A stretch of 48,956 bases of DNA from a virus. Location of the stretch: the IMG/VR virus record IMGVR_UViG_3300044910_000229, positions 1 through 48,956 of that record, one strand, 5' to 3'. Numbering within the stretch: position 1 is the first letter of the stretch; every line of letters starts with the position of its first letter. Below the pieces are notes generated by a model that made no database searches, was not told where the DNA came from, and saw nothing but the letters and a program-made list of their open reading frames with translations. Below are positions 1 through 48,956 of the stretch, one piece after another. The position numbers were made by a program, and so were the translations under genes.

Positions 1-10
1 ATTTCGTCAT
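1..10 (-). other. Possible start of the next leftward gene (cut by window edge)
   Basis: Six bases after the TAG that ends the truncated TerL gene, an ATG at 10-8 opens ATG ACG AAA in the same reading frame as TerL and runs off the left edge. This could be the C-terminal half of the split intein joined to the TerL nuclease domain, a homing endonuclease, or an unrelated gene. There is no convincing Shine-Dalgarno sequence just upstream, so it could also be chance. Only three codons are visible. Confidence 0.25.
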
Positions 11-13
11 ATA

Positions 14-109
14 CTATGAACTTAATAATCGCATAATATCGCCCATTGTTAGTTTTTCAATTTTTCCAGATGGCCATTTAACAGTTACAACTGAATCATG
101 CACAATACA
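14..109 (-). other. N-terminal fragment of an atypically split intein in TerL
   Basis: Residues 278-308 of the TerL fragment begin with the Cys codon at 109-107 and read CIVHDSVVTV followed by GKIEKLTMGDIMRLL, then TAG. A leading Cys, then Asp at +5 and alternating hydrophobics, is the intein splicing block A pattern. The G-I-L-GD-L pattern after it matches the usual continuation. Natural split inteins with N-pieces of about 25 residues are known from TerL genes in aquatic viral metagenomes (the AceL-TerL type). Block B with its TxxH motif is absent, so it must lie on the partner piece. Confidence 0.8.
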
Positions 110-940
110 ACCGTATTCACGTCTAAATTTTTCCTCACCTATACGACCAAGCTCTTCTTGTTTCCATACTTCATCACGATCTGGATGATCCCACCAATCT
201 GATCTAAATCCAGAAAATCCGTTAATACCAACTTTGTCATCTTTTTCATTACCAAATTCGTCAAAATATTGTTGGCTTTCCTTCCATATAGTAGCAAATT
301 GATCTTCGTCACTATTTGGCGTGGACGTAATAATACAACGTCCACCAGTTGCTAATGTAGGTGATATAGAAGTCCAAAACTCTTCAGCAATATTAGGTTG
401 TAGGAACGCAAACTCGTCACAATATAATAACGAGATAGACATACCCCGTCCAGTTGTACCTGTAGTAGTCTGACTTACAATACGTGATCCGTTATCAAAC
501 TCCATAGAACCTTTATTATAACTAATAACGCCAGCACGTAAGAAGTCTGGACATAATTCGTACCCATATCGTATACGTTGCATAATCTCTTGTGCACCTG
601 TATATTTGTGCGCTGCAATTAGAATAGTTTGATCCGGATGAAACATTGCAAACCATAATAAGTATGCAGATGCACATGTAGTTTTACCACTTTGGCGTGG
701 TAGCATATTAATATTGAACCGATGTGCATGATAACAGTTTAACAAGTTAACTTGATAATCAAACGGTTGAAATAACAATTTCCCTTTTACTGAGTGTTGA
801 ATATGGAAGAAATATCTTGAAAAATAAAGATATCCATCCTCGGGGTCAGAACACATTTGTAAATCAATAATGTGTTGCTCTTCAAATCGTTCAGTTTTGT
901 GAGCTTTTTTAGTTAAAACCCCATCTAAACTTTTAGCCAT
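14..940 (-). CDS. 17: Terminase large subunit, N-terminal ATPase part fused to a split-intein N-fragment
   Basis: This is the packaging motor that pumps DNA into the prohead. The 308 residues contain Walker A LPRQSGKTT (80-88), Walker B LLYCDEF with D175/E176, and the coupling motif TSTPN (205-209), all as in T4 gp17. The protein reaches FRREYG (272-277), where related phages continue with CEF and the RNase-H-like nuclease domain. Here it continues with a Cys-led 31-residue tail of intein block A type and then stops. T4 gp17 is about 610 residues, so roughly half is missing. AAAGGA at 948-953 is the ribosome site, and a terminator just upstream separates it from the preceding gene. The ATPase identity is secure. 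The split-intein reading rests on the position and motif of the tail. A plain nonsense truncation is the alternative, but it would not explain the intein-like tail. Confidence 0.93.
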   Translation of the reverse strand: MAKSLDGVLTKKAHKTERFEEQHIIDLQMCSDPEDGYLYFSRYFFHIQHSVKGKLLFQPFDYQVNLLNCYHAHRFNINMLPRQSGKTTCASAYLLWFAMFHPDQTILIAAHKYTGAQEIMQRIRYGYELCPDFLRAGVISYNKGSMEFDNGSRIVSQTTTGTTGRGMSISLLYCDEFAFLQPNIAEEFWTSISPTLATGGRCIITSTPNSDEDQFATIWKESQQYFDEFGNEKDDKVGINGFSGFRSDWWDHPDRDEVWKQEELGRIGEEKFRREYGCIVHDSVVTVKWPSGKIEKLTMGDIMRLLSS

Positions 941-963
941 ATAATAATCCTTTGTCGTATATG

Positions 964-971
964 TATTTACA
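964..971 (-). promoter_or_regulatory. Possible late promoter for terL
   Basis: On the minus strand this reads TGTAAATA, one mismatch from NATAAATA. It lies directly after the terminator and 24 bases before the terL ATG, with the AAAGGA ribosome site between them. The terminator upstream makes a separate start for terL likely, but the motif is imperfect. Confidence 0.35.
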
Positions 972-998
972 AAAAAAAGCGGACATAATGTCCGCTTT
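971..998 (-). terminator. Rho-independent terminator between the 151-residue gene and terL
   Basis: A perfect 10-bp stem, AAAGCGGACA paired with TGTCCGCTTT around a three-base loop (976-998), is followed on the minus strand by an uninterrupted run of T (the A run at 971-978). It lies 21 bases past the stop of the upstream gene and before the terL ribosome site, so it should end or attenuate the transcript coming from gp16. Confidence 0.92.
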
Positions 999-1018
999 AT
1001 GATTATTAAAAGTAGTTG

Positions 1019-1474
1019 TTACTTGCGAGATTTAATATCTTCGTACAACGCAGCAAGATGTTGAACTAACGATTCAAAATGCGGTTGTGGCTGGCCACCA
1101 CCATTTACTTTACGTGCTTCACCGTCTTTTTTATCACCTTGGTGTAATACAGTGTCAATCCCATAAGTGTGCTGCCCGCTGTCGCCGTCTACTTCATTTC
1201 CAAAGCTGTCACCGATTACGATCTCAGCGTCGTCGTCTGGTTCATCCATAGGCTCATGATGCGAGTCACTACTAATTCCTTTTAAGATATCCATTAAATC
1301 GCGAATACCGTCAGCGCCTTTACTATTAATAGTAACATTCATATTTAATGATTCGTCAGCCGGTGCTCCGCCTTGAATAATAGCAGCAGGCATATCCATA
1401 CCACATTCGTCAATTGTTGGTTCACGCCCTTCATCAATTTCTTGCATTGTTTGCATTAATTTTTTAAAATCCAT
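1019..1474 (-). CDS. Conserved marine T4-like phage protein of unknown function
   Basis: The protein has 151 residues and is rich in Asp, Glu and Gly, with a charged low-complexity middle (about 75-115) and a helical C-terminus ending in EDIKSRK. I recognise no catalytic motif, signal peptide or membrane segment. The ATG lies one base past the stop of the preceding gene, with GGGA in front, so translation is probably coupled. It is encoded between the two terminase subunits and is followed by a strong terminator. It resembles small acidic proteins seen beside terminase genes in marine T4-like phages. A role in packaging or in the virion is a guess from position only. Confidence 0.75.
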   Translation of the reverse strand: MDFKKLMQTMQEIDEGREPTIDECGMDMPAAIIQGGAPADESLNMNVTINSKGADGIRDLMDILKGISSDSHHEPMDEPDDDAEIVIGDSFGNEVDGDSGQHTYGIDTVLHQGDKKDGEARKVNGGGQPQPHFESLVQHLAALYEDIKSRK

Positions 1475-1475
1475 T

Positions 1476-2102
1476 TTATTTCCCTAAGTTTGCAGTTGGC
1501 AATGTAATTTTTTTAGAACCAATTGCACTAGTTGTTCCAATTGATGTATTAGTTTTAGCAGATGGTGCTGATTTTTCAACATGCGATTTTTTTGCTAATA
1601 GTTGATCGTTAACTCCTTTATATTGAGTACCTTGATGTTTAACTTTATTAAGTTCTTTTAGCATACTCATTACATGTGACTGCCCTGTTAGATGTTGATT
1701 ATTTTCTTTATCGTAATCTGATCCAATCAATGCTTTGCTGTCATTAAGCTGATCATATTTGTGATTAATGTCGTATTCTTCTACTTCTTTGTTATTTCTA
1801 ACTTTAATACAACATTCACTTACACCTAGTGCATTAGCAGCAAGTTGGCTTACTTGAAAACTAGTTGCTGGATAAGTTAACGTAACATCAAATGATGTAG
1901 TATTAGTATTGTGGTGTTCAGGAAAATCAACTTGTGTTTCCTGGATTGGTGTGCGAGTGCCTTCTGAAAAAGATTCAACTGTAAATCTTTCCAATACACT
2001 TTTAAGTTTATCAATTTGTTCTGATGTAGGTTCTCCTACAACTTTAATTTTAAATTCATAAACTTGTTTTGATTCTAATAAATGCTGTCTAAACGATTTC
2101 AT
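1476..2102 (-). CDS. Conserved structural-type protein of unknown function
   Basis: The protein has 208 residues. The start MKSFRQHLLES is of a kind common at the N-termini of T4-like virion proteins. Residues 14-100 look like a mixed alpha/beta domain holding two similar stretches (YEFKIKVVGEPTSEQIDKL and FDVTLTYPATSFQVSQLA), possibly an internal duplication. The rest is polar and probably flexible, ending in Ser/Thr/Lys-rich sequence. AAGGA precedes the ATG, and a late promoter match (AATAAATA) overlaps the end of the small terminase gene just upstream. No enzymatic motif is visible. Its position between gp16 and TerL suggests a capsid or packaging accessory. Confidence 0.75.
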   Translation of the reverse strand: MKSFRQHLLESKQVYEFKIKVVGEPTSEQIDKLKSVLERFTVESFSEGTRTPIQETQVDFPEHHNTNTTSFDVTLTYPATSFQVSQLAANALGVSECCIKVRNNKEVEEYDINHKYDQLNDSKALIGSDYDKENNQHLTGQSHVMSMLKELNKVKHQGTQYKGVNDQLLAKKSHVEKSAPSAKTNTSIGTTSAIGSKKITLPTANLGK

Positions 2103-2120
2103 AATATATCCTTGATATTA

Positions 2121-2128
2121 TATTTATT
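2121..2128 (-). promoter_or_regulatory. T4-type late promoter element
   Basis: Minus strand AATAAATA fits the NATAAATA late promoter consensus of marine T4-like phages. It lies 19 bases before the ATG of the 208-residue gene, overlapping the stop codon of gp16, with AAGGA downstream. Confidence 0.5.
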
Positions 2129-2606
2129 TCATATTCTTTAATTTTTCAATAAGACTGTTTCGGTCTGTAACAATAAATCCTTCACCTGCAATATTAACAC
2201 CAGTATCTTCTGCGTGATTATCGCTATCTAACTTTTGCTTTTTAAGTTGAAGTTCTATCATTTTAAGTTTCTTATCAATTTTTGCCGACTTAGCATCGAT
2301 TGCATTCTTAAGCATACTAGCTGCTACTTCAAATACTCTCCCGCTATATCTAGCCTCAACGTTCATACCTAAATCCATTAAGTCATCATATGCATCAGTT
2401 GCACGTTGTGCTAATGCATCAAATTCAGAATCACTAACATCGCCTAACCCTTTTACTTGCGGTAATGCAGCTGAAATTTTATCAAATTCGGCTATATCGC
2501 GGAATAACGGAGTTGGTACCGGTGGCGCAGGGATTGCTACTTCTGTTTCTTTTATGATTGTTTTACTTTCTGGTAAATTTAGGAGTTCCTCTAACTTTTT
2601 TGTCAT
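2124..2606 (-). CDS. 16: Terminase small subunit
   Basis: This 160-residue protein is the DNA-recognition partner of TerL; family members form a ring that regulates the packaging ATPase. The core LPQVKGLGDVSDSEFD, the segment DDLMDLGMNVEARY, and the Lys-rich helix KIDKKLKMIELQLKKQKLD (about 110-128, probable coiled coil) match the gp16 family of marine T4-like phages. A Pro-rich linker lies near residues 20-35. AGAGGA precedes the ATG. In T4 gp16 and gp17 are adjacent; here two unknown genes and a terminator separate them. Confidence 0.88.
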   Translation of the reverse strand: MTKKLEELLNLPESKTIIKETEVAIPAPPVPTPLFRDIAEFDKISAALPQVKGLGDVSDSEFDALAQRATDAYDDLMDLGMNVEARYSGRVFEVAASMLKNAIDAKSAKIDKKLKMIELQLKKQKLDSDNHAEDTGVNIAGEGFIVTDRNSLIEKLKNMK

Positions 2607-2636
2607 AGTATATCCTCTTATAGTATACTATTTAAG

Positions 2637-3077
2637 TTATTTAGAACCGTTATGGAATAAATCATTTTCGTTTATTACTCTAAATTTAAGACCATTTTGT
2701 TTGCAGTAAATAATAGCTGCTGCCCATTTGGCTTGATTTTTAATAAACTGTGCTTGATTGTATTTGTTTTTACCAACACGTTCAAGTATATGCTGACTTG
2801 CTGGTTTTATTTCAATTACTTCGTTGTGTATGTGATGGTTTTTATCTACGTATTGGATAAAAAAATCTGGTAGATAAATTGTATTACGATTAGTAAGTGG
2901 GTCTCGATACGGTATAGTAATAGCCTCACTTGCCCATTTTTGAACACTTGGATTTGAATCACAAAATTGCATAAAGCTCATTTCCCAAGAACTTCGATAA
3001 TATGGAATCTTAGTTCCTACATATTTTCCTGGATTCTTAGGGACGTATTTGCCTTTAGCAAATTTTCGACTGCTCAT
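2637..3077 (-). CDS. 4: Head completion protein, gp4-type PD-(D/E)XK nuclease
   Basis: The 146 residues have the layout of the T4 gp4/gp50 head-completion family: KGKYVPKNPGKYVG at the N-terminus, then YRSSWEMSFMQFCD with E32, LPDFF with D71, and EIKP with E89 and K91. These acidic residues and the Lys form a PD-(D/E)XK endonuclease active site. The FIKNQAKWAAAIIYC segment is also typical. The protein is thought to act on packaged heads before tails join. The ATG overlaps the TGA of the upstream gene (ATGA at 3077-3074), so translation is coupled. Confidence 0.8.
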   Translation of the reverse strand: MSSRKFAKGKYVPKNPGKYVGTKIPYYRSSWEMSFMQFCDSNPSVQKWASEAITIPYRDPLTNRNTIYLPDFFIQYVDKNHHIHNEVIEIKPASQHILERVGKNKYNQAQFIKNQAKWAAAIIYCKQNGLKFRVINENDLFHNGSK

Positions 3078-3442
3078 ACTAAAATATTTCTCGACTCGTA
3101 TTCGTTATCATTAACTTTAACACGATATCCTAATAAACTAGTAGGATCTCTGTAAGAATTTAAGATCTGTGCAACTATTTGGTTTAATTGTAGTGTTGGC
3201 AATTGTTTAAGCGAGTCTAGTAATGTAAACACATGTACCTCTTCTGTTCTTGCTCTATTTAAAAATACAATCGCAGTTGCTTTTGCACTGTTAGCATCAA
3301 AGTTTCTTTTTTGAAAAAACCCAATAACTGCGTCAATCTCTTCACAAGGAAATGATACATCAGTTGTATACGACTTATCAAAAAAATGTTTAATTTCAGC
3401 AGCTGCTGAATTAGTGTCGGATGAAAATGCATTTAAGTTCAT
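3074..3442 (-). CDS. Conserved small protein of marine T4-like phages
   Basis: The protein has 122 residues, mainly helical, with no recognised catalytic motif. The segment EEIDAVIGFFQKRNFDANSAKATAIV is split here as EEIDAVIGFFQKRNF and DANSAKATAIV; together with the helix LDSLKQLPTLQLNQIVAQIL it matches a small protein found beside tail-tube and gp4 genes in related phages. It is coupled on both sides by four-base ATGA overlaps. The location among head and tail completion genes suggests a virion or assembly role, not proven. Confidence 0.75.
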   Translation of the reverse strand: MNLNAFSSDTNSAAAEIKHFFDKSYTTDVSFPCEEIDAVIGFFQKRNFDANSAKATAIVFLNRARTEEVHVFTLLDSLKQLPTLQLNQIVAQILNSYRDPTSLLGYRVKVNDNEYESRNILV

Positions 3443-4440
3443 AGTTTAACTAATGTTCCTGTGTTAGTTGTTATTGGTGATCCAACTGTATTAGTAGTTC
3501 CGGTAGTACTTACAGGTATTGAAACACCTGATATACTTGTTTTTGCAGTTGAGCCAGTTGTTAGTCCAGTCGTTGATCCGATTGTAGTTGCGCCGGCAGC
3601 ATTAATTGCTGATGATGAAGCTGCTGCTGATATAGCATTAGATAGACTAAAATTAGATTTTGCAAATGCCGGATACGACCCACTGTTAGCAGGATAACTA
3701 CTAGTTAATGTTGACGGAGATAAGTCGTAATGTGAAGATAAGAAATCCTCCATTTGCCCATCATTAACATAGCCAGTACCATATGATACTGCCTCGTATG
3801 CTAATGTCATTTCAAAGCTGTGCGACTCGCCTGAATGATATGCTAAATTGTTGCCGCCCCAATGTGTAATAAGAGGGTTAACAAGTTTATAACTAACATA
3901 TTCGTGTCTAGACATTTGATAAATCATTATATAATTAAAAAATGGCTTAACCCGTCCCATAAAACCATATGGACTAGTTATATATGAAGATTCTTTCATT
4001 GCATTTTTAATATATGATCCTTTTTTACTAGATACGGTAGGATCGTTATAGTAATATTTGTAATATGTTTGCCATAATTGATTTATAAGACCCATATTAT
4101 CATCATGAAATGATACCTTAACATCGTTGTATTTGTGCTGATATTGTACTACTCGTTTTCTATTATATTGGTTTAATGTTTCGGCTGACACTGTATATGT
4201 AGGAAGATCGATCGATTTAACTAATAAATTAATTTCATTTTTAAGAGTGTGTAATAATTTAGCTTCAACAGTTGTTGGATTAATTCCTTGCCAATTAATG
4301 TTAAACGCAACATGAAATAAAAATTTATCTTTAGGTAGTAATCTAAATTGATCAGTAACAAAAGTTTTAGAGGCATGTTGACGACACCGAAGATTTTCAG
4401 TGGGATTAGATGTTAAATATTCGTTAGGTGCAAATGACAT
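3439..4440 (-). CDS. Tail-tube-like structural protein (gp54-type baseplate-tube initiator candidate)
   Basis: The protein has 333 residues. Residues 35-240 carry features of tube-fold proteins of this group: LVKSIDLPTYTVSAETLNQY, the pair KRVVQYQHKYNDVKVSFHDD (split as KRVVQYQHKY and NDVKVSFHDD), then LWQTYYKYYYND and a late SFEMTLAYEAVSYG strand. Residues from about 245 to 333 are Ser/Thr/Ala/Gly-rich and look disordered. It lies directly after gp19, and T4 gp48 and gp54 share the tube fold and nucleate the tube on the baseplate, so the same job is inferred. Calling it specifically gp54 is uncertain. An AAAGGA ribosome site merges with a GATAAATA sequence upstream. Confidence 0.65.
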   Translation of the reverse strand: MSFAPNEYLTSNPTENLRCRQHASKTFVTDQFRLLPKDKFLFHVAFNINWQGINPTTVEAKLLHTLKNEINLLVKSIDLPTYTVSAETLNQYNRKRVVQYQHKYNDVKVSFHDDNMGLINQLWQTYYKYYYNDPTVSSKKGSYIKNAMKESSYITSPYGFMGRVKPFFNYIMIYQMSRHEYVSYKLVNPLITHWGGNNLAYHSGESHSFEMTLAYEAVSYGTGYVNDGQMEDFLSSHYDLSPSTLTSSYPANSGSYPAFAKSNFSLSNAISAAASSSAINAAGATTIGSTTGLTTGSTAKTSISGVSIPVSTTGTTNTVGSPITTNTGTLVKL

Positions 4441-4489
4441 ATATATATTTATCCTTTTAATAAACTACGCAGTTTAAAATTTAGTCATA

Positions 4490-4514
4490 AAAAAGCCCGC
4501 AGTGCGGGCTTTTT
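4490..4514. terminator. Bidirectional rho-independent terminator after gp19
   Basis: An 11-bp perfect stem, AAAAAGCCCGC paired with GCGGGCTTTTT, encloses a three-base loop. A/T tails on both sides let it act in either direction. It lies 15 bases beyond the gp19 stop in the leftward transcript and should cap the high-level sheath and tube message. Confidence 0.92.
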
Positions 4515-4529
4515 ATTAATGCGTTAAAC

Positions 4530-5183
4530 TTAACCGCCAGCAACAACAGTTTGTGTGCCGCCTTCAAGTGCTGCTCTATCAGTAGTTTCATAACCAATAC
4601 CAAAGCTATCAGCACCAACAAGTTGTACACAGTTATCAGGTTGAATTGATAAATCAATTGTCATAAATCCTGCGTCACCATATGTTAGTGCATTGTAAGT
4701 TGATGACACTAAGTAACAACCATAACATTCCCACGATTCTAAAATGTTAACATCTGAGAAGTTATCAGCGTTTGCGCCATCTAACATTTCAATTGTCATT
4801 TTGAATTTATAAGACCCTGCAGCAGCAGCCGAACTTTGTTCAAAAAAGTCAAATTGTTTCTGATTTTGCTCGCCAACTAGTTTATTAACTACGTTAGATT
4901 GATCATCACGAATTTTAATGCTAATTGCTCCCCATTTAGGTTTGCCTGCGTAATGAATTGTACTATTGTATACATCAATAGTTTTATCGTCAAACGTTAA
5001 AGTAGGCCTTGCTGCCTCAGATACTTGACGAGTTAATTCGGTACCAGTGTCGTTTTCTGGTGATCCAAACCCGTCAAACATTACTCTAAACCGATATTTT
5101 AATTTCGGCATTAGTAACCCACTATTCCCACCACTAGATGTGGTAGGTACTGAGAAATTTGTTAAAGATGCAAATCCTGGCAT
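4530..5183 (-). CDS. 19: Tail tube protein
   Basis: This 217-residue protein is the subunit of the inner tail tube and matches gp19 of marine T4-like phages along its length. It has a Gly/Ser-rich N-terminus, LKYRFRVMFDGFG (about 28-40), a middle with RQVSEAARPTLTFDDKTIDV, and a C-terminal part with ESWECYGCYLVSSTY and TIDLSIQPDNCVQ. T4 gp19 is 163 residues, so this one is longer. GGAG lies ten bases before the ATG, within the end of gp18, and the stop of gp18 is one base upstream, so the two are translated together. A strong terminator follows. Confidence 0.93.
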   Translation of the reverse strand: MPGFASLTNFSVPTTSSGGNSGLLMPKLKYRFRVMFDGFGSPENDTGTELTRQVSEAARPTLTFDDKTIDVYNSTIHYAGKPKWGAISIKIRDDQSNVVNKLVGEQNQKQFDFFEQSSAAAAGSYKFKMTIEMLDGANADNFSDVNILESWECYGCYLVSSTYNALTYGDAGFMTIDLSIQPDNCVQLVGADSFGIGYETTDRAALEGGTQTVVAGG

Positions 5184-5184
5184 T

Positions 5185-8100
5185 TTATCTTGCTCCTAAT
5201 GTTTTAACTTCACCCGTATTTAATAAACGTAACGGGATATAAATAAATTCTACAGCTTTAGTTGGTTCAATTGCAACGTCTAAATACACTTCACCATTAT
5301 CAATTCTTGTTGGAGTATTATTTGAAGTATCACATACTACTGCAAAATCATATAATGCACGTTGTCCCACTAAATCAATTAACATGCTTTCAGCAGCATA
5401 TTTAATTTGATTACGTGTTGAACTATCATTTGGTTGGAACAAGTACGGTCTTACAAGTTTTGCAAATTGTCTGCGTAATTGCACAATTAAACGAGCAACG
5501 TTAATACGATCTAATGAACTTGTTACCGATGAACGAGTAAATTGACCCATGTTAACAACCCCTGAACCAACGATTGAAGTAAGTGGATTAACTTTAACTT
5601 TTGCTAACGTATTACGTTGACCTAAATTTAATGCCACTGTTACAAATTCGCCTGATGTATTAACATAACCAACAGATGTTGCATTGTTAATAACACCTCT
5701 AGACGTACCAGCTGGTGCAAACCATAGATGACTTGATGCATCATTTAATGCAATTGTACGTAACATCATAGCACTTGGTGGAATAACAATGTTATTTCCG
5801 CTGTTGTCGCTTGATAAACCCCACGGATAAAAGAACGCTAAGTACGGATCAGCAGTTGTTAATCCTTTATCGTTATCTTCAATTGCACCAGCAACGTTAC
5901 TTCCCCAATTTTCTAAAGAAGTTGCATCGGGTGTTAATCTTGCAGGAGTATCAGCAATAACAAACGCAGTAATACCGTTGTCATAGTTTAAAATTTTCAT
6001 TTCACCTACAAGTTCAGGATAACCAGGACAAGCAATTAAATTAAATTCTCTAACTTCTGTTTCACGAATTTGTTGATTTGAGTTAACTAATGCTTGCAAT
6101 GCTTGAACTACTACACCACGTTGTGCCATGCGACCAAATGCGCCTGCACCGTTTGCTAAATTAGCAGCTTCAGAAACCCAACGATGTGGATAGTAATCAG
6201 CCATTGTTTCGCTACTAAATCTTACATTAAGCGCGTTAGTGTTAACATAATCTTTATGTAATTTTTTAACATTGTAACCACTTCTGCGAAGATTCCACAA
6301 CAACATACCATTTGGATATAATGCAGGATCTGGTGCATCAAAGTCAACAAAGTCAGCTGCGTCTAATTCTGCTTGTGAAAAGTCATCAAGATTACCACCT
6401 AATAATGCAGTAATTGCAGCAGGTGTTCTTGCTGAACCAGAAGTACTCCATCTTGCATCAGCAAATACAATACCGTGTTCGGTAACTTGATCAGTGATGT
6501 CAACTTTTTCCCATTTCTTTTCAAAATTAATATATTTGTATAACGCAGGATAGTTTTCTAAATCTGATGTATCAACCCACAAATCACCGTCGACTAAATT
6601 AGTAATGCCGTCCTGTTGTGTAGTTGGTTTAGATGCAGAAACAATTGGACCTTTTGGGTCAGTTCTAGCAGGTCCGGTTCCGTGGTCTACACTACGATAT
6701 GCTTTCCATTTTTTATTATGGTTAACCATAATATCAACGTCATCAATATTTGCACTATACCATAACAACCCATCAACTGCGCCGCCGGTTAATACCGTGT
6801 TACTTGCTGTAATAAACGAGACGTCGTTAGTAGCGCCGTGTTCTGACCATAATGTTGCAATATATTTGGTTGTATTGCCGGCAAGTTGTGAGCTTGCATG
6901 GTGATAAAAATTAGCAGTTGCAGTTACACTAAACAACGACAATAACAATCCGTTTACGTCATTAAATTCAATATCACCACCGTGTTCATGTGAAATAGTA
7001 ATTCTATTGCCAACTCGAACTGCAGAGACTGCAGTGTTAAGTCTTGCGTTAATTGGTTGCATAATAGCATCAATAATTAACGTAACCTTTTCTGCTTCAG
7101 TAGTGTTACTAATAAATGTTGGAATTTCAAATACTAATTCTTCACTAGTTGACAACATTGCCGAACTGATAACACTTTCTTGAATGTCGATAGTATAACT
7201 ACCTGAAGCTATTTTATCACTAGTAATTGTTGCAGATGTAATTGAAGTAGCTGATACATCTTTACGACGATATACTTTAAAAGTTGCAACCGGAACTGCA
7301 GTTTCGGAATCATTAAATTTTACATATACTGAATTTCCAGCAATGTTAATGCCGCCGCCGGTTGAATCAATGCCGTGTAATGCCGCTGCGCCATTTGCAT
7401 ATAATGGTGCAGATTTAGTAATCCAGGTTGATGATGCAGTTTCGTATTTTTGAATTACCCAATTTGAACCACCATTTACTGAATTTGATTTAATCCAAAG
7501 TGAGCCAGTCGGAGCACCGATTACTGTATCTACATTATCAGCATCTTTACGTTTATATGTTGGTACTGATGTAGACGATGAAATGGTCAATAACGGAGCA
7601 ATATATTTAGTTGCATTAGCTATTGAAATACCAAGTGTTTCTAAAGTTGCAGCTGTTGAATTAACAAGATTAACATCTTCACCAGTTGAGTAAATTACTA
7701 ATGTGCTACCAACATTTGCAGCTTTAATTCCGGCATCAGTAATTGTACCTACTGCATTAATTGCAGTTACTAAGGTGTCTAACGATGTAAAACCAGTAAC
7801 AGCATGCCCATTAATTTGAAGAGAATCAGAATCGGCTCCTGAATTTGAAAATGTATTAGCACCGACTACAGTGTTGTTGCCTTGAATAGTAGGGATACTT
7901 CCTTTCCATTCAGGTGATCCAACAAGAACCCAGTTGCCAGCACCTAAAGATGCTGTAGATGATTTATACCAATACGAAATTAAACTCGAAACTGCAGAAA
8001 TTGCGTATGTTCCAGTTGAACCAAAACTTTGCAATGGCGCATAGTTAGATGTAAATAAATCTACATGTGCTGTATTTGTAATAACTGTTGGAGTAATGGT

Positions 8101-8598
8101 TGAGAATTTTTGACCACTTGCAGTGCTTAACGGATCTGAATTCCATGCTGCCATACCCCAATGGGTTGCAATCGTGTTTAACCAAAATGTGTTGTTTGCA
8201 GGTACACCTGCAGGTTCTGCAGAAAGTGGTTTTAATTGATCTAAATCAACATCAGCACGAACTACATATGCCGCGCTACTTACGCCCATATAGCTATAAG
8301 CAGCTTGTAAACCATATTCATTTTGTTCTCCAGCGTGAACTGGATTATTGCTTGTGTCAGTTTTAAAAACTGGTTGTCCGAATGTATCGGTTAATTCTTT
8401 TGAGCTAGTAATTTTAAATACTTGGCCGTATTTTTTAGATGTTTTTACTGTTCCTGGAGCTAGTCCAGTTTTTGCACTATTTAATTTATTTGCAGCAGTA
8501 GCAATAAATATTAAAGGTACTGTACCGGGAGCTGATGAAGTGTAGAAACTCTCATCTGATACTTCTACACTTACGCCTGGTGAACTAAGTTGAGCCAT
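5185..8598 (-). CDS. 18: Tail sheath protein, oversized
   Basis: This is the contractile sheath subunit. The N-terminus MAQLSSPGVSVEVSDESF and the C-terminal third (from GLTTADPYLAFFYPWG to the end, including RRQFAKLVRPYLFQPND and the wedge strands EVYLDVAIEPTKAVEFIYI) are classic gp18. I place the start at 8598, not at the in-frame ATG at 8613: GGAG precedes it and MAQLSSPG aligns with the family start, giving 1137 residues. T4 gp18 has 659. The extra length is a Ser/Thr/Ala-rich, fibre-like insertion from about residue 135 to 700, with YWYKSSTASLGAGNWVLVG and DGDLWVDTSDLENYPALYKY motifs, which probably faces outward. Confidence 0.94.
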   Translation of the reverse strand: MAQLSSPGVSVEVSDESFYTSSAPGTVPLIFIATAANKLNSAKTGLAPGTVKTSKKYGQVFKITSSKELTDTFGQPVFKTDTSNNPVHAGEQNEYGLQAAYSYMGVSSAAYVVRADVDLDQLKPLSAEPAGVPANNTFWLNTIATHWGMAAWNSDPLSTASGQKFSTITPTVITNTAHVDLFTSNYAPLQSFGSTGTYAISAVSSLISYWYKSSTASLGAGNWVLVGSPEWKGSIPTIQGNNTVVGANTFSNSGADSDSLQINGHAVTGFTSLDTLVTAINAVGTITDAGIKAANVGSTLVIYSTGEDVNLVNSTAATLETLGISIANATKYIAPLLTISSSTSVPTYKRKDADNVDTVIGAPTGSLWIKSNSVNGGSNWVIQKYETASSTWITKSAPLYANGAAALHGIDSTGGGINIAGNSVYVKFNDSETAVPVATFKVYRRKDVSATSITSATITSDKIASGSYTIDIQESVISSAMLSTSEELVFEIPTFISNTTEAEKVTLIIDAIMQPINARLNTAVSAVRVGNRITISHEHGGDIEFNDVNGLLLSLFSVTATANFYHHASSQLAGNTTKYIATLWSEHGATNDVSFITASNTVLTGGAVDGLLWYSANIDDVDIMVNHNKKWKAYRSVDHGTGPARTDPKGPIVSASKPTTQQDGITNLVDGDLWVDTSDLENYPALYKYINFEKKWEKVDITDQVTEHGIVFADARWSTSGSARTPAAITALLGGNLDDFSQAELDAADFVDFDAPDPALYPNGMLLWNLRRSGYNVKKLHKDYVNTNALNVRFSSETMADYYPHRWVSEAANLANGAGAFGRMAQRGVVVQALQALVNSNQQIRETEVREFNLIACPGYPELVGEMKILNYDNGITAFVIADTPARLTPDATSLENWGSNVAGAIEDNDKGLTTADPYLAFFYPWGLSSDNSGNNIVIPPSAMMLRTIALNDASSHLWFAPAGTSRGVINNATSVGYVNTSGEFVTVALNLGQRNTLAKVKVNPLTSIVGSGVVNMGQFTRSSVTSSLDRINVARLIVQLRRQFAKLVRPYLFQPNDSSTRNQIKYAAESMLIDLVGQRALYDFAVVCDTSNNTPTRIDNGEVYLDVAIEPTKAVEFIYIPLRLLNTGEVKTLGAR

Positions 8599-8631
8599 AA
8601 TTATAATCTCCATATATACAAGTTCTAACTG

Positions 8632-8639
8632 TATTTATA
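8632..8639 (-). promoter_or_regulatory. T4-type late promoter for gp18-gp19
   Basis: Minus strand TATAAATA is an exact match to the T4 late -10 element. It lies 34 bases upstream of the chosen gp18 ATG and just after the stop of the dNMP kinase gene, with the GGAG ribosome site between them. Confidence 0.75.
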
Positions 8640-8660
8640 GGAAAATGTAAAATAATGGCG

Positions 8661-9278
8661 TTATATCTTAACTATTTCTGTTACTTTTGCGTATAATGCA
8701 TTAAGTGTACTATTGTTATCAACAGTATAATCTACAGCTAATCCATACCATGCCCACTCACTTTCATGGATACCAAACTCTTTTAACATTAAGATATCAT
8801 CTATGTTACCAGATAACGCACCATTAACATATTGATACCAGTCTGGTTCCGGTCCTCGTGTTACACGAACTATTATACCGCCTGCGTTTTTAATAGCAGC
8901 AAACTCATTTGGAAATCTACAATCGCTAATAACAACATTAGTGTTGATGTTTCTCAATTTGTTTTCTAAGCTAGCAATCCAAATGTCATCATGAAAACTT
9001 CTTCTGCATACTTCAGTGCCCCAGAGTTGTAAAATTAATCGAGGGGTTAGCATTGGTATAGATAATTTATCTGCCCACCATTGATCAACTTGTTCACGCC
9101 ATGCTCGCGATTCGGTAGTTTGGCCTTCGAGCAATGTTCTGTCCCATCCAAACACAGCAGAAACTGCATCTTTTAATGTACCTGCAAAACTTTCACGTGT
9201 AAAGTTATGTTGATTAACTAAGTAATCTGCAATAGTGTCTTTACCTTCACCTATATTTCCTACAATACCAACTATCAT
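8661..9278 (-). CDS. 1: Deoxynucleoside monophosphate kinase
   Basis: This enzyme phosphorylates dNMPs to dNDPs for phage DNA synthesis. The 205 residues start with the P-loop GNIGEGKDT (7-15), using GKDT in place of the usual GKST, as in T4 gp1. SFAGTLKDAVSAVFGWDR, the LILQLWGTEVCR segment and VVISDCRFPNEFAAI follow the family pattern for nucleotide and phosphate binding. GGAG precedes the ATG. It is a metabolic gene placed between gp13 and gp18, probably co-transcribed with late genes. In T4, gene 1 lies near genes 2-4. Confidence 0.88.
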   Translation of the reverse strand: MIVGIVGNIGEGKDTIADYLVNQHNFTRESFAGTLKDAVSAVFGWDRTLLEGQTTESRAWREQVDQWWADKLSIPMLTPRLILQLWGTEVCRRSFHDDIWIASLENKLRNINTNVVISDCRFPNEFAAIKNAGGIIVRVTRGPEPDWYQYVNGALSGNIDDILMLKEFGIHESEWAWYGLAVDYTVDNNSTLNALYAKVTEIVKI

Positions 9279-9327
9279 ATTATTCTCCTAAAATTGTATT
9301 ATACACTAATTTTAGAAAAATGTCAAC

Positions 9328-10098
9328 TTATCCTATTATAAAATGATAACCTGTCCCGCCAGATATTAACGTTTCTAACTCTTTATCAAGAGCAATAAGT
9401 TCTTCTTTGCCTGCAGATTTCATATCGTTACCATTTAATGTAATACCGCCGCCTGGGCCTGCAATAGTTGAAAACAAGCTACGTGCTTCTCCTAACATAA
9501 TCTTGCAAGTAGCGAGTGTATAATCACGTAACCATTGTTTAGCATAAATGTCAGTTAGCAATACAAAGTCAGGTCTAAAGTTATGTGATTTAATTAAAAT
9601 CTGTTCACCTTGTGCAAATGGACGTTGTAGGATTGTTAACACATGACTAGTAGGTTTCCATTTAAATTCAATATAGCTACCAAACATTTTACCAACTAAT
9701 TTTTGATATCCTGCAAATAGTTCGTATGTTGCAAGGCCGCCCATCATACTACCGCTCATCATATACGTGTTAGTATACGCTAAGTTAAACGGTTCAAATA
9801 ATGTACCACCTGCACCTATTCCAGAACGTGACCCAATCGCACGTCTAAATACACTCTGTACTTCAATAATTTCATCAGGTAATCGATAATCGTTTTGATC
9901 TTGTACTAACTCTAAAAAGCTGTAACTTTCTTCTACAGCATTTGGACTGCGCTGTCTAAAGCGAGTTAATGCTCTGTCTAATGCAGTTTCGTAATGAATA
10001 GGGTCGAGGTCCAGATCAATCATACCCGAACCTAGCATAGCTTGCACATATTCAAATACTTTGTTTCTTTCTATCAATGATGTTGTTTCGTCAGACAT
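9328..10098 (-). CDS. 13: Neck protein gp13
   Basis: This protein seals the portal after packaging and joins head to tail. The 256 residues match gp13 of marine T4-like phages, with ALDRALTRFRQRSPNAVEES, YRLPDEIIEVQSVFRR, FEPFNLAYTNTY, ATYELFAGYQKLVGKMFGS and the near-invariant TIAGPGGGITLNG. The frame is open to 10143, but the ATG at 10098 is preferred: it has AGGAGA ten bases upstream, while the earlier codons would overlap the divergent late promoters. It shares a 60-base control region with gp14, which points the other way. Confidence 0.9.
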   Translation of the reverse strand: MSDETTSLIERNKVFEYVQAMLGSGMIDLDLDPIHYETALDRALTRFRQRSPNAVEESYSFLELVQDQNDYRLPDEIIEVQSVFRRAIGSRSGIGAGGTLFEPFNLAYTNTYMMSGSMMGGLATYELFAGYQKLVGKMFGSYIEFKWKPTSHVLTILQRPFAQGEQILIKSHNFRPDFVLLTDIYAKQWLRDYTLATCKIMLGEARSLFSTIAGPGGGITLNGNDMKSAGKEELIALDKELETLISGGTGYHFIIG

Positions 10099-10114
10099 AA
10101 TAGTTCTCCTACTA

Positions 10115-10122
10115 TATTTATC
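10115..10122 (-). promoter_or_regulatory. Late promoter for gp13 (left arm of a divergent pair)
   Basis: Minus strand GATAAATA fits the NATAAATA late promoter. With an expected start 6-7 bases downstream, transcription would begin just before the AGGAGA ribosome site of gp13 at about 10104-10109. Confidence 0.65.
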
Positions 10123-10126
10123 GTAA

Positions 10127-10134
10127 GATAAATA
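10127..10134 (+). promoter_or_regulatory. Late promoter for gp14 (right arm of a divergent pair)
   Basis: Plus strand GATAAATA mirrors the element at 10115-10122 across four bases (GTAA), giving a near-perfect palindrome. Transcription should begin near 10140, immediately before the AAGGAG ribosome site of gp14. Confidence 0.65.
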
Positions 10135-10145
10135 TGATAACACTC

Positions 10146-10151
10146 AAGGAG
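10146..10151 (+). promoter_or_regulatory. Strong ribosome site that fixes the TTG start of gp14
   Basis: AAGGAG lies seven bases before TTG at 10159. The TTG is followed by codons for PRLSLYKPEKGN, which match the usual gp14 N-terminus directly after Met, so TTG is the start. Confidence 0.85.
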
Positions 10152-10158
10152 AAGTACT

Positions 10159-11592
10159 TTGCCCAGATTAAGTTTATACAAACCTGAGAAAGGAAATAAT
10201 TACAGATTTATCGATCGCCAGATATCAAGAATGTTTCAAGTTGGTTGTACTGATGTACACCTTCATAAATATTTAGGACCTAAGATACAAGAAGAAGGAA
10301 CTGCTGATCAGCCAATTTATGATGTAGTAAAAGAAACAAATATTCAAGATTTATTGTTCTTAGAAACTCGTGATCGCAAATACGAACCAGAAATTTACCG
10401 TCTTAGAGGCCATTACCAAGTTCAAAATTTAGATTTTAATCTAAGTCAATTTGGTTTGTTTATTGATAACGACACAGTGTTTATGACTGTACATATTAAC
10501 GACTTTATTGAAACGATTGGTCGCAAACCATTAGACGGTGATGTTATTGAGTTACCTCATTTACGTGACGATTTTGCATTAAATGATTTTGACGTTAGTG
10601 TTCCTAGATTTTTTGTTATTGAAGATGTTGGCCGTGCTAGTGAAGGATATAGCGCAACATGGTATCCGCATTTGTATAGAATAAAACTTAAAAAGATTGC
10701 AGACAGCCAACAGTATGCAGATATACTTGACCAACCTGCAGGCGACGACGCACCGTATGCGTTACGTGATTTATTAAGTACCCGTAAAAAAGAATTAGAA
10801 ATAAACGATGCAATCGTAAGTCAAGCTGAAATCGACGCACCTAAATGCGGATACGAAACTCGACAATTTTATACATTAGCAACTGATCCGGTAACTGGTA
10901 GAACAGAGTTAATTACTGTAGATTCAGATGTGTACACTGCTAACTATCAAAGTCAATTAATTAACGGCGAATCTAATGTAAATGCAAGTAGTCTTAATGC
11001 AATACCATTGCGAACTGGTTATACTGGATTTTTAGTAGGTGACGGTTATCCGTATAATGGCTATGTATTTGGTCAGGGAATTGAGTTTCCTACCAGCGTA
11101 GCAAAAGATGATTTCTTTTTAAGATTAGATTTTGTTCCAAATCGATTATTTAGATTTGACGGCCGTAAATGGCATAAAGTAGAAGATGCAGTCAGAATGA
11201 CATTAACTAACACTGATACTAGACACACTAGACGAGTTAGCTTTATTAATAACAGCAAATTTACATATAATGATGAAATTGCAACTGATTACGTAAGAGT
11301 AGCTGTTGGTGCAATTTTACTTGATACTAATATTGATTTTGAAATAACTGCACCATACATTGTATTAAAATTTGATACTACTAGATTAGAGTTTGTAGTT
11401 AATGATTTTGAAAATTTATTAGAATCGTACGATGTAAACGGTGTTGCTAAAATTAGAATTAATTTACCAGAAGTTGATAATTTGCAAGTAACAATTCCGT
11501 ACGACGGCGCGTGGCGAGTTAGTTTATTTACTTACAGAGAGGCTGAACGTCAAGGCATATCTAAAGTACTTAAACCTCGTGCTGATTTTTAA
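10159..11592 (+). CDS. 14: Neck protein gp14
   Basis: This second neck protein binds beneath the portal and forms the head-tail connector with gp13 and gp15. The 477 residues match gp14 of marine T4-like phages: PRLSLYKPEKGNNYRFIDR, VGCTDVHLHKYLGP, IQDLLFLETRDRKYEPEIYR, LDFNLSQFGLFI and TWYPHLYRIKLK. Later segments include FLVGDGYPYNGYVFG and LRLDFVPNRLFRFDGRKWHK. It is longer than T4 gp14 (256 residues), as in other marine relatives. The start is a TTG with a strong ribosome site. It opens the only rightward block in the window, ahead of gp15 and a Nudix gene. Confidence 0.9.
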   Translation: MPRLSLYKPEKGNNYRFIDRQISRMFQVGCTDVHLHKYLGPKIQEEGTADQPIYDVVKETNIQDLLFLETRDRKYEPEIYRLRGHYQVQNLDFNLSQFGLFIDNDTVFMTVHINDFIETIGRKPLDGDVIELPHLRDDFALNDFDVSVPRFFVIEDVGRASEGYSATWYPHLYRIKLKKIADSQQYADILDQPAGDDAPYALRDLLSTRKKELEINDAIVSQAEIDAPKCGYETRQFYTLATDPVTGRTELITVDSDVYTANYQSQLINGESNVNASSLNAIPLRTGYTGFLVGDGYPYNGYVFGQGIEFPTSVAKDDFFLRLDFVPNRLFRFDGRKWHKVEDAVRMTLTNTDTRHTRRVSFINNSKFTYNDEIATDYVRVAVGAILLDTNIDFEITAPYIVLKFDTTRLEFVVNDFENLLESYDVNGVAKIRINLPEVDNLQVTIPYDGAWRVSLFTYREAERQGISKVLKPRADF

Positions 11593-11636
11593 TTTCATAA
11601 GAAGTGCAGTACTAAATACTGAAATAGGAGAAAGTA

Positions 11637-13115
11637 ATGCAACATTTTTATGACGGTGCTATACGTAGATATATCACTCAAACAATTAGGCTTTTTAGTG
11701 AATTCTCAGTGCGATATGGCGATGGAACATTACATCGAGTACCAGTAGCATACGGTGATGCTGACAGACAGGCTACTAGTATTATTCGACAAAATTCTGA
11801 AAATACAATTAACTCAGTTCCAAAAATAAGCGTGTATATACATAGTTTAGACTTAGACAAAGATCGATTAGCAGATTCAACGTTTGTTAGCAAAGTATTA
11901 GTTCGTGAACGAGATGTTGACAAGGCATCTAATAAGTATACATCTAATCGAGGTAGACAATATACAGTTGAACGACTAATGCCAACTCCATTTAAGTTAA
12001 CTTTTAAAGTTGACATATGGACTGCAAACACAGACCAAAAACTTCAAATATTAGAACAAATATTAATGTTGTTTAATCCTAGTTTAGATATTCAAACTAC
12101 TGATAATTATTTAGACTGGACAAGCTTATCTGTAATTTATTTAGAAAGTGTAGCATGGTCTAGTAAAGCAATTCCTGTAGGAACTGATACCCCAATTGAC
12201 ATTGCAACGTTAACTTTTGCTACTCCGATATGGATTAGTCCGCCTGCTAAAGTTAAACAATTAGGAGTAATTACAAAAATTATTACTGGATTATTTGACG
12301 GTAATACTACCCTTAGTGAACCAATTTTTGGATCAGATTATTTAGACCCATCTTCAAAGTTTACCGATGCTGGTGCTGCGTTTTTAACAGATATAGTTAC
12401 AGTAATTGAAGATTATTCAGTTGAAATTTATAATAATCAAGTAGTGTTACTAGATCCTAATTATAATGTTGAATATGAAGAATCACCGTATGAAATACCT
12501 GATAGGTTTGGAATGGAAGTTAAATGGGCAGAATTATTTGAAAAATATCCTAAAAAGTTCATACCTGGATTTAGTAGAATTATCGTAACGCAGCTTGGTG
12601 GAGTTGAAATAGTTGGTACATTAACTGCAAATACAGACGATGAAACTATTTTAAATGTTAATTGGGACGAAGATACATTAAGACGTAACACATTGATTGA
12701 TAGTCAAGGTTATTTAGAATCAGACGTTACTTATTTTAATTTATCAACATGTAATAGATTGTCACCTGGAACATTTGATGCAATTATTAATCCGTATACA
12801 TTTAATCCATACGATTACGACCTTAGAACAGGCACTCGATATTTAATAATTGAAGATATCGGTTCAGTTGATAATACTGATGGTGCGCTAGCATGGAAAT
12901 CTACATCCGAAGATGATTTAATCGCACATGCTAATGATATAGTTGAATGGAACGGTAGCAGTTGGCATATTATATTTGATTCAGTTAACGAGACTGACAC
13001 TATAATATGGCAAACAAATTTAATGAATGGTATACAATTTATGTGGAACGGTGTGTCTTGGACTAAAAGTTTTGAAGGATTCTATAGGACAACTAAATGG
13101 CGACTGGAATTGTAA
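11637..13115 (+). CDS. 15: Tail terminator / sheath stabiliser gp15, with a long C-terminal extension
   Basis: This protein caps the tail tube and sheath and docks to the neck. Residues 1-195 match gp15: FYDGAIRRYITQTIRLF, VPVAYGDADRQATSII, RLMPTPFKLTFKVDIWTANT, ILEQILMLFNPSLDIQT and LTFATPIWISPPAKV. T4 gp15 ends near residue 272. This protein has 492 residues, and the extra C-terminal half contains two WNG-type segments (DIVEWNGSSWHIIFDS and FMWNGVSWTKSFEG) that look like surface-exposed repeats. TAGGAG precedes the ATG. The end overlaps the start of the Nudix gene by 19 bases. Confidence 0.87.
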   Translation: MQHFYDGAIRRYITQTIRLFSEFSVRYGDGTLHRVPVAYGDADRQATSIIRQNSENTINSVPKISVYIHSLDLDKDRLADSTFVSKVLVRERDVDKASNKYTSNRGRQYTVERLMPTPFKLTFKVDIWTANTDQKLQILEQILMLFNPSLDIQTTDNYLDWTSLSVIYLESVAWSSKAIPVGTDTPIDIATLTFATPIWISPPAKVKQLGVITKIITGLFDGNTTLSEPIFGSDYLDPSSKFTDAGAAFLTDIVTVIEDYSVEIYNNQVVLLDPNYNVEYEESPYEIPDRFGMEVKWAELFEKYPKKFIPGFSRIIVTQLGGVEIVGTLTANTDDETILNVNWDEDTLRRNTLIDSQGYLESDVTYFNLSTCNRLSPGTFDAIINPYTFNPYDYDLRTGTRYLIIEDIGSVDNTDGALAWKSTSEDDLIAHANDIVEWNGSSWHIIFDSVNETDTIIWQTNLMNGIQFMWNGVSWTKSFEGFYRTTKWRLEL

Positions 13116-13546
13116 AAGATCAAATAATTTGCAGTGGTGCATTAATATACTCACAAGCTACTCATAGATTTCTTTTGATTCAAAAATCCTCAGGTAAACA
13201 CCAAGGTACTTGGGGATTAGTTGGTGGCACTAACCTTGCTAACGAAAATCCATGGCAAGGTCTTACAAGAGAAATAGAAGAAGAAATTGGTTTTCTTCCA
13301 ATCATTAAAAAAACACTACCATTAGAAAAGTTTGTATCTAACGATAGTGTTTTTAATTTTCATACATATTTCTGTTTAGTAGAAAACGAATTTGTTCCAA
13401 CTCTTAGCGACGAACACATTGCATGGGGATGGTTTAGTTTAGTTGCTCTACCAAAACCTATACATCGCGGACTAAATCTCAGTTTGCGTAATAAAATTAT
13501 TCAAACTAAGATCCAAACCGTTATTGATATTATTGATAGTTTGTAA
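13097..13546 (+). CDS. Nudix hydrolase
   Basis: The 149-residue protein has a perfect Nudix box at residues 44-66: G44, E50, then REIEEEIGF (58-66), fitting Gx5Ex7REUxEExGU. These residues bind Mg2+ for hydrolysis of a nucleoside diphosphate linked to another group. The flanks (LVGGTNLANENPWQG, then FHTYFCLVENEF) resemble MutT and GDP-mannose hydrolase types, but the substrate cannot be read. Hydrolysis of damaged nucleotides, nucleotide sugars or signalling nucleotides are all possible. The start at 13097 overlaps gp15, with AGGA eight bases upstream. Its 3-prime end overlaps the convergent kinase gene by 75 bases. Confidence 0.85.
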   Translation: MATGIVKDQIICSGALIYSQATHRFLLIQKSSGKHQGTWGLVGGTNLANENPWQGLTREIEEEIGFLPIIKKTLPLEKFVSNDSVFNFHTYFCLVENEFVPTLSDEHIAWGWFSLVALPKPIHRGLNLSLRNKIIQTKIQTVIDIIDSL

Positions 13547-13942
13547 GTATTTGATAATTTGTGTAGACCAGTAAACACTATGTTTACTGTCTACTCTAAC
13601 ATTAAAATCTACAGGAGGATGAAATAGACAATTAGTATCATTATACTTGCTAACAGATATAGTATCAACAAATACAGTAAAATCTGCATTAAATAGTTTC
13701 CTAATTTCGTTAGTAGGTGCAATAAAATCACAAATAACATAATTAGATTTAGAATTTTCAGCTAACTGTTTCATTCTACTACATTGTCTTAATCGTCCTT
13801 CTGTACTAAAATCCCAATCGTTGTATTGTTCTCTTATTATATCAGCATTAAACCATTCAACCGAATCTAAAAGTTTAACTAGCTCAGTTGCTAGAGTTGT
13901 TTTACCAGATCCAGGCAATCCCATTATTAAAATTTTCATCAT
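13472..13942 (-). CDS. P-loop kinase resembling adenylylsulfate (APS) kinase
   Basis: The 156 residues begin with KILIMGLPGSGKTT (P-loop 8-16). The following NADIIREQYNDWDFS, EGRLRQCSRMKQLAE and YVICDFIAPTNEIRKLF occupy the places of the APS-kinase DGDNVR, RIGEVAKL and FISPYRxxR motifs, and FTVFVDTI fits its next strand. APS kinase makes PAPS, the donor for the sulfotransferase at the start of this operon, so the context supports the call. The length is somewhat short (the usual is about 180-200). A related small-molecule kinase remains possible. The start overlaps the upstream stop (ATGATGA), so translation is coupled. The end overlaps the Nudix gene tail to tail. Confidence 0.75.
   Translation of the reverse strand: MMKILIMGLPGSGKTTLATELVKLLDSVEWFNADIIREQYNDWDFSTEGRLRQCSRMKQLAENSKSNYVICDFIAPTNEIRKLFNADFTVFVDTISVSKYNDTNCLFHPPVDFNVRVDSKHSVYWSTQIIKYLQTINNINNGLDLSLNNFITQTEI
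13563..13594. other. Strong stem-loop downstream of the Nudix gene, inside the kinase gene
   Basis: GTAGA and CAGTAAACA pair with TGTTTACTG and TCTAC around a CTA loop, a 14-bp stem with one bulged C at 13568. It begins 16 bases after the Nudix stop. No T run follows on the plus strand, so it is not a classic rho-independent terminator. It may stabilise the 3-prime end of the rightward transcript or slow convergent polymerases. Confidence 0.6.
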
Positions 13943-14445
13943 TCAGGTAAAACTGCATTTAATAAAAATAATTGAGTTAGTTTAGTTGGTTCTAAACTAT
14001 ACCAGATCCAAGGTCTAATATAAATGTAATCATTCTTTTTTAAATTAATACTATTAACTGTTGACCATTTACTAGGATCGTAACAATTATCCGCAATAAA
14101 TGTATCTAATTTATCTATAACATCAAATACAGTTTTTACGGTATCTTGTTCATGGATTGTCAACACAGTATCTTCCATTGCAACTACAACTAACCATAGT
14201 GAATGCTGATAAAAATGTTCTACATGAATTATATCAGATGGTTTTCTAAAAATACCTGTATCTTGTTGTATAGTAACATCAGAATTAATTTCATGTTTAA
14301 AAAATTCTTGTAATTCAGCTGGAACATAATTGAAATTTATAATTTCTTCGCCAAATAATGTTCGTTCAAATTCCATTGAAGACATTAACATTTGTAATTG
14401 TTCTGAATTATTATACAACCCAGAACAATGAATAAAATTTTGCAT
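13939..14445 (-). CDS. Uncharacterised protein, possible cupin-like fold
   Basis: The protein has 168 residues and I do not recognise the family. The C-terminal half (about 85-168) alternates hydrophobic strands, and DYIYIRPWIWYSLEP followed by LTQLFLLNAVLPE recalls the last strands of cupin-like and JmjC-like barrels. No HxH or HxD metal motif is clear, though HVEHFYQHS (about 75-83) is His-rich. It lies between the tri-domain glycosyltransferase and the APS-kinase-like gene and overlaps the latter, so it probably belongs to the same modification pathway. AAAAGG precedes the ATG. Confidence 0.7.
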   Translation of the reverse strand: MQNFIHCSGLYNNSEQLQMLMSSMEFERTLFGEEIINFNYVPAELQEFFKHEINSDVTIQQDTGIFRKPSDIIHVEHFYQHSLWLVVVAMEDTVLTIHEQDTVKTVFDVIDKLDTFIADNCYDPSKWSTVNSINLKKNDYIYIRPWIWYSLEPTKLTQLFLLNAVLPE

Positions 14446-14449
14446 ATTT

Positions 14450-17254
14450 TTACCTTTTATATGTACTTAAATATTTAAAAAAGAAATCTCTTTCAGTTTC
14501 TTCATCTAGGACATAAAATTCAATAACCTCGCCATTAACATTTTGAAATGCTAATTTTTCTGGTAATTTACCTTTATACGCGATATTATTGATAGCGCAA
14601 TAACTATAAAAATGTTGCACTACACCTAAAGATAATCTGATAGTCCAATCATCGCCGCAATTTTTTAATTCTTTATGCCACATCTCCATTCCGCGTTCAA
14701 GCCAAGTAAAGTCAGGTTTTGGATGATCTGTTATAAATTTACTCCAATAATCAACTAAGATATAATGTTTAGCAAAAACTCTATCTGGATATGTTCTAAC
14801 ATTTTTATAAATTAAATCAGAATTTCTACCTATAGATTTTCTTTTTAATAATTCATGATTAGCTAAACCATAATGTAAAATCCAAGCATAATCTTGCCAA
14901 AACATTTTACCTAAGAAATGCTCACCGTCTTTAGATGGATATTCATGCACAACACCGGTAAATCTAATTTTACCTCGTTTAAATAATCTATCGTGCATCA
15001 CATCAACGTTAATACCCATTTTATGAGAATCAAGTGACATACATTGCTTTTGTTTTAGTAACATACCATCATAATAATCGCTAGTAATGTACTTAAATAG
15101 ATTTTTCCAACTTTCAACTTGTTCGTCGGCGTCAATCCAAAAGATATAATCTCCAGATGCTTGATCAATAGAATAATTTCTAGCTCTAGAAAAATTACCT
15201 AACCCATCTTCTTCTAACCATTCTAAATCATAAATTTTATCTGTATATTTTTCAACAATTCGTTTAGTATCATCAGTAGAACCGGTATCAACGACAATAA
15301 TTTCATCTACAAATCCATCTAACGATTTTAAACAACGAGAAATATTATCTTCTTCATTTCTAACAATTATGCAAGCAGAAATAGATTTATATGGTCTAGT
15401 TTTCATCCATTTTTCGTTATAATCAATTTTACCAAATTCAATATTATCGCCTTTAGAAGAATTAAACCAAAAAGAAATATTGCTACACGGTTCGTTTCTT
15501 CTACCTAACACATTGGCAGATGAGTGAATTAAAGTAAAATCTATGTTTTTTAATAATTGTTTAATATCAGATCTTTCAAAATGATGAACGTGATTAAGTT
15601 CTACTTTATTCATTGTCATATTATCCCACGGTCCTGTTGGAGTAGTAAAATAAAATAACGTATCAAGTTGAGCTAATTTAGTTACTGTATTAAGAAATTC
15701 GTCAGTATCCTCAATATGTTCCATTACCTCGCCAAGAATAACTACATCGGGTTTAATATCATAATTTAAAATATTAAATACAGAATCGCAAATAAATTTT
15801 AATTGAGGATATTTAGATTTATACTTTTTTTCAACAAAATCTAACACAGGCTTATAAGTATCAACTAATGTCATTTCTGAAATATTAAGAGAAAATCGTT
15901 TCAGTAATGGTAATGATAATACACCATCATTACTTCCTATGTCAACAATTTTTAATTTTTTACTAGGAGCTTTTTTAATAATATCATCAACTAAATTTAT
16001 TAGATGAGTACCCCTTTCATCTAACATAAAATCTTCGTCTGAGTTATAATCTTCTCTAACTAATACAACATTTTTATTGTAATAATCAGCATTATCTAAC
16101 AATTTTCTATATTTTTCATCTCCTGTTAATTTATAAGCAGCTACTATATCTGAATTATAAACTAACTGGTCTAAAATTTTAGATTTATATTTTTCAAATC
16201 TTTTATTAAACATAGAATCAATTTCTCTGTTCCAAGATTTGGCTACGTTTTGCCAAGAATATTTTTCAATATCTACTCGCGCCTTATCTACAGCTTGATC
16301 ATACAAATCTTTATCTTGATATTTTTTTACTAATGATAAAAATTCATCAAAATATTCTTGTGTATCGTATTTTGATTTAACTGTAGTTTGAGATTTAACA
16401 GTTTCTGATAATGCAAAATTATGTGTAGCAATAATCATACATTCATTATATTGAGCTTCAATAGCATTAATACAACTAATTTCAGGAAAATCTGTTGGAT
16501 ATAGCATGTATGCGCAATTAGAAAGTAATTCATAATATTCGCGTTTAGGTAAATTACCTATCATTTTAACATTAGTTGAATACTCTAATAATTCTTCAAC
16601 CTCATTATAAATTTTTTGAACTTCTTCCGGAGTTCCTAGTGTATGCTCATATCCGCATAAATGTAATATTGCATCAGGATTAATATCTAACACTTCTGGC
16701 CATATTTTTTCAAGTAGATATTTCAATCCTCGTTCGGGTCTAGAAGCATAGATATAATTATTTTTCTTTTCTTCAAATGATTTTTTTGTTGTTATAATTG
16801 ACTGATCATAACCATTAGAAGTTTTCCAAATATAATTAGTTGGTTCAATAGTATAATTGTTAACAAATAACGATTTATGATATTCACTTAAACAAAATAC
16901 TCTATCTGCTACGCCCATAGCATCACGAAAATTATTAGAATCAATATCATGACACCAAAGAACGTTAAGTTTTGAATCTAATGGAACTGCTAGAAAATCT
17001 GTAAATCTACTTACAATTACAACATCAAATTGAGAAATATCATCTGCCATATATTTTTCTAATGGTCGATAATCAACATTATCATAAATTCCAGGTTTAT
17101 CGCATTTACAATAAACTGTTACTTCATGACCTAAGGCTGCAGTTTCTTTAGCCATATAGATCAAGGCTGATTCTGACCCACCTAACGCTTTTTCGTAAAC
17201 TGAATTACCATTAAATTCTAATCCAGCAGTTACAAAACAAATACTTTTATTCAT
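14450..17254 (-). CDS. Tri-domain fusion: GT4 glycosyltransferase, SAM methyltransferase, GT2 glycosyltransferase
   Basis: The 934 residues carry three enzyme domains. Residues 1-350 are GT-B of GT4 type: GGSESALIYMAKETAALGHE at the N-terminus, ASRPERGLKYLLE near 170, and LPKREYYELLSNCAYM with PEISCINAIEA in the donor-binding region. Residues about 415-590 are a class I methyltransferase: KIVDIGSNDGVLSLPLL (about 433) and VVILGEVMEHIEDTDEF (about 505). Residues about 620-860 are GT2: SACIIVRNEEDNISRCLKSL, DEIIVVDTGSTDDT (about 650) and the DxD-type metal motif WIDADEQ (about 705). No membrane segment is seen, so it should act in the cytoplasm. Such a fusion could add two sugars and one methyl group to the same glycan. 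The target (virion protein, phage DNA or host surface) is unknown. Confidence 0.9.
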   Translation of the reverse strand: MNKSICFVTAGLEFNGNSVYEKALGGSESALIYMAKETAALGHEVTVYCKCDKPGIYDNVDYRPLEKYMADDISQFDVVIVSRFTDFLAVPLDSKLNVLWCHDIDSNNFRDAMGVADRVFCLSEYHKSLFVNNYTIEPTNYIWKTSNGYDQSIITTKKSFEEKKNNYIYASRPERGLKYLLEKIWPEVLDINPDAILHLCGYEHTLGTPEEVQKIYNEVEELLEYSTNVKMIGNLPKREYYELLSNCAYMLYPTDFPEISCINAIEAQYNECMIIATHNFALSETVKSQTTVKSKYDTQEYFDEFLSLVKKYQDKDLYDQAVDKARVDIEKYSWQNVAKSWNREIDSMFNKRFEKYKSKILDQLVYNSDIVAAYKLTGDEKYRKLLDNADYYNKNVVLVREDYNSDEDFMLDERGTHLINLVDDIIKKAPSKKLKIVDIGSNDGVLSLPLLKRFSLNISEMTLVDTYKPVLDFVEKKYKSKYPQLKFICDSVFNILNYDIKPDVVILGEVMEHIEDTDEFLNTVTKLAQLDTLFYFTTPTGPWDNMTMNKVELNHVHHFERSDIKQLLKNIDFTLIHSSANVLGRRNEPCSNISFWFNSSKGDNIEFGKIDYNEKWMKTRPYKSISACIIVRNEEDNISRCLKSLDGFVDEIIVVDTGSTDDTKRIVEKYTDKIYDLEWLEEDGLGNFSRARNYSIDQASGDYIFWIDADEQVESWKNLFKYITSDYYDGMLLKQKQCMSLDSHKMGINVDVMHDRLFKRGKIRFTGVVHEYPSKDGEHFLGKMFWQDYAWILHYGLANHELLKRKSIGRNSDLIYKNVRTYPDRVFAKHYILVDYWSKFITDHPKPDFTWLERGMEMWHKELKNCGDDWTIRLSLGVVQHFYSYCAINNIAYKGKLPEKLAFQNVNGEVIEFYVLDEETERDFFFKYLSTYKR

Positions 17255-17256
17255 AA

Positions 17257-17868
17257 TTAATTTACTCTCTTATAGGCTTTTTTATGTTTAGATATAGCAA
17301 ATATTTCAAATCCGCCTGTTAACATTTTATCTTCAATTTGTTGATGATCGTAATATGGAATATCATCAAATATTATAATTCCATTCATAGAGAGTCTAGG
17401 AATAAAAAAATCTGCTTCTAGCAATACGGCATCTGTACAGTGAGGACCGTCAATAAATACTAAAGCATAGTTGGATTCGATTGTTTTAACTTGATTATAC
17501 ACTGGAATACCGTCAGAATATCTAGAGAAAAATTCAGTATCTTCTAAATTAAAAAATTGAAAATTAAATCCTAAATCAGTTATATAAGAAAATAAATTAG
17601 GAATCGTTTCGTCTCTCATACGATTATTATAATCAAATTTTATAGCTAAATGCAAATCGCTAGAAGCATAATCTATATTTCCGTAAGGATCAACACAAAC
17701 AAATACTCTATTAGTATCTTCAAATCGTTCTAAAGAATCTGCGATTAGTATTGCAGATCCACCTTTTCGAGTCCCTAACTCTATTATATTTCCAAAGATA
17801 TTATTTTTTGAAATATATTCACAAGCATCATTTAATATTTCATAATCTATACTATCAGTTTCAAACAT
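17257..17868 (-). CDS. Class I SAM-dependent methyltransferase
   Basis: The 203-residue protein has motif I IIELGTRKGGSAILIA (28-43), an acidic strand end VCVDPYGN (about 58-65), and ALVFIDGPHC (about 133-142) with IIIFDDIPYYD after it. This is the layout of the Methyltransf_24 / CmcI-like group, in which DG-H and DD residues may bind a metal and the acceptor hydroxyl, so O-methylation is the best guess. The N-terminus has no transit or membrane signal. AAAGGA precedes the ATG, and the start overlaps the end of the GT9 gene by eight bases. Its place among glycosyltransferases suggests a sugar acceptor. Confidence 0.83.
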   Translation of the reverse strand: MFETDSIDYEILNDACEYISKNNIFGNIIELGTRKGGSAILIADSLERFEDTNRVFVCVDPYGNIDYASSDLHLAIKFDYNNRMRDETIPNLFSYITDLGFNFQFFNLEDTEFFSRYSDGIPVYNQVKTIESNYALVFIDGPHCTDAVLLEADFFIPRLSMNGIIIFDDIPYYDHQQIEDKMLTGGFEIFAISKHKKAYKRVN

Positions 17869-19231
17869 TATATTTTTCCTTTAATACAGCTTTTAGTTCG
17901 TCATATACTTCATTCCAAATTTCCGGAGTAACTTGTCTAATTAACCTTACGTTTTCTCCATACCAACTAGAATTTGGTTTACCTTCGGCCCAGACATAAT
18001 ATTCCATGATAGGAATTAATATAATAACTTGTTTACCTAGCGCAGCCGCTGCATGTGCAACTGAAGTACACGAAGTTATTACTAAATCTAGGTTATGGAT
18101 TACACCTAGTAAATCTTCAAATGTACTTAACTCAAATTGCAAATCAACAACTTCATTATGATTTTCTAATTGCGCTAACCCAACATCTCGTTGAATAGAA
18201 TATAAACTCCAGTTATTGCCTTCTGGTAAGGAATTTATAACTTCTGTTAAATTAACGCTGCGATGTAATTCATGATCATATCTTGGATTGCCTGCCCATC
18301 GCAACCCAACTTTAAATTCTCCAGATAATTTATGTTTCTCAATATAGTCAGGTTTAGCTTGTAAATAAGGGCCGTACCATAAATCGTTAGCATCAATTCC
18401 TAATGTTTTTGGTAATGCCATCATTGGAGTCCAACAATCATAATCTTCTTTTTTATAGTCTGAAATATCAATAATTTTTTCAAATGGTAAATGATTGTAA
18501 ATTGTATGTACTTTATGAGTAGTCATAATAGAAACTTTCATACCAAGATCTCTTAAATGTTTTACAAATCTAACATTAATAATCTCGTCGCCAATGCCGC
18601 CTTCACCTACTATTAATATATGTAAATTTGGTTTTGGTTTACCGTTCCATTCAGGGATATCCCAAACTTTAGAATATGATCCAAATACATTTAACTTTCT
18701 ACCAATGTAAAGGTGTTCCATACCTTTTTTAAAATCTCCATCTTGAATATAATGCACTCCAAGATTAAATAAGATCGAATCCGCTTCTCGTTGATCGTAT
18801 TTCCATAAATTTTCTTCCATTGATTTAACAATATCATAAGATTCTTGTTTTTTATTACACGCAAATAATGCAGCTGAATAATCTAATAGATAGCGATCAT
18901 TATCTTGAATATTATCCATAACAAATTCATAATATTCTACAGATTTAGTTGGCTTATTTGCTGACAAATAAATTTTAGCTAAATTAGACTTAATTGCTAC
19001 AGTTTGTTCAATAGCTTTAGATAGCGATAATGCTTTTTCGCCATATTCTATAGCAGTAACAAATCTTTTTGCTTTATCATAAGAATAACTATATAAATCA
19101 TAACCTAAAATATCAAGAGGAACTATTTTATTTTTTTCAAATAGTTCCATTAAATTTACTATTTCGTCTAATAAATCCGATCTTGATAAAATATCAACTG
19201 TTTGCTTTACTGCATCATAATCTGTAGCCAT
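17861..19231 (-). CDS. TPR protein with a C-terminal GT9-like (heptosyltransferase-type) glycosyltransferase
   Basis: I start the protein at 19231 (MATDYDAVKQ), with GGAA upstream, and not at the first in-frame ATG at 19291, which lies deep in the preceding gene; this gives 456 residues. Residues about 20-185 are helical TPR-like repeats (IEYGEKALSLSKAIEQ, SVEYYEFVMDNIQDNDRY, LFNLGVHYIQDGDFKKGMEH). Residues about 200-456 match the GT-B fold of GT9: LIVGEGGIGDEIINVRFVKHL (209 on), VGLRWAGNPRYDHELHRSV, and the donor-site stretch LVITSCTSVAHAAAALGKQV. This is the plan of bacterial TPR-GT9 proteins. It probably adds a sugar within the same pathway as its neighbours. Confidence 0.84.
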   Translation of the reverse strand: MATDYDAVKQTVDILSRSDLLDEIVNLMELFEKNKIVPLDILGYDLYSYSYDKAKRFVTAIEYGEKALSLSKAIEQTVAIKSNLAKIYLSANKPTKSVEYYEFVMDNIQDNDRYLLDYSAALFACNKKQESYDIVKSMEENLWKYDQREADSILFNLGVHYIQDGDFKKGMEHLYIGRKLNVFGSYSKVWDIPEWNGKPKPNLHILIVGEGGIGDEIINVRFVKHLRDLGMKVSIMTTHKVHTIYNHLPFEKIIDISDYKKEDYDCWTPMMALPKTLGIDANDLWYGPYLQAKPDYIEKHKLSGEFKVGLRWAGNPRYDHELHRSVNLTEVINSLPEGNNWSLYSIQRDVGLAQLENHNEVVDLQFELSTFEDLLGVIHNLDLVITSCTSVAHAAAALGKQVIILIPIMEYYVWAEGKPNSSWYGENVRLIRQVTPEIWNEVYDELKAVLKEKYNV

Positions 19232-20018
19232 TATTTTCCAATTCCAAAATAAACTCGTATTCCGATGATGATAATTTTTCTTCAGGAACACAAATAAAAT
19301 TTATATCCAAAACAAAAGTTTTATAACCTAACGATTCAATTAACGTTTTTAGTTCAGTTGCACCGTTATATTGCTTATAATATTCAATATACATTAGTGG
19401 TCTGTGCTTGTTAATTGTAGCAACAGCACCATTAACTACGTCTAGTTCCATCCCTTCAACATCAACTTTAATAATAGAAATATTTTCTATATCTTTAAAG
19501 TATTCATCAATAACAATTTGATCAACAATTTCGCCATTACCAAAATCTAGATCTTGGCCAACATCATCAAATTCTCCAGTAAGACCTACACTACCAAAAC
19601 TAGCCGGTTTATAATAATCTACTTTAGGTACAGTTATCGGTTTAGTAGACGATCCGACTGCAGTTTTTTCCGCATATACGTTATCTACGCTGTTTAATGC
19701 TAAGTTACCACATAGCATTTGATAGATCTGACGTTGCGGTTCAAATGCATACACAGTTCCGTTTGCTGGTAAAATTGCATCAGCAACTTGGACAGAGAAC
19801 GCGCCGATGTTAGCACCAACATCAATCACTGCAGGATACTTTTTATCTTTAAGATACTGGCGTAAGATCCACATTAATTCCATATTTTCTGAACCCATGT
19901 TCATTAAATGATATCCAACTCCGGGAAAATTTTCTGTAGGATTATAATCAAATCGGTTTACTATCATCATACCAAACTCAGTTGGTATTATAACATTTCT
20001 TCTCGGTTTTCCTATCAT
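19215..20018 (-). CDS. FkbM-family methyltransferase
   Basis: The start is the ATG at 20018, which overlaps the TGA of the sulfotransferase gene (ATGA) and has GGAAG upstream; an in-frame TTG at 20033 is less likely. The 267 residues carry motif I VIDVGANIGAFSVQVA (about 64-79), the acidic VYAFEPQRQIYQML, and IIKVDVEGMELDVVNGA, all diagnostic of the FkbM / Methyltransf_21 group that O-methylates sugars and related hydroxyls. No signal peptide is present. It is the second gene of the glycan operon. The acceptor is likely to be a sugar made by the neighbouring transferases, by inference from position. Confidence 0.88.
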   Translation of the reverse strand: MIGKPRRNVIIPTEFGMMIVNRFDYNPTENFPGVGYHLMNMGSENMELMWILRQYLKDKKYPAVIDVGANIGAFSVQVADAILPANGTVYAFEPQRQIYQMLCGNLALNSVDNVYAEKTAVGSSTKPITVPKVDYYKPASFGSVGLTGEFDDVGQDLDFGNGEIVDQIVIDEYFKDIENISIIKVDVEGMELDVVNGAVATINKHRPLMYIEYYKQYNGATELKTLIESLGYKTFVLDINFICVPEEKLSSSEYEFILELENNGYRL

Positions 20019-20794
20019 TTCATGTTCTTCCAAAAATCCATTTCTTCTAAATGGTTAAATAAATCTGGCGGAAGAATTGTTTGACGTTCTTTAAATTGAA
20101 CTTTATTTCTAACGTGATGTAACCCTTTAATGTTCATATCAAAATCAAATTCGTCGTAATCACCAACTACATTATCAAAATCATGATCAAACCAAGATTC
20201 TCCAATAAATTCATAAATTTTCTTCATGACTAATTTAGGATTCTTAGCCAATTGATCATATTGCACTACCATAACATTTTCTTTTTTTGCACCAAATAAC
20301 GCTTCTTTAACACCATTATATGCAAACCCAACAAATGAACTAGGGTCTGTTAAATACTGTGCTCTAGAGTAAACAGACATTCCTGCTCCTTCCGGAAACA
20401 TAGACGGAACATCGTATGGATTTTTAGCAAATAAAGTTTCAAATGAATCTACAATCCACGGAATTGATCGTATACAAACAATAATTTTTGCATCTGGATA
20501 TAAATCAGCCAATAACGGCGTTAGATAAGTCCAACCTCGATTAGTATCAAACACTACGTCATTTGAATCTTTATAGTAAGTTTCTGTAACAGAATGGATT
20601 AATTCTTTGCGTTTTTCTGGAGGGCATTGGAATCTATATCCGCCCTGTGATTGACTTTCTTGAATAATAGCTCGTGTAAATCTAGCAAGTGGACCAGAAA
20701 TACTTGCTCCAAAATTTGGATTTTGGTGTAAAATGGAGGAAAGAAGGGTTGTTCCAGAACGAGGCAACCCTGAGATAAAATGAATTTTTTGCAT
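20015..20794 (-). CDS. PAPS-dependent sulfotransferase
   Basis: The 259-residue enzyme has the 5-prime phosphosulfate loop ISGLPRSGTTLLSS (7-20) and the 3-prime phosphate motif KIIVCIRSIPWIVDSF (103-118) with R109 and S117. It transfers sulfate from PAPS to a hydroxyl or amine. VVFDTNRGWTYLTPLLADL (80-98) and VVQYDQLAKNPKLVMKKIY also match the family. There is no membrane anchor, so the substrate is cytoplasmic. It is the first gene of the leftward cassette, directly under a sigma70-like promoter, and an APS-kinase-like gene that could feed it PAPS ends the same cassette. Sulfotransferases occur in a number of marine phages; their targets are unknown. Confidence 0.9.
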   Translation of the reverse strand: MQKIHFISGLPRSGTTLLSSILHQNPNFGASISGPLARFTRAIIQESQSQGGYRFQCPPEKRKELIHSVTETYYKDSNDVVFDTNRGWTYLTPLLADLYPDAKIIVCIRSIPWIVDSFETLFAKNPYDVPSMFPEGAGMSVYSRAQYLTDPSSFVGFAYNGVKEALFGAKKENVMVVQYDQLAKNPKLVMKKIYEFIGESWFDHDFDNVVGDYDEFDFDMNIKGLHHVRNKVQFKERQTILPPDLFNHLEEMDFWKNMK

Positions 20795-20826
20795 ATTGGC
20801 CTTTTTAAATAGTTTAATAAAACATA

Positions 20827-20855
20827 ATTTTACTATACTTAGTTCAAAAAGTCAA
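20827..20855 (-). promoter_or_regulatory. Sigma70-like promoter for the glycan and sulfate cassette
   Basis: On the minus strand, TTGACT (20855-20850) and TAAAAT (20832-20827) are separated by exactly 17 bases, close to the bacterial housekeeping consensus. It lies in the 64-base gap between the stop of the DUF4376-like gene and the ATG of the sulfotransferase. The cassette could therefore be read early by host RNA polymerase, separately from the late fibre genes. Confidence 0.7.
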
Positions 20856-20858
20856 GTG

Positions 20859-21491
20859 TTATTTTTTTTCTAAATCATATTCACGTAATTCAACTGTTGT
20901 TTGAATAGCATTAATTTCAGCAGTTTTTGTAGATTCCCAATTAAAACAATCTTGAATATGCGTCATTATAGAATTTACAATTAATTGTAAATCAGTTTTA
21001 TTAATTACAAAAAACCCTTCTGGGAATTTCCATTCAGCAGAGTAATCATCATTCGTTAATAATAATGCTTGAGAATACATTACTCTAGTTTCTCTATCAG
21101 TATACAAAGTTAATATTTTTCCATTAATATCTCTTGTAATCGGAGTTGTTTCTTTAATCCAACGTAAGTTTGCCAATGCGGCTTTTAAATTAACTTTTAT
21201 AGATTCTATAGGAAATTCTTGCGCGTAAAATTCTGCTATGTGATTATTAGATTCATCATAATAGAATTTTGGTCCAGCTATTTGATCAAATGTGTCATTA
21301 AGTTCTGTTGGATTAACAATTTGCGTTGGAACTAATTTTAAAGATTCATTAAAAATTAATGGTTCGCTTGGCGGATGTTCTATAGTAACTCGTTGATTTA
21401 ATTCTTCAGAAACAAAGTGTTCAAAATATGCTTGATGCCAATCTCTCGGACCTGTTATTATATTTTCGTTTTTTAATAATGTGTATGCCAT
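20859..21491 (-). CDS. DUF4376-like protein, possible tail-fibre assembly factor
   Basis: The protein has 210 residues. The C-terminal part (about 105-210), with LRWIKETTPITRDI, LYTDRETRVMYSQALLL, KFPEGFFVINKTDLQLIVNS, MTHIQDCFNWESTKTAEI and TTVELREYDL, matches the DUF4376 domain found in tail-fibre-assembly-like phage proteins beside adhesin genes. The N-terminal 100 residues are not recognised, but PTELNDTFDQIAGPKFYY may be a small structural domain. It is the last gene of the leftward fibre block, directly after the RCC1 proteins, so it may chaperone or attach them. That role is inference from position. Confidence 0.75.
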   Translation of the reverse strand: MAYTLLKNENIITGPRDWHQAYFEHFVSEELNQRVTIEHPPSEPLIFNESLKLVPTQIVNPTELNDTFDQIAGPKFYYDESNNHIAEFYAQEFPIESIKVNLKAALANLRWIKETTPITRDINGKILTLYTDRETRVMYSQALLLTNDDYSAEWKFPEGFFVINKTDLQLIVNSIMTHIQDCFNWESTKTAEINAIQTTVELREYDLEKK

Positions 21492-21500
21492 TTTTTAACC

Positions 21501-22625
21501 TTATATTATTTTTAATGCTAATGTATAATACTGACCAGCACTAACTTGTCTCCAGTCACTTAAAGTTCCGACTTGCGTTGGGCTGAATATATTGGTGGTA
21601 TTTGATAATCCTAGTTGGCCATTGCCATTATACCCCCAGGTCCATAATGTTCCGTCTGTTTTGATCGCTGCTGTATAAAATACCCCGCCAGCAACTTGAC
21701 TCCAACTACTTAAAGTGCCAACTTGTACTGGGCTACTTCTGTCAGCCGTATCAGATAACCCTAATCCTCCAAAACTATTATATCCCCAATTCCATAATGT
21801 TCCGTCTGTTTTAATCGCTGCTGTATGCATATATCCAGCAGCAACTTTGCTCCAATTGGACAAAGTTCCAACTTGTACTGGGCTTGATCTGTGCGCGGTA
21901 TCCGATAGTCCTAGTTGACCACTATTATTATAACCACACGCCCATAATGTTCCGTCTGTCTTACTTGCTATTGTGTGCTTATATCCACAAGAAACTTGAT
22001 TCCAGTTACTTAAAGTTCCAACTTGTACTGGACTACTTCTATTTGTTAAATCAGATAATCCTAGTTGACCTGTATTATTTAAACCCCAAGTCCATAATGT
22101 GTTATCTGTTTTAATCGCGGTTGTGTGCATTCCACTCCCGCTAGCAACTCGACTCCAGTTACTTAAAGTTCCAACTTGTACTGGACTACTTCTATTTGTT
22201 AAATCAGATAATCCTAAGTTACCTTGACCATTATAACCGCAAGCCCATAATGTTCCGTCTGTCTTAATCAATGCTGTATGATACTTTCCAAGAGCAACGT
22301 TACTCCAGTTACTTAAAGTTCCAACTTGTACCGGGCTTGATCTAGCAACTGTATTTGATAATCCTAATGCACCAAAAAGATTATAACCCCACGCCCATAA
22401 TGTTCCGTCTGTCTTAATTGCTACTGTATGTCGGTATCCAACAACAACTTGATTCCAGTTAGATGCAGTCCCGATTTGTACCGGACTACTTCTATTTGTT
22501 AAATCAGATAATCCTAGTTGGCCAGCATCATTATTCCCCCAAGCATACATATTCCCAGTTGCCTTAAACATAGCCGTAGACATATATCTTGTTTGTAATT
22601 TTGTTCCAGTTACTTTATAAGTCAT
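21501..22625 (-). CDS. RCC1-repeat beta-propeller protein, single seven-blade propeller
   Basis: The 374 residues consist almost entirely of RCC1-type repeats. I count seven WG/CG blade cores (AWGNN, AWGYN, ACGYN, TWGLN, ACGYN, NWGYN, TWGYN), exactly one propeller. The last strand YYTLALKII and the first strands [14 protein letters not shown] can close the ring. The blade consensus [34 protein letters not shown] is 50 residues long. No signal or catalytic motif is present. The ATG overlaps the stop of the next RCC1 gene (ATGA). Being among fibre genes, it is probably a virion surface or receptor-binding protein. RCC1 folds bind proteins or other ligands in other systems, so the ligand here is open. 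Confidence 0.88.
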
Positions 22626-25558
22626 AATAGTGAAGCCAAAGTTGTATTATCCATTGCATAAACGCTAACGTATGTATTTAGCGTTCCGACTTGTACAGGG
22701 CTACTTGTATTAGTATAGTTTTCCTGACCTAATTGACCGGAACTATTTAAACCCCACGCCCAAAGAGTTCCATCCGTTTTTATAGCAACAGAATGATAGT
22801 TACTTGCTGCAATTTTGCTCCAATTAGATAAATTACCAATTTGCGTTATACTTGAACGATGAGTTACATCTCCTAATCCCAATTGACCATAACTATTATT
22901 ACCTATAGACCAAAGAGTTCCATTAGTTTTTAAAAATAATCCATACGTTAATCCAGCAACGACTTTAGACCAACCAGTATTTAACGATATTTGAATAGGG
23001 GAATACACGTTAGAACTAGATCTACCTAACCCGCCAAAATTATTATTTCCCCAAGCCCATAATGTATTATCTGTTTTAATAGATAATGTGTGATAATATC
23101 CGCAAGAAACTTGACTCCAGTTACTTAAAGTACCAACTTGTACTGGGCTTGATCTATTTGTTTGATCAGATAATCCTAATTGACCGGCAGCATTACTACC
23201 CCAAGCCCATAATGTTCCATCTATCTTAATCGATGCTGTATAAGTTAAGCCGCCGATGACTCGACTCCAGTTACTTAAAGTTCCGACTTGAACTAGGTTA
23301 CTTCTATTCGCTATATCCGATAACCCTAATTGACCATTAGTATTATAACCGCACATCCATAATGTTCCATCTGTTTTTACTGCTGCTATATGATGCCTGC
23401 CACCCGCTACTTGACTCCAGTTAGATAGAGTGCCAACTTGTACTGGGCTATATCTAAATGTTAAATCTCCTGATCCTAATTGACCCCAAGAATTATAACC
23501 CCAAGTCCATAATGTTCCATCGGTTTTAATCGCTGCTGTATGATAACCTCCTGTAACAATTTGACTCCAGTTAGATAAAGTTCCGACTTGTACTGGGCTT
23601 GATCTATCGGTTGTATCAGATAATCCTAATTGACCAGAACTATTCCGACCCCAAGTCCATAATGTTCCGTCTGTGTTTACTGCTGCTGTATGATACTGTC
23701 CACAAGCAACTTTACTCCAATTAGATAGAGTTCCAACTTGTACTGGACTCGATCTATGGGTTAAATTAGATAATCCTAATTGACCATAACTATTATTTCC
23801 CCAAGCCCATAATGTATTATCTGTTTTAATAGATAATGTGTGATAATATCCGCAAGAAACTTGACTCCAGTTGGTTAAAGTTCCAACTTGCACTGGACTA
23901 GAATAATTTGTTATATTGTTAGTTCCTAATTGACCATAACTATTATTACCCCAAGTCCATAATGTTCCGTTTGTCTTGATCGCTAATGTATGGTAGAGTC
24001 CACTCGAAAATTTAGTATAAGTTGTGGCATTATATAACCCCGGATACGAAGGTAGTACAACTTTTTGAACAACAGGATCAATACCAACTTGACCAAAACT
24101 ATTTAACCCCCAACTCCAAAGCGTAGTATCTGATTTAATATAATAACCAAATCTATCGCCAAACGATGCTTCTATTGCAGCATCAATTACAACTGGCGCA
24201 GCAATAATAATTCCGTTTAATGACGAATTAACTTCACTCGGATTTATTGATGAATAATCAAAATGAGATTTTGCAGTTAACAAATAATCTGCATTATTAC
24301 CAAATGCATACAAATTGCCATCAGACTTGATAGCAGCACCCCACGCAGTATTTTGAGTGCCTGTTGGGAATTTGCTCCAATTGGCAGAAGACACTACTTG
24401 ATTAAGATCAACACGGTATGAAGTAAGATTGTACCCTAGTTGACCAAAATTATTCAAACCCCAAATCCGCGTTCCGTCTGTGTTAATTGCTATTATATGA
24501 TCAGCTCCGCAAGCAACTTTACTCCAGTTAGCTGCAATTCTGACTTGCACTGGGCTTGATCTACTGGCAGTATCTCCGAGTCCTAATTGACCATAAGCAT
24601 TATAACCGCAAACCCATAATGTTCCGTCTGTCTTGATTGCTGCTATATGACGGTTACCACAAAAAATTTGGCTCCAGTTACTTAAAGTTCCGACTTGTAC
24701 TGGACTTGATTTACTATTAAATGACTCGCCTATTCCTAATTGACCATAAAAATTATAACCACAAGTCCATAATTGTCCATTTGAATTAATTGCTGCGGTA
24801 AGGTGATATCCGCAACTAACTTTACTCCAGTTATTTAAAGTTCCAACTTGTACTGGGCTTGATCTAGTTGCAGTATCAGATAACCCTAAGTTTCCATACA
24901 AATTATAACCCCAAGTCCACAATGTTCCATCTGTTTTAATTGCTGATGTATGGCGATATCCGCAAGAAATTTGGCTCCAGTTGGTTAAAGTTCCGACTTG
25001 TACTGGGCTTGATCTATTTGTTAAATCAGATAATCCTAATTGCCCAGAACTATTCCGACCCCAAGTCCATAATGTTCCGTCTGTTTTTACCGCTGATGTA
25101 TGATAATGTCCACTAGCAATTTTACTCCAGTTGGTTAAAGTTCCGACTTGTACTGGGCTTGATCTATGAGTTAAATTAGATAATCCTAATTGACCATAAC
25201 TATTATTACCCCAAGTCCATAATGTTCCGTCTGTTTTAATTGCTGCTGCATGATAATATCCTTTGCCAGCAACTTGACTCCAGTTACTTAACGTTCCGAC
25301 TTGTACTGGGCTTGATTTATTATATATATCGCCTAATCCTAATGCACCGAAACTATTCAAACCCCAAATCCATAATGTTCCGTCTGTCTTGATCGCTGCT
25401 GTATTAAGTAATCCGCAAGCAACTTGACTCCATGGTATATTACCAATTGAGGTTGGAGCTGAAGTTAAAAACCGATAATTCCTACCAACTTCCCAAAGTG
25501 AGTTATCATTTTTTATTACATAATTTGAATTATTTTTTATACCATAATATTGAGCCAT
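22622..25558 (-). CDS. RCC1-repeat protein with about 19 blades
   Basis: The protein has 978 residues, built from about 19 RCC1-like blades with little else. Most are near copies of the 50-residue unit ([23 protein letters not shown]), but the first, [10 protein letters not shown], and a middle pair around residues 395-470 ([12 protein letters not shown] and its flanks) are diverged and may mark propeller borders. Nineteen is not a multiple of seven, so either further degenerate blades exist in the diverged middle or one ring is incomplete. It overlaps or abuts its RCC1 neighbours on both sides. GGAAT precedes the ATG. The role as an adhesin is inferred. Confidence 0.87.
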
Positions 25559-27010
25559 TTATATTCCGTAAACTACTTTTGTAGGTAAAGGTGTTGTATC
25601 TACTAACCCTAATTGACCATACCCATTATCACCCCAAGTCCATAATGTTCCGTCTGTTTTAATTGCTGCTACATAAAACATTCCAGAATAAATTTGACTC
25701 CAGTTACTTAAGGTTCCAACTTGTACTGGGCTTGATCTATTGACTTGATCAGATAACCCTAATTGACCATACACATTATTTCCCCAAGTCCAAAATGTTC
25801 CATCTGTTTTAATCGCTGTAGTCAGGCGATATCCGCAAGCAATTTTACTCCAGTCACTTAAAGTTCCAACTTGTACTGGGATTGATCTAGGCGCGGTATC
25901 CGATAATCCTAATTGACCATAAAAATTATAACCACAAGTCCATAATGTTCCGTCTGTTTTAATTGCTGCTGTATGATAATACCCGCAAGAAATTTGACTC
26001 CAGTTACTTAAAGTTCCGACTTGCACTGGGCTGGATCTATTTGCGGTATCAGATAACCCTAAGTTTCCATACACATTCCACCCCCAAGCCCATAATGTTC
26101 CATTTGATTTAATCGATGCTGTATAATATCGCCCACAAGCAATTTTGCTCCAGTTACTTAAAGTTCCAACTTGTACTGGGCTTGATCTATGAGTTAAATC
26201 AGATAATCCTAATGCACCAAAAAGATTTTGCCCCCAAGTCCATAATGTTCCATCTGTTTTAATTGCTGCTACCAACTCTGATCCGCTAGCAATTTTACTC
26301 CAGTTACTTAACGTTCCAACTTGTACTGGACTTGATCTATGAGTTAAATCAGATAATCCCAATTGACCATAAGAATTAATCCCCCACGTCCATAATGTGT
26401 TATCTGTTTTAATTGCCAATGAATGTTGAAATCCACCAGCAATTTTACTCCAGTTACTTAAAGTTCCGACTTGTACTGGGCTTGATCTATTGGCAGTATC
26501 CGATAACCCTAATGCACCATAACCATTCCAACCCCAAGTCCATAATGTTCCGTTTGGGTTGATTGCTGCTGTATGATACAAACCTCCACTAACGATACCC
26601 CAGTTACTTAAAGTACCAACTGGTACTGGGGTGTATATGGTTGATGTAATAGCAAATGCAGTCCATGCAAGAGATTGAGGAGTATTTTCTAAAGCTCCAA
26701 AGGCTCCCCGAATATACGTTTTTGAAGTATTAGCTCTATCTGAAAATATTATTGCGCTCGGTAATACAGCAACTATATCGGCAAAATTATCTAAATCAAG
26801 TTTTGGAACATTAAATGTTCCAAAACTTGAATTAAATGCATTACCTACATTTAACGCGTAATATCCAGAAGAACTAATATTATTTTGACCAAATACAACA
26901 GTTTTTCTACTAGAAATTTTTAACGTTTCTATTGGAAAATAATTTATATCATCTGCTTTAATATATGTATAATCTAAATCAACAGAATTTAGTTTATAAT
27001 TAGAACTCAT
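25559..27010 (-). CDS. RCC1-repeat protein with a distinct N-terminal segment
   Basis: The 483 residues have about 130 N-terminal residues that are only weakly repeat-like (VVFGQNNISSSGYYAL, AIIFSDRANTSKTYIRGAFG), followed by seven clear blades from TWGWNGYGALG to TWGDNGYGQLG. The N-terminal part may be two decayed blades or a docking domain. AGGAG lies ten bases before the ATG, which overlaps the stop of the largest RCC1 gene (ATGA). Its C-terminus abuts the start of the 978-residue gene. The order and coupling imply that all four RCC1 proteins are made together and perhaps assemble together. Confidence 0.87.
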   Translation of the reverse strand: MSSNYKLNSVDLDYTYIKADDINYFPIETLKISSRKTVVFGQNNISSSGYYALNVGNAFNSSFGTFNVPKLDLDNFADIVAVLPSAIIFSDRANTSKTYIRGAFGALENTPQSLAWTAFAITSTIYTPVPVGTLSNWGIVSGGLYHTAAINPNGTLWTWGWNGYGALGLSDTANRSSPVQVGTLSNWSKIAGGFQHSLAIKTDNTLWTWGINSYGQLGLSDLTHRSSPVQVGTLSNWSKIASGSELVAAIKTDGTLWTWGQNLFGALGLSDLTHRSSPVQVGTLSNWSKIACGRYYTASIKSNGTLWAWGWNVYGNLGLSDTANRSSPVQVGTLSNWSQISCGYYHTAAIKTDGTLWTCGYNFYGQLGLSDTAPRSIPVQVGTLSDWSKIACGYRLTTAIKTDGTFWTWGNNVYGQLGLSDQVNRSSPVQVGTLSNWSQIYSGMFYVAAIKTDGTLWTWGDNGYGQLGLVDTTPLPTKVVYGI

Positions 27011-30000
27011 TTAAATATCACTCCTGCTGAATAAGCTTTAACTTCTACTTTAACAGCAGTATTTATCGATCCAATTCTAACTGGGCTACTTTTATTTGCT
27101 GTATCTCCTGTTCCTAATTGACCATAACCATTATAACCTAATGCCCATATACTTCCATCTGTTTTTGTAAATAAAGTTGCATCTAAATTTGTAGAAACTG
27201 AATTCCAAGTATCTCCAGTAACTGATTTTTTTACTGGATTAGTATATTGTACAAAATCTCCTAATTGACCATTATTATTAAAACCCCAAGTCCATAATGT
27301 TCCGTCTGTCTTACTTGCTATTGTGTGCATATATCCAGCAGAAATTTGGCTCCAGTTACTTAAAGTTCCGACTTGCGTTGGACTTAATCTATTTGTTAAA
27401 TCAGATAATCCTAATTGACCAGAACTATTCCGACCCCAAGTCCATAATGTTCCGTCTGTTTTGATTGCCGCTGTATAATATTCACGAGCAGAAACGTTAC
27501 TCCAGTTACTTAAAGTTCCGACTTGTACTGGGCTTGATCTATGAGTTAAATTAGATAATCCTAATTGACCATAACTATTATCACCCCAAGTCCATAATGT
27601 TCCGTCTGTTTTAATTGCAGTTGTGTAAGATCTCCCACAAGCAATTTTACTCCAGTTACTTAAAGTACCAACTTGTACTGGGCTTGATCTATTGGCAGTA
27701 TCTGATAATCCCAATTGACCAATATTATTATTTCCCCAAGTCCAAAATGTTCCATCTGTTTTAATTGCTGATGTATGGCGATACCCGCAAGCAATTTTAC
27801 TCCAGTTACTTAAAGTACCAACTTGTACTGGGCTTGATCTATTGGCAGTATCTGATAATCCCAATTGACCATTAATATTAAAACCCCAAGTCCATAATGT
27901 TCCGGCTGTTTTAATTACTGCTGTATGATAATATCCGCAAGCAATTTTACTCCAGTCACTTAAAGTTCCGACTTGCACTGGACTCGATCTACTGTTTATA
28001 TCTGATAATCCTAATGCACCATAAAAATTAGCTCCCCAAGTCCATACTGTTCCATCTGTTTTAATCGATGCTGTAGACCACCCTCCGCAAGAAATTTGGC
28101 TCCAGTTACTTAAAGTTCCGACTTGCGTTGGACCTGATCTATTTGTTAAATCAGATAACCCTAATACACCATAACTCGCAGTATTACCCCAAGTCCATAA
28201 TGTTCCGTCTGTCTTACTTGCTATTGTGTGCATATATCCAGCAGAAATTTGGCTCCAATTGGACAAAGTACCAACTTGTACTGGGCTTGATCTATTGAAT
28301 TGACCATTTGGAAAATTATTTGAATTATATCTACCAGCTTCCCATATAGCATTAGTTGTATCAACTATCCATATATTATCATCATCCATACTAGCAGTAG
28401 ATATCGATATACCGCCTATTTGTACCGGACTACTTCTATGAGTTTGATCTGATAATCCTAATTGACCGTAATTGTTTTTACCAAATACATATCCACCATA
28501 ACTTTTATCTACTAACATTGCTCCATAATCTGAACAATATACTTTAGTCCAATCGCTACGAGTTCCAATTTGAACTAAACTTGAACGATAAGTTGTATCT
28601 GATATGCCTAATTGACCATAAGAATTATTACCTACAGACCAAGCTGTACCATTAGTTTTAATTCCAACAAAATGATTTCTACCAACATCAAATGTGATCC
28701 AAGTAGATGTATAATCGCTCCAAGGTATATCATCTGACAATCCTACAGGATATATACTATTGTTTATGTCTAAACAGAAAAAATCTGTATCGCTTGAAGA
28801 AATCTGTTTAAATGTTTTAGAAGTTGTTGCTTTAACAGGTACGCTAGTGTTCGCACCATCGAATGGACGAGAAATTCCCAATTGACCAAAACTATTCAAA
28901 CCCCAAGACCATAATGTTCCGGCTGTCTTGATCGATGCTGTATGATATTGCCCGCAAGCAATTTTACTCCAGTTACTTAAAGTTCCGACTTGTACTGGGC
29001 TTGATCTATTGGCAGTATCCGATAACCCTAATGCACCATAACCATTATAACCGCAAGTCCATAATGTTCCGTCTGTTTTAATCGCTGCTATATGAGAATA
29101 CCCGCTAGCAACTTGACTCCAGTCACTTAACGTTCCAACTTGTACTGGGCTTGATCTACTGACTGTATCTGATAATCCTAATTGACCATAAATATTACGA
29201 CCCCAAGACCATAATGTTCCGTCTGTCTTGATCGATGCTGTATGATACTGCCCGCATGCAACTTGACTCCAGCCACTTAAAGTTCCGACTTGTACTGGGC
29301 TTGATCTAGTTGCAGTATCAGATAACCCTAATTGACCGGAAGTATTTAAACCGCAAGTCCATAATGTTCCGTCTGTTTTAATCGCTGCTGTATGCCCATA
29401 ACCGCAAGCAACTTGACTCCAGTCACTTAAAGTTCCAACTTGCGTTGGGCTTAATCTATTTGTTAAATCAGATAATCCTAATTGCCCAGTATTATTACGA
29501 CCCCAAGACCGTAATGTTCCATTTGAATTAATCGCTGCTGTATGCCCATAACCGCAAGAAATTTGGCTCCAGTTATTTAAAGTTCCAACTTGTACTGGGC
29601 TATATCTATCTGTTTGATCAGATAATCCTAATGCACCAAAAAAATTACGACCCCAAGTCCATAATGTGTTATCTGTTTTGATCGCTACTGTATGACGATA
29701 TCCGCTAGCAACTTTACTCCAGTTACTTAAAGTTCCAACTTGTACTGGGCTTGATCTATTGGTTATATCTGATAACCCTAATCCTCCAAAAAAACTATTA
29801 TATCCCCAAGTCCATAGTGTTCCGTCTGTTTTAATCGCTGCTGTATTCATATATCCAGCAGCAACTTTGCTCCAATTGGTTAAAGTACCAACTTGCATTA
29901 AAAAACTTCTATTGGCTAAATCAATAATACTTCCAGATGTATATAATTGATTTCTTTCATTTAAAAATGCTGTAGAGGCTCCACTACGAATTATACTAAT

Positions 30001-30186
30001 ACTAGTCCAATTGTATGCACTAGATATAACAACCGGGCTTGATCTAGCAACTGTATTTGATAATCCTAATTGACCATAAGCATTATTACCAAACATTTGA
30101 ACTCCGCCTAATGGAAGATAAAATGCATAATCTGAAATTTTTGCTAGATACTGAAATGGATCATTTCCGCCTTCTTTGAATGCCAT
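27007..30186 (-). CDS. RCC1-repeat protein with about 21 blades (three propellers)
   Basis: The largest of the four, 1059 residues. It starts MAFKEGGNDPFQYLAKIS, then about 21 blade cores, three times seven. Blades 2, 10 and 13 (LYTSGSIIDLANR, SIYPVGLSDDIP, IWEAGRYNSN) are diverged, the rest are near copies of the 50-residue consensus. The DNA at 27431, 27581, 27731, 27881 and 28031 repeats with a strict 150-base period. GGAG precedes the ATG, which overlaps the TAA of the S74 fibre gene by one base. A three-propeller rod would make a plausible virion appendage, but no virion anchor is recognised. Confidence 0.88.
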   Translation of the reverse strand: MAFKEGGNDPFQYLAKISDYAFYLPLGGVQMFGNNAYGQLGLSNTVARSSPVVISSAYNWTSISIIRSGASTAFLNERNQLYTSGSIIDLANRSFLMQVGTLTNWSKVAAGYMNTAAIKTDGTLWTWGYNSFFGGLGLSDITNRSSPVQVGTLSNWSKVASGYRHTVAIKTDNTLWTWGRNFFGALGLSDQTDRYSPVQVGTLNNWSQISCGYGHTAAINSNGTLRSWGRNNTGQLGLSDLTNRLSPTQVGTLSDWSQVACGYGHTAAIKTDGTLWTCGLNTSGQLGLSDTATRSSPVQVGTLSGWSQVACGQYHTASIKTDGTLWSWGRNIYGQLGLSDTVSRSSPVQVGTLSDWSQVASGYSHIAAIKTDGTLWTCGYNGYGALGLSDTANRSSPVQVGTLSNWSKIACGQYHTASIKTAGTLWSWGLNSFGQLGISRPFDGANTSVPVKATTSKTFKQISSSDTDFFCLDINNSIYPVGLSDDIPWSDYTSTWITFDVGRNHFVGIKTNGTAWSVGNNSYGQLGISDTTYRSSLVQIGTRSDWTKVYCSDYGAMLVDKSYGGYVFGKNNYGQLGLSDQTHRSSPVQIGGISISTASMDDDNIWIVDTTNAIWEAGRYNSNNFPNGQFNRSSPVQVGTLSNWSQISAGYMHTIASKTDGTLWTWGNTASYGVLGLSDLTNRSGPTQVGTLSNWSQISCGGWSTASIKTDGTVWTWGANFYGALGLSDINSRSSPVQVGTLSDWSKIACGYYHTAVIKTAGTLWTWGFNINGQLGLSDTANRSSPVQVGTLSNWSKIACGYRHTSAIKTDGTFWTWGNNNIGQLGLSDTANRSSPVQVGTLSNWSKIACGRSYTTAIKTDGTLWTWGDNSYGQLGLSNLTHRSSPVQVGTLSNWSNVSAREYYTAAIKTDGTLWTWGRNSSGQLGLSDLTNRLSPTQVGTLSNWSQISAGYMHTIASKTDGTLWTWGFNNNGQLGDFVQYTNPVKKSVTGDTWNSVSTNLDATLFTKTDGSIWALGYNGYGQLGTGDTANKSSPVRIGSINTAVKVEVKAYSAGVIFK

Positions 30187-31217
30187 TACTTATTCTCCAA
30201 TTTTTCATTTAACTCTTTAATAGCTTCTAATAAAATTCCTATCAATGCAGTATAAGCGATAGATTTAACACCATCAACTGTATTAACTAATTCCGGCAAT
30301 ACGGTTTCTAATTCTTGAGCAATTAAACCGTAACTTTTATTTCCAGTAGATTTCCAATTAAAACTTACACCTTGCAATTTAGTTAAAATATCCAAAGAAT
30401 TATCAATTTTTTGAATATTCTCTTTTAAATTTATATCAGAAGCAGTGTTAAAATTAGTTGCATATAATGTATTATCCCCTGAAGTATAATATAAATTTCC
30501 AGTATCTACTCTAGCATCTGTCCATGTACTTGTTGAATTAGCAGAAAGACCGATATAATATGTTGTAGATGCTGCTACACTAGATAAGGTAGCTCCACCG
30601 GATAGCGTAGACCAAGCAAATGCACTGCCAGTCCAATTTAAATATCCAGTTGATGGTGTAAGAAAACCGGTAGTGCTTGCACCTGTTTGGTATAAAATTT
30701 GATTAGCAGACCCGCCTGCGATATTAGTTGCGTTGTCACCGCCAATTGCGCCCCATACGGTACCATTGTATCCTTCAAATTTTAATGTTGAAGTGTTAAA
30801 ACGTAAATTACCCTGCGCTGGTGATGAAGGTAATGTTGATGTTGTTGGTAAAACTAATGATGATGAAAATTTTGCAGACGATACTTGTAATCTGTTAGTT
30901 CCATCGTCAGTTCCGGTACCAATTAATACGTTACCGCCATATTGTGCTAGTTTTACTAAACCAGTATCTAATACTTCTATACTTGGAATACCAGATACAT
31001 CGTTAGCTGCAAAAATTGTACCAGTTAAACTATTAGTAACGGAAAGTAATTGTCCGGCAGATCCATCAAAACTAAGCATACCATTTAAAGTTGGGTATGC
31101 AGTTAATGTAATATTCTGAGCTGCAGTACTTGCGTCTGCCCCAGAAAATACAATCTTAGGGTCGCCTGCTGCGCTTATATTTGGTGTAATAACTATATTT
31201 TTATCAGCTAATGCCAT
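30186..31217 (-). CDS. Tail fibre with C-terminal S74 intramolecular chaperone
   Basis: The protein has 343 residues. Residues 1-255 are fibre-like, with FSGADASTAAQNITL, GNVLIGTGTDDGTNRLQ and a GNLRFNTSTLKFEGYNG segment. Residues 260-343 are a Peptidase_S74 / endosialidase chaperone domain: SDINLKENIQKID at its start, GVSFNWKSTGNKSYGLIAQE in the middle and a terminal helix LLEAIKELNEKLENK. The family trimerises the fibre and cuts itself off before the conserved Ser, here S260. The gene heads the RCC1 block and has a late promoter match upstream. Its RCC1 neighbours lack such a chaperone, so it could aid their assembly, but that is speculative. Confidence 0.87.
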   Translation of the reverse strand: MALADKNIVITPNISAAGDPKIVFSGADASTAAQNITLTAYPTLNGMLSFDGSAGQLLSVTNSLTGTIFAANDVSGIPSIEVLDTGLVKLAQYGGNVLIGTGTDDGTNRLQVSSAKFSSSLVLPTTSTLPSSPAQGNLRFNTSTLKFEGYNGTVWGAIGGDNATNIAGGSANQILYQTGASTTGFLTPSTGYLNWTGSAFAWSTLSGGATLSSVAASTTYYIGLSANSTSTWTDARVDTGNLYYTSGDNTLYATNFNTASDINLKENIQKIDNSLDILTKLQGVSFNWKSTGNKSYGLIAQELETVLPELVNTVDGVKSIAYTALIGILLEAIKELNEKLENK

Positions 31218-31240
31218 TATGTGTCCTTCATATTATTATG

Positions 31241-31248
31241 TATTTATT
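31241..31248 (-). promoter_or_regulatory. T4-type late promoter upstream of the S74 fibre and RCC1 genes
   Basis: Minus strand AATAAATA fits NATAAATA. It overlaps the stop of the preceding LamG gene and lies 24 bases before the ATG of the S74 fibre, with AAGGA between. It is a candidate driver of the S74-RCC1 block. Confidence 0.55.
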
Positions 31249-32467
31249 AAATACCAAATCTGCCTCTTAGGGCATTAAAATTTTGTAATACTTCTGCTGC
31301 AGTTAGTGCGCGGTTATACATTTTTGAGTTTGCAATAGAACATTTAGGATAATAATTATAACTTCCACCGCCACTACCATTATTTCCAAATCCGCCTATA
31401 GAAATATCATTAGTCGTTCCAATTCCAGTTACTGCAGTAGCGGTCGTTGACCCTGTACCTAACGGTGCACCATTAACATAAGGAGTAAACACATCTCCAG
31501 TTCTTACCACTACAACTTGATACCATGATCCTTGATTTATTTGTGCTCCACTTGTTGCAATTGTCCAAGACGCACAAGCTGGTAATGTTGATAAACCATT
31601 CCAAACATAATAATACAAAGTTGTTGATGTATATTCAAACGACGTATGATAACCTCGATATCCTATAATATTACTCATTTGTTCCGTTGCATCATATGCT
31701 GCTGGATTAATATCATTTATTTTAAACCATACTTCCCAAGTATGATTGTTATACATGAAGTTTGCAACAGTTAAATTACCAGTTGCAGTTAAGTACATAT
31801 TTGGACCATATTTTGGCGTAGATGCACTTCTTGTAAACGTTATACTATCGTCGTTTACTGTAGCAAATTGATTACGATACAGATTCATAGTATAACCGCC
31901 AACTGTATCTTTAAATGGCATTGGCGCATTAGTAGTATCATTTTCTACTTTTACACCCCAAAAATCTAATACATAATCAGTAGTATTATTGTCTAAAATA
32001 TCAAAAAATGTTTTAGCAGTAGCAGTAGTTGTATTAGAATATGAAATGCGCACCCATTTACCAGTTACTAATTGAGATGAATATTCTAGTGATGGGGTTA
32101 CATCGTGTAAACCACTCCAAATTTGATTACTGTCTAATATCGTTCCGCTTATTTTTCTAACATAAAAACTAATAATATAAGTATCAGTTGTATTTGGAGT
32201 AAAGCTAGTAAAACTTATTCTAAGTAAGCTTTGACCAGAAGTTCTACATGACATCCTAACAGCAGTCATACTACCATCAGGCGCATCTATACCAGTTGTT
32301 AATGTAGCATTTGCTGAGAATATATTTGACCAAGTTGATGAATTATAATTTGGATTTTGTACTAAATTTCCAGTACCTAAAGTAGAAGTAAACTTTTTAG
32401 GATTTTTAAAATCTAAATTTAACAGTAAACTATCAGTAACTATATTTGGGCTGTGTGTTAAACTCAT
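31247..32467 (-). CDS. LamG/concanavalin-like fibre protein, paralogue 1
   Basis: The protein has 406 residues in two jelly-roll-like halves. Residues about 35-185 (YNSSTWSNIFSANATL, YIISFYVRKISGT, KVENDTTNAPMPF) resemble a carbohydrate-binding module. Residues about 225-400 look like a LamG_3 domain: NHTWEVWFKINDINP, WYQVVVVRTGDVFTPYVNGA, ISIGGFGNNGSGG and the terminal SKMYNRALTAAEVLQNFNAL. The opening SPNIVTDSLLLNLDFKNPKKF is shared with the next two genes. No signal or enzyme motif is seen. The likely role is glycan binding on the host surface. Confidence 0.85.
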   Translation of the reverse strand: MSLTHSPNIVTDSLLLNLDFKNPKKFTSTLGTGNLVQNPNYNSSTWSNIFSANATLTTGIDAPDGSMTAVRMSCRTSGQSLLRISFTSFTPNTTDTYIISFYVRKISGTILDSNQIWSGLHDVTPSLEYSSQLVTGKWVRISYSNTTTATAKTFFDILDNNTTDYVLDFWGVKVENDTTNAPMPFKDTVGGYTMNLYRNQFATVNDDSITFTRSASTPKYGPNMYLTATGNLTVANFMYNNHTWEVWFKINDINPAAYDATEQMSNIIGYRGYHTSFEYTSTTLYYYVWNGLSTLPACASWTIATSGAQINQGSWYQVVVVRTGDVFTPYVNGAPLGTGSTTATAVTGIGTTNDISIGGFGNNGSGGGSYNYYPKCSIANSKMYNRALTAAEVLQNFNALRGRFGI

Positions 32468-33675
32468 AATCCGTACCTCGCTTTAGTTGCATAAAAAATT
32501 TGATTAAGTTCTGCAAGTGATAACTGTCTATTATAAATCATTGCCGCTCCGATACTTCCTTTAAACCATCTACCAAAGTAATCAGTAGATCCGATAGTTA
32601 AATGAGAACTTGCAAGATTTAATGGAGTAGCATAACTTGACGAACTGCCAGTTACTGAATTTATACCAGATGAATTACCACAGTATAATGTTGTATTGTT
32701 TACAACACCGTCTCCTAATGTAGTTATTGCAACCATATTCCATTCTGCCTTATTTACAACTACTGTAGATGGAGTGTAATCATTATTCCAATATGCAGAA
32801 GTAGCGTAAAAGGTGGATCCGCTAGTATTAATTGACAGCAATGCCCCGCCTGATGCAGATCTAGCACCGTAAGCGATTAGACCGGTATATGCATCAGCAT
32901 TAACTTGTGTAGTATCTGGTTTACACCAACATATCATAGTGCGATTTGATGATCCTAATGGTAGATTTACAGGAGTAAGTGAATAAATTGCACTACTCGT
33001 ACCATTAAAACTAAACGATCCATCACTTGCAAAAGTTACATTTGATGTTAATGTAGTATTACCTGTTATATCTAAAAATGCTTGTGTTGTAGAACGAGCA
33101 CCTGATACAAATGGAGTTGCATATGACCCAGATTCTAATTGAAATCCACAAAAATCTATAACATATCCACCGGTTGTTGCACCAGAGTGTATGATAAAAA
33201 TATCTAATCCGCTGTTAGTAGCATCACCGGTTAAAGTATATCTTTTCCATGAACTTGTAAAAGTTGGATTCCAATCACCTGTTGGTGTAATATCACTTAT
33301 ACCAGATTTACGCCAAATTTGTGCTAGACTTAATCCAGCAGATGGAGCTGCAACTATTCTAGCATAATATGAAAATGTATAAGTTCCGGTAGTTAAATTT
33401 GTGCCAGGTATAGTTATTGACCAATATTTGTAACCAGTTGACCCTGACGAATATCTTAACACGCCGGGAGAGTTAATTGGATTAGACACACTAGTTACAT
33501 ACGAATATGTGTGCGTACTTGTAGCATCGTAATTATACGATGGCATTGAAAATGCAGAACCGGTATAATTTGCATACGGATAAGTTACATAATTTGTAGT
33601 AGGAGCACCTTTATATGATTTTGCAGTATTAGACGGATCTAAATAGAATGCCAATCCATTAGTTACTATACTCAT
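32464..33675 (-). CDS. LamG/concanavalin-like fibre protein, paralogue 2
   Basis: The protein has 403 residues with the same plan as its neighbours: an opening IVTNGLAFYLDPSNTAKSY, a first jelly roll to about residue 190 (TYTFSYYARIVAAP, IDFCGFQLESGSYATPF), and a second LamG-like domain (SNRTMICWCKPDTTQ, NKAEWNMVAITTLGD, HLTIGSTDYFGRWFKGSIG) ending in AMIYNRQLSLAELNQIF. The ATG overlaps the stop of paralogue 3, and the stop overlaps the ATG of paralogue 1. Sequence has drifted well away from the other two, so the triplication is old. Confidence 0.85.
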   Translation of the reverse strand: MSIVTNGLAFYLDPSNTAKSYKGAPTTNYVTYPYANYTGSAFSMPSYNYDATSTHTYSYVTSVSNPINSPGVLRYSSGSTGYKYWSITIPGTNLTTGTYTFSYYARIVAAPSAGLSLAQIWRKSGISDITPTGDWNPTFTSSWKRYTLTGDATNSGLDIFIIHSGATTGGYVIDFCGFQLESGSYATPFVSGARSTTQAFLDITGNTTLTSNVTFASDGSFSFNGTSSAIYSLTPVNLPLGSSNRTMICWCKPDTTQVNADAYTGLIAYGARSASGGALLSINTSGSTFYATSAYWNNDYTPSTVVVNKAEWNMVAITTLGDGVVNNTTLYCGNSSGINSVTGSSSSYATPLNLASSHLTIGSTDYFGRWFKGSIGAAMIYNRQLSLAELNQIFYATKARYGL

Positions 33676-34901
33676 ATTCCGTATCTCCCTCTAATTGCAT
33701 TAAAGTTTTGTTGTACTTCAGTTGCGGTTAATGCTTTATTATAAATTCTAGTTGCAGAAATTCTACCAGTAAAGTTTGTAGCAGCACTTGGTGTAGATCC
33801 TAACATACCAATGGTTGTCACTGCAGCAGTATTTGTTATAGACCCCGTAGATGAATCTGATGACACAAATGCTCCGTTACGATACAAAGATACATTGTAT
33901 CCGTCATAAGTTCCTACAATATGATGCCATGAATTAAGTGATATTACCGAACTTATAATCGTAGTGTACCCAGTACCAGTACCTGCACCTGCAACAAACC
34001 GTTCAAATGCAAAGTTTGTATCAGTAGTAGCACTACCATGGAATAATAAGTTATATCCATCTCTACCAGGTCCTGGATTGCTTTCTCTACAAATAATTCC
34101 AGGAAATCCGCCTGCACCTGGATTAGTTGTTGGATAAACCCATGCTTCAAATGAACATGGTAACACACCTAAAAACTGTAAATTTGAAACAGATGCTAAA
34201 CTAATGTAATGTGATGATTCTGCGGTATAAGTTAAGTAGCCTGCTGCGCTGTAAATTGGATTATTAGTAAGTGTTCCGTTATTAGAGGTATTACTAGTGT
34301 CAGTTACTAAGACATTATTAACATTTGTATTTGGATTAAATGCAGTCATACTAGAACTACGTTCTAATTGCAATCCATCCCACCACATAGTAATACCTGT
34401 GCCGCTAGTGTCTGTGCCATCTAATCTACACTGAACATATGCAGTTGATGCATTTGAAAACGTAGAGGTGTACGATATTCTAGTCCAATTAGTAGTAACA
34501 GCTAATCCTGCTGTTCCAGCTGCAATATAACTTCCACTTGAATTTGCCTCCATTATAAAAAGTTGACAAGTTGTAGAAACACTAGCTTTAACCCAAACAC
34601 TAACTGTCCAAGTTTGTCCATTTGCTGCTGGCGCCATATTCCAAGTTGATGTATTGTAGGTTGGAATGTATGGATCATTACCTGTAATTACCATCTTTAA
34701 TGGTCTATTTAAATTACCAACTGGAGATCTAGTTGTAGTATCAACTGATAGAGTACAGTTGTAACCAGTAGGAGTATTAATCCAAGAATATAAATCTAGT
34801 GGTTTTGGATGTACATTTGGACTATAACTTTTTTGGTTTGCAATATCAAAATTACAAACCAACCCGTTAGTAACAATTTGTGGATTATAACTAACTCCCA
34901 T
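33672..34901 (-). CDS. LamG/concanavalin-like fibre protein, paralogue 3
   Basis: The protein has 409 residues: the opening NPQIVTNGLVCNFDIANQKSY, a first jelly roll (TWTVSVWVKASVSTTCQLFI, MWWDGLQLERSSSMTAFNP), then a LamG_3-like domain (LPCSFEAWVYPTTNPGAGG, LNSWHHIVGTYDGYNVSLYR, VTTIGMLGSTPSAATNFTG) and the closing ATRIYNKALTATEVQQNFNA. It is first in the three-gene LamG set. This is a likely sugar-binding adhesin without catalytic residues that I can point to. Confidence 0.85.
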   Translation of the reverse strand: MGVSYNPQIVTNGLVCNFDIANQKSYSPNVHPKPLDLYSWINTPTGYNCTLSVDTTTRSPVGNLNRPLKMVITGNDPYIPTYNTSTWNMAPAANGQTWTVSVWVKASVSTTCQLFIMEANSSGSYIAAGTAGLAVTTNWTRISYTSTFSNASTAYVQCRLDGTDTSGTGITMWWDGLQLERSSSMTAFNPNTNVNNVLVTDTSNTSNNGTLTNNPIYSAAGYLTYTAESSHYISLASVSNLQFLGVLPCSFEAWVYPTTNPGAGGFPGIICRESNPGPGRDGYNLLFHGSATTDTNFAFERFVAGAGTGTGYTTIISSVISLNSWHHIVGTYDGYNVSLYRNGAFVSSDSSTGSITNTAAVTTIGMLGSTPSAATNFTGRISATRIYNKALTATEVQQNFNAIRGRYGI

Positions 34902-34903
34902 AA

Positions 34904-37456
34904 TTAAAATTCCACAATTAATTTTTCAACATCTTTACGTTCTGCAAACACAGTATAGAAACAGTTGATATTATTTCCACCAACAATTACTGTATTATCT
35001 ACAATATCTTCAACCCATAAATCTTGTGATTTACCAATAGCAGTTAAGTTTACTGTAATAGTATCTTCATGGACCAATTCAGTCCAATAATCTGGTAATT
35101 CTATAACATTAGAATCTTTTAATCTACCACGAATATACACACCATTTTCTGGTCCCTCTAAACTACCATAACGTAGTTTCATATCTGGTTTAGTTGGATG
35201 GTCAATTACGAATGATTTAGTAGTAGCAGCAAATGAACCGTTTACTTGAAGTTTGTAGTTAACAGTTGCCCCAGTTCCAATACCAACATTACCTGTTGTA
35301 GTAATACGCATCCATTCATTTATAGCATATATATTTCCAAATACTATCGGTGCTGCAGATCCACTAGAAAGTATAGCACCGGATTGTATATAATTAGTAC
35401 CACTAGTCGCCATTATTCTAAGCATAGAATTAGCATCTTGTATTATTTGGGTAGTATCAGCTGCTGTATATACATGTAACTTTGCAGATGGACTAGTTGT
35501 TCCAATACCAACATTACCGGCAGAATCAATACGCATACGTTCAGTTGATACACCTGACGAGTTGGAAGTTACAAATGCTAATCTGCCAGGCACAACTCCG
35601 GTGCTAACAGTGCCATCAACTGAGCCTCTAACATACGCTGCAGTAACAAAGTTAGTAGCATCGTCTCCAAAAAACCCAATTTCACCTATAGAATCGTTAA
35701 CAACTACTGCTGCTCGTGTACCAACTGCAGCGCCTCTAGATTTACCAAGAATTAACGCGGGTGGAAATGCATTAGCACTCCATCTTGTTGAATTTACATA
35801 TGAGCTGGAACTAGTACCATGCACTTGCAATCCTGCAACACCGGCCACAGTGTATGCTGTAGAAGTACCAATTAGTACGTTACCGCTAGAATCAATACGC
35901 ATGCGTTCAGAAACGGCTTGTGGCGATACTGTACTATTTCCAGTTCCCCAAGCTATACCGCCTGGATTTCCGTTACCGTTAAATTGCTGCCATGCCATCC
36001 AGGTAGTATCAATTTTTTGCTGCAATCGCGTACCAACTGTAGTCCAATCTGTACCGGCTGCATCTCTAAAATGTGAGATATCAAGTAGACCACCGTTACC
36101 AGAATATGTACTAAAAAATCTTGCTGCAATCTCTTGACTACCTAGTGTGCCACCTAATGCTGTATTATTTGCTTGAAAACCAATATTACTAACCCATCTA
36201 TTTTCAGCAAATGTCCAGTATAATGTCTTATCAGCTGCAGCTTTTATAGTAATACCGGCACCGTTTGCAGTTACGTCACTATTTCCAGTAGTTGTAATAT
36301 TAGTAACTGTACCTGCAGTTGGCGTAGTTCCACCGGTTACGGTGTACGTAATACTAGTTGAACTAACAATAGTAGCAACGGCAATAGAAGTCGGTGATCC
36401 GCCGTATAACGTTCCAGTTCCTGCGGTTGCAGAAATTGATGAACCTGGAATTAATCCAGAAGTAGTTGTCATATTTGTGATAGTAGCAGTCCATGGTCCA
36501 GTTCCGGTAATAGAACCAACTGTACCAGTAGTACTTATTGTTCCTGATGTAACTGCACCAAGTTCAATATTTTTATCATCAATTGATAATGTTGTTGAAT
36601 TAATGCTAGTTGTAGTACCATTAACTGTTAAGTTTCCAGAAATAACGGTATCACCGGTAACGGTTAACGTTCCGGTAACAGTTGGACTAACAGACAACAC
36701 AGCAGACCCGGTTCCAGTAGTACTAGTTGCTCCGCCTACTATCCAACTTTTCGCACCGGTTGATGAAACATAATACTGGCTTTGCGGAATATTTACCTGT
36801 CCTGGTAACCATTTAAACGAACTGTCGTCACCATTTCTTGCAGCAATACATATCCATCCTGGACCCGGAACCCAAGTTGAGTTTTGATAACTTACGACTC
36901 TAAACTTTGTTTGGTCCGATGTTGCTGACTGGCCTTCAGTAATTTGATAATAAAGTGCTTCCCATGCAAGTAACGGAATACCATTAGATGTACAAGTGGT
37001 TGTAGTGGTAACATTGCTTGGATTATAATATACAACTGTTCCCGAAATTGGACAACTTATGTCAAAAAAACCACTTGCGCTTTCTTCTGGCATTTCAACC
37101 GGAATAGCAATAACCCTAGTTGACCACAAAATATTAGTAGTTGTAGTTGTAACAGTACCGCCACCTTGTAACGCATATTGTGCAGTAAGATTTTTCCAAT
37201 CAACTACTAAACTTCCGCTAGCAGTAGCAAACGATGTTGCTTGTAATGTCCCAGTACTTGGAGTATATTTTAATTTTGATAACGACGTTTTAACTAACGC
37301 ACCGTTAGTTGGATCTGTAAACAACGGATAACACGACGAAGTAGTTGCATTATCATCAGTAAGAGATAATGCATCTTGAAATGCCATTTTGCCTAAATCA
37401 GAATTTGTTGGGATTTGGTTGGGTTTAGTGCCAAGCAAATTTAACAATTTAGACAT
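34904..37456 (-). CDS. Long tail fibre protein, 850 residues
   Basis: The N-terminus LLGTKPNQIPTNSDLGKMAF is shared with the 693-residue fibre and is probably the virion attachment tag. The middle holds the phage fibre module GNLTVNGTTTSINSTTLSID with DDKNIELG (about 275-300), then ERMRIDSSGNVLIGTST and ERMRIDSAGNVGIGTTSP repeats typical of beta-helical fibre stalks. The last 105 residues (KSFVIDHPTKPDMKLRYGSL, then EGPENGVYIRGRLKD to the end) are a conserved C-terminal domain of marine phage fibres, possibly a trimerising or chaperone cap. No signal peptide. The 107-residue gene ends at the same base where this one starts. Confidence 0.87.
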   Translation of the reverse strand: MSKLLNLLGTKPNQIPTNSDLGKMAFQDALSLTDDNATTSSCYPLFTDPTNGALVKTSLSKLKYTPSTGTLQATSFATASGSLVVDWKNLTAQYALQGGGTVTTTTTNILWSTRVIAIPVEMPEESASGFFDISCPISGTVVYYNPSNVTTTTTCTSNGIPLLAWEALYYQITEGQSATSDQTKFRVVSYQNSTWVPGPGWICIAARNGDDSSFKWLPGQVNIPQSQYYVSSTGAKSWIVGGATSTTGTGSAVLSVSPTVTGTLTVTGDTVISGNLTVNGTTTSINSTTLSIDDKNIELGAVTSGTISTTGTVGSITGTGPWTATITNMTTTSGLIPGSSISATAGTGTLYGGSPTSIAVATIVSSTSITYTVTGGTTPTAGTVTNITTTGNSDVTANGAGITIKAAADKTLYWTFAENRWVSNIGFQANNTALGGTLGSQEIAARFFSTYSGNGGLLDISHFRDAAGTDWTTVGTRLQQKIDTTWMAWQQFNGNGNPGGIAWGTGNSTVSPQAVSERMRIDSSGNVLIGTSTAYTVAGVAGLQVHGTSSSSYVNSTRWSANAFPPALILGKSRGAAVGTRAAVVVNDSIGEIGFFGDDATNFVTAAYVRGSVDGTVSTGVVPGRLAFVTSNSSGVSTERMRIDSAGNVGIGTTSPSAKLHVYTAADTTQIIQDANSMLRIMATSGTNYIQSGAILSSGSAAPIVFGNIYAINEWMRITTTGNVGIGTGATVNYKLQVNGSFAATTKSFVIDHPTKPDMKLRYGSLEGPENGVYIRGRLKDSNVIELPDYWTELVHEDTITVNLTAIGKSQDLWVEDIVDNTVIVGGNNINCFYTVFAERKDVEKLIVEF

Positions 37457-37779
37457 TATTCACCCGCCCATTTTCTATGTGGAGTAGTTGGAGCATCTAT
37501 AAGTGGTAACGCTGCTTCTTGCGCTGCAGTTAATTCTGCTTTTGCATTTGCATGCCACCCGTCAATTGGTAACATTTCAGGATATTGTATCCCATCTTCT
37601 GTTTTTAATGCGTTACCAGTTGGTTTATAAATTAACCCAATTACGTCTAAAATAATAGTTGGTACAAACTGTGTATCACTTTTAGTACCATAAACGGGTT
37701 GAATAGATCCTAGGCCTGCGCTAATTAATGTTTCTTCTAACTCAGCTTGATCGGTAAATTTTAAATAATAATTTTTCAT
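37456..37779 (-). CDS. Small conserved fibre-associated protein
   Basis: The protein has 107 residues. The plan MKNYYLKFTDQAELEETLI, GLIYKPTGNALKTEDG, LPIDGWHANAKAELT and the terminal TTPHRKWAGE matches small proteins encoded within or after tail-fibre clusters of many phages; their function is not known to me. AAAGGA precedes the ATG, and its end overlaps the start of the 850-residue fibre by one base (TAATG), so translation is coupled. It may be a fibre assembly factor or a minor tail protein. Confidence 0.78.
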   Translation of the reverse strand: MKNYYLKFTDQAELEETLISAGLGSIQPVYGTKSDTQFVPTIILDVIGLIYKPTGNALKTEDGIQYPEMLPIDGWHANAKAELTAAQEAALPLIDAPTTPHRKWAGE

Positions 37780-37790
37780 GTTGTGTTCCT

Positions 37791-39872
37791 TTAAAGTGTA
37801 AGTGTTTGTAATTCAGTATTACTTAGTCGTTTTGGATAATAGGCAATTTTTGCAATTTGTCCATTTAGCACACCGTAAATAGTTGTTGAATAACCAATTG
37901 TTAATTTATGAACAACAGGCGGAATTTGTCCAGCACTATCAGTAACTATATCGTAGTTATTTAACGAATGTGCAAAATTATCAGTTTTATAACCATACGC
38001 AGTTTTATTTACTGAAGTTAGTGATATCGTACCGGAATACATATCTGCATTTGTTATACCACCTGGGATATGTGTTCCGCATGTTACATAATTTATGCTA
38101 GTCTGAAGTAATTGATAATGATTGTAGTTCCAGTCATTTAAATAATTTAGTTCAGTAATAGTTGGGTAATTTGCAGTTGCAGTAATAGCGTATGGACGAC
38201 TAAATGACGTTACAATAGTTCCTTCAGATTGTTTATACCAGCTAGAAAAGTTAGTACCTGATATTAATGGTTGATCTGCGACACGAGTAACTGACGTAGT
38301 TGCAAATACTGTATCAGCAACTCTTGATGAAGTGCCAGTTGCTACATTTGGAATATAACTCGACACCCGATATGAATTTTCTTCAAATTGCGCACCCCAT
38401 GCATACACATAATCAGATGTAGTATTACTTGTTCCTTGGTCTCTTACATATATTCTGTATATAACAGTAGTTGACGCATTACCAGCTAATGATGTGCTAA
38501 GCCTAACCCAGCCGTTAAAAGATGGGATTGCAGAATATGCAAAACAACCGGTAGAATCTATAACTGTATTAGTATCAAAATTATACGTTAGTACTGATTG
38601 GGTAAATGGAGTCGAATTAAATAAATTTACAGTAACGACAGGCACACTGCCTCTTTTTACATAAACTGACCAAGTATTTGAAGTACGATTTGCAGTTATA
38701 GATAAAGATTGACCAACATATCCGGTATTTACAGTACTAGCTAAAGTAGTTTGTATTTTATCAGCAGTTTGAGAGCCATCAGGTGATATAATTTGATTTG
38801 CAGTTACTGAGACATTAGCTCCGCCTGTAGTCCATGCACCGTTAGAAAAATCTTCACTATACGTAGCTGAATTTGTACTAGCCGCTTCTATTAATATTCT
38901 AGAACCTAACCCTAAATTATTGGGATTATAATCGTACCGTGCTACTCCAGATGCAGCAGTTGTCATATATCCATTCGATCCAAAATACGTTGCAGTAGAA
39001 GCTCTTGATGAAAATGTCAAATAATTCGGTATATAACTAGTTGCAAATGAATTAACTTCTACTTGAGCACCCCAAATGTAAATACTAGATATGTTATCAC
39101 CGGTATAAGTATTAGCTAAATCTTTAATTAATGTAATCTGCATGGTGTTAGTAGTGTTCACTGCTGCTTTAGTAGTAGTAATCGAGCATCTATACCACCC
39201 ATTTCCTACTGGTGTAATAGTTGATGTTGGTGCAGTATAATCTGCACTTGCTGCATCTGCATTTAATATAGTACCTGTTTGTAAGTCAAATCTTACACCA
39301 GTTGAAGCACTAACAAAATTGCTCATTGTTATTTCAAATTGAGGTCTAGAAGATGCTACTAATTTAGCATACACTGACGCAGTAACAGTTTCGTTTGATC
39401 CGGATCTAGTAAGGTAAATATAATGGCCAACTGACGCAGTGCTATCTTCAACTAACATATCAGCTGTCCAAAATCCATCAGGCGCTAATGCAACATTAGA
39501 AATAACTCGCAAGTTATGAGTAGTCCATGCATTAAAATCTTCACTTATAGTTACTACATTAGTACGTTGTTCTTCAACTAATAATCCAAGAGATTCACCA
39601 GTAACCGGATTATGATCAAAACGAGGAATTCCGCTTGCAGCTATTTTTAAAATACCATCATCGTCATAATATGATCCTATAGATGCTCTAGTAAACGTAA
39701 TCCTAGGATCAAGCATTTTAGAATTTGCAAAGTCTAAATTTAATGTTGGAATAACAGACGAGCGTGTTATGTCTCCTAAATCAGGGACATAATTATCAGC
39801 ATCTTCATATGCCATTGTTCCTAAATCAGCATTTGTTGGTATTTGATTTGGATTTGTTCCTATTAATCCCAT
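37791..39872 (-). CDS. Tail fibre with tandem carbohydrate-binding-like modules, 693 residues
   Basis: The N-terminal tag LIGTNPNQIPTNADLGTMAY is shared with the 850-residue fibre. Two similar modules follow. The first starts with ITFTRASIGSYYDDDGILK and GLLVEEQRTNVVTISEDFNA (about 55-115), the second with RASTATYFGSNGYM and LIEAASTNSATYSEDFSNG (about 290-350); each continues into a jelly-roll half ending in WGAQVEVNSFATSYIPN or WGAQFEENSYRVSSYIPN. A last domain begins at FSSWYKQSEGTIVTSF and ends with IAKIAYYPKRLSNTELQ. Such EEQRTN modules are frequent in phage fibres and are thought to bind sugars. AAGGA precedes the ATG. Confidence 0.86.
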   Translation of the reverse strand: MGLIGTNPNQIPTNADLGTMAYEDADNYVPDLGDITRSSVIPTLNLDFANSKMLDPRITFTRASIGSYYDDDGILKIAASGIPRFDHNPVTGESLGLLVEEQRTNVVTISEDFNAWTTHNLRVISNVALAPDGFWTADMLVEDSTASVGHYIYLTRSGSNETVTASVYAKLVASSRPQFEITMSNFVSASTGVRFDLQTGTILNADAASADYTAPTSTITPVGNGWYRCSITTTKAAVNTTNTMQITLIKDLANTYTGDNISSIYIWGAQVEVNSFATSYIPNYLTFSSRASTATYFGSNGYMTTAASGVARYDYNPNNLGLGSRILIEAASTNSATYSEDFSNGAWTTGGANVSVTANQIISPDGSQTADKIQTTLASTVNTGYVGQSLSITANRTSNTWSVYVKRGSVPVVTVNLFNSTPFTQSVLTYNFDTNTVIDSTGCFAYSAIPSFNGWVRLSTSLAGNASTTVIYRIYVRDQGTSNTTSDYVYAWGAQFEENSYRVSSYIPNVATGTSSRVADTVFATTSVTRVADQPLISGTNFSSWYKQSEGTIVTSFSRPYAITATANYPTITELNYLNDWNYNHYQLLQTSINYVTCGTHIPGGITNADMYSGTISLTSVNKTAYGYKTDNFAHSLNNYDIVTDSAGQIPPVVHKLTIGYSTTIYGVLNGQIAKIAYYPKRLSNTELQTLTL

Positions 39873-39882
39873 ATATTTTTCC

Positions 39883-42800
39883 TTATTGTGTTGTTATAGA
39901 TTGCAATTCAGCATTTGTTAAGCGTTTTGGGTAATATGCTAGTTTGAGTATGTGTAAGTTTTGATTAGATCCGATTAACATTCTACTCATACCTTGTCCA
40001 ACCGCAGCAGACGTATCAGTTTCAACTGTGTTACCAGAAACTGAAAGTGCAATGTCATTAGTTGCGTATGCAAGTGCGCATGATATTACAGTTTGTGATG
40101 TAACAGCAGTTCCATTTAAATCCCATTGAGAAACACTGTTATTATATCCGTACGAATCAATAACTGCACCGCCGCTACCGCTCACATATCTTAATGAAAT
40201 AAGTGTAATTGCACCGCCTGCACCCGTATCTACCCATGCCATAGTCGGAACCGATACTGCAGTAGTAGTTGACATTAATCTTGAAGTTGCATGCAATGTG
40301 CCTTCATCTTGTCTGTACCAATTTAAAAAGTTAGTGCCTGTCATTGCAGCAAATTCACCAATTCTAGTATATAACGATGCAGAATACAAATCAGCAGATC
40401 GGTTAACAGTACTAGAAGCAGTCTTAATATACGAAGATGCAATTGCTCCGGATTCTACTTGTGCTCCCCAGATAAACAATCCAGAACCAACGGTTCCGAT
40501 ATAATTGTTTAATCCGCCGCCGGCGTTATCCCAATTTACATAATAAAAACTACCATTTGTATTAGTTTTTGTAAATGTTGCACAGCATCTATACCATCCA
40601 TTGCCAACTGCGGTCATAGTTGCCTGTGATGCACCTTGGAATATTGTACCTGCAACTAAATCAAATACAATATATGCTTCGGCATTTGCAGTTACTGAAA
40701 TACAAGTTCGTTCGCCTGCCTTTGCATAAATGCTCGAAGTATATACAGATCCAACTGATACAGTTCCAATTGATTGTACAATTAAATGCTGAATAGCTGA
40801 TCCAGTAACAGTTTCGGTCATTTTATCAGCAGTAGTAGTACCGTCCGGCGCTACTGTTGCATTTGCTGTAAAACTAACTGCGCTAGTTGTCCAGTATGAA
40901 GTATTATCAAATTGTTCACTATAATAAAATAAGTTAGCAGATGAAGTTTCTAACAATAACTTTGGAGCTAATTTTAAATTAGCTGGATTATATGTATACC
41001 GTGCAGCATTTGCTGATGCATATTTAATTAACCCGGTTGAATCATAATATGACCCAAAACTTGCGCGAGATGTAAATGTTTCAGATGACGGAATATAACT
41101 TGACATAAATGGAAATGCTTCAAGTTGCGCACCCCATATGTATATACCACTTGTTCCGTTGCCGGTACCTTGCATTCTACCAATTTGAATTTGATTGTTA
41201 GTCATATCAAAACCACTAGAAAATGTTCTAGTTATATAGCACCGATACCACCCATTTCCTACCGGAACTACACCGTAATCGTCTGGAGATCCGGCAACAT
41301 TTGATTTTCCTCCGGTAGATAAATTAGCTTTAAATTGAATATCACTTGCACCATTAGTAAAAATATCAGGATAAGTTTCAGTAAATTCAGCAGCTTTAGC
41401 ATAATATGATAACGTGTAAGTAGTATTTGCAGATAGTCCGCCATATGATGCCAAGTAGCCGTATGGACTACCACTATTCAATATGATTTTACTAGCAGTA
41501 AATGTGCCGTCTGGAGCAACTGCAGCATTTGGTACTATTGTACAGTTTGCTTTGCCCCACACTGTGTTATCAAAAAACGGTTCAGAACATTTTAATAAAT
41601 TTTGCCGTTGTTCTTCCATTAACAATCCAAGTGATTGTTTAGTAATCGGATCATGATCAAATCTTGGTTGATTAGTTGCTACTACTTCAATTAATCCATC
41701 TTGATTATAGCGTGTTGCAATACTAGCTCTAGCAAATGTAATTCTTTTATCTAATCTTTTAGTATTAGCAAAATTTAATAACAACGATGGTCTAACAGAT
41801 GCTCCGGTATAAGTAAGTCCGGTTGCATCACCTATAAACGCAGCTGCTTTAATTTTTCCGGTTGCTAAAATTGACCATGCATTTGTTAACGTGCTATTTG
41901 TACCCGCAACGGGTGCTGCAACATATAGATTAGCAGCATCGGTAATTGTTATTGCATTTGTGCTTGCAAACGTTGGAGCTGATATCGCGTTAATATAACT
42001 ACTTGCAACTGTACCAGCTAGACTTGATGTATCTGTGTAAGTACGTGCTTGTAATTTTAAATTAACGCCAGCTGTTGTCCATGCTGCAGCACTAATTGCA
42101 GTAGTTGTTGTAGTTATATTACCGTTAATTATTGTTGATAACACAGACGAATTACCAATTGTAACAGTATTTGATCCAGAACCAATTGCATTATAGCCAA
42201 TTACTGTTTCGTTAGTAACACCTGCTGCGGCTGATGCTCGTGTAGTATGGCCAAGATATGTTGAACTGTTTATTGATGTTACTTGTGTATTACCGTTTGT
42301 TAAATATCTCCCAGCGCCATCTCCAATTGCTAAATTGTATGTTCCAGAAGATACGGCATTTAATGCAGCAGCACCAATTGCAATAGTTGGCCCAGTAAGT
42401 GCAGCTTGTGCTGCACCATTACCAATAGCTATATTGTTATCACTAGTTAAATTAGCCTGAAGACTGCTGACACCAATAGCTACATTACTACTACCAGAAG
42501 TGTTACTAAACATACTACTGGTACCAGTAGCTACATTATTACTTCCAGTAGTGTTAGCCTGAAGAGCTCGCTGACCGCTAGCTGTATTGTTTTGGCCAAT
42601 AGTATTAGCATTTAAACTGTATGAACCAATAGATACGTTTGAATCACCTGAAAACAATGTAGCAGGACCAACAAGAAACCCAGATCCAGCGCCACCGATT
42701 AACGATGCAGTTGCAGTCATAACAGTGCTAGTATCTTTAAATCCAGAACCATAGGTAACAAATGTACAAGCAGTCACTGCGCCACCTGATACTGTTATAT

Positions 42801-45800
42801 TTGCAGTTGGATATGTTGTTGCAGCTGATCCAGATACATATGTTAATTGAACATTTGAGTAAGTGCCAGTACCGGTATATCCAGTTCCTCCAGATAATAT
42901 TGATGATGATTTAGTAACAGTTGTATTGTTATATAACGCATTAAACCCGACTGCAGTGTTATTAGAACCAGCAGTATTAGTATACATACTAGAATGACCG
43001 GCAACTACGTTGTTATTGCCAGTTGTATTAGAAAGAAGACTATTAGCACCAACAGAAATATTATAACCTCCTGCTGTATTAGAGAAAAGACTTTGATATC
43101 CAAGTGCTTGATTATATTGGCCAAGTGTATTAGCATACAAACTTAGTGCCCCAACTGATACGTTATAATTACCAGCTGATATACTAGAAACAGGAATAAG
43201 GAATCCGGAACCCCCGCCACCAATTAACGATGCAGTTGCAGTCATAACAGTGCTAGTATCTTTAAATCCAGAACCGTTACTTACTAACGTGCAGGAAGTA
43301 ACTTGACCACCTGATACTGTTATATTTGCAGTTGGATATGTTGTTGCAGCTGATCCAGACACAGGTGTTAATTGAACATTATAATAAGTTCCAGTGCCGG
43401 TATATCCAGAGCCACCGGTAATTGTTCCAAAACTACTAACACCAGTTGTATTTTTGTACAGACTTTGAAAACCAATTGCAATATTAGAAGCGCCAGTAAT
43501 ATTGCTTTGAAGACTATAAGAACCAATAGCTGTATTATAAATGCCGGTTGTATTTTTTTGAAGACTACTATAACCGCTAGCAGTATTGTTACCACCAATT
43601 GTATTATTTTGAAGACTACCAAAACCAATAGCAGTGTTAGAACTGCCGGACGAAAACGAGCTAGCTAAAATACTAAATCCAGAACCGGTGCCACCAATTG
43701 ATGCCGAATCAATTGTAAATGCGGTACTTGATACAGTTGAGTAAGCATAGGAACCAGGTGTAACTAATGCACATGCACTTACGTTGCCGGTTGCATTAAC
43801 TGTTATATTTACTATTGGATATGACCCAAACACTGCACCATATAGACCTGATAACGTTACATATTTATATGTACCAGGTGTATACCCGGTGCCACCGGTA
43901 ATTGTACCAAATGCGCCAATACCGGTTGTAGTACTGTACATTGCAAGTGCTCCAATTGCAACATTGCCGGTACTAGCCGTAGCTGTATACATACTTTGAT
44001 ACCCAATTGCTGTATTATTATTTGCAACTGTATTATTAAATAACGCACTTGCACCTACTGCAGTATTAGAACTTCCAATATTAGCATATAAACTTTTATA
44101 CCCAACAGCTACATTTGAGTCACTAGATGCTACTGACCCAATAGAAATTAGCAATCCGGATCCAGTTCCGCCAATTGACGCTGAGTCTGCACTCATAACA
44201 GTACTAGAATTTTTAAATCCAGTCCCATAGGTAAGTAGTGTACACGATGTAACTGCACCATTTGTTACTGTTATGTTAGCAGTTGGATATGTAATTGCAG
44301 TTGATCCAGAAACATATGTTAACTGAACATTAGTGTACATTAGTGTAGCGGCTGTCGGAGTATACCCAGTTCCGCCTGCAGATATTGTAATTGAAATTAC
44401 TCTTGCAGTAGTACTAAAAAGACTTTGAGTACCAACAGCAGTATTCCAATTGCTAGTTGTGTTAGTGGCAAGTGCAGAATAGCCTACTGCAGTATTAGCA
44501 CTTCCAGTTGTATTAGAATTAAGTGCCGTATCACCTACTGCAGTGTTGTCTGCAACGCCTCCGGCACCTTTGCCAACAATGATACTGTTAATGCTCGCAT
44601 CCCCACCTAATGTTAACACATTAGTAAACGGGTTAAATCTAAAACCAGAAGTAACTACATTTGCAATAGTTAATAATCCGGTAGTTGCAGAGCTAAATAT
44701 TGGATAAAATGTAGCATTTGTAGTAGTTGCTGTTACAGTTGCTCCGGGGGTACCGGTACCTAGTTGTCCCCCTGCACCTATCGTTACATACCCAGATGAA
44801 CCAACAGCTGGTAATTTAATTGTACCATTTGCAACAATTGTACCTGTACTAGCTCCAATATTAATTGTAGCAGTTGTAATATTAGTCCATTCATTAATAG
44901 TACCAGTTGTTACATCAGATGTTAAATTAACGGTACCTGCAGCAGTACCTGCAATTTTTAATACATTACCTGTAATTGCACCACCTACTGTAGTAGTTGA
45001 TAGTGTAGTAGAATTTGTTCCTAATCCAATTGTAGTAGTACTTGTACCGCCAACTGTAACACCTGTTGCAGATGCTAACACTTGCGCGTTATCTAATACA
45101 GTTACATTGTTAATCTTATACGATTTACCTGTAGCAATGTTCCAGTGTTCACTAGATGTCCAATTAGTATTAGTAGAATCCCAAATAATTGTTTTATTAG
45201 TAGCACCGGTGAGTGTAATACCGCCACCATTTGCAGTTACATCAGTTGCGCCACCAATCGATAATGTTGCTCCAGGTGCAGAACCTGTACCTGTAAATGC
45301 TGCACTTAACGTGATTTGCGTAGCACTATCAATTGATAATACGGTTACACTAGCTGGCAAAGTAACCGTACCGGCTCCACTTAATACAGGTGAAACTGCT
45401 GATCCGACTATAATGTTAGCAGTACTTGATAATGCAGAAACAACTGCTGATCCTGCAGTAATACTACCAGTCGGTGTAACTGCTGCCACTGATCCCAATT
45501 CTAAGTTTTTATCATCAACCGTAATCGTTGATGAATTTACTGTCGTTGTAAAACCATTAACTGTTAAATTTCCGCCAATGGTTAAATTAGTACCAACATA
45601 TAACTGTTTAGCAATAGCCGCACCACCTGCTACTGTTAATGCGCCACCGGTGGTGTTATTAGTTGCGTCTGTAGTATATGGTAATTTTAACCCACCGTAA
45701 ATTGTTGTAGCAATTACAGACGAATTACCAATTACAGTAGTGTTATTACCTAACCCAACTGCTGTATACCCGATTACAGTTTCGTTAGTAACTCCAGAAG

Positions 45801-46176
45801 CTGCTGATGCTTTTGTATTATAGCCAATATATATTGAGTTGTTAACTTCAATAACAGGAGTAGTTCCGTTTGGCATATAGCTGCCTGCAAAATATCCTAA
45901 ACTAGCATTGTTACTTCCAGTTCTGTTAGCAGAAAGACTACCGTATCCAATACCAGTGTTTGCACTACCAGTTGTATTACCTTGAAGACTATCATACCCA
46001 ACAGCGGTATTTTGAACACCGATAGTATTATTTTTAAGTGATAACGCACCAACTGCAGTGTTAAATGAAATATTACCTGCACCTCTACCTACAGTAATAC
46101 CGTTAATCGTAAGATCTTTAGTAAAATAGTATATTTTATGTTGTGCGTCTTTTAACGCTGGTAAATTAGGACGCAT
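39883..46176 (-). CDS. Giant tail fibre with YadA-head-like repeats, 2097 residues
   Basis: Residues 1-160 and about 530-1330 are made of repeats of the type NTAVGYxSLxxNTTGSA, similar to the left-handed roll of trimeric adhesin heads. Between them lies a fibre module (GNLTVNGFTTTVNSSTITVD then DKNLELG). Four copies of a Gly-rich domain of about 85 residues (GGTGYT to GSGF) interrupt the second repeat region. Residues about 1462-2097 repeat the tandem sugar-binding-like modules of the 693-residue fibre and end in ILKLAYYPKRLTNAELQSI. The start MRPNLPALKDAQHKIYYF overlaps the stop of the 137-residue gene by one base. No signal peptide. It is the longest gene in the window and a likely main receptor-binding fibre. 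Confidence 0.87.
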   Translation of the reverse strand: MRPNLPALKDAQHKIYYFTKDLTINGITVGRGAGNISFNTAVGALSLKNNTIGVQNTAVGYDSLQGNTTGSANTGIGYGSLSANRTGSNNASLGYFAGSYMPNGTTPVIEVNNSIYIGYNTKASAASGVTNETVIGYTAVGLGNNTTVIGNSSVIATTIYGGLKLPYTTDATNNTTGGALTVAGGAAIAKQLYVGTNLTIGGNLTVNGFTTTVNSSTITVDDKNLELGSVAAVTPTGSITAGSAVVSALSSTANIIVGSAVSPVLSGAGTVTLPASVTVLSIDSATQITLSAAFTGTGSAPGATLSIGGATDVTANGGGITLTGATNKTIIWDSTNTNWTSSEHWNIATGKSYKINNVTVLDNAQVLASATGVTVGGTSTTTIGLGTNSTTLSTTTVGGAITGNVLKIAGTAAGTVNLTSDVTTGTINEWTNITTATINIGASTGTIVANGTIKLPAVGSSGYVTIGAGGQLGTGTPGATVTATTTNATFYPIFSSATTGLLTIANVVTSGFRFNPFTNVLTLGGDASINSIIVGKGAGGVADNTAVGDTALNSNTTGSANTAVGYSALATNTTSNWNTAVGTQSLFSTTARVISITISAGGTGYTPTAATLMYTNVQLTYVSGSTAITYPTANITVTNGAVTSCTLLTYGTGFKNSSTVMSADSASIGGTGSGLLISIGSVASSDSNVAVGYKSLYANIGSSNTAVGASALFNNTVANNNTAIGYQSMYTATASTGNVAIGALAMYSTTTGIGAFGTITGGTGYTPGTYKYVTLSGLYGAVFGSYPIVNITVNATGNVSACALVTPGSYAYSTVSSTAFTIDSASIGGTGSGFSILASSFSSGSSNTAIGFGSLQNNTIGGNNTASGYSSLQKNTTGIYNTAIGSYSLQSNITGASNIAIGFQSLYKNTTGVSSFGTITGGSGYTGTGTYYNVQLTPVSGSAATTYPTANITVSGGQVTSCTLVSNGSGFKDTSTVMTATASLIGGGGSGFLIPVSSISAGNYNVSVGALSLYANTLGQYNQALGYQSLFSNTAGGYNISVGANSLLSNTTGNNNVVAGHSSMYTNTAGSNNTAVGFNALYNNTTVTKSSSILSGGTGYTGTGTYSNVQLTYVSGSAATTYPTANITVSGGAVTACTFVTYGSGFKDTSTVMTATASLIGGAGSGFLVGPATLFSGDSNVSIGSYSLNANTIGQNNTASGQRALQANTTGSNNVATGTSSMFSNTSGSSNVAIGVSSLQANLTSDNNIAIGNGAAQAALTGPTIAIGAAALNAVSSGTYNLAIGDGAGRYLTNGNTQVTSINSSTYLGHTTRASAAAGVTNETVIGYNAIGSGSNTVTIGNSSVLSTIINGNITTTTTAISAAAWTTAGVNLKLQARTYTDTSSLAGTVASSYINAISAPTFASTNAITITDAANLYVAAPVAGTNSTLTNAWSILATGKIKAAAFIGDATGLTYTGASVRPSLLLNFANTKRLDKRITFARASIATRYNQDGLIEVVATNQPRFDHDPITKQSLGLLMEEQRQNLLKCSEPFFDNTVWGKANCTIVPNAAVAPDGTFTASKIILNSGSPYGYLASYGGLSANTTYTLSYYAKAAEFTETYPDIFTNGASDIQFKANLSTGGKSNVAGSPDDYGVVPVGNGWYRCYITRTFSSGFDMTNNQIQIGRMQGTGNGTSGIYIWGAQLEAFPFMSSYIPSSETFTSRASFGSYYDSTGLIKYASANAARYTYNPANLKLAPKLLLETSSANLFYYSEQFDNTSYWTTSAVSFTANATVAPDGTTTADKMTETVTGSAIQHLIVQSIGTVSVGSVYTSSIYAKAGERTCISVTANAEAYIVFDLVAGTIFQGASQATMTAVGNGWYRCCATFTKTNTNGSFYYVNWDNAGGGLNNYIGTVGSGLFIWGAQVESGAIASSYIKTASSTVNRSADLYSASLYTRIGEFAAMTGTNFLNWYRQDEGTLHATSRLMSTTTAVSVPTMAWVDTGAGGAITLISLRYVSGSGGAVIDSYGYNNSVSQWDLNGTAVTSQTVISCALAYATNDIALSVSGNTVETDTSAAVGQGMSRMLIGSNQNLHILKLAYYPKRLTNAELQSITTQ
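42655..44402 (-). repeat. Four copies of an inserted Gly-rich domain within the giant fibre
   Basis: The copies lie near 44145-44402, 43665-43925, 43180-43445 and 42655-42925. The core is GGTGYT, NVQLTYVSG, YPTANITVSGGAVTSCT, then SLIGGxGSGF. The last two copies are almost identical in DNA over long stretches (for example TATATTTGCAGTTGGATATG in both), which implies recent duplication or conversion; the second copy is the most diverged. Confidence 0.8.
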
Positions 46177-46589
46177 TAGTAATCCATCCCACGCGCATAT
46201 ACTTGTATATTAGCGGCTACACCGGTTGCAACGTATAATTTTTCAGTAGCTTTTAACCTTAGTGGATAATCTTCTGTATAATTTGTAAAAGTTGATATTG
46301 TTATGCCGGCAGTAGTACTTAATGTTTGCGCTGGCATTGTAATAGAATCAATTAATTTTAATGCAGTTGTATCAGACCCTGTAGTTGTAAACAAATAAAG
46401 GGCAGTTGCAGTTACGGTAGCACGAGGAATTGCAGTAATTGAAGTTATTGCCGACCCTTCTAATCCTGCTGTGAAAAGTAATACTGCAGTCGAGACTGAA
46501 TCACCTGAGACTGCAGAGGTTGCTGCTGTTATGTTGCAATTTGAATTGTTTACCGCTTGTACAAACGGTGCTGTGAATGTTTTTGCCAT
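46176..46589 (-). CDS. Conserved fibre-region protein of unknown function
   Basis: The protein has 137 residues, probably all beta-strand. The start MAKTFTAPFVQAVNNSN and the core ITSITAIPRATVTATALYLF, DSITMPAQTL and LRLKATEKLYVATGVA match a small protein found beside tail fibres in many phages and prophages. Its function is not known to me; a small virion jelly roll is plausible. AGGAAT precedes the ATG, one base separates it from the stop of the upstream fibre, and its own stop overlaps the ATG of the giant fibre. Confidence 0.8.
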   Translation of the reverse strand: MAKTFTAPFVQAVNNSNCNITAATSAVSGDSVSTAVLLFTAGLEGSAITSITAIPRATVTATALYLFTTTGSDTTALKLIDSITMPAQTLSTTAGITISTFTNYTEDYPLRLKATEKLYVATGVAANIQVYARGMDY

Positions 46590-46590
46590 G

Positions 46591-48956
46591 TTAAATTCCT
46601 GTATATGCTAAACTGTATGCGTGTAATTGTGAGAGTAAGTTTAACGGTGCGCTTACCCAGGTAGTTCCGTCCGATGTTAATACATTTCCTGCAGTGCCGG
46701 CACTTGATAATCCAGTACCGCCATGTGTTGCTGGTAACACGTTAACCCATGCCGGAACATTTGACGAAACTGTTAAAATTGCTCCATTTGTGCCAATTGC
46801 TAATTTTGATAATACAGTTGATCCACTTGCATATAAAATATCACCAGTGGTATATGTTGTAATATCAGTGCCGCCTTTTGATACTGGTATAGCAGAACTA
46901 AAATGAGTTGGATCTAAAAAATATGTAGAATCATGAGAATCTAAAGTTGCTGCATCTAATACACCATTTTTAAGTTGTACTTGTCCTGAAAGTAAACTAT
47001 CGCCAGTACCTACTGAGAATTGAGTAGTATTAAAACTCGCAGCACCTAGTGTTGAAAATAAACCAACTCCGCCAGTTTTATCAACACTAACCATATCAAC
47101 TGTTACTGCACCGTATTTAGCACCAGTTCCAGACCCCGTAATAGTTAACGCTGCATTAGTAGATTGGATAGACGATACCGCCGGAGACCATGAAGAATCT
47201 CCTCGTAAAAATGTATTACTGTTAGCAGCACCAGAAACTGCTAATCTTGTAGTATCAATAACGCCTGATATAATATTAGCTGCATCTATACTTGAGGTTG
47301 CAATTAAACCCCAACTTGATGCAACTCTACTACTTGTGTTAATTACACCAATTATATTAACTTGGTCAGTGATAAATGTACATGTTCCTGATCCAATTGC
47401 TGTAATATTTATTGCTGCAATGATCGAACCGTTAATGCTTTGTAATGCATCAGATCGAAGTGTATGCAGTGTAAATGTATTAGTAGTAACTGATCCTACA
47501 AAGAATGTTTCTCGATCTGGTATTACGTGACCATAACTAGATGGTAGCGAAGACCCAGTGATTGTAACTGCAGTACCATTTGTTATACCATGTGCAGGTG
47601 CATAGAATCTATCATTATCTAAATTTACAACATGTAAATAAAAGAAATGTATGCCAGATGAACTTGATCCAAATATTACCTTATTTGCAGAAGATGCTGT
47701 ATAATCTGTATATAATTCAATTACATCATTTGAAATTTTCTTAACAAAATAAGATAACGCAATTAATCCGCTAATCGGAGGATTAAATGAAGAATCATAT
47801 GTTATTGAATCACCAGTACTTAATCCGTGTCCAACAATCGTTATTTGGTTTAGTACATAGTTAACGTCACCGCCTATATCAATCGAGGTTGCATTAAATG
47901 ACTTAGTTGTTATATCAGTTAATGTTAGTGTTTTAGTAATACTTAAATTATCTGCTACAAAATCAGGTGACGCTTCTGATCCAATAAATGCAACACCTGA
48001 AATAATATCTAAATATACTCGGGTTTCAACACTAGATACTTTAACATTAAATAAACTACCAGTTCCACCTAAATATGTATTTGATGCAGATAATATATCA
48101 TCAATTGCATATCCAATACCGCCATATGTTATATCAACTGTAGTAACACTACCTAATGTTACCGTAATGTTAGCAACTGCGCCTGATCCAGTTCCGGTAG
48201 ATGAGATTAGTGGAACATGAATATATGTTCCTGATACGTATGAACTTCCTCCAACTATTGTTAAATTATTAACTGTAGTAATTACGCCAGATTTTAATTC
48301 AGTTACTTCGCCATCTGCATGGTTATTTACTGCTGTAATAATTGACCGAACAGTACCAGTTGCGTTAATAGGAGTTATAAATGTTAATGTTGATATTAAA
48401 TTTTCAGGGATTGACGATAATTCAGGAAATGTTATTGTAAACTCGCGTGGATTAACCCCCATATTAACATTAGTAATAATAGAACCTGGTGGAATATCTC
48501 CACCGAACACATAATCGCCATTATTAATAGTTCCTGTTAAATTCGATGATGTAACAGTACCGGTTGTAGTAGTTGAATTAACTGCTGCATTTACTATTGC
48601 ACCTTGATATGCAGTAAACGTAGTTGATGTAGTCGAAACACCAGTTTTATTAAATTTAAACCTAGTAGTACTTATTATCGATGGGTATGAGATTCCGTTA
48701 TACTCAGCAATTGATGACGTAGTTTTAATATGAGAAACCGAAGTTAACCCATGAGGTGCAGCTGTAGTAACATATACTACATTATTGTATCTCAATATTT
48801 TAGCAACAGAACTAATAGTATACGAATATGAACTAGTATTTGGTAATATTACATATTGACTAACATTTGTAGTTCTAAGTATGTGATTTTCAACCACATT
48901 TGCAACTGCACTAATTGTCATACAGTATGCAGTAGTTATAGTAGATCCAATTGTTA
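46591..48956 (-). CDS. Tail fibre protein, 5-prime end beyond the window
   Basis: At least 788 codons are visible. An ATG at 48921 is in frame, but the frame stays open to the right edge (TIGSTITTAYC precedes that Met) and no ribosome site precedes the ATG, so the true start lies outside. The protein is beta-rich, with APHGLTSVSHIKTTSS and FYAPAHGITNGTAVTITG segments, one copy of the Gly-rich domain seen in the giant fibre (GGSSYVSGTY, ANITVTLGSVTT, LGGTGSLFNVKV; about 48025-48275), and a fibre-shaft end with PVSKGGTDITTYTTGDILYA and LSSAGTAGNVLTSDGTTWVS. It is most likely part of the tail fibre set. Confidence 0.83.
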   Translation of the reverse strand, partial: TIGSTITTAYCMTISAVANVVENHILRTTNVSQYVILPNTSSYSYTISSVAKILRYNNVVYVTTAAPHGLTSVSHIKTTSSIAEYNGISYPSIISTTRFKFNKTGVSTTSTTFTAYQGAIVNAAVNSTTTTGTVTSSNLTGTINNGDYVFGGDIPPGSIITNVNMGVNPREFTITFPELSSIPENLISTLTFITPINATGTVRSIITAVNNHADGEVTELKSGVITTVNNLTIVGGSSYVSGTYIHVPLISSTGTGSGAVANITVTLGSVTTVDITYGGIGYAIDDILSASNTYLGGTGSLFNVKVSSVETRVYLDIISGVAFIGSEASPDFVADNLSITKTLTLTDITTKSFNATSIDIGGDVNYVLNQITIVGHGLSTGDSITYDSSFNPPISGLIALSYFVKKISNDVIELYTDYTASSANKVIFGSSSSGIHFFYLHVVNLDNDRFYAPAHGITNGTAVTITGSSLPSSYGHVIPDRETFFVGSVTTNTFTLHTLRSDALQSINGSIIAAINITAIGSGTCTFITDQVNIIGVINTSSRVASSWGLIATSSIDAANIISGVIDTTRLAVSGAANSNTFLRGDSSWSPAVSSIQSTNAALTITGSGTGAKYGAVTVDMVSVDKTGGVGLFSTLGAASFNTTQFSVGTGDSLLSGQVQLKNGVLDAATLDSHDSTYFLDPTHFSSAIPVSKGGTDITTYTTGDILYASGSTVLSKLAIGTNGAILTVSSNVPAWVNVLPATHGGTGLSSAGTAGNVLTSDGTTWVSAPLNLLSQLHAYSLAYTGI

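What the first reader, a model, noticed from the sequence alone, without database searches (positions are those of the whole stretch)
21501..30186. A four-gene, 8.7-kb array of RCC1 beta-propellers in a phage fibre locus
Seen: four consecutive, translationally coupled genes (1059, 483, 978 and 374 residues) built almost wholly from a 50-residue RCC1 repeat, over 50 copies in all, between fibre genes and a DUF4376-like gene. RCC1 propellers are best known from eukaryotic regulators; tandem arrays of this size in a phage tail region are not something I know as a described system. Inference: they form a multi-propeller virion appendage or a set of alternative receptor-binding proteins.
Basis: partly seen in the sequence, partly recalled or inferred. 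Interest (0 to 1): 0.85.

Follow-up and report, generated by a model that had tools for sequence, protein, structure and literature searches.

The report
Hypervariable propeller-protein array in a phage
A bacterial virus carries four neighbouring genes made almost only of repeated propeller blades, a multiplied version of a gene cassette found in many viruses, in which what is predicted to be one face of the propeller changes fast, as expected of parts that recognise host cells.

Summary
Four coupled minus-strand genes (1059, 483, 978, 374 aa) at 21501-30186 consist largely of 50-residue RCC1 blades. A locally built profile finds 54 stretches; PF00415 finds 49. They lie between an S74-ended fibre gene and a DUF4376 gene in a T4-like phage.

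RCC1 arrays in phages are in print, and in phages W70 and GAP32 such proteins were found in virions by mass spectrometry. What I did not find in print is that this array is a multiplied form of a recurrent cassette: S74 fibre, RCC1, DUF4376, RCC1, RCC1, sulfotransferase, TPR protein. Blade numbers centre on 7, with rarer larger proteins.

Against a 372-kb relative with the same four genes, flanking genes and some stretches are near identical, but most blades differ and have almost lost positional identity. Exact 60-90-base tracts between blades, and strain differences, point to conversion between blades. Changes concentrate on loops predicted to share one propeller face, rich in tyrosine.

Best reading: virion adhesins that vary a recognition face by blade conversion and allele exchange. 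Virion location and binding are inferred. AlphaFold2 models failed. Most novel reading: the linked sulfotransferase and TPR protein chemically modify the propellers.

The parts
27007..30186 (-). RCC1 gene A, 1059 aa, 21 blade stretches, best read as three 7-bladed propellers in one chain
   Evidence: the propeller number is inferred from the blade count
25559..27010 (-). RCC1 gene B, 483 aa: no blade detected before residue 127, then 8 blade stretches (first and last partial)
22622..25558 (-). RCC1 gene C, 978 aa, 18 blade stretches with a gap (residues 414-478) in the middle
21501..22625 (-). RCC1 gene D, 374 aa, 7 blades, best read as one propeller
   Evidence: UVR8 as nearest solved relative, E 2.9e-49
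30186..31217 (-). S74-ended tail fibre gene, coupled to gene A
   Evidence: PF13884 E 7.7e-17
20859..21491 (-). DUF4376 protein (phrog_10508, tail fibre)
20015..20794 (-). sulfotransferase (PF13469), part of the recurrent cassette
19215..20033 (-). FkbM-type methyltransferase (PF05050)
17861..19291 (-). TPR protein with a weak glycosyltransferase-9-like C-terminal part, part of the recurrent cassette
14450..17254 (-). 934-aa protein: glycosyltransferase 1, methyltransferase and glycosyltransferase 2 domains
28387..28716 (-). conserved stretch of gene A (residues 491-600), near identical in the 372-kb relative
27010..27234 (-). conserved C-terminus of gene A (residues 985-1059)
26840..27010 (-). 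conserved N-terminus of gene B (residues 1-57)
22625..23026 (-). conserved C-terminus of gene C (residues 845-978)
27788..27871 (-). 84-base tract identical to 27638-27721 (neighbouring blade); holds 3 of the 5 strain differences found in the array; read as a conversion tract

Best explanation
The four proteins are virion-borne adhesins that work with the S74-ended tail fibre. Each is one or more 7-bladed RCC1-type propellers made in step with the fibre. One face of each propeller (the loop 40-43 and the long loop 7-25 of the 50-residue blade) is the recognition surface; the core and opposite face are conserved for folding and assembly. The surface is diversified by conversion and recombination between blades that are about 75% identical in DNA, and by exchange of blade blocks with related phages, while flanking genes and some stretches stay fixed. 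The array is a multiplied form of a phage cassette (fibre, RCC1, DUF4376, RCC1, RCC1, sulfotransferase, TPR protein). Shown: gene structure, cassette, uneven variability by blade position, near-loss of positional identity, strain differences in the array. Inferred: fold closure, the face assignment (from predicted strands), virion location, fibre attachment, ligand binding, conversion as the mechanism.
For: Position: S74 to RCC1 within 15 bases in 34 of 37 distinct neighbour pairs, DUF4376 to RCC1 in 47 of 48. Cassette: 52 of 74 TPR loci and 36 of 77 sulfotransferase loci (window and G011 strains left out) hold RCC1, against 1 of 74 fibre-query loci; those control loci are shorter (mean 11.8 against 16.1 kb), but with at least 4 kb downstream of the fibre match it is 0 of 39. 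Blade numbers: 144 of 217 RCC1 proteins (complete ORFs, one per cluster) have exactly 7 detected blades, 32 have six. Variability: in 59 orthologous pairs from 27 locus pairs, substitution is 0.436 on loops 7-25 and 40-43, 0.149 on loops 30-33 and 49-2, 0.271 in strands; position permutation p 0.0045; same trend, with slightly other loop bounds, in the 73 variable blades of window and relative. The five most variable positions hold 30% tyrosine. Mosaic: against the 372-kb relative, aa identity is 66-75% in the four genes, 94% in DUF4376, 99% in the TPR protein; pS 0.2-0.6 in most blade stretches, 0-0.16 in A 501-600, A 1001-1059, B 1-100 and C 901-978. Shuffling: the positional counterpart is best match for 6 of 37 variable blades and 3 of 3 constant ones; exact non-allelic tracts of 60 bases or more: 7 in the window, 0 between genomes; of 40 or more: 22 and 8. 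The 5 differences from two strain contigs over 21.3 kb all fall in the array, three inside an 84-base copy of the next blade. Virion precedent: W70 and GAP32 (passages). PHROGs: weaker matches to three families called tail proteins.
Against: No proteomics for this phage. In 121Q the RCC1 array is not beside annotated fibre genes, so position does not fix function for all phage RCC1 proteins. AlphaFold2 gave mean pLDDT 40.9 and 26.9, so fold closure, propeller number and the face assignment rest on sequence and low-confidence local strands. Blade variability by position had been seen before loops were assigned to faces. A weak positional signal remains (0.753 against 0.740, p 0.0004), and the relative itself has no non-allelic tract of 60 bases and 11 of 40 or more, so conversion is shown best in the window only. 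DUF4376 is as divergent as or more divergent than RCC1 in many locus pairs, so RCC1 is not always the fastest gene; one RCC1 pair is 96% identical where TPR is 92% (L185-L186). Conserved ends are not a family-wide rule: first 15 residues 0.57, middle 0.67, last 15 0.48 identity. The variable and constant blade classes were set by me after seeing the alignment. The best PHROGs matches are filed under DNA metabolism.
Confidence: 0.6

Rival explanations
1. General virion decoration: the propellers coat tail or capsid (like whiskers or Ig-like domains) and bind surfaces loosely, without setting host specificity.
For: Three RCC1 proteins of W70 are virion proteins with 141-233 spectra each and no shown place (passage). 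Hairy tails are reported for CBB and phAPEC6 (passages); phAPEC6 has eleven RCC1-like proteins.
Against: CBB has whiskers but no homologue of the GAP32 RCC1 virion protein (passage). Fast change on loops of one predicted face and coupling to an S74 fibre fit recognition better.
Confidence: 0.2
2. DNA-organising proteins packed with the genome, as the name 'regulator of chromosome condensation' implies.
For: Suggested for phAPEC6 and, by reference, W70 (passages); PHROGs file the best-matching families under DNA metabolism; pI is 8.5-9.4 here.
Against: In the phAPEC6 passage the idea rests on eukaryotic RCC1. Here the genes sit in the fibre block, coupled to a fibre gene, loops of one predicted face vary fast, and the excess of K+R over D+E is 3 to 14 residues per protein.
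Confidence: 0.08
3. Proteins that act in or on the infected cell (export, effector or superinfection control), not in the virion.
For: The neighbourhood is rich in sugar- and sulfate-transfer genes, which could act on host surface sugars.
Against: No clear hydrophobic export segment (19-residue Kyte-Doolittle maximum 0.78-1.71; a crude test). Related proteins are found in virions.
Confidence: 0.08
4. The blade pattern comes only from exchange of whole alleles between phages; conversion between blades of one genome plays little part.
For: High synonymous difference in blades beside near-zero stretches fits import of old alleles. The relative has no non-allelic tract of 60 bases or more.
Against: 7 such tracts inside the window, some between different genes, none between genomes; a strain difference cluster lies inside an 84-base copy of the next blade.
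Confidence: 0.25

Closest known systems
RCC1 proteins of Escherichia phage W70 (W70_237-239, phrog_4219) and GAP32 gp1; arrays in 121Q, PBECO4, phAPEC6
   Same: Several RCC1 genes in one tailed phage, consecutive in W70 and 121Q; those of W70 and GAP32 found in virions by mass spectrometry (passages); the 374-aa protein matches phrog_4219 at E 3.7e-58.
   Different: In 121Q the array lies among hypothetical genes, with no annotated fibre, sulfotransferase or TPR gene in the 28.7 kb shown.
Synechococcus phage S-SRM01 gp334-gp345
   Same: Same cassette: S74 fibre, RCC1, DUF4376, RCC1, TPR protein, RCC1, sulfotransferase.
   Different: Single 6- to 7-blade proteins; no multi-propeller chains. In its paper I saw one passage; a find for RCC1 and 'condensation' gave 0.
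Staphylococcus phage phi11 receptor-binding protein gp45
   Same: A propeller used in phage host recognition (abstract).
   Different: Five blades inside a trimeric multidomain protein; here 7-blade RCC1 units in genes of their own.
UVR8, human RCC1 and other solved RCC1 propellers
   Same: Repeat and sequence: UVR8 6xzl E 2.9e-49, RCC1 1a12 E 7.2e-30. The variable pair 41-42 aligns with the UVR8 'GWRHT' motif, recalled as part of its dimer face.
   Different: Eukaryotic; the cassette is not known there (recalled).
T4 gp37-gp38 adhesin arrangement (recalled)
   Same: A separate adhesin gene straight after the distal fibre gene.
   Different: RCC1 propellers instead of gp38; binding to the fibre tip not shown.

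Membership tests
RCC1/BLIP-II beta-propeller superfamily | tandem repeat of about 50 residues matching PF00415/PF25390 | tested here: met
   49 matches over cut-off
RCC1/BLIP-II beta-propeller superfamily | closed propeller of seven blades | tested here: inconclusive
   blade counts 7 and 21 in genes D and A, 8 and 18 stretches in B and C; 144 of 217 family proteins have 7; AlphaFold2 models unusable
Eukaryotic RCC1 (Ran exchange factor, chromatin binding) | Ran or nucleosome binding | not testable with these tools
   sequence relation only
Phage virion RCC1 proteins (W70, GAP32) | sequence family phrog_4219 (given for W70) | tested here: met
   E 3.7e-58, 2.7e-132, 4.1e-54, 3.2e-124 for the 374-, 978-, 483- and 1059-aa proteins; phrog_7220 matches all four better
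Phage virion RCC1 proteins (W70, GAP32) | presence in purified virions | not testable with these tools
   metagenome contig, no virus in hand
S74-RCC1-DUF4376-RCC1-sulfotransferase-TPR cassette (defined here) | all five gene kinds on one strand, RCC1 coupled to the S74 fibre | tested here: met
   in the window and the 372-kb relative DUF4376 follows all RCC1 genes instead of the first
DGR-diversified receptor-binding protein | reverse transcriptase in the genome | tested here: not met
   0 of 3 records (G000, G001, G011) match PF00078; only G011 is long, and completeness is unknown
phi11-type propeller receptor-binding protein | five-bladed propeller within a trimeric stem protein | tested here: not met
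   7 or more blades per protein, no stem region seen; oligomeric state untested
Protein-tyrosine sulfotransferase (for gene 20015-20794) | sequence relation and PRSGTTL sulfate-donor motif (motif role recalled) | tested here: met
   best seven solved relatives of the profile are protein-tyrosine sulfotransferases, E 3e-11 to 2.9e-6
Protein-tyrosine sulfotransferase (for gene 20015-20794) | catalytic Glu of the GEETR stretch (recalled) | tested here: not met
   in the alignment the GEETR stretch faces 's-i-s-g-p' of the phage profile
Glycosyltransferase family 9 (for gene 17861-19291) | PF01075 match | tested here: inconclusive
   5 of 10 members match at E up to 1, best E 0.026, the window protein 14.3 bits against a cut-off of 22

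The most novel reading that the evidence does not exclude
The cassette makes chemically modified propeller adhesins: the linked sulfotransferase (nearest solved relatives are protein-tyrosine sulfotransferases) and TPR protein, which some phages carry as one fused protein, modify the tyrosine-rich variable face of the RCC1 propellers or the fibre. The phage would thus vary its recognition surface both by blade conversion and by sulfation or glycosylation.
Probability: 0.2. Interest if true: 0.87.

Novelty: new variant of a known kind. Interest (0 to 1): 0.62.

Why it matters
It gives a function to test for phage proteins still filed as 'regulators of chromosome condensation': fast-changing, fibre-linked recognition parts, spread over many uncultured phages and at least one cultured Synechococcus phage (S-SRM01) with the whole gene set. 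If true, repeat-protein faces diversified by blade conversion would be a way to vary host recognition without a retroelement. The linked sulfotransferase and TPR protein make virion modification testable.

Tried and rejected
Rejected or failed: AlphaFold2 of genes A and C (alignments of 4 and 3 sequences) gave models too poor for fold search, so none was run; only local strands of A were used. Diversity-generating retroelement: no reverse transcriptase in three records. Cyanophage host: no psbA in 10 records; host left open. Eukaryotic-regulator reading: not supported by context. Blade-order comparisons had register faults (ungapped; insert columns mishandled) and are replaced. Single-sequence searches with the TPR and DUF4376 proteins found only near-identical strains and the 372-kb relative, so profiles were used. 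Paper hits for 'RCC1' in PMC10218006, PMC12906663 and PMC5723332 were locus or culture-collection numbers in the passages shown.

Deduplicated, 36 of 48 TPR loci hold RCC1; the sulfotransferase table becomes 29 TPR+RCC1+, 6 TPR+RCC1-, 0 TPR-RCC1+ and 28 with neither, Fisher p 2e-12. Truncated loci can lose TPR and RCC1 together. Both profiles were seeded from loci that carry RCC1, so close relatives are favoured. Of 41 TPR loci with 8 kb upstream, 10 lack RCC1. In one search, 20 of 217 RCC1 proteins had fewer than six detected blades. Strains of the window and G011, or of the window alone, were left out of counts as stated.
Full report
OBSERVATION. Four open frames run on the minus strand without gaps: A 27007-30186 (1059 aa), B 25559-27010 (483), C 22622-25558 (978), D 21501-22625 (374). 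Neighbouring genes overlap by 1 or 4 bases, or abut. All four are far above the Pfam cut-offs for RCC1. PF00415 finds 49 repeats in the record; a profile built from blades of the window and its 372-kb relative finds 54 stretches, 21 in A, 8 in B, 18 in C and 7 in D, some partial. Upstream is a fibre gene ending in the S74 chaperone; downstream are DUF4376, sulfotransferase, FkbM methyltransferase and a TPR protein. The rest of the record is a T4-like structural region; among the 15 records listed, the sheath is nearest to those of large phages such as Phosso, Atu_ph07 and PA5oct, below 60% identity.

RELATIVES. Three other contigs hold the whole array and two hold part of it, nearly identical. 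A 372,016-base contig (G011, locus L056) has the same four genes with 1055, 482, 978 and 376 aa, the same flanks and the same downstream genes. Related contigs with 71% and 57% identical sheaths (G005, G009) have no RCC1 match in the whole record, and no match to the window's S74, DUF4376, sulfotransferase, FkbM or TPR protein appears in the stretches read, 39.8 of 98 kb and 38.5 of 176 kb; G007 keeps a sulfotransferase but has no RCC1 match. The block thus looks like an accessory module.

CASSETTE. With profiles of the TPR protein and the sulfotransferase I searched IMG/VR (the best 80 places each). Leaving out strains of the window and G011, RCC1 genes lie within about 10 kb in 52 of 74 TPR loci and 36 of 77 sulfotransferase loci, against 1 of 74 loci found with the fibre gene; of the latter, 0 of 39 with at least 4 kb downstream. 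Among 76 sulfotransferase loci, RCC1 occurs in 36 of 42 with a TPR gene and in 0 of 34 without (Fisher p 9e-16). The commonest order is S74, RCC1, DUF4376, RCC1, RCC1, sulfotransferase, TPR (8 loci, some from one contig). The S74 and RCC1 genes are within 15 bases in 34 of 37 distinct pairs, DUF4376 and the next RCC1 in 47 of 48. In 50,697 phage records tblastn finds the TPR protein in three phages (four records), S-SRM01, AG-345-E08 and BUCT-ZZ01, and all three are in the list of RCC1 carriers; in BUCT-ZZ01 it is the next gene after RCC1. In 84,980 prokaryote genomes a narrower profile gave three loci, none with RCC1 in the DNA held, of which the best has only about 120 bases upstream. Eight ORFs (four distinct) fuse sulfotransferase and TPR protein, all in RCC1 loci. 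Of 217 RCC1 proteins (complete ORFs, one per cluster, window strains left out), 144 have exactly 7 detected blades, 32 six and 20 fewer; larger ones have 8 to 34, among them 14 (five) and 21 (three). The window's array is a multiplied form of this cassette.

VARIATION. Against G011 the four proteins are 72.1 (A), 72.6 (B), 74.6 (C) and 66.1% (D) identical, DUF4376 94.3%, the TPR protein 99%. Difference is patchy: silent-site difference is 0.2-0.6 in most blade stretches and 0-0.16 in A 501-600, A 1001-1059, B 1-100 and C 901-978. After aligning blades in register (two searches were faulty), the blade at the same position in G011 is the best match for only 6 of 37 variable blades, mean identity 0.753 against 0.740 expected at random (p 0.0004), while 3 of 3 constant blades match their own position; the two classes were set after seeing the alignment. 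The window has 7 exact tracts of 60-90 bases between non-allelic blades; G011 has none, and none exists between the two genomes off the diagonal (40 bases or more: 22, 11 and 8). Two strain contigs (L011, L013) differ from the window at the same 5 sites in 21.3 kb, all in the array, which is 41% of that stretch; three lie in an 84-base tract that in the window equals the neighbouring blade. A third contig (L015) is identical to the window there. In the locus pair L022 and L026, with TPR and sulfotransferase 99% identical, the RCC1 proteins are 60-63% identical, but DUF4376 is as divergent as RCC1 or more so in many other pairs.

ONE FACE. Strands predicted in A, read by eye for the blades at 173-373, lie at blade positions 3-6, 26-29, 34-39 and 44-48 (low confidence, consistent with the RCC1 fold as recalled). 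In an up-and-down sheet, loops 40-43 and 7-25 then lie on one face, loops 30-33 and 49-2 on the other. In 59 orthologous pairs from 27 locus pairs the change is 0.436 on the first face, 0.149 on the second and 0.271 in strands (p 0.0045 over positions); the top positions are 8, 10, 11, 13, 19, 21, 39, 41, 42 and 43. In the variable blades of window and relative, positions 8, 10, 11, 41 and 42 are 30% tyrosine, then serine, asparagine, phenylalanine and arginine. Positions 41-42 align with the UVR8 'GWRHT' motif, recalled as its dimer face.

KNOWN AND NEW. RCC1 arrays in phages are described. Passages read: PMC5259590 (13 copies in 121Q; GAP32 protein in virions), PMC7247149 (eleven in phAPEC6) and PMC11370258 (three in W70 virions). 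A propeller is known in phage receptor binding (PMC4901313, abstract). PMC9218822 (passages and title) reports that highly repetitive propellers keep arising from single blades and that some RCC1/BLIP-II ones are viral. In the listings of ten paper searches and the passages read I saw no account of the cassette, of one-face variability or of blade conversion in phage RCC1 proteins; the library lacks most subscription journals.

MODIFICATION. The sulfotransferase profile's best solved relatives are protein-tyrosine sulfotransferases (E 3e-11), but the recalled catalytic glutamate is not aligned. The TPR protein resembles glycosyltransferase 9 only weakly (5 of 10 members, best E 0.026). The same block has three methyltransferase domains in three genes, a protein with two glycosyltransferase domains and an APS-kinase-like gene. 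That these enzymes act on the propellers is the most novel reading and is untested.

VERDICT. The sequence claim stands. The likely function is host recognition by fibre-linked propellers; this is inference from position, variation and distant virion relatives.

Noticed in passing
window 37456-39872: Two strain contigs (L050, L051) differ from the window at 138 sites over 20189-41217: 102 in the fibre gene 37791-39872, 30 in the 107-aa gene before it, 1 between genes and 5 in the RCC1 array. This may be a second fast-changing host-range region.
   Followed up: partly
L056:9335-10483: The relative's S74 fibre gene matches the window's 850-aa fibre gene (E 3e-140) more strongly than the window's S74 gene (E 9e-82), so fibre parts may be swapped between genes.
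   Followed up: no
window 13472-13942: APS-kinase-like gene (PF01583, 33.9 bits, cut-off 21.1) six genes from the sulfotransferase: a possible local supply of the sulfate donor.
   Followed up: no
window 14450-17254: 934-aa protein joining a glycosyltransferase 1, a methyltransferase and a glycosyltransferase 2 domain.
   Followed up: no
window 31247-34901: Three consecutive Laminin_G_3 (lectin-like) proteins of 403-409 aa near the array.
   Followed up: no
L022:3612-5384, L034:3607-5448: Sulfotransferase fused to the TPR protein as one gene next to RCC1 genes.
   Followed up: partly
L147:7449-12332: Clostridioides phage LIBA6276 has one RCC1 gene of 4,884 bases directly after a tail fibre gene, with another annotated tail fibre gene two genes on.
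   Followed up: no
window 5185-8613: Long tail sheath gene (1142 aa) with relatives in Phosso, Atu_ph07 and PA5oct at about 39-47% identity.
   Followed up: no
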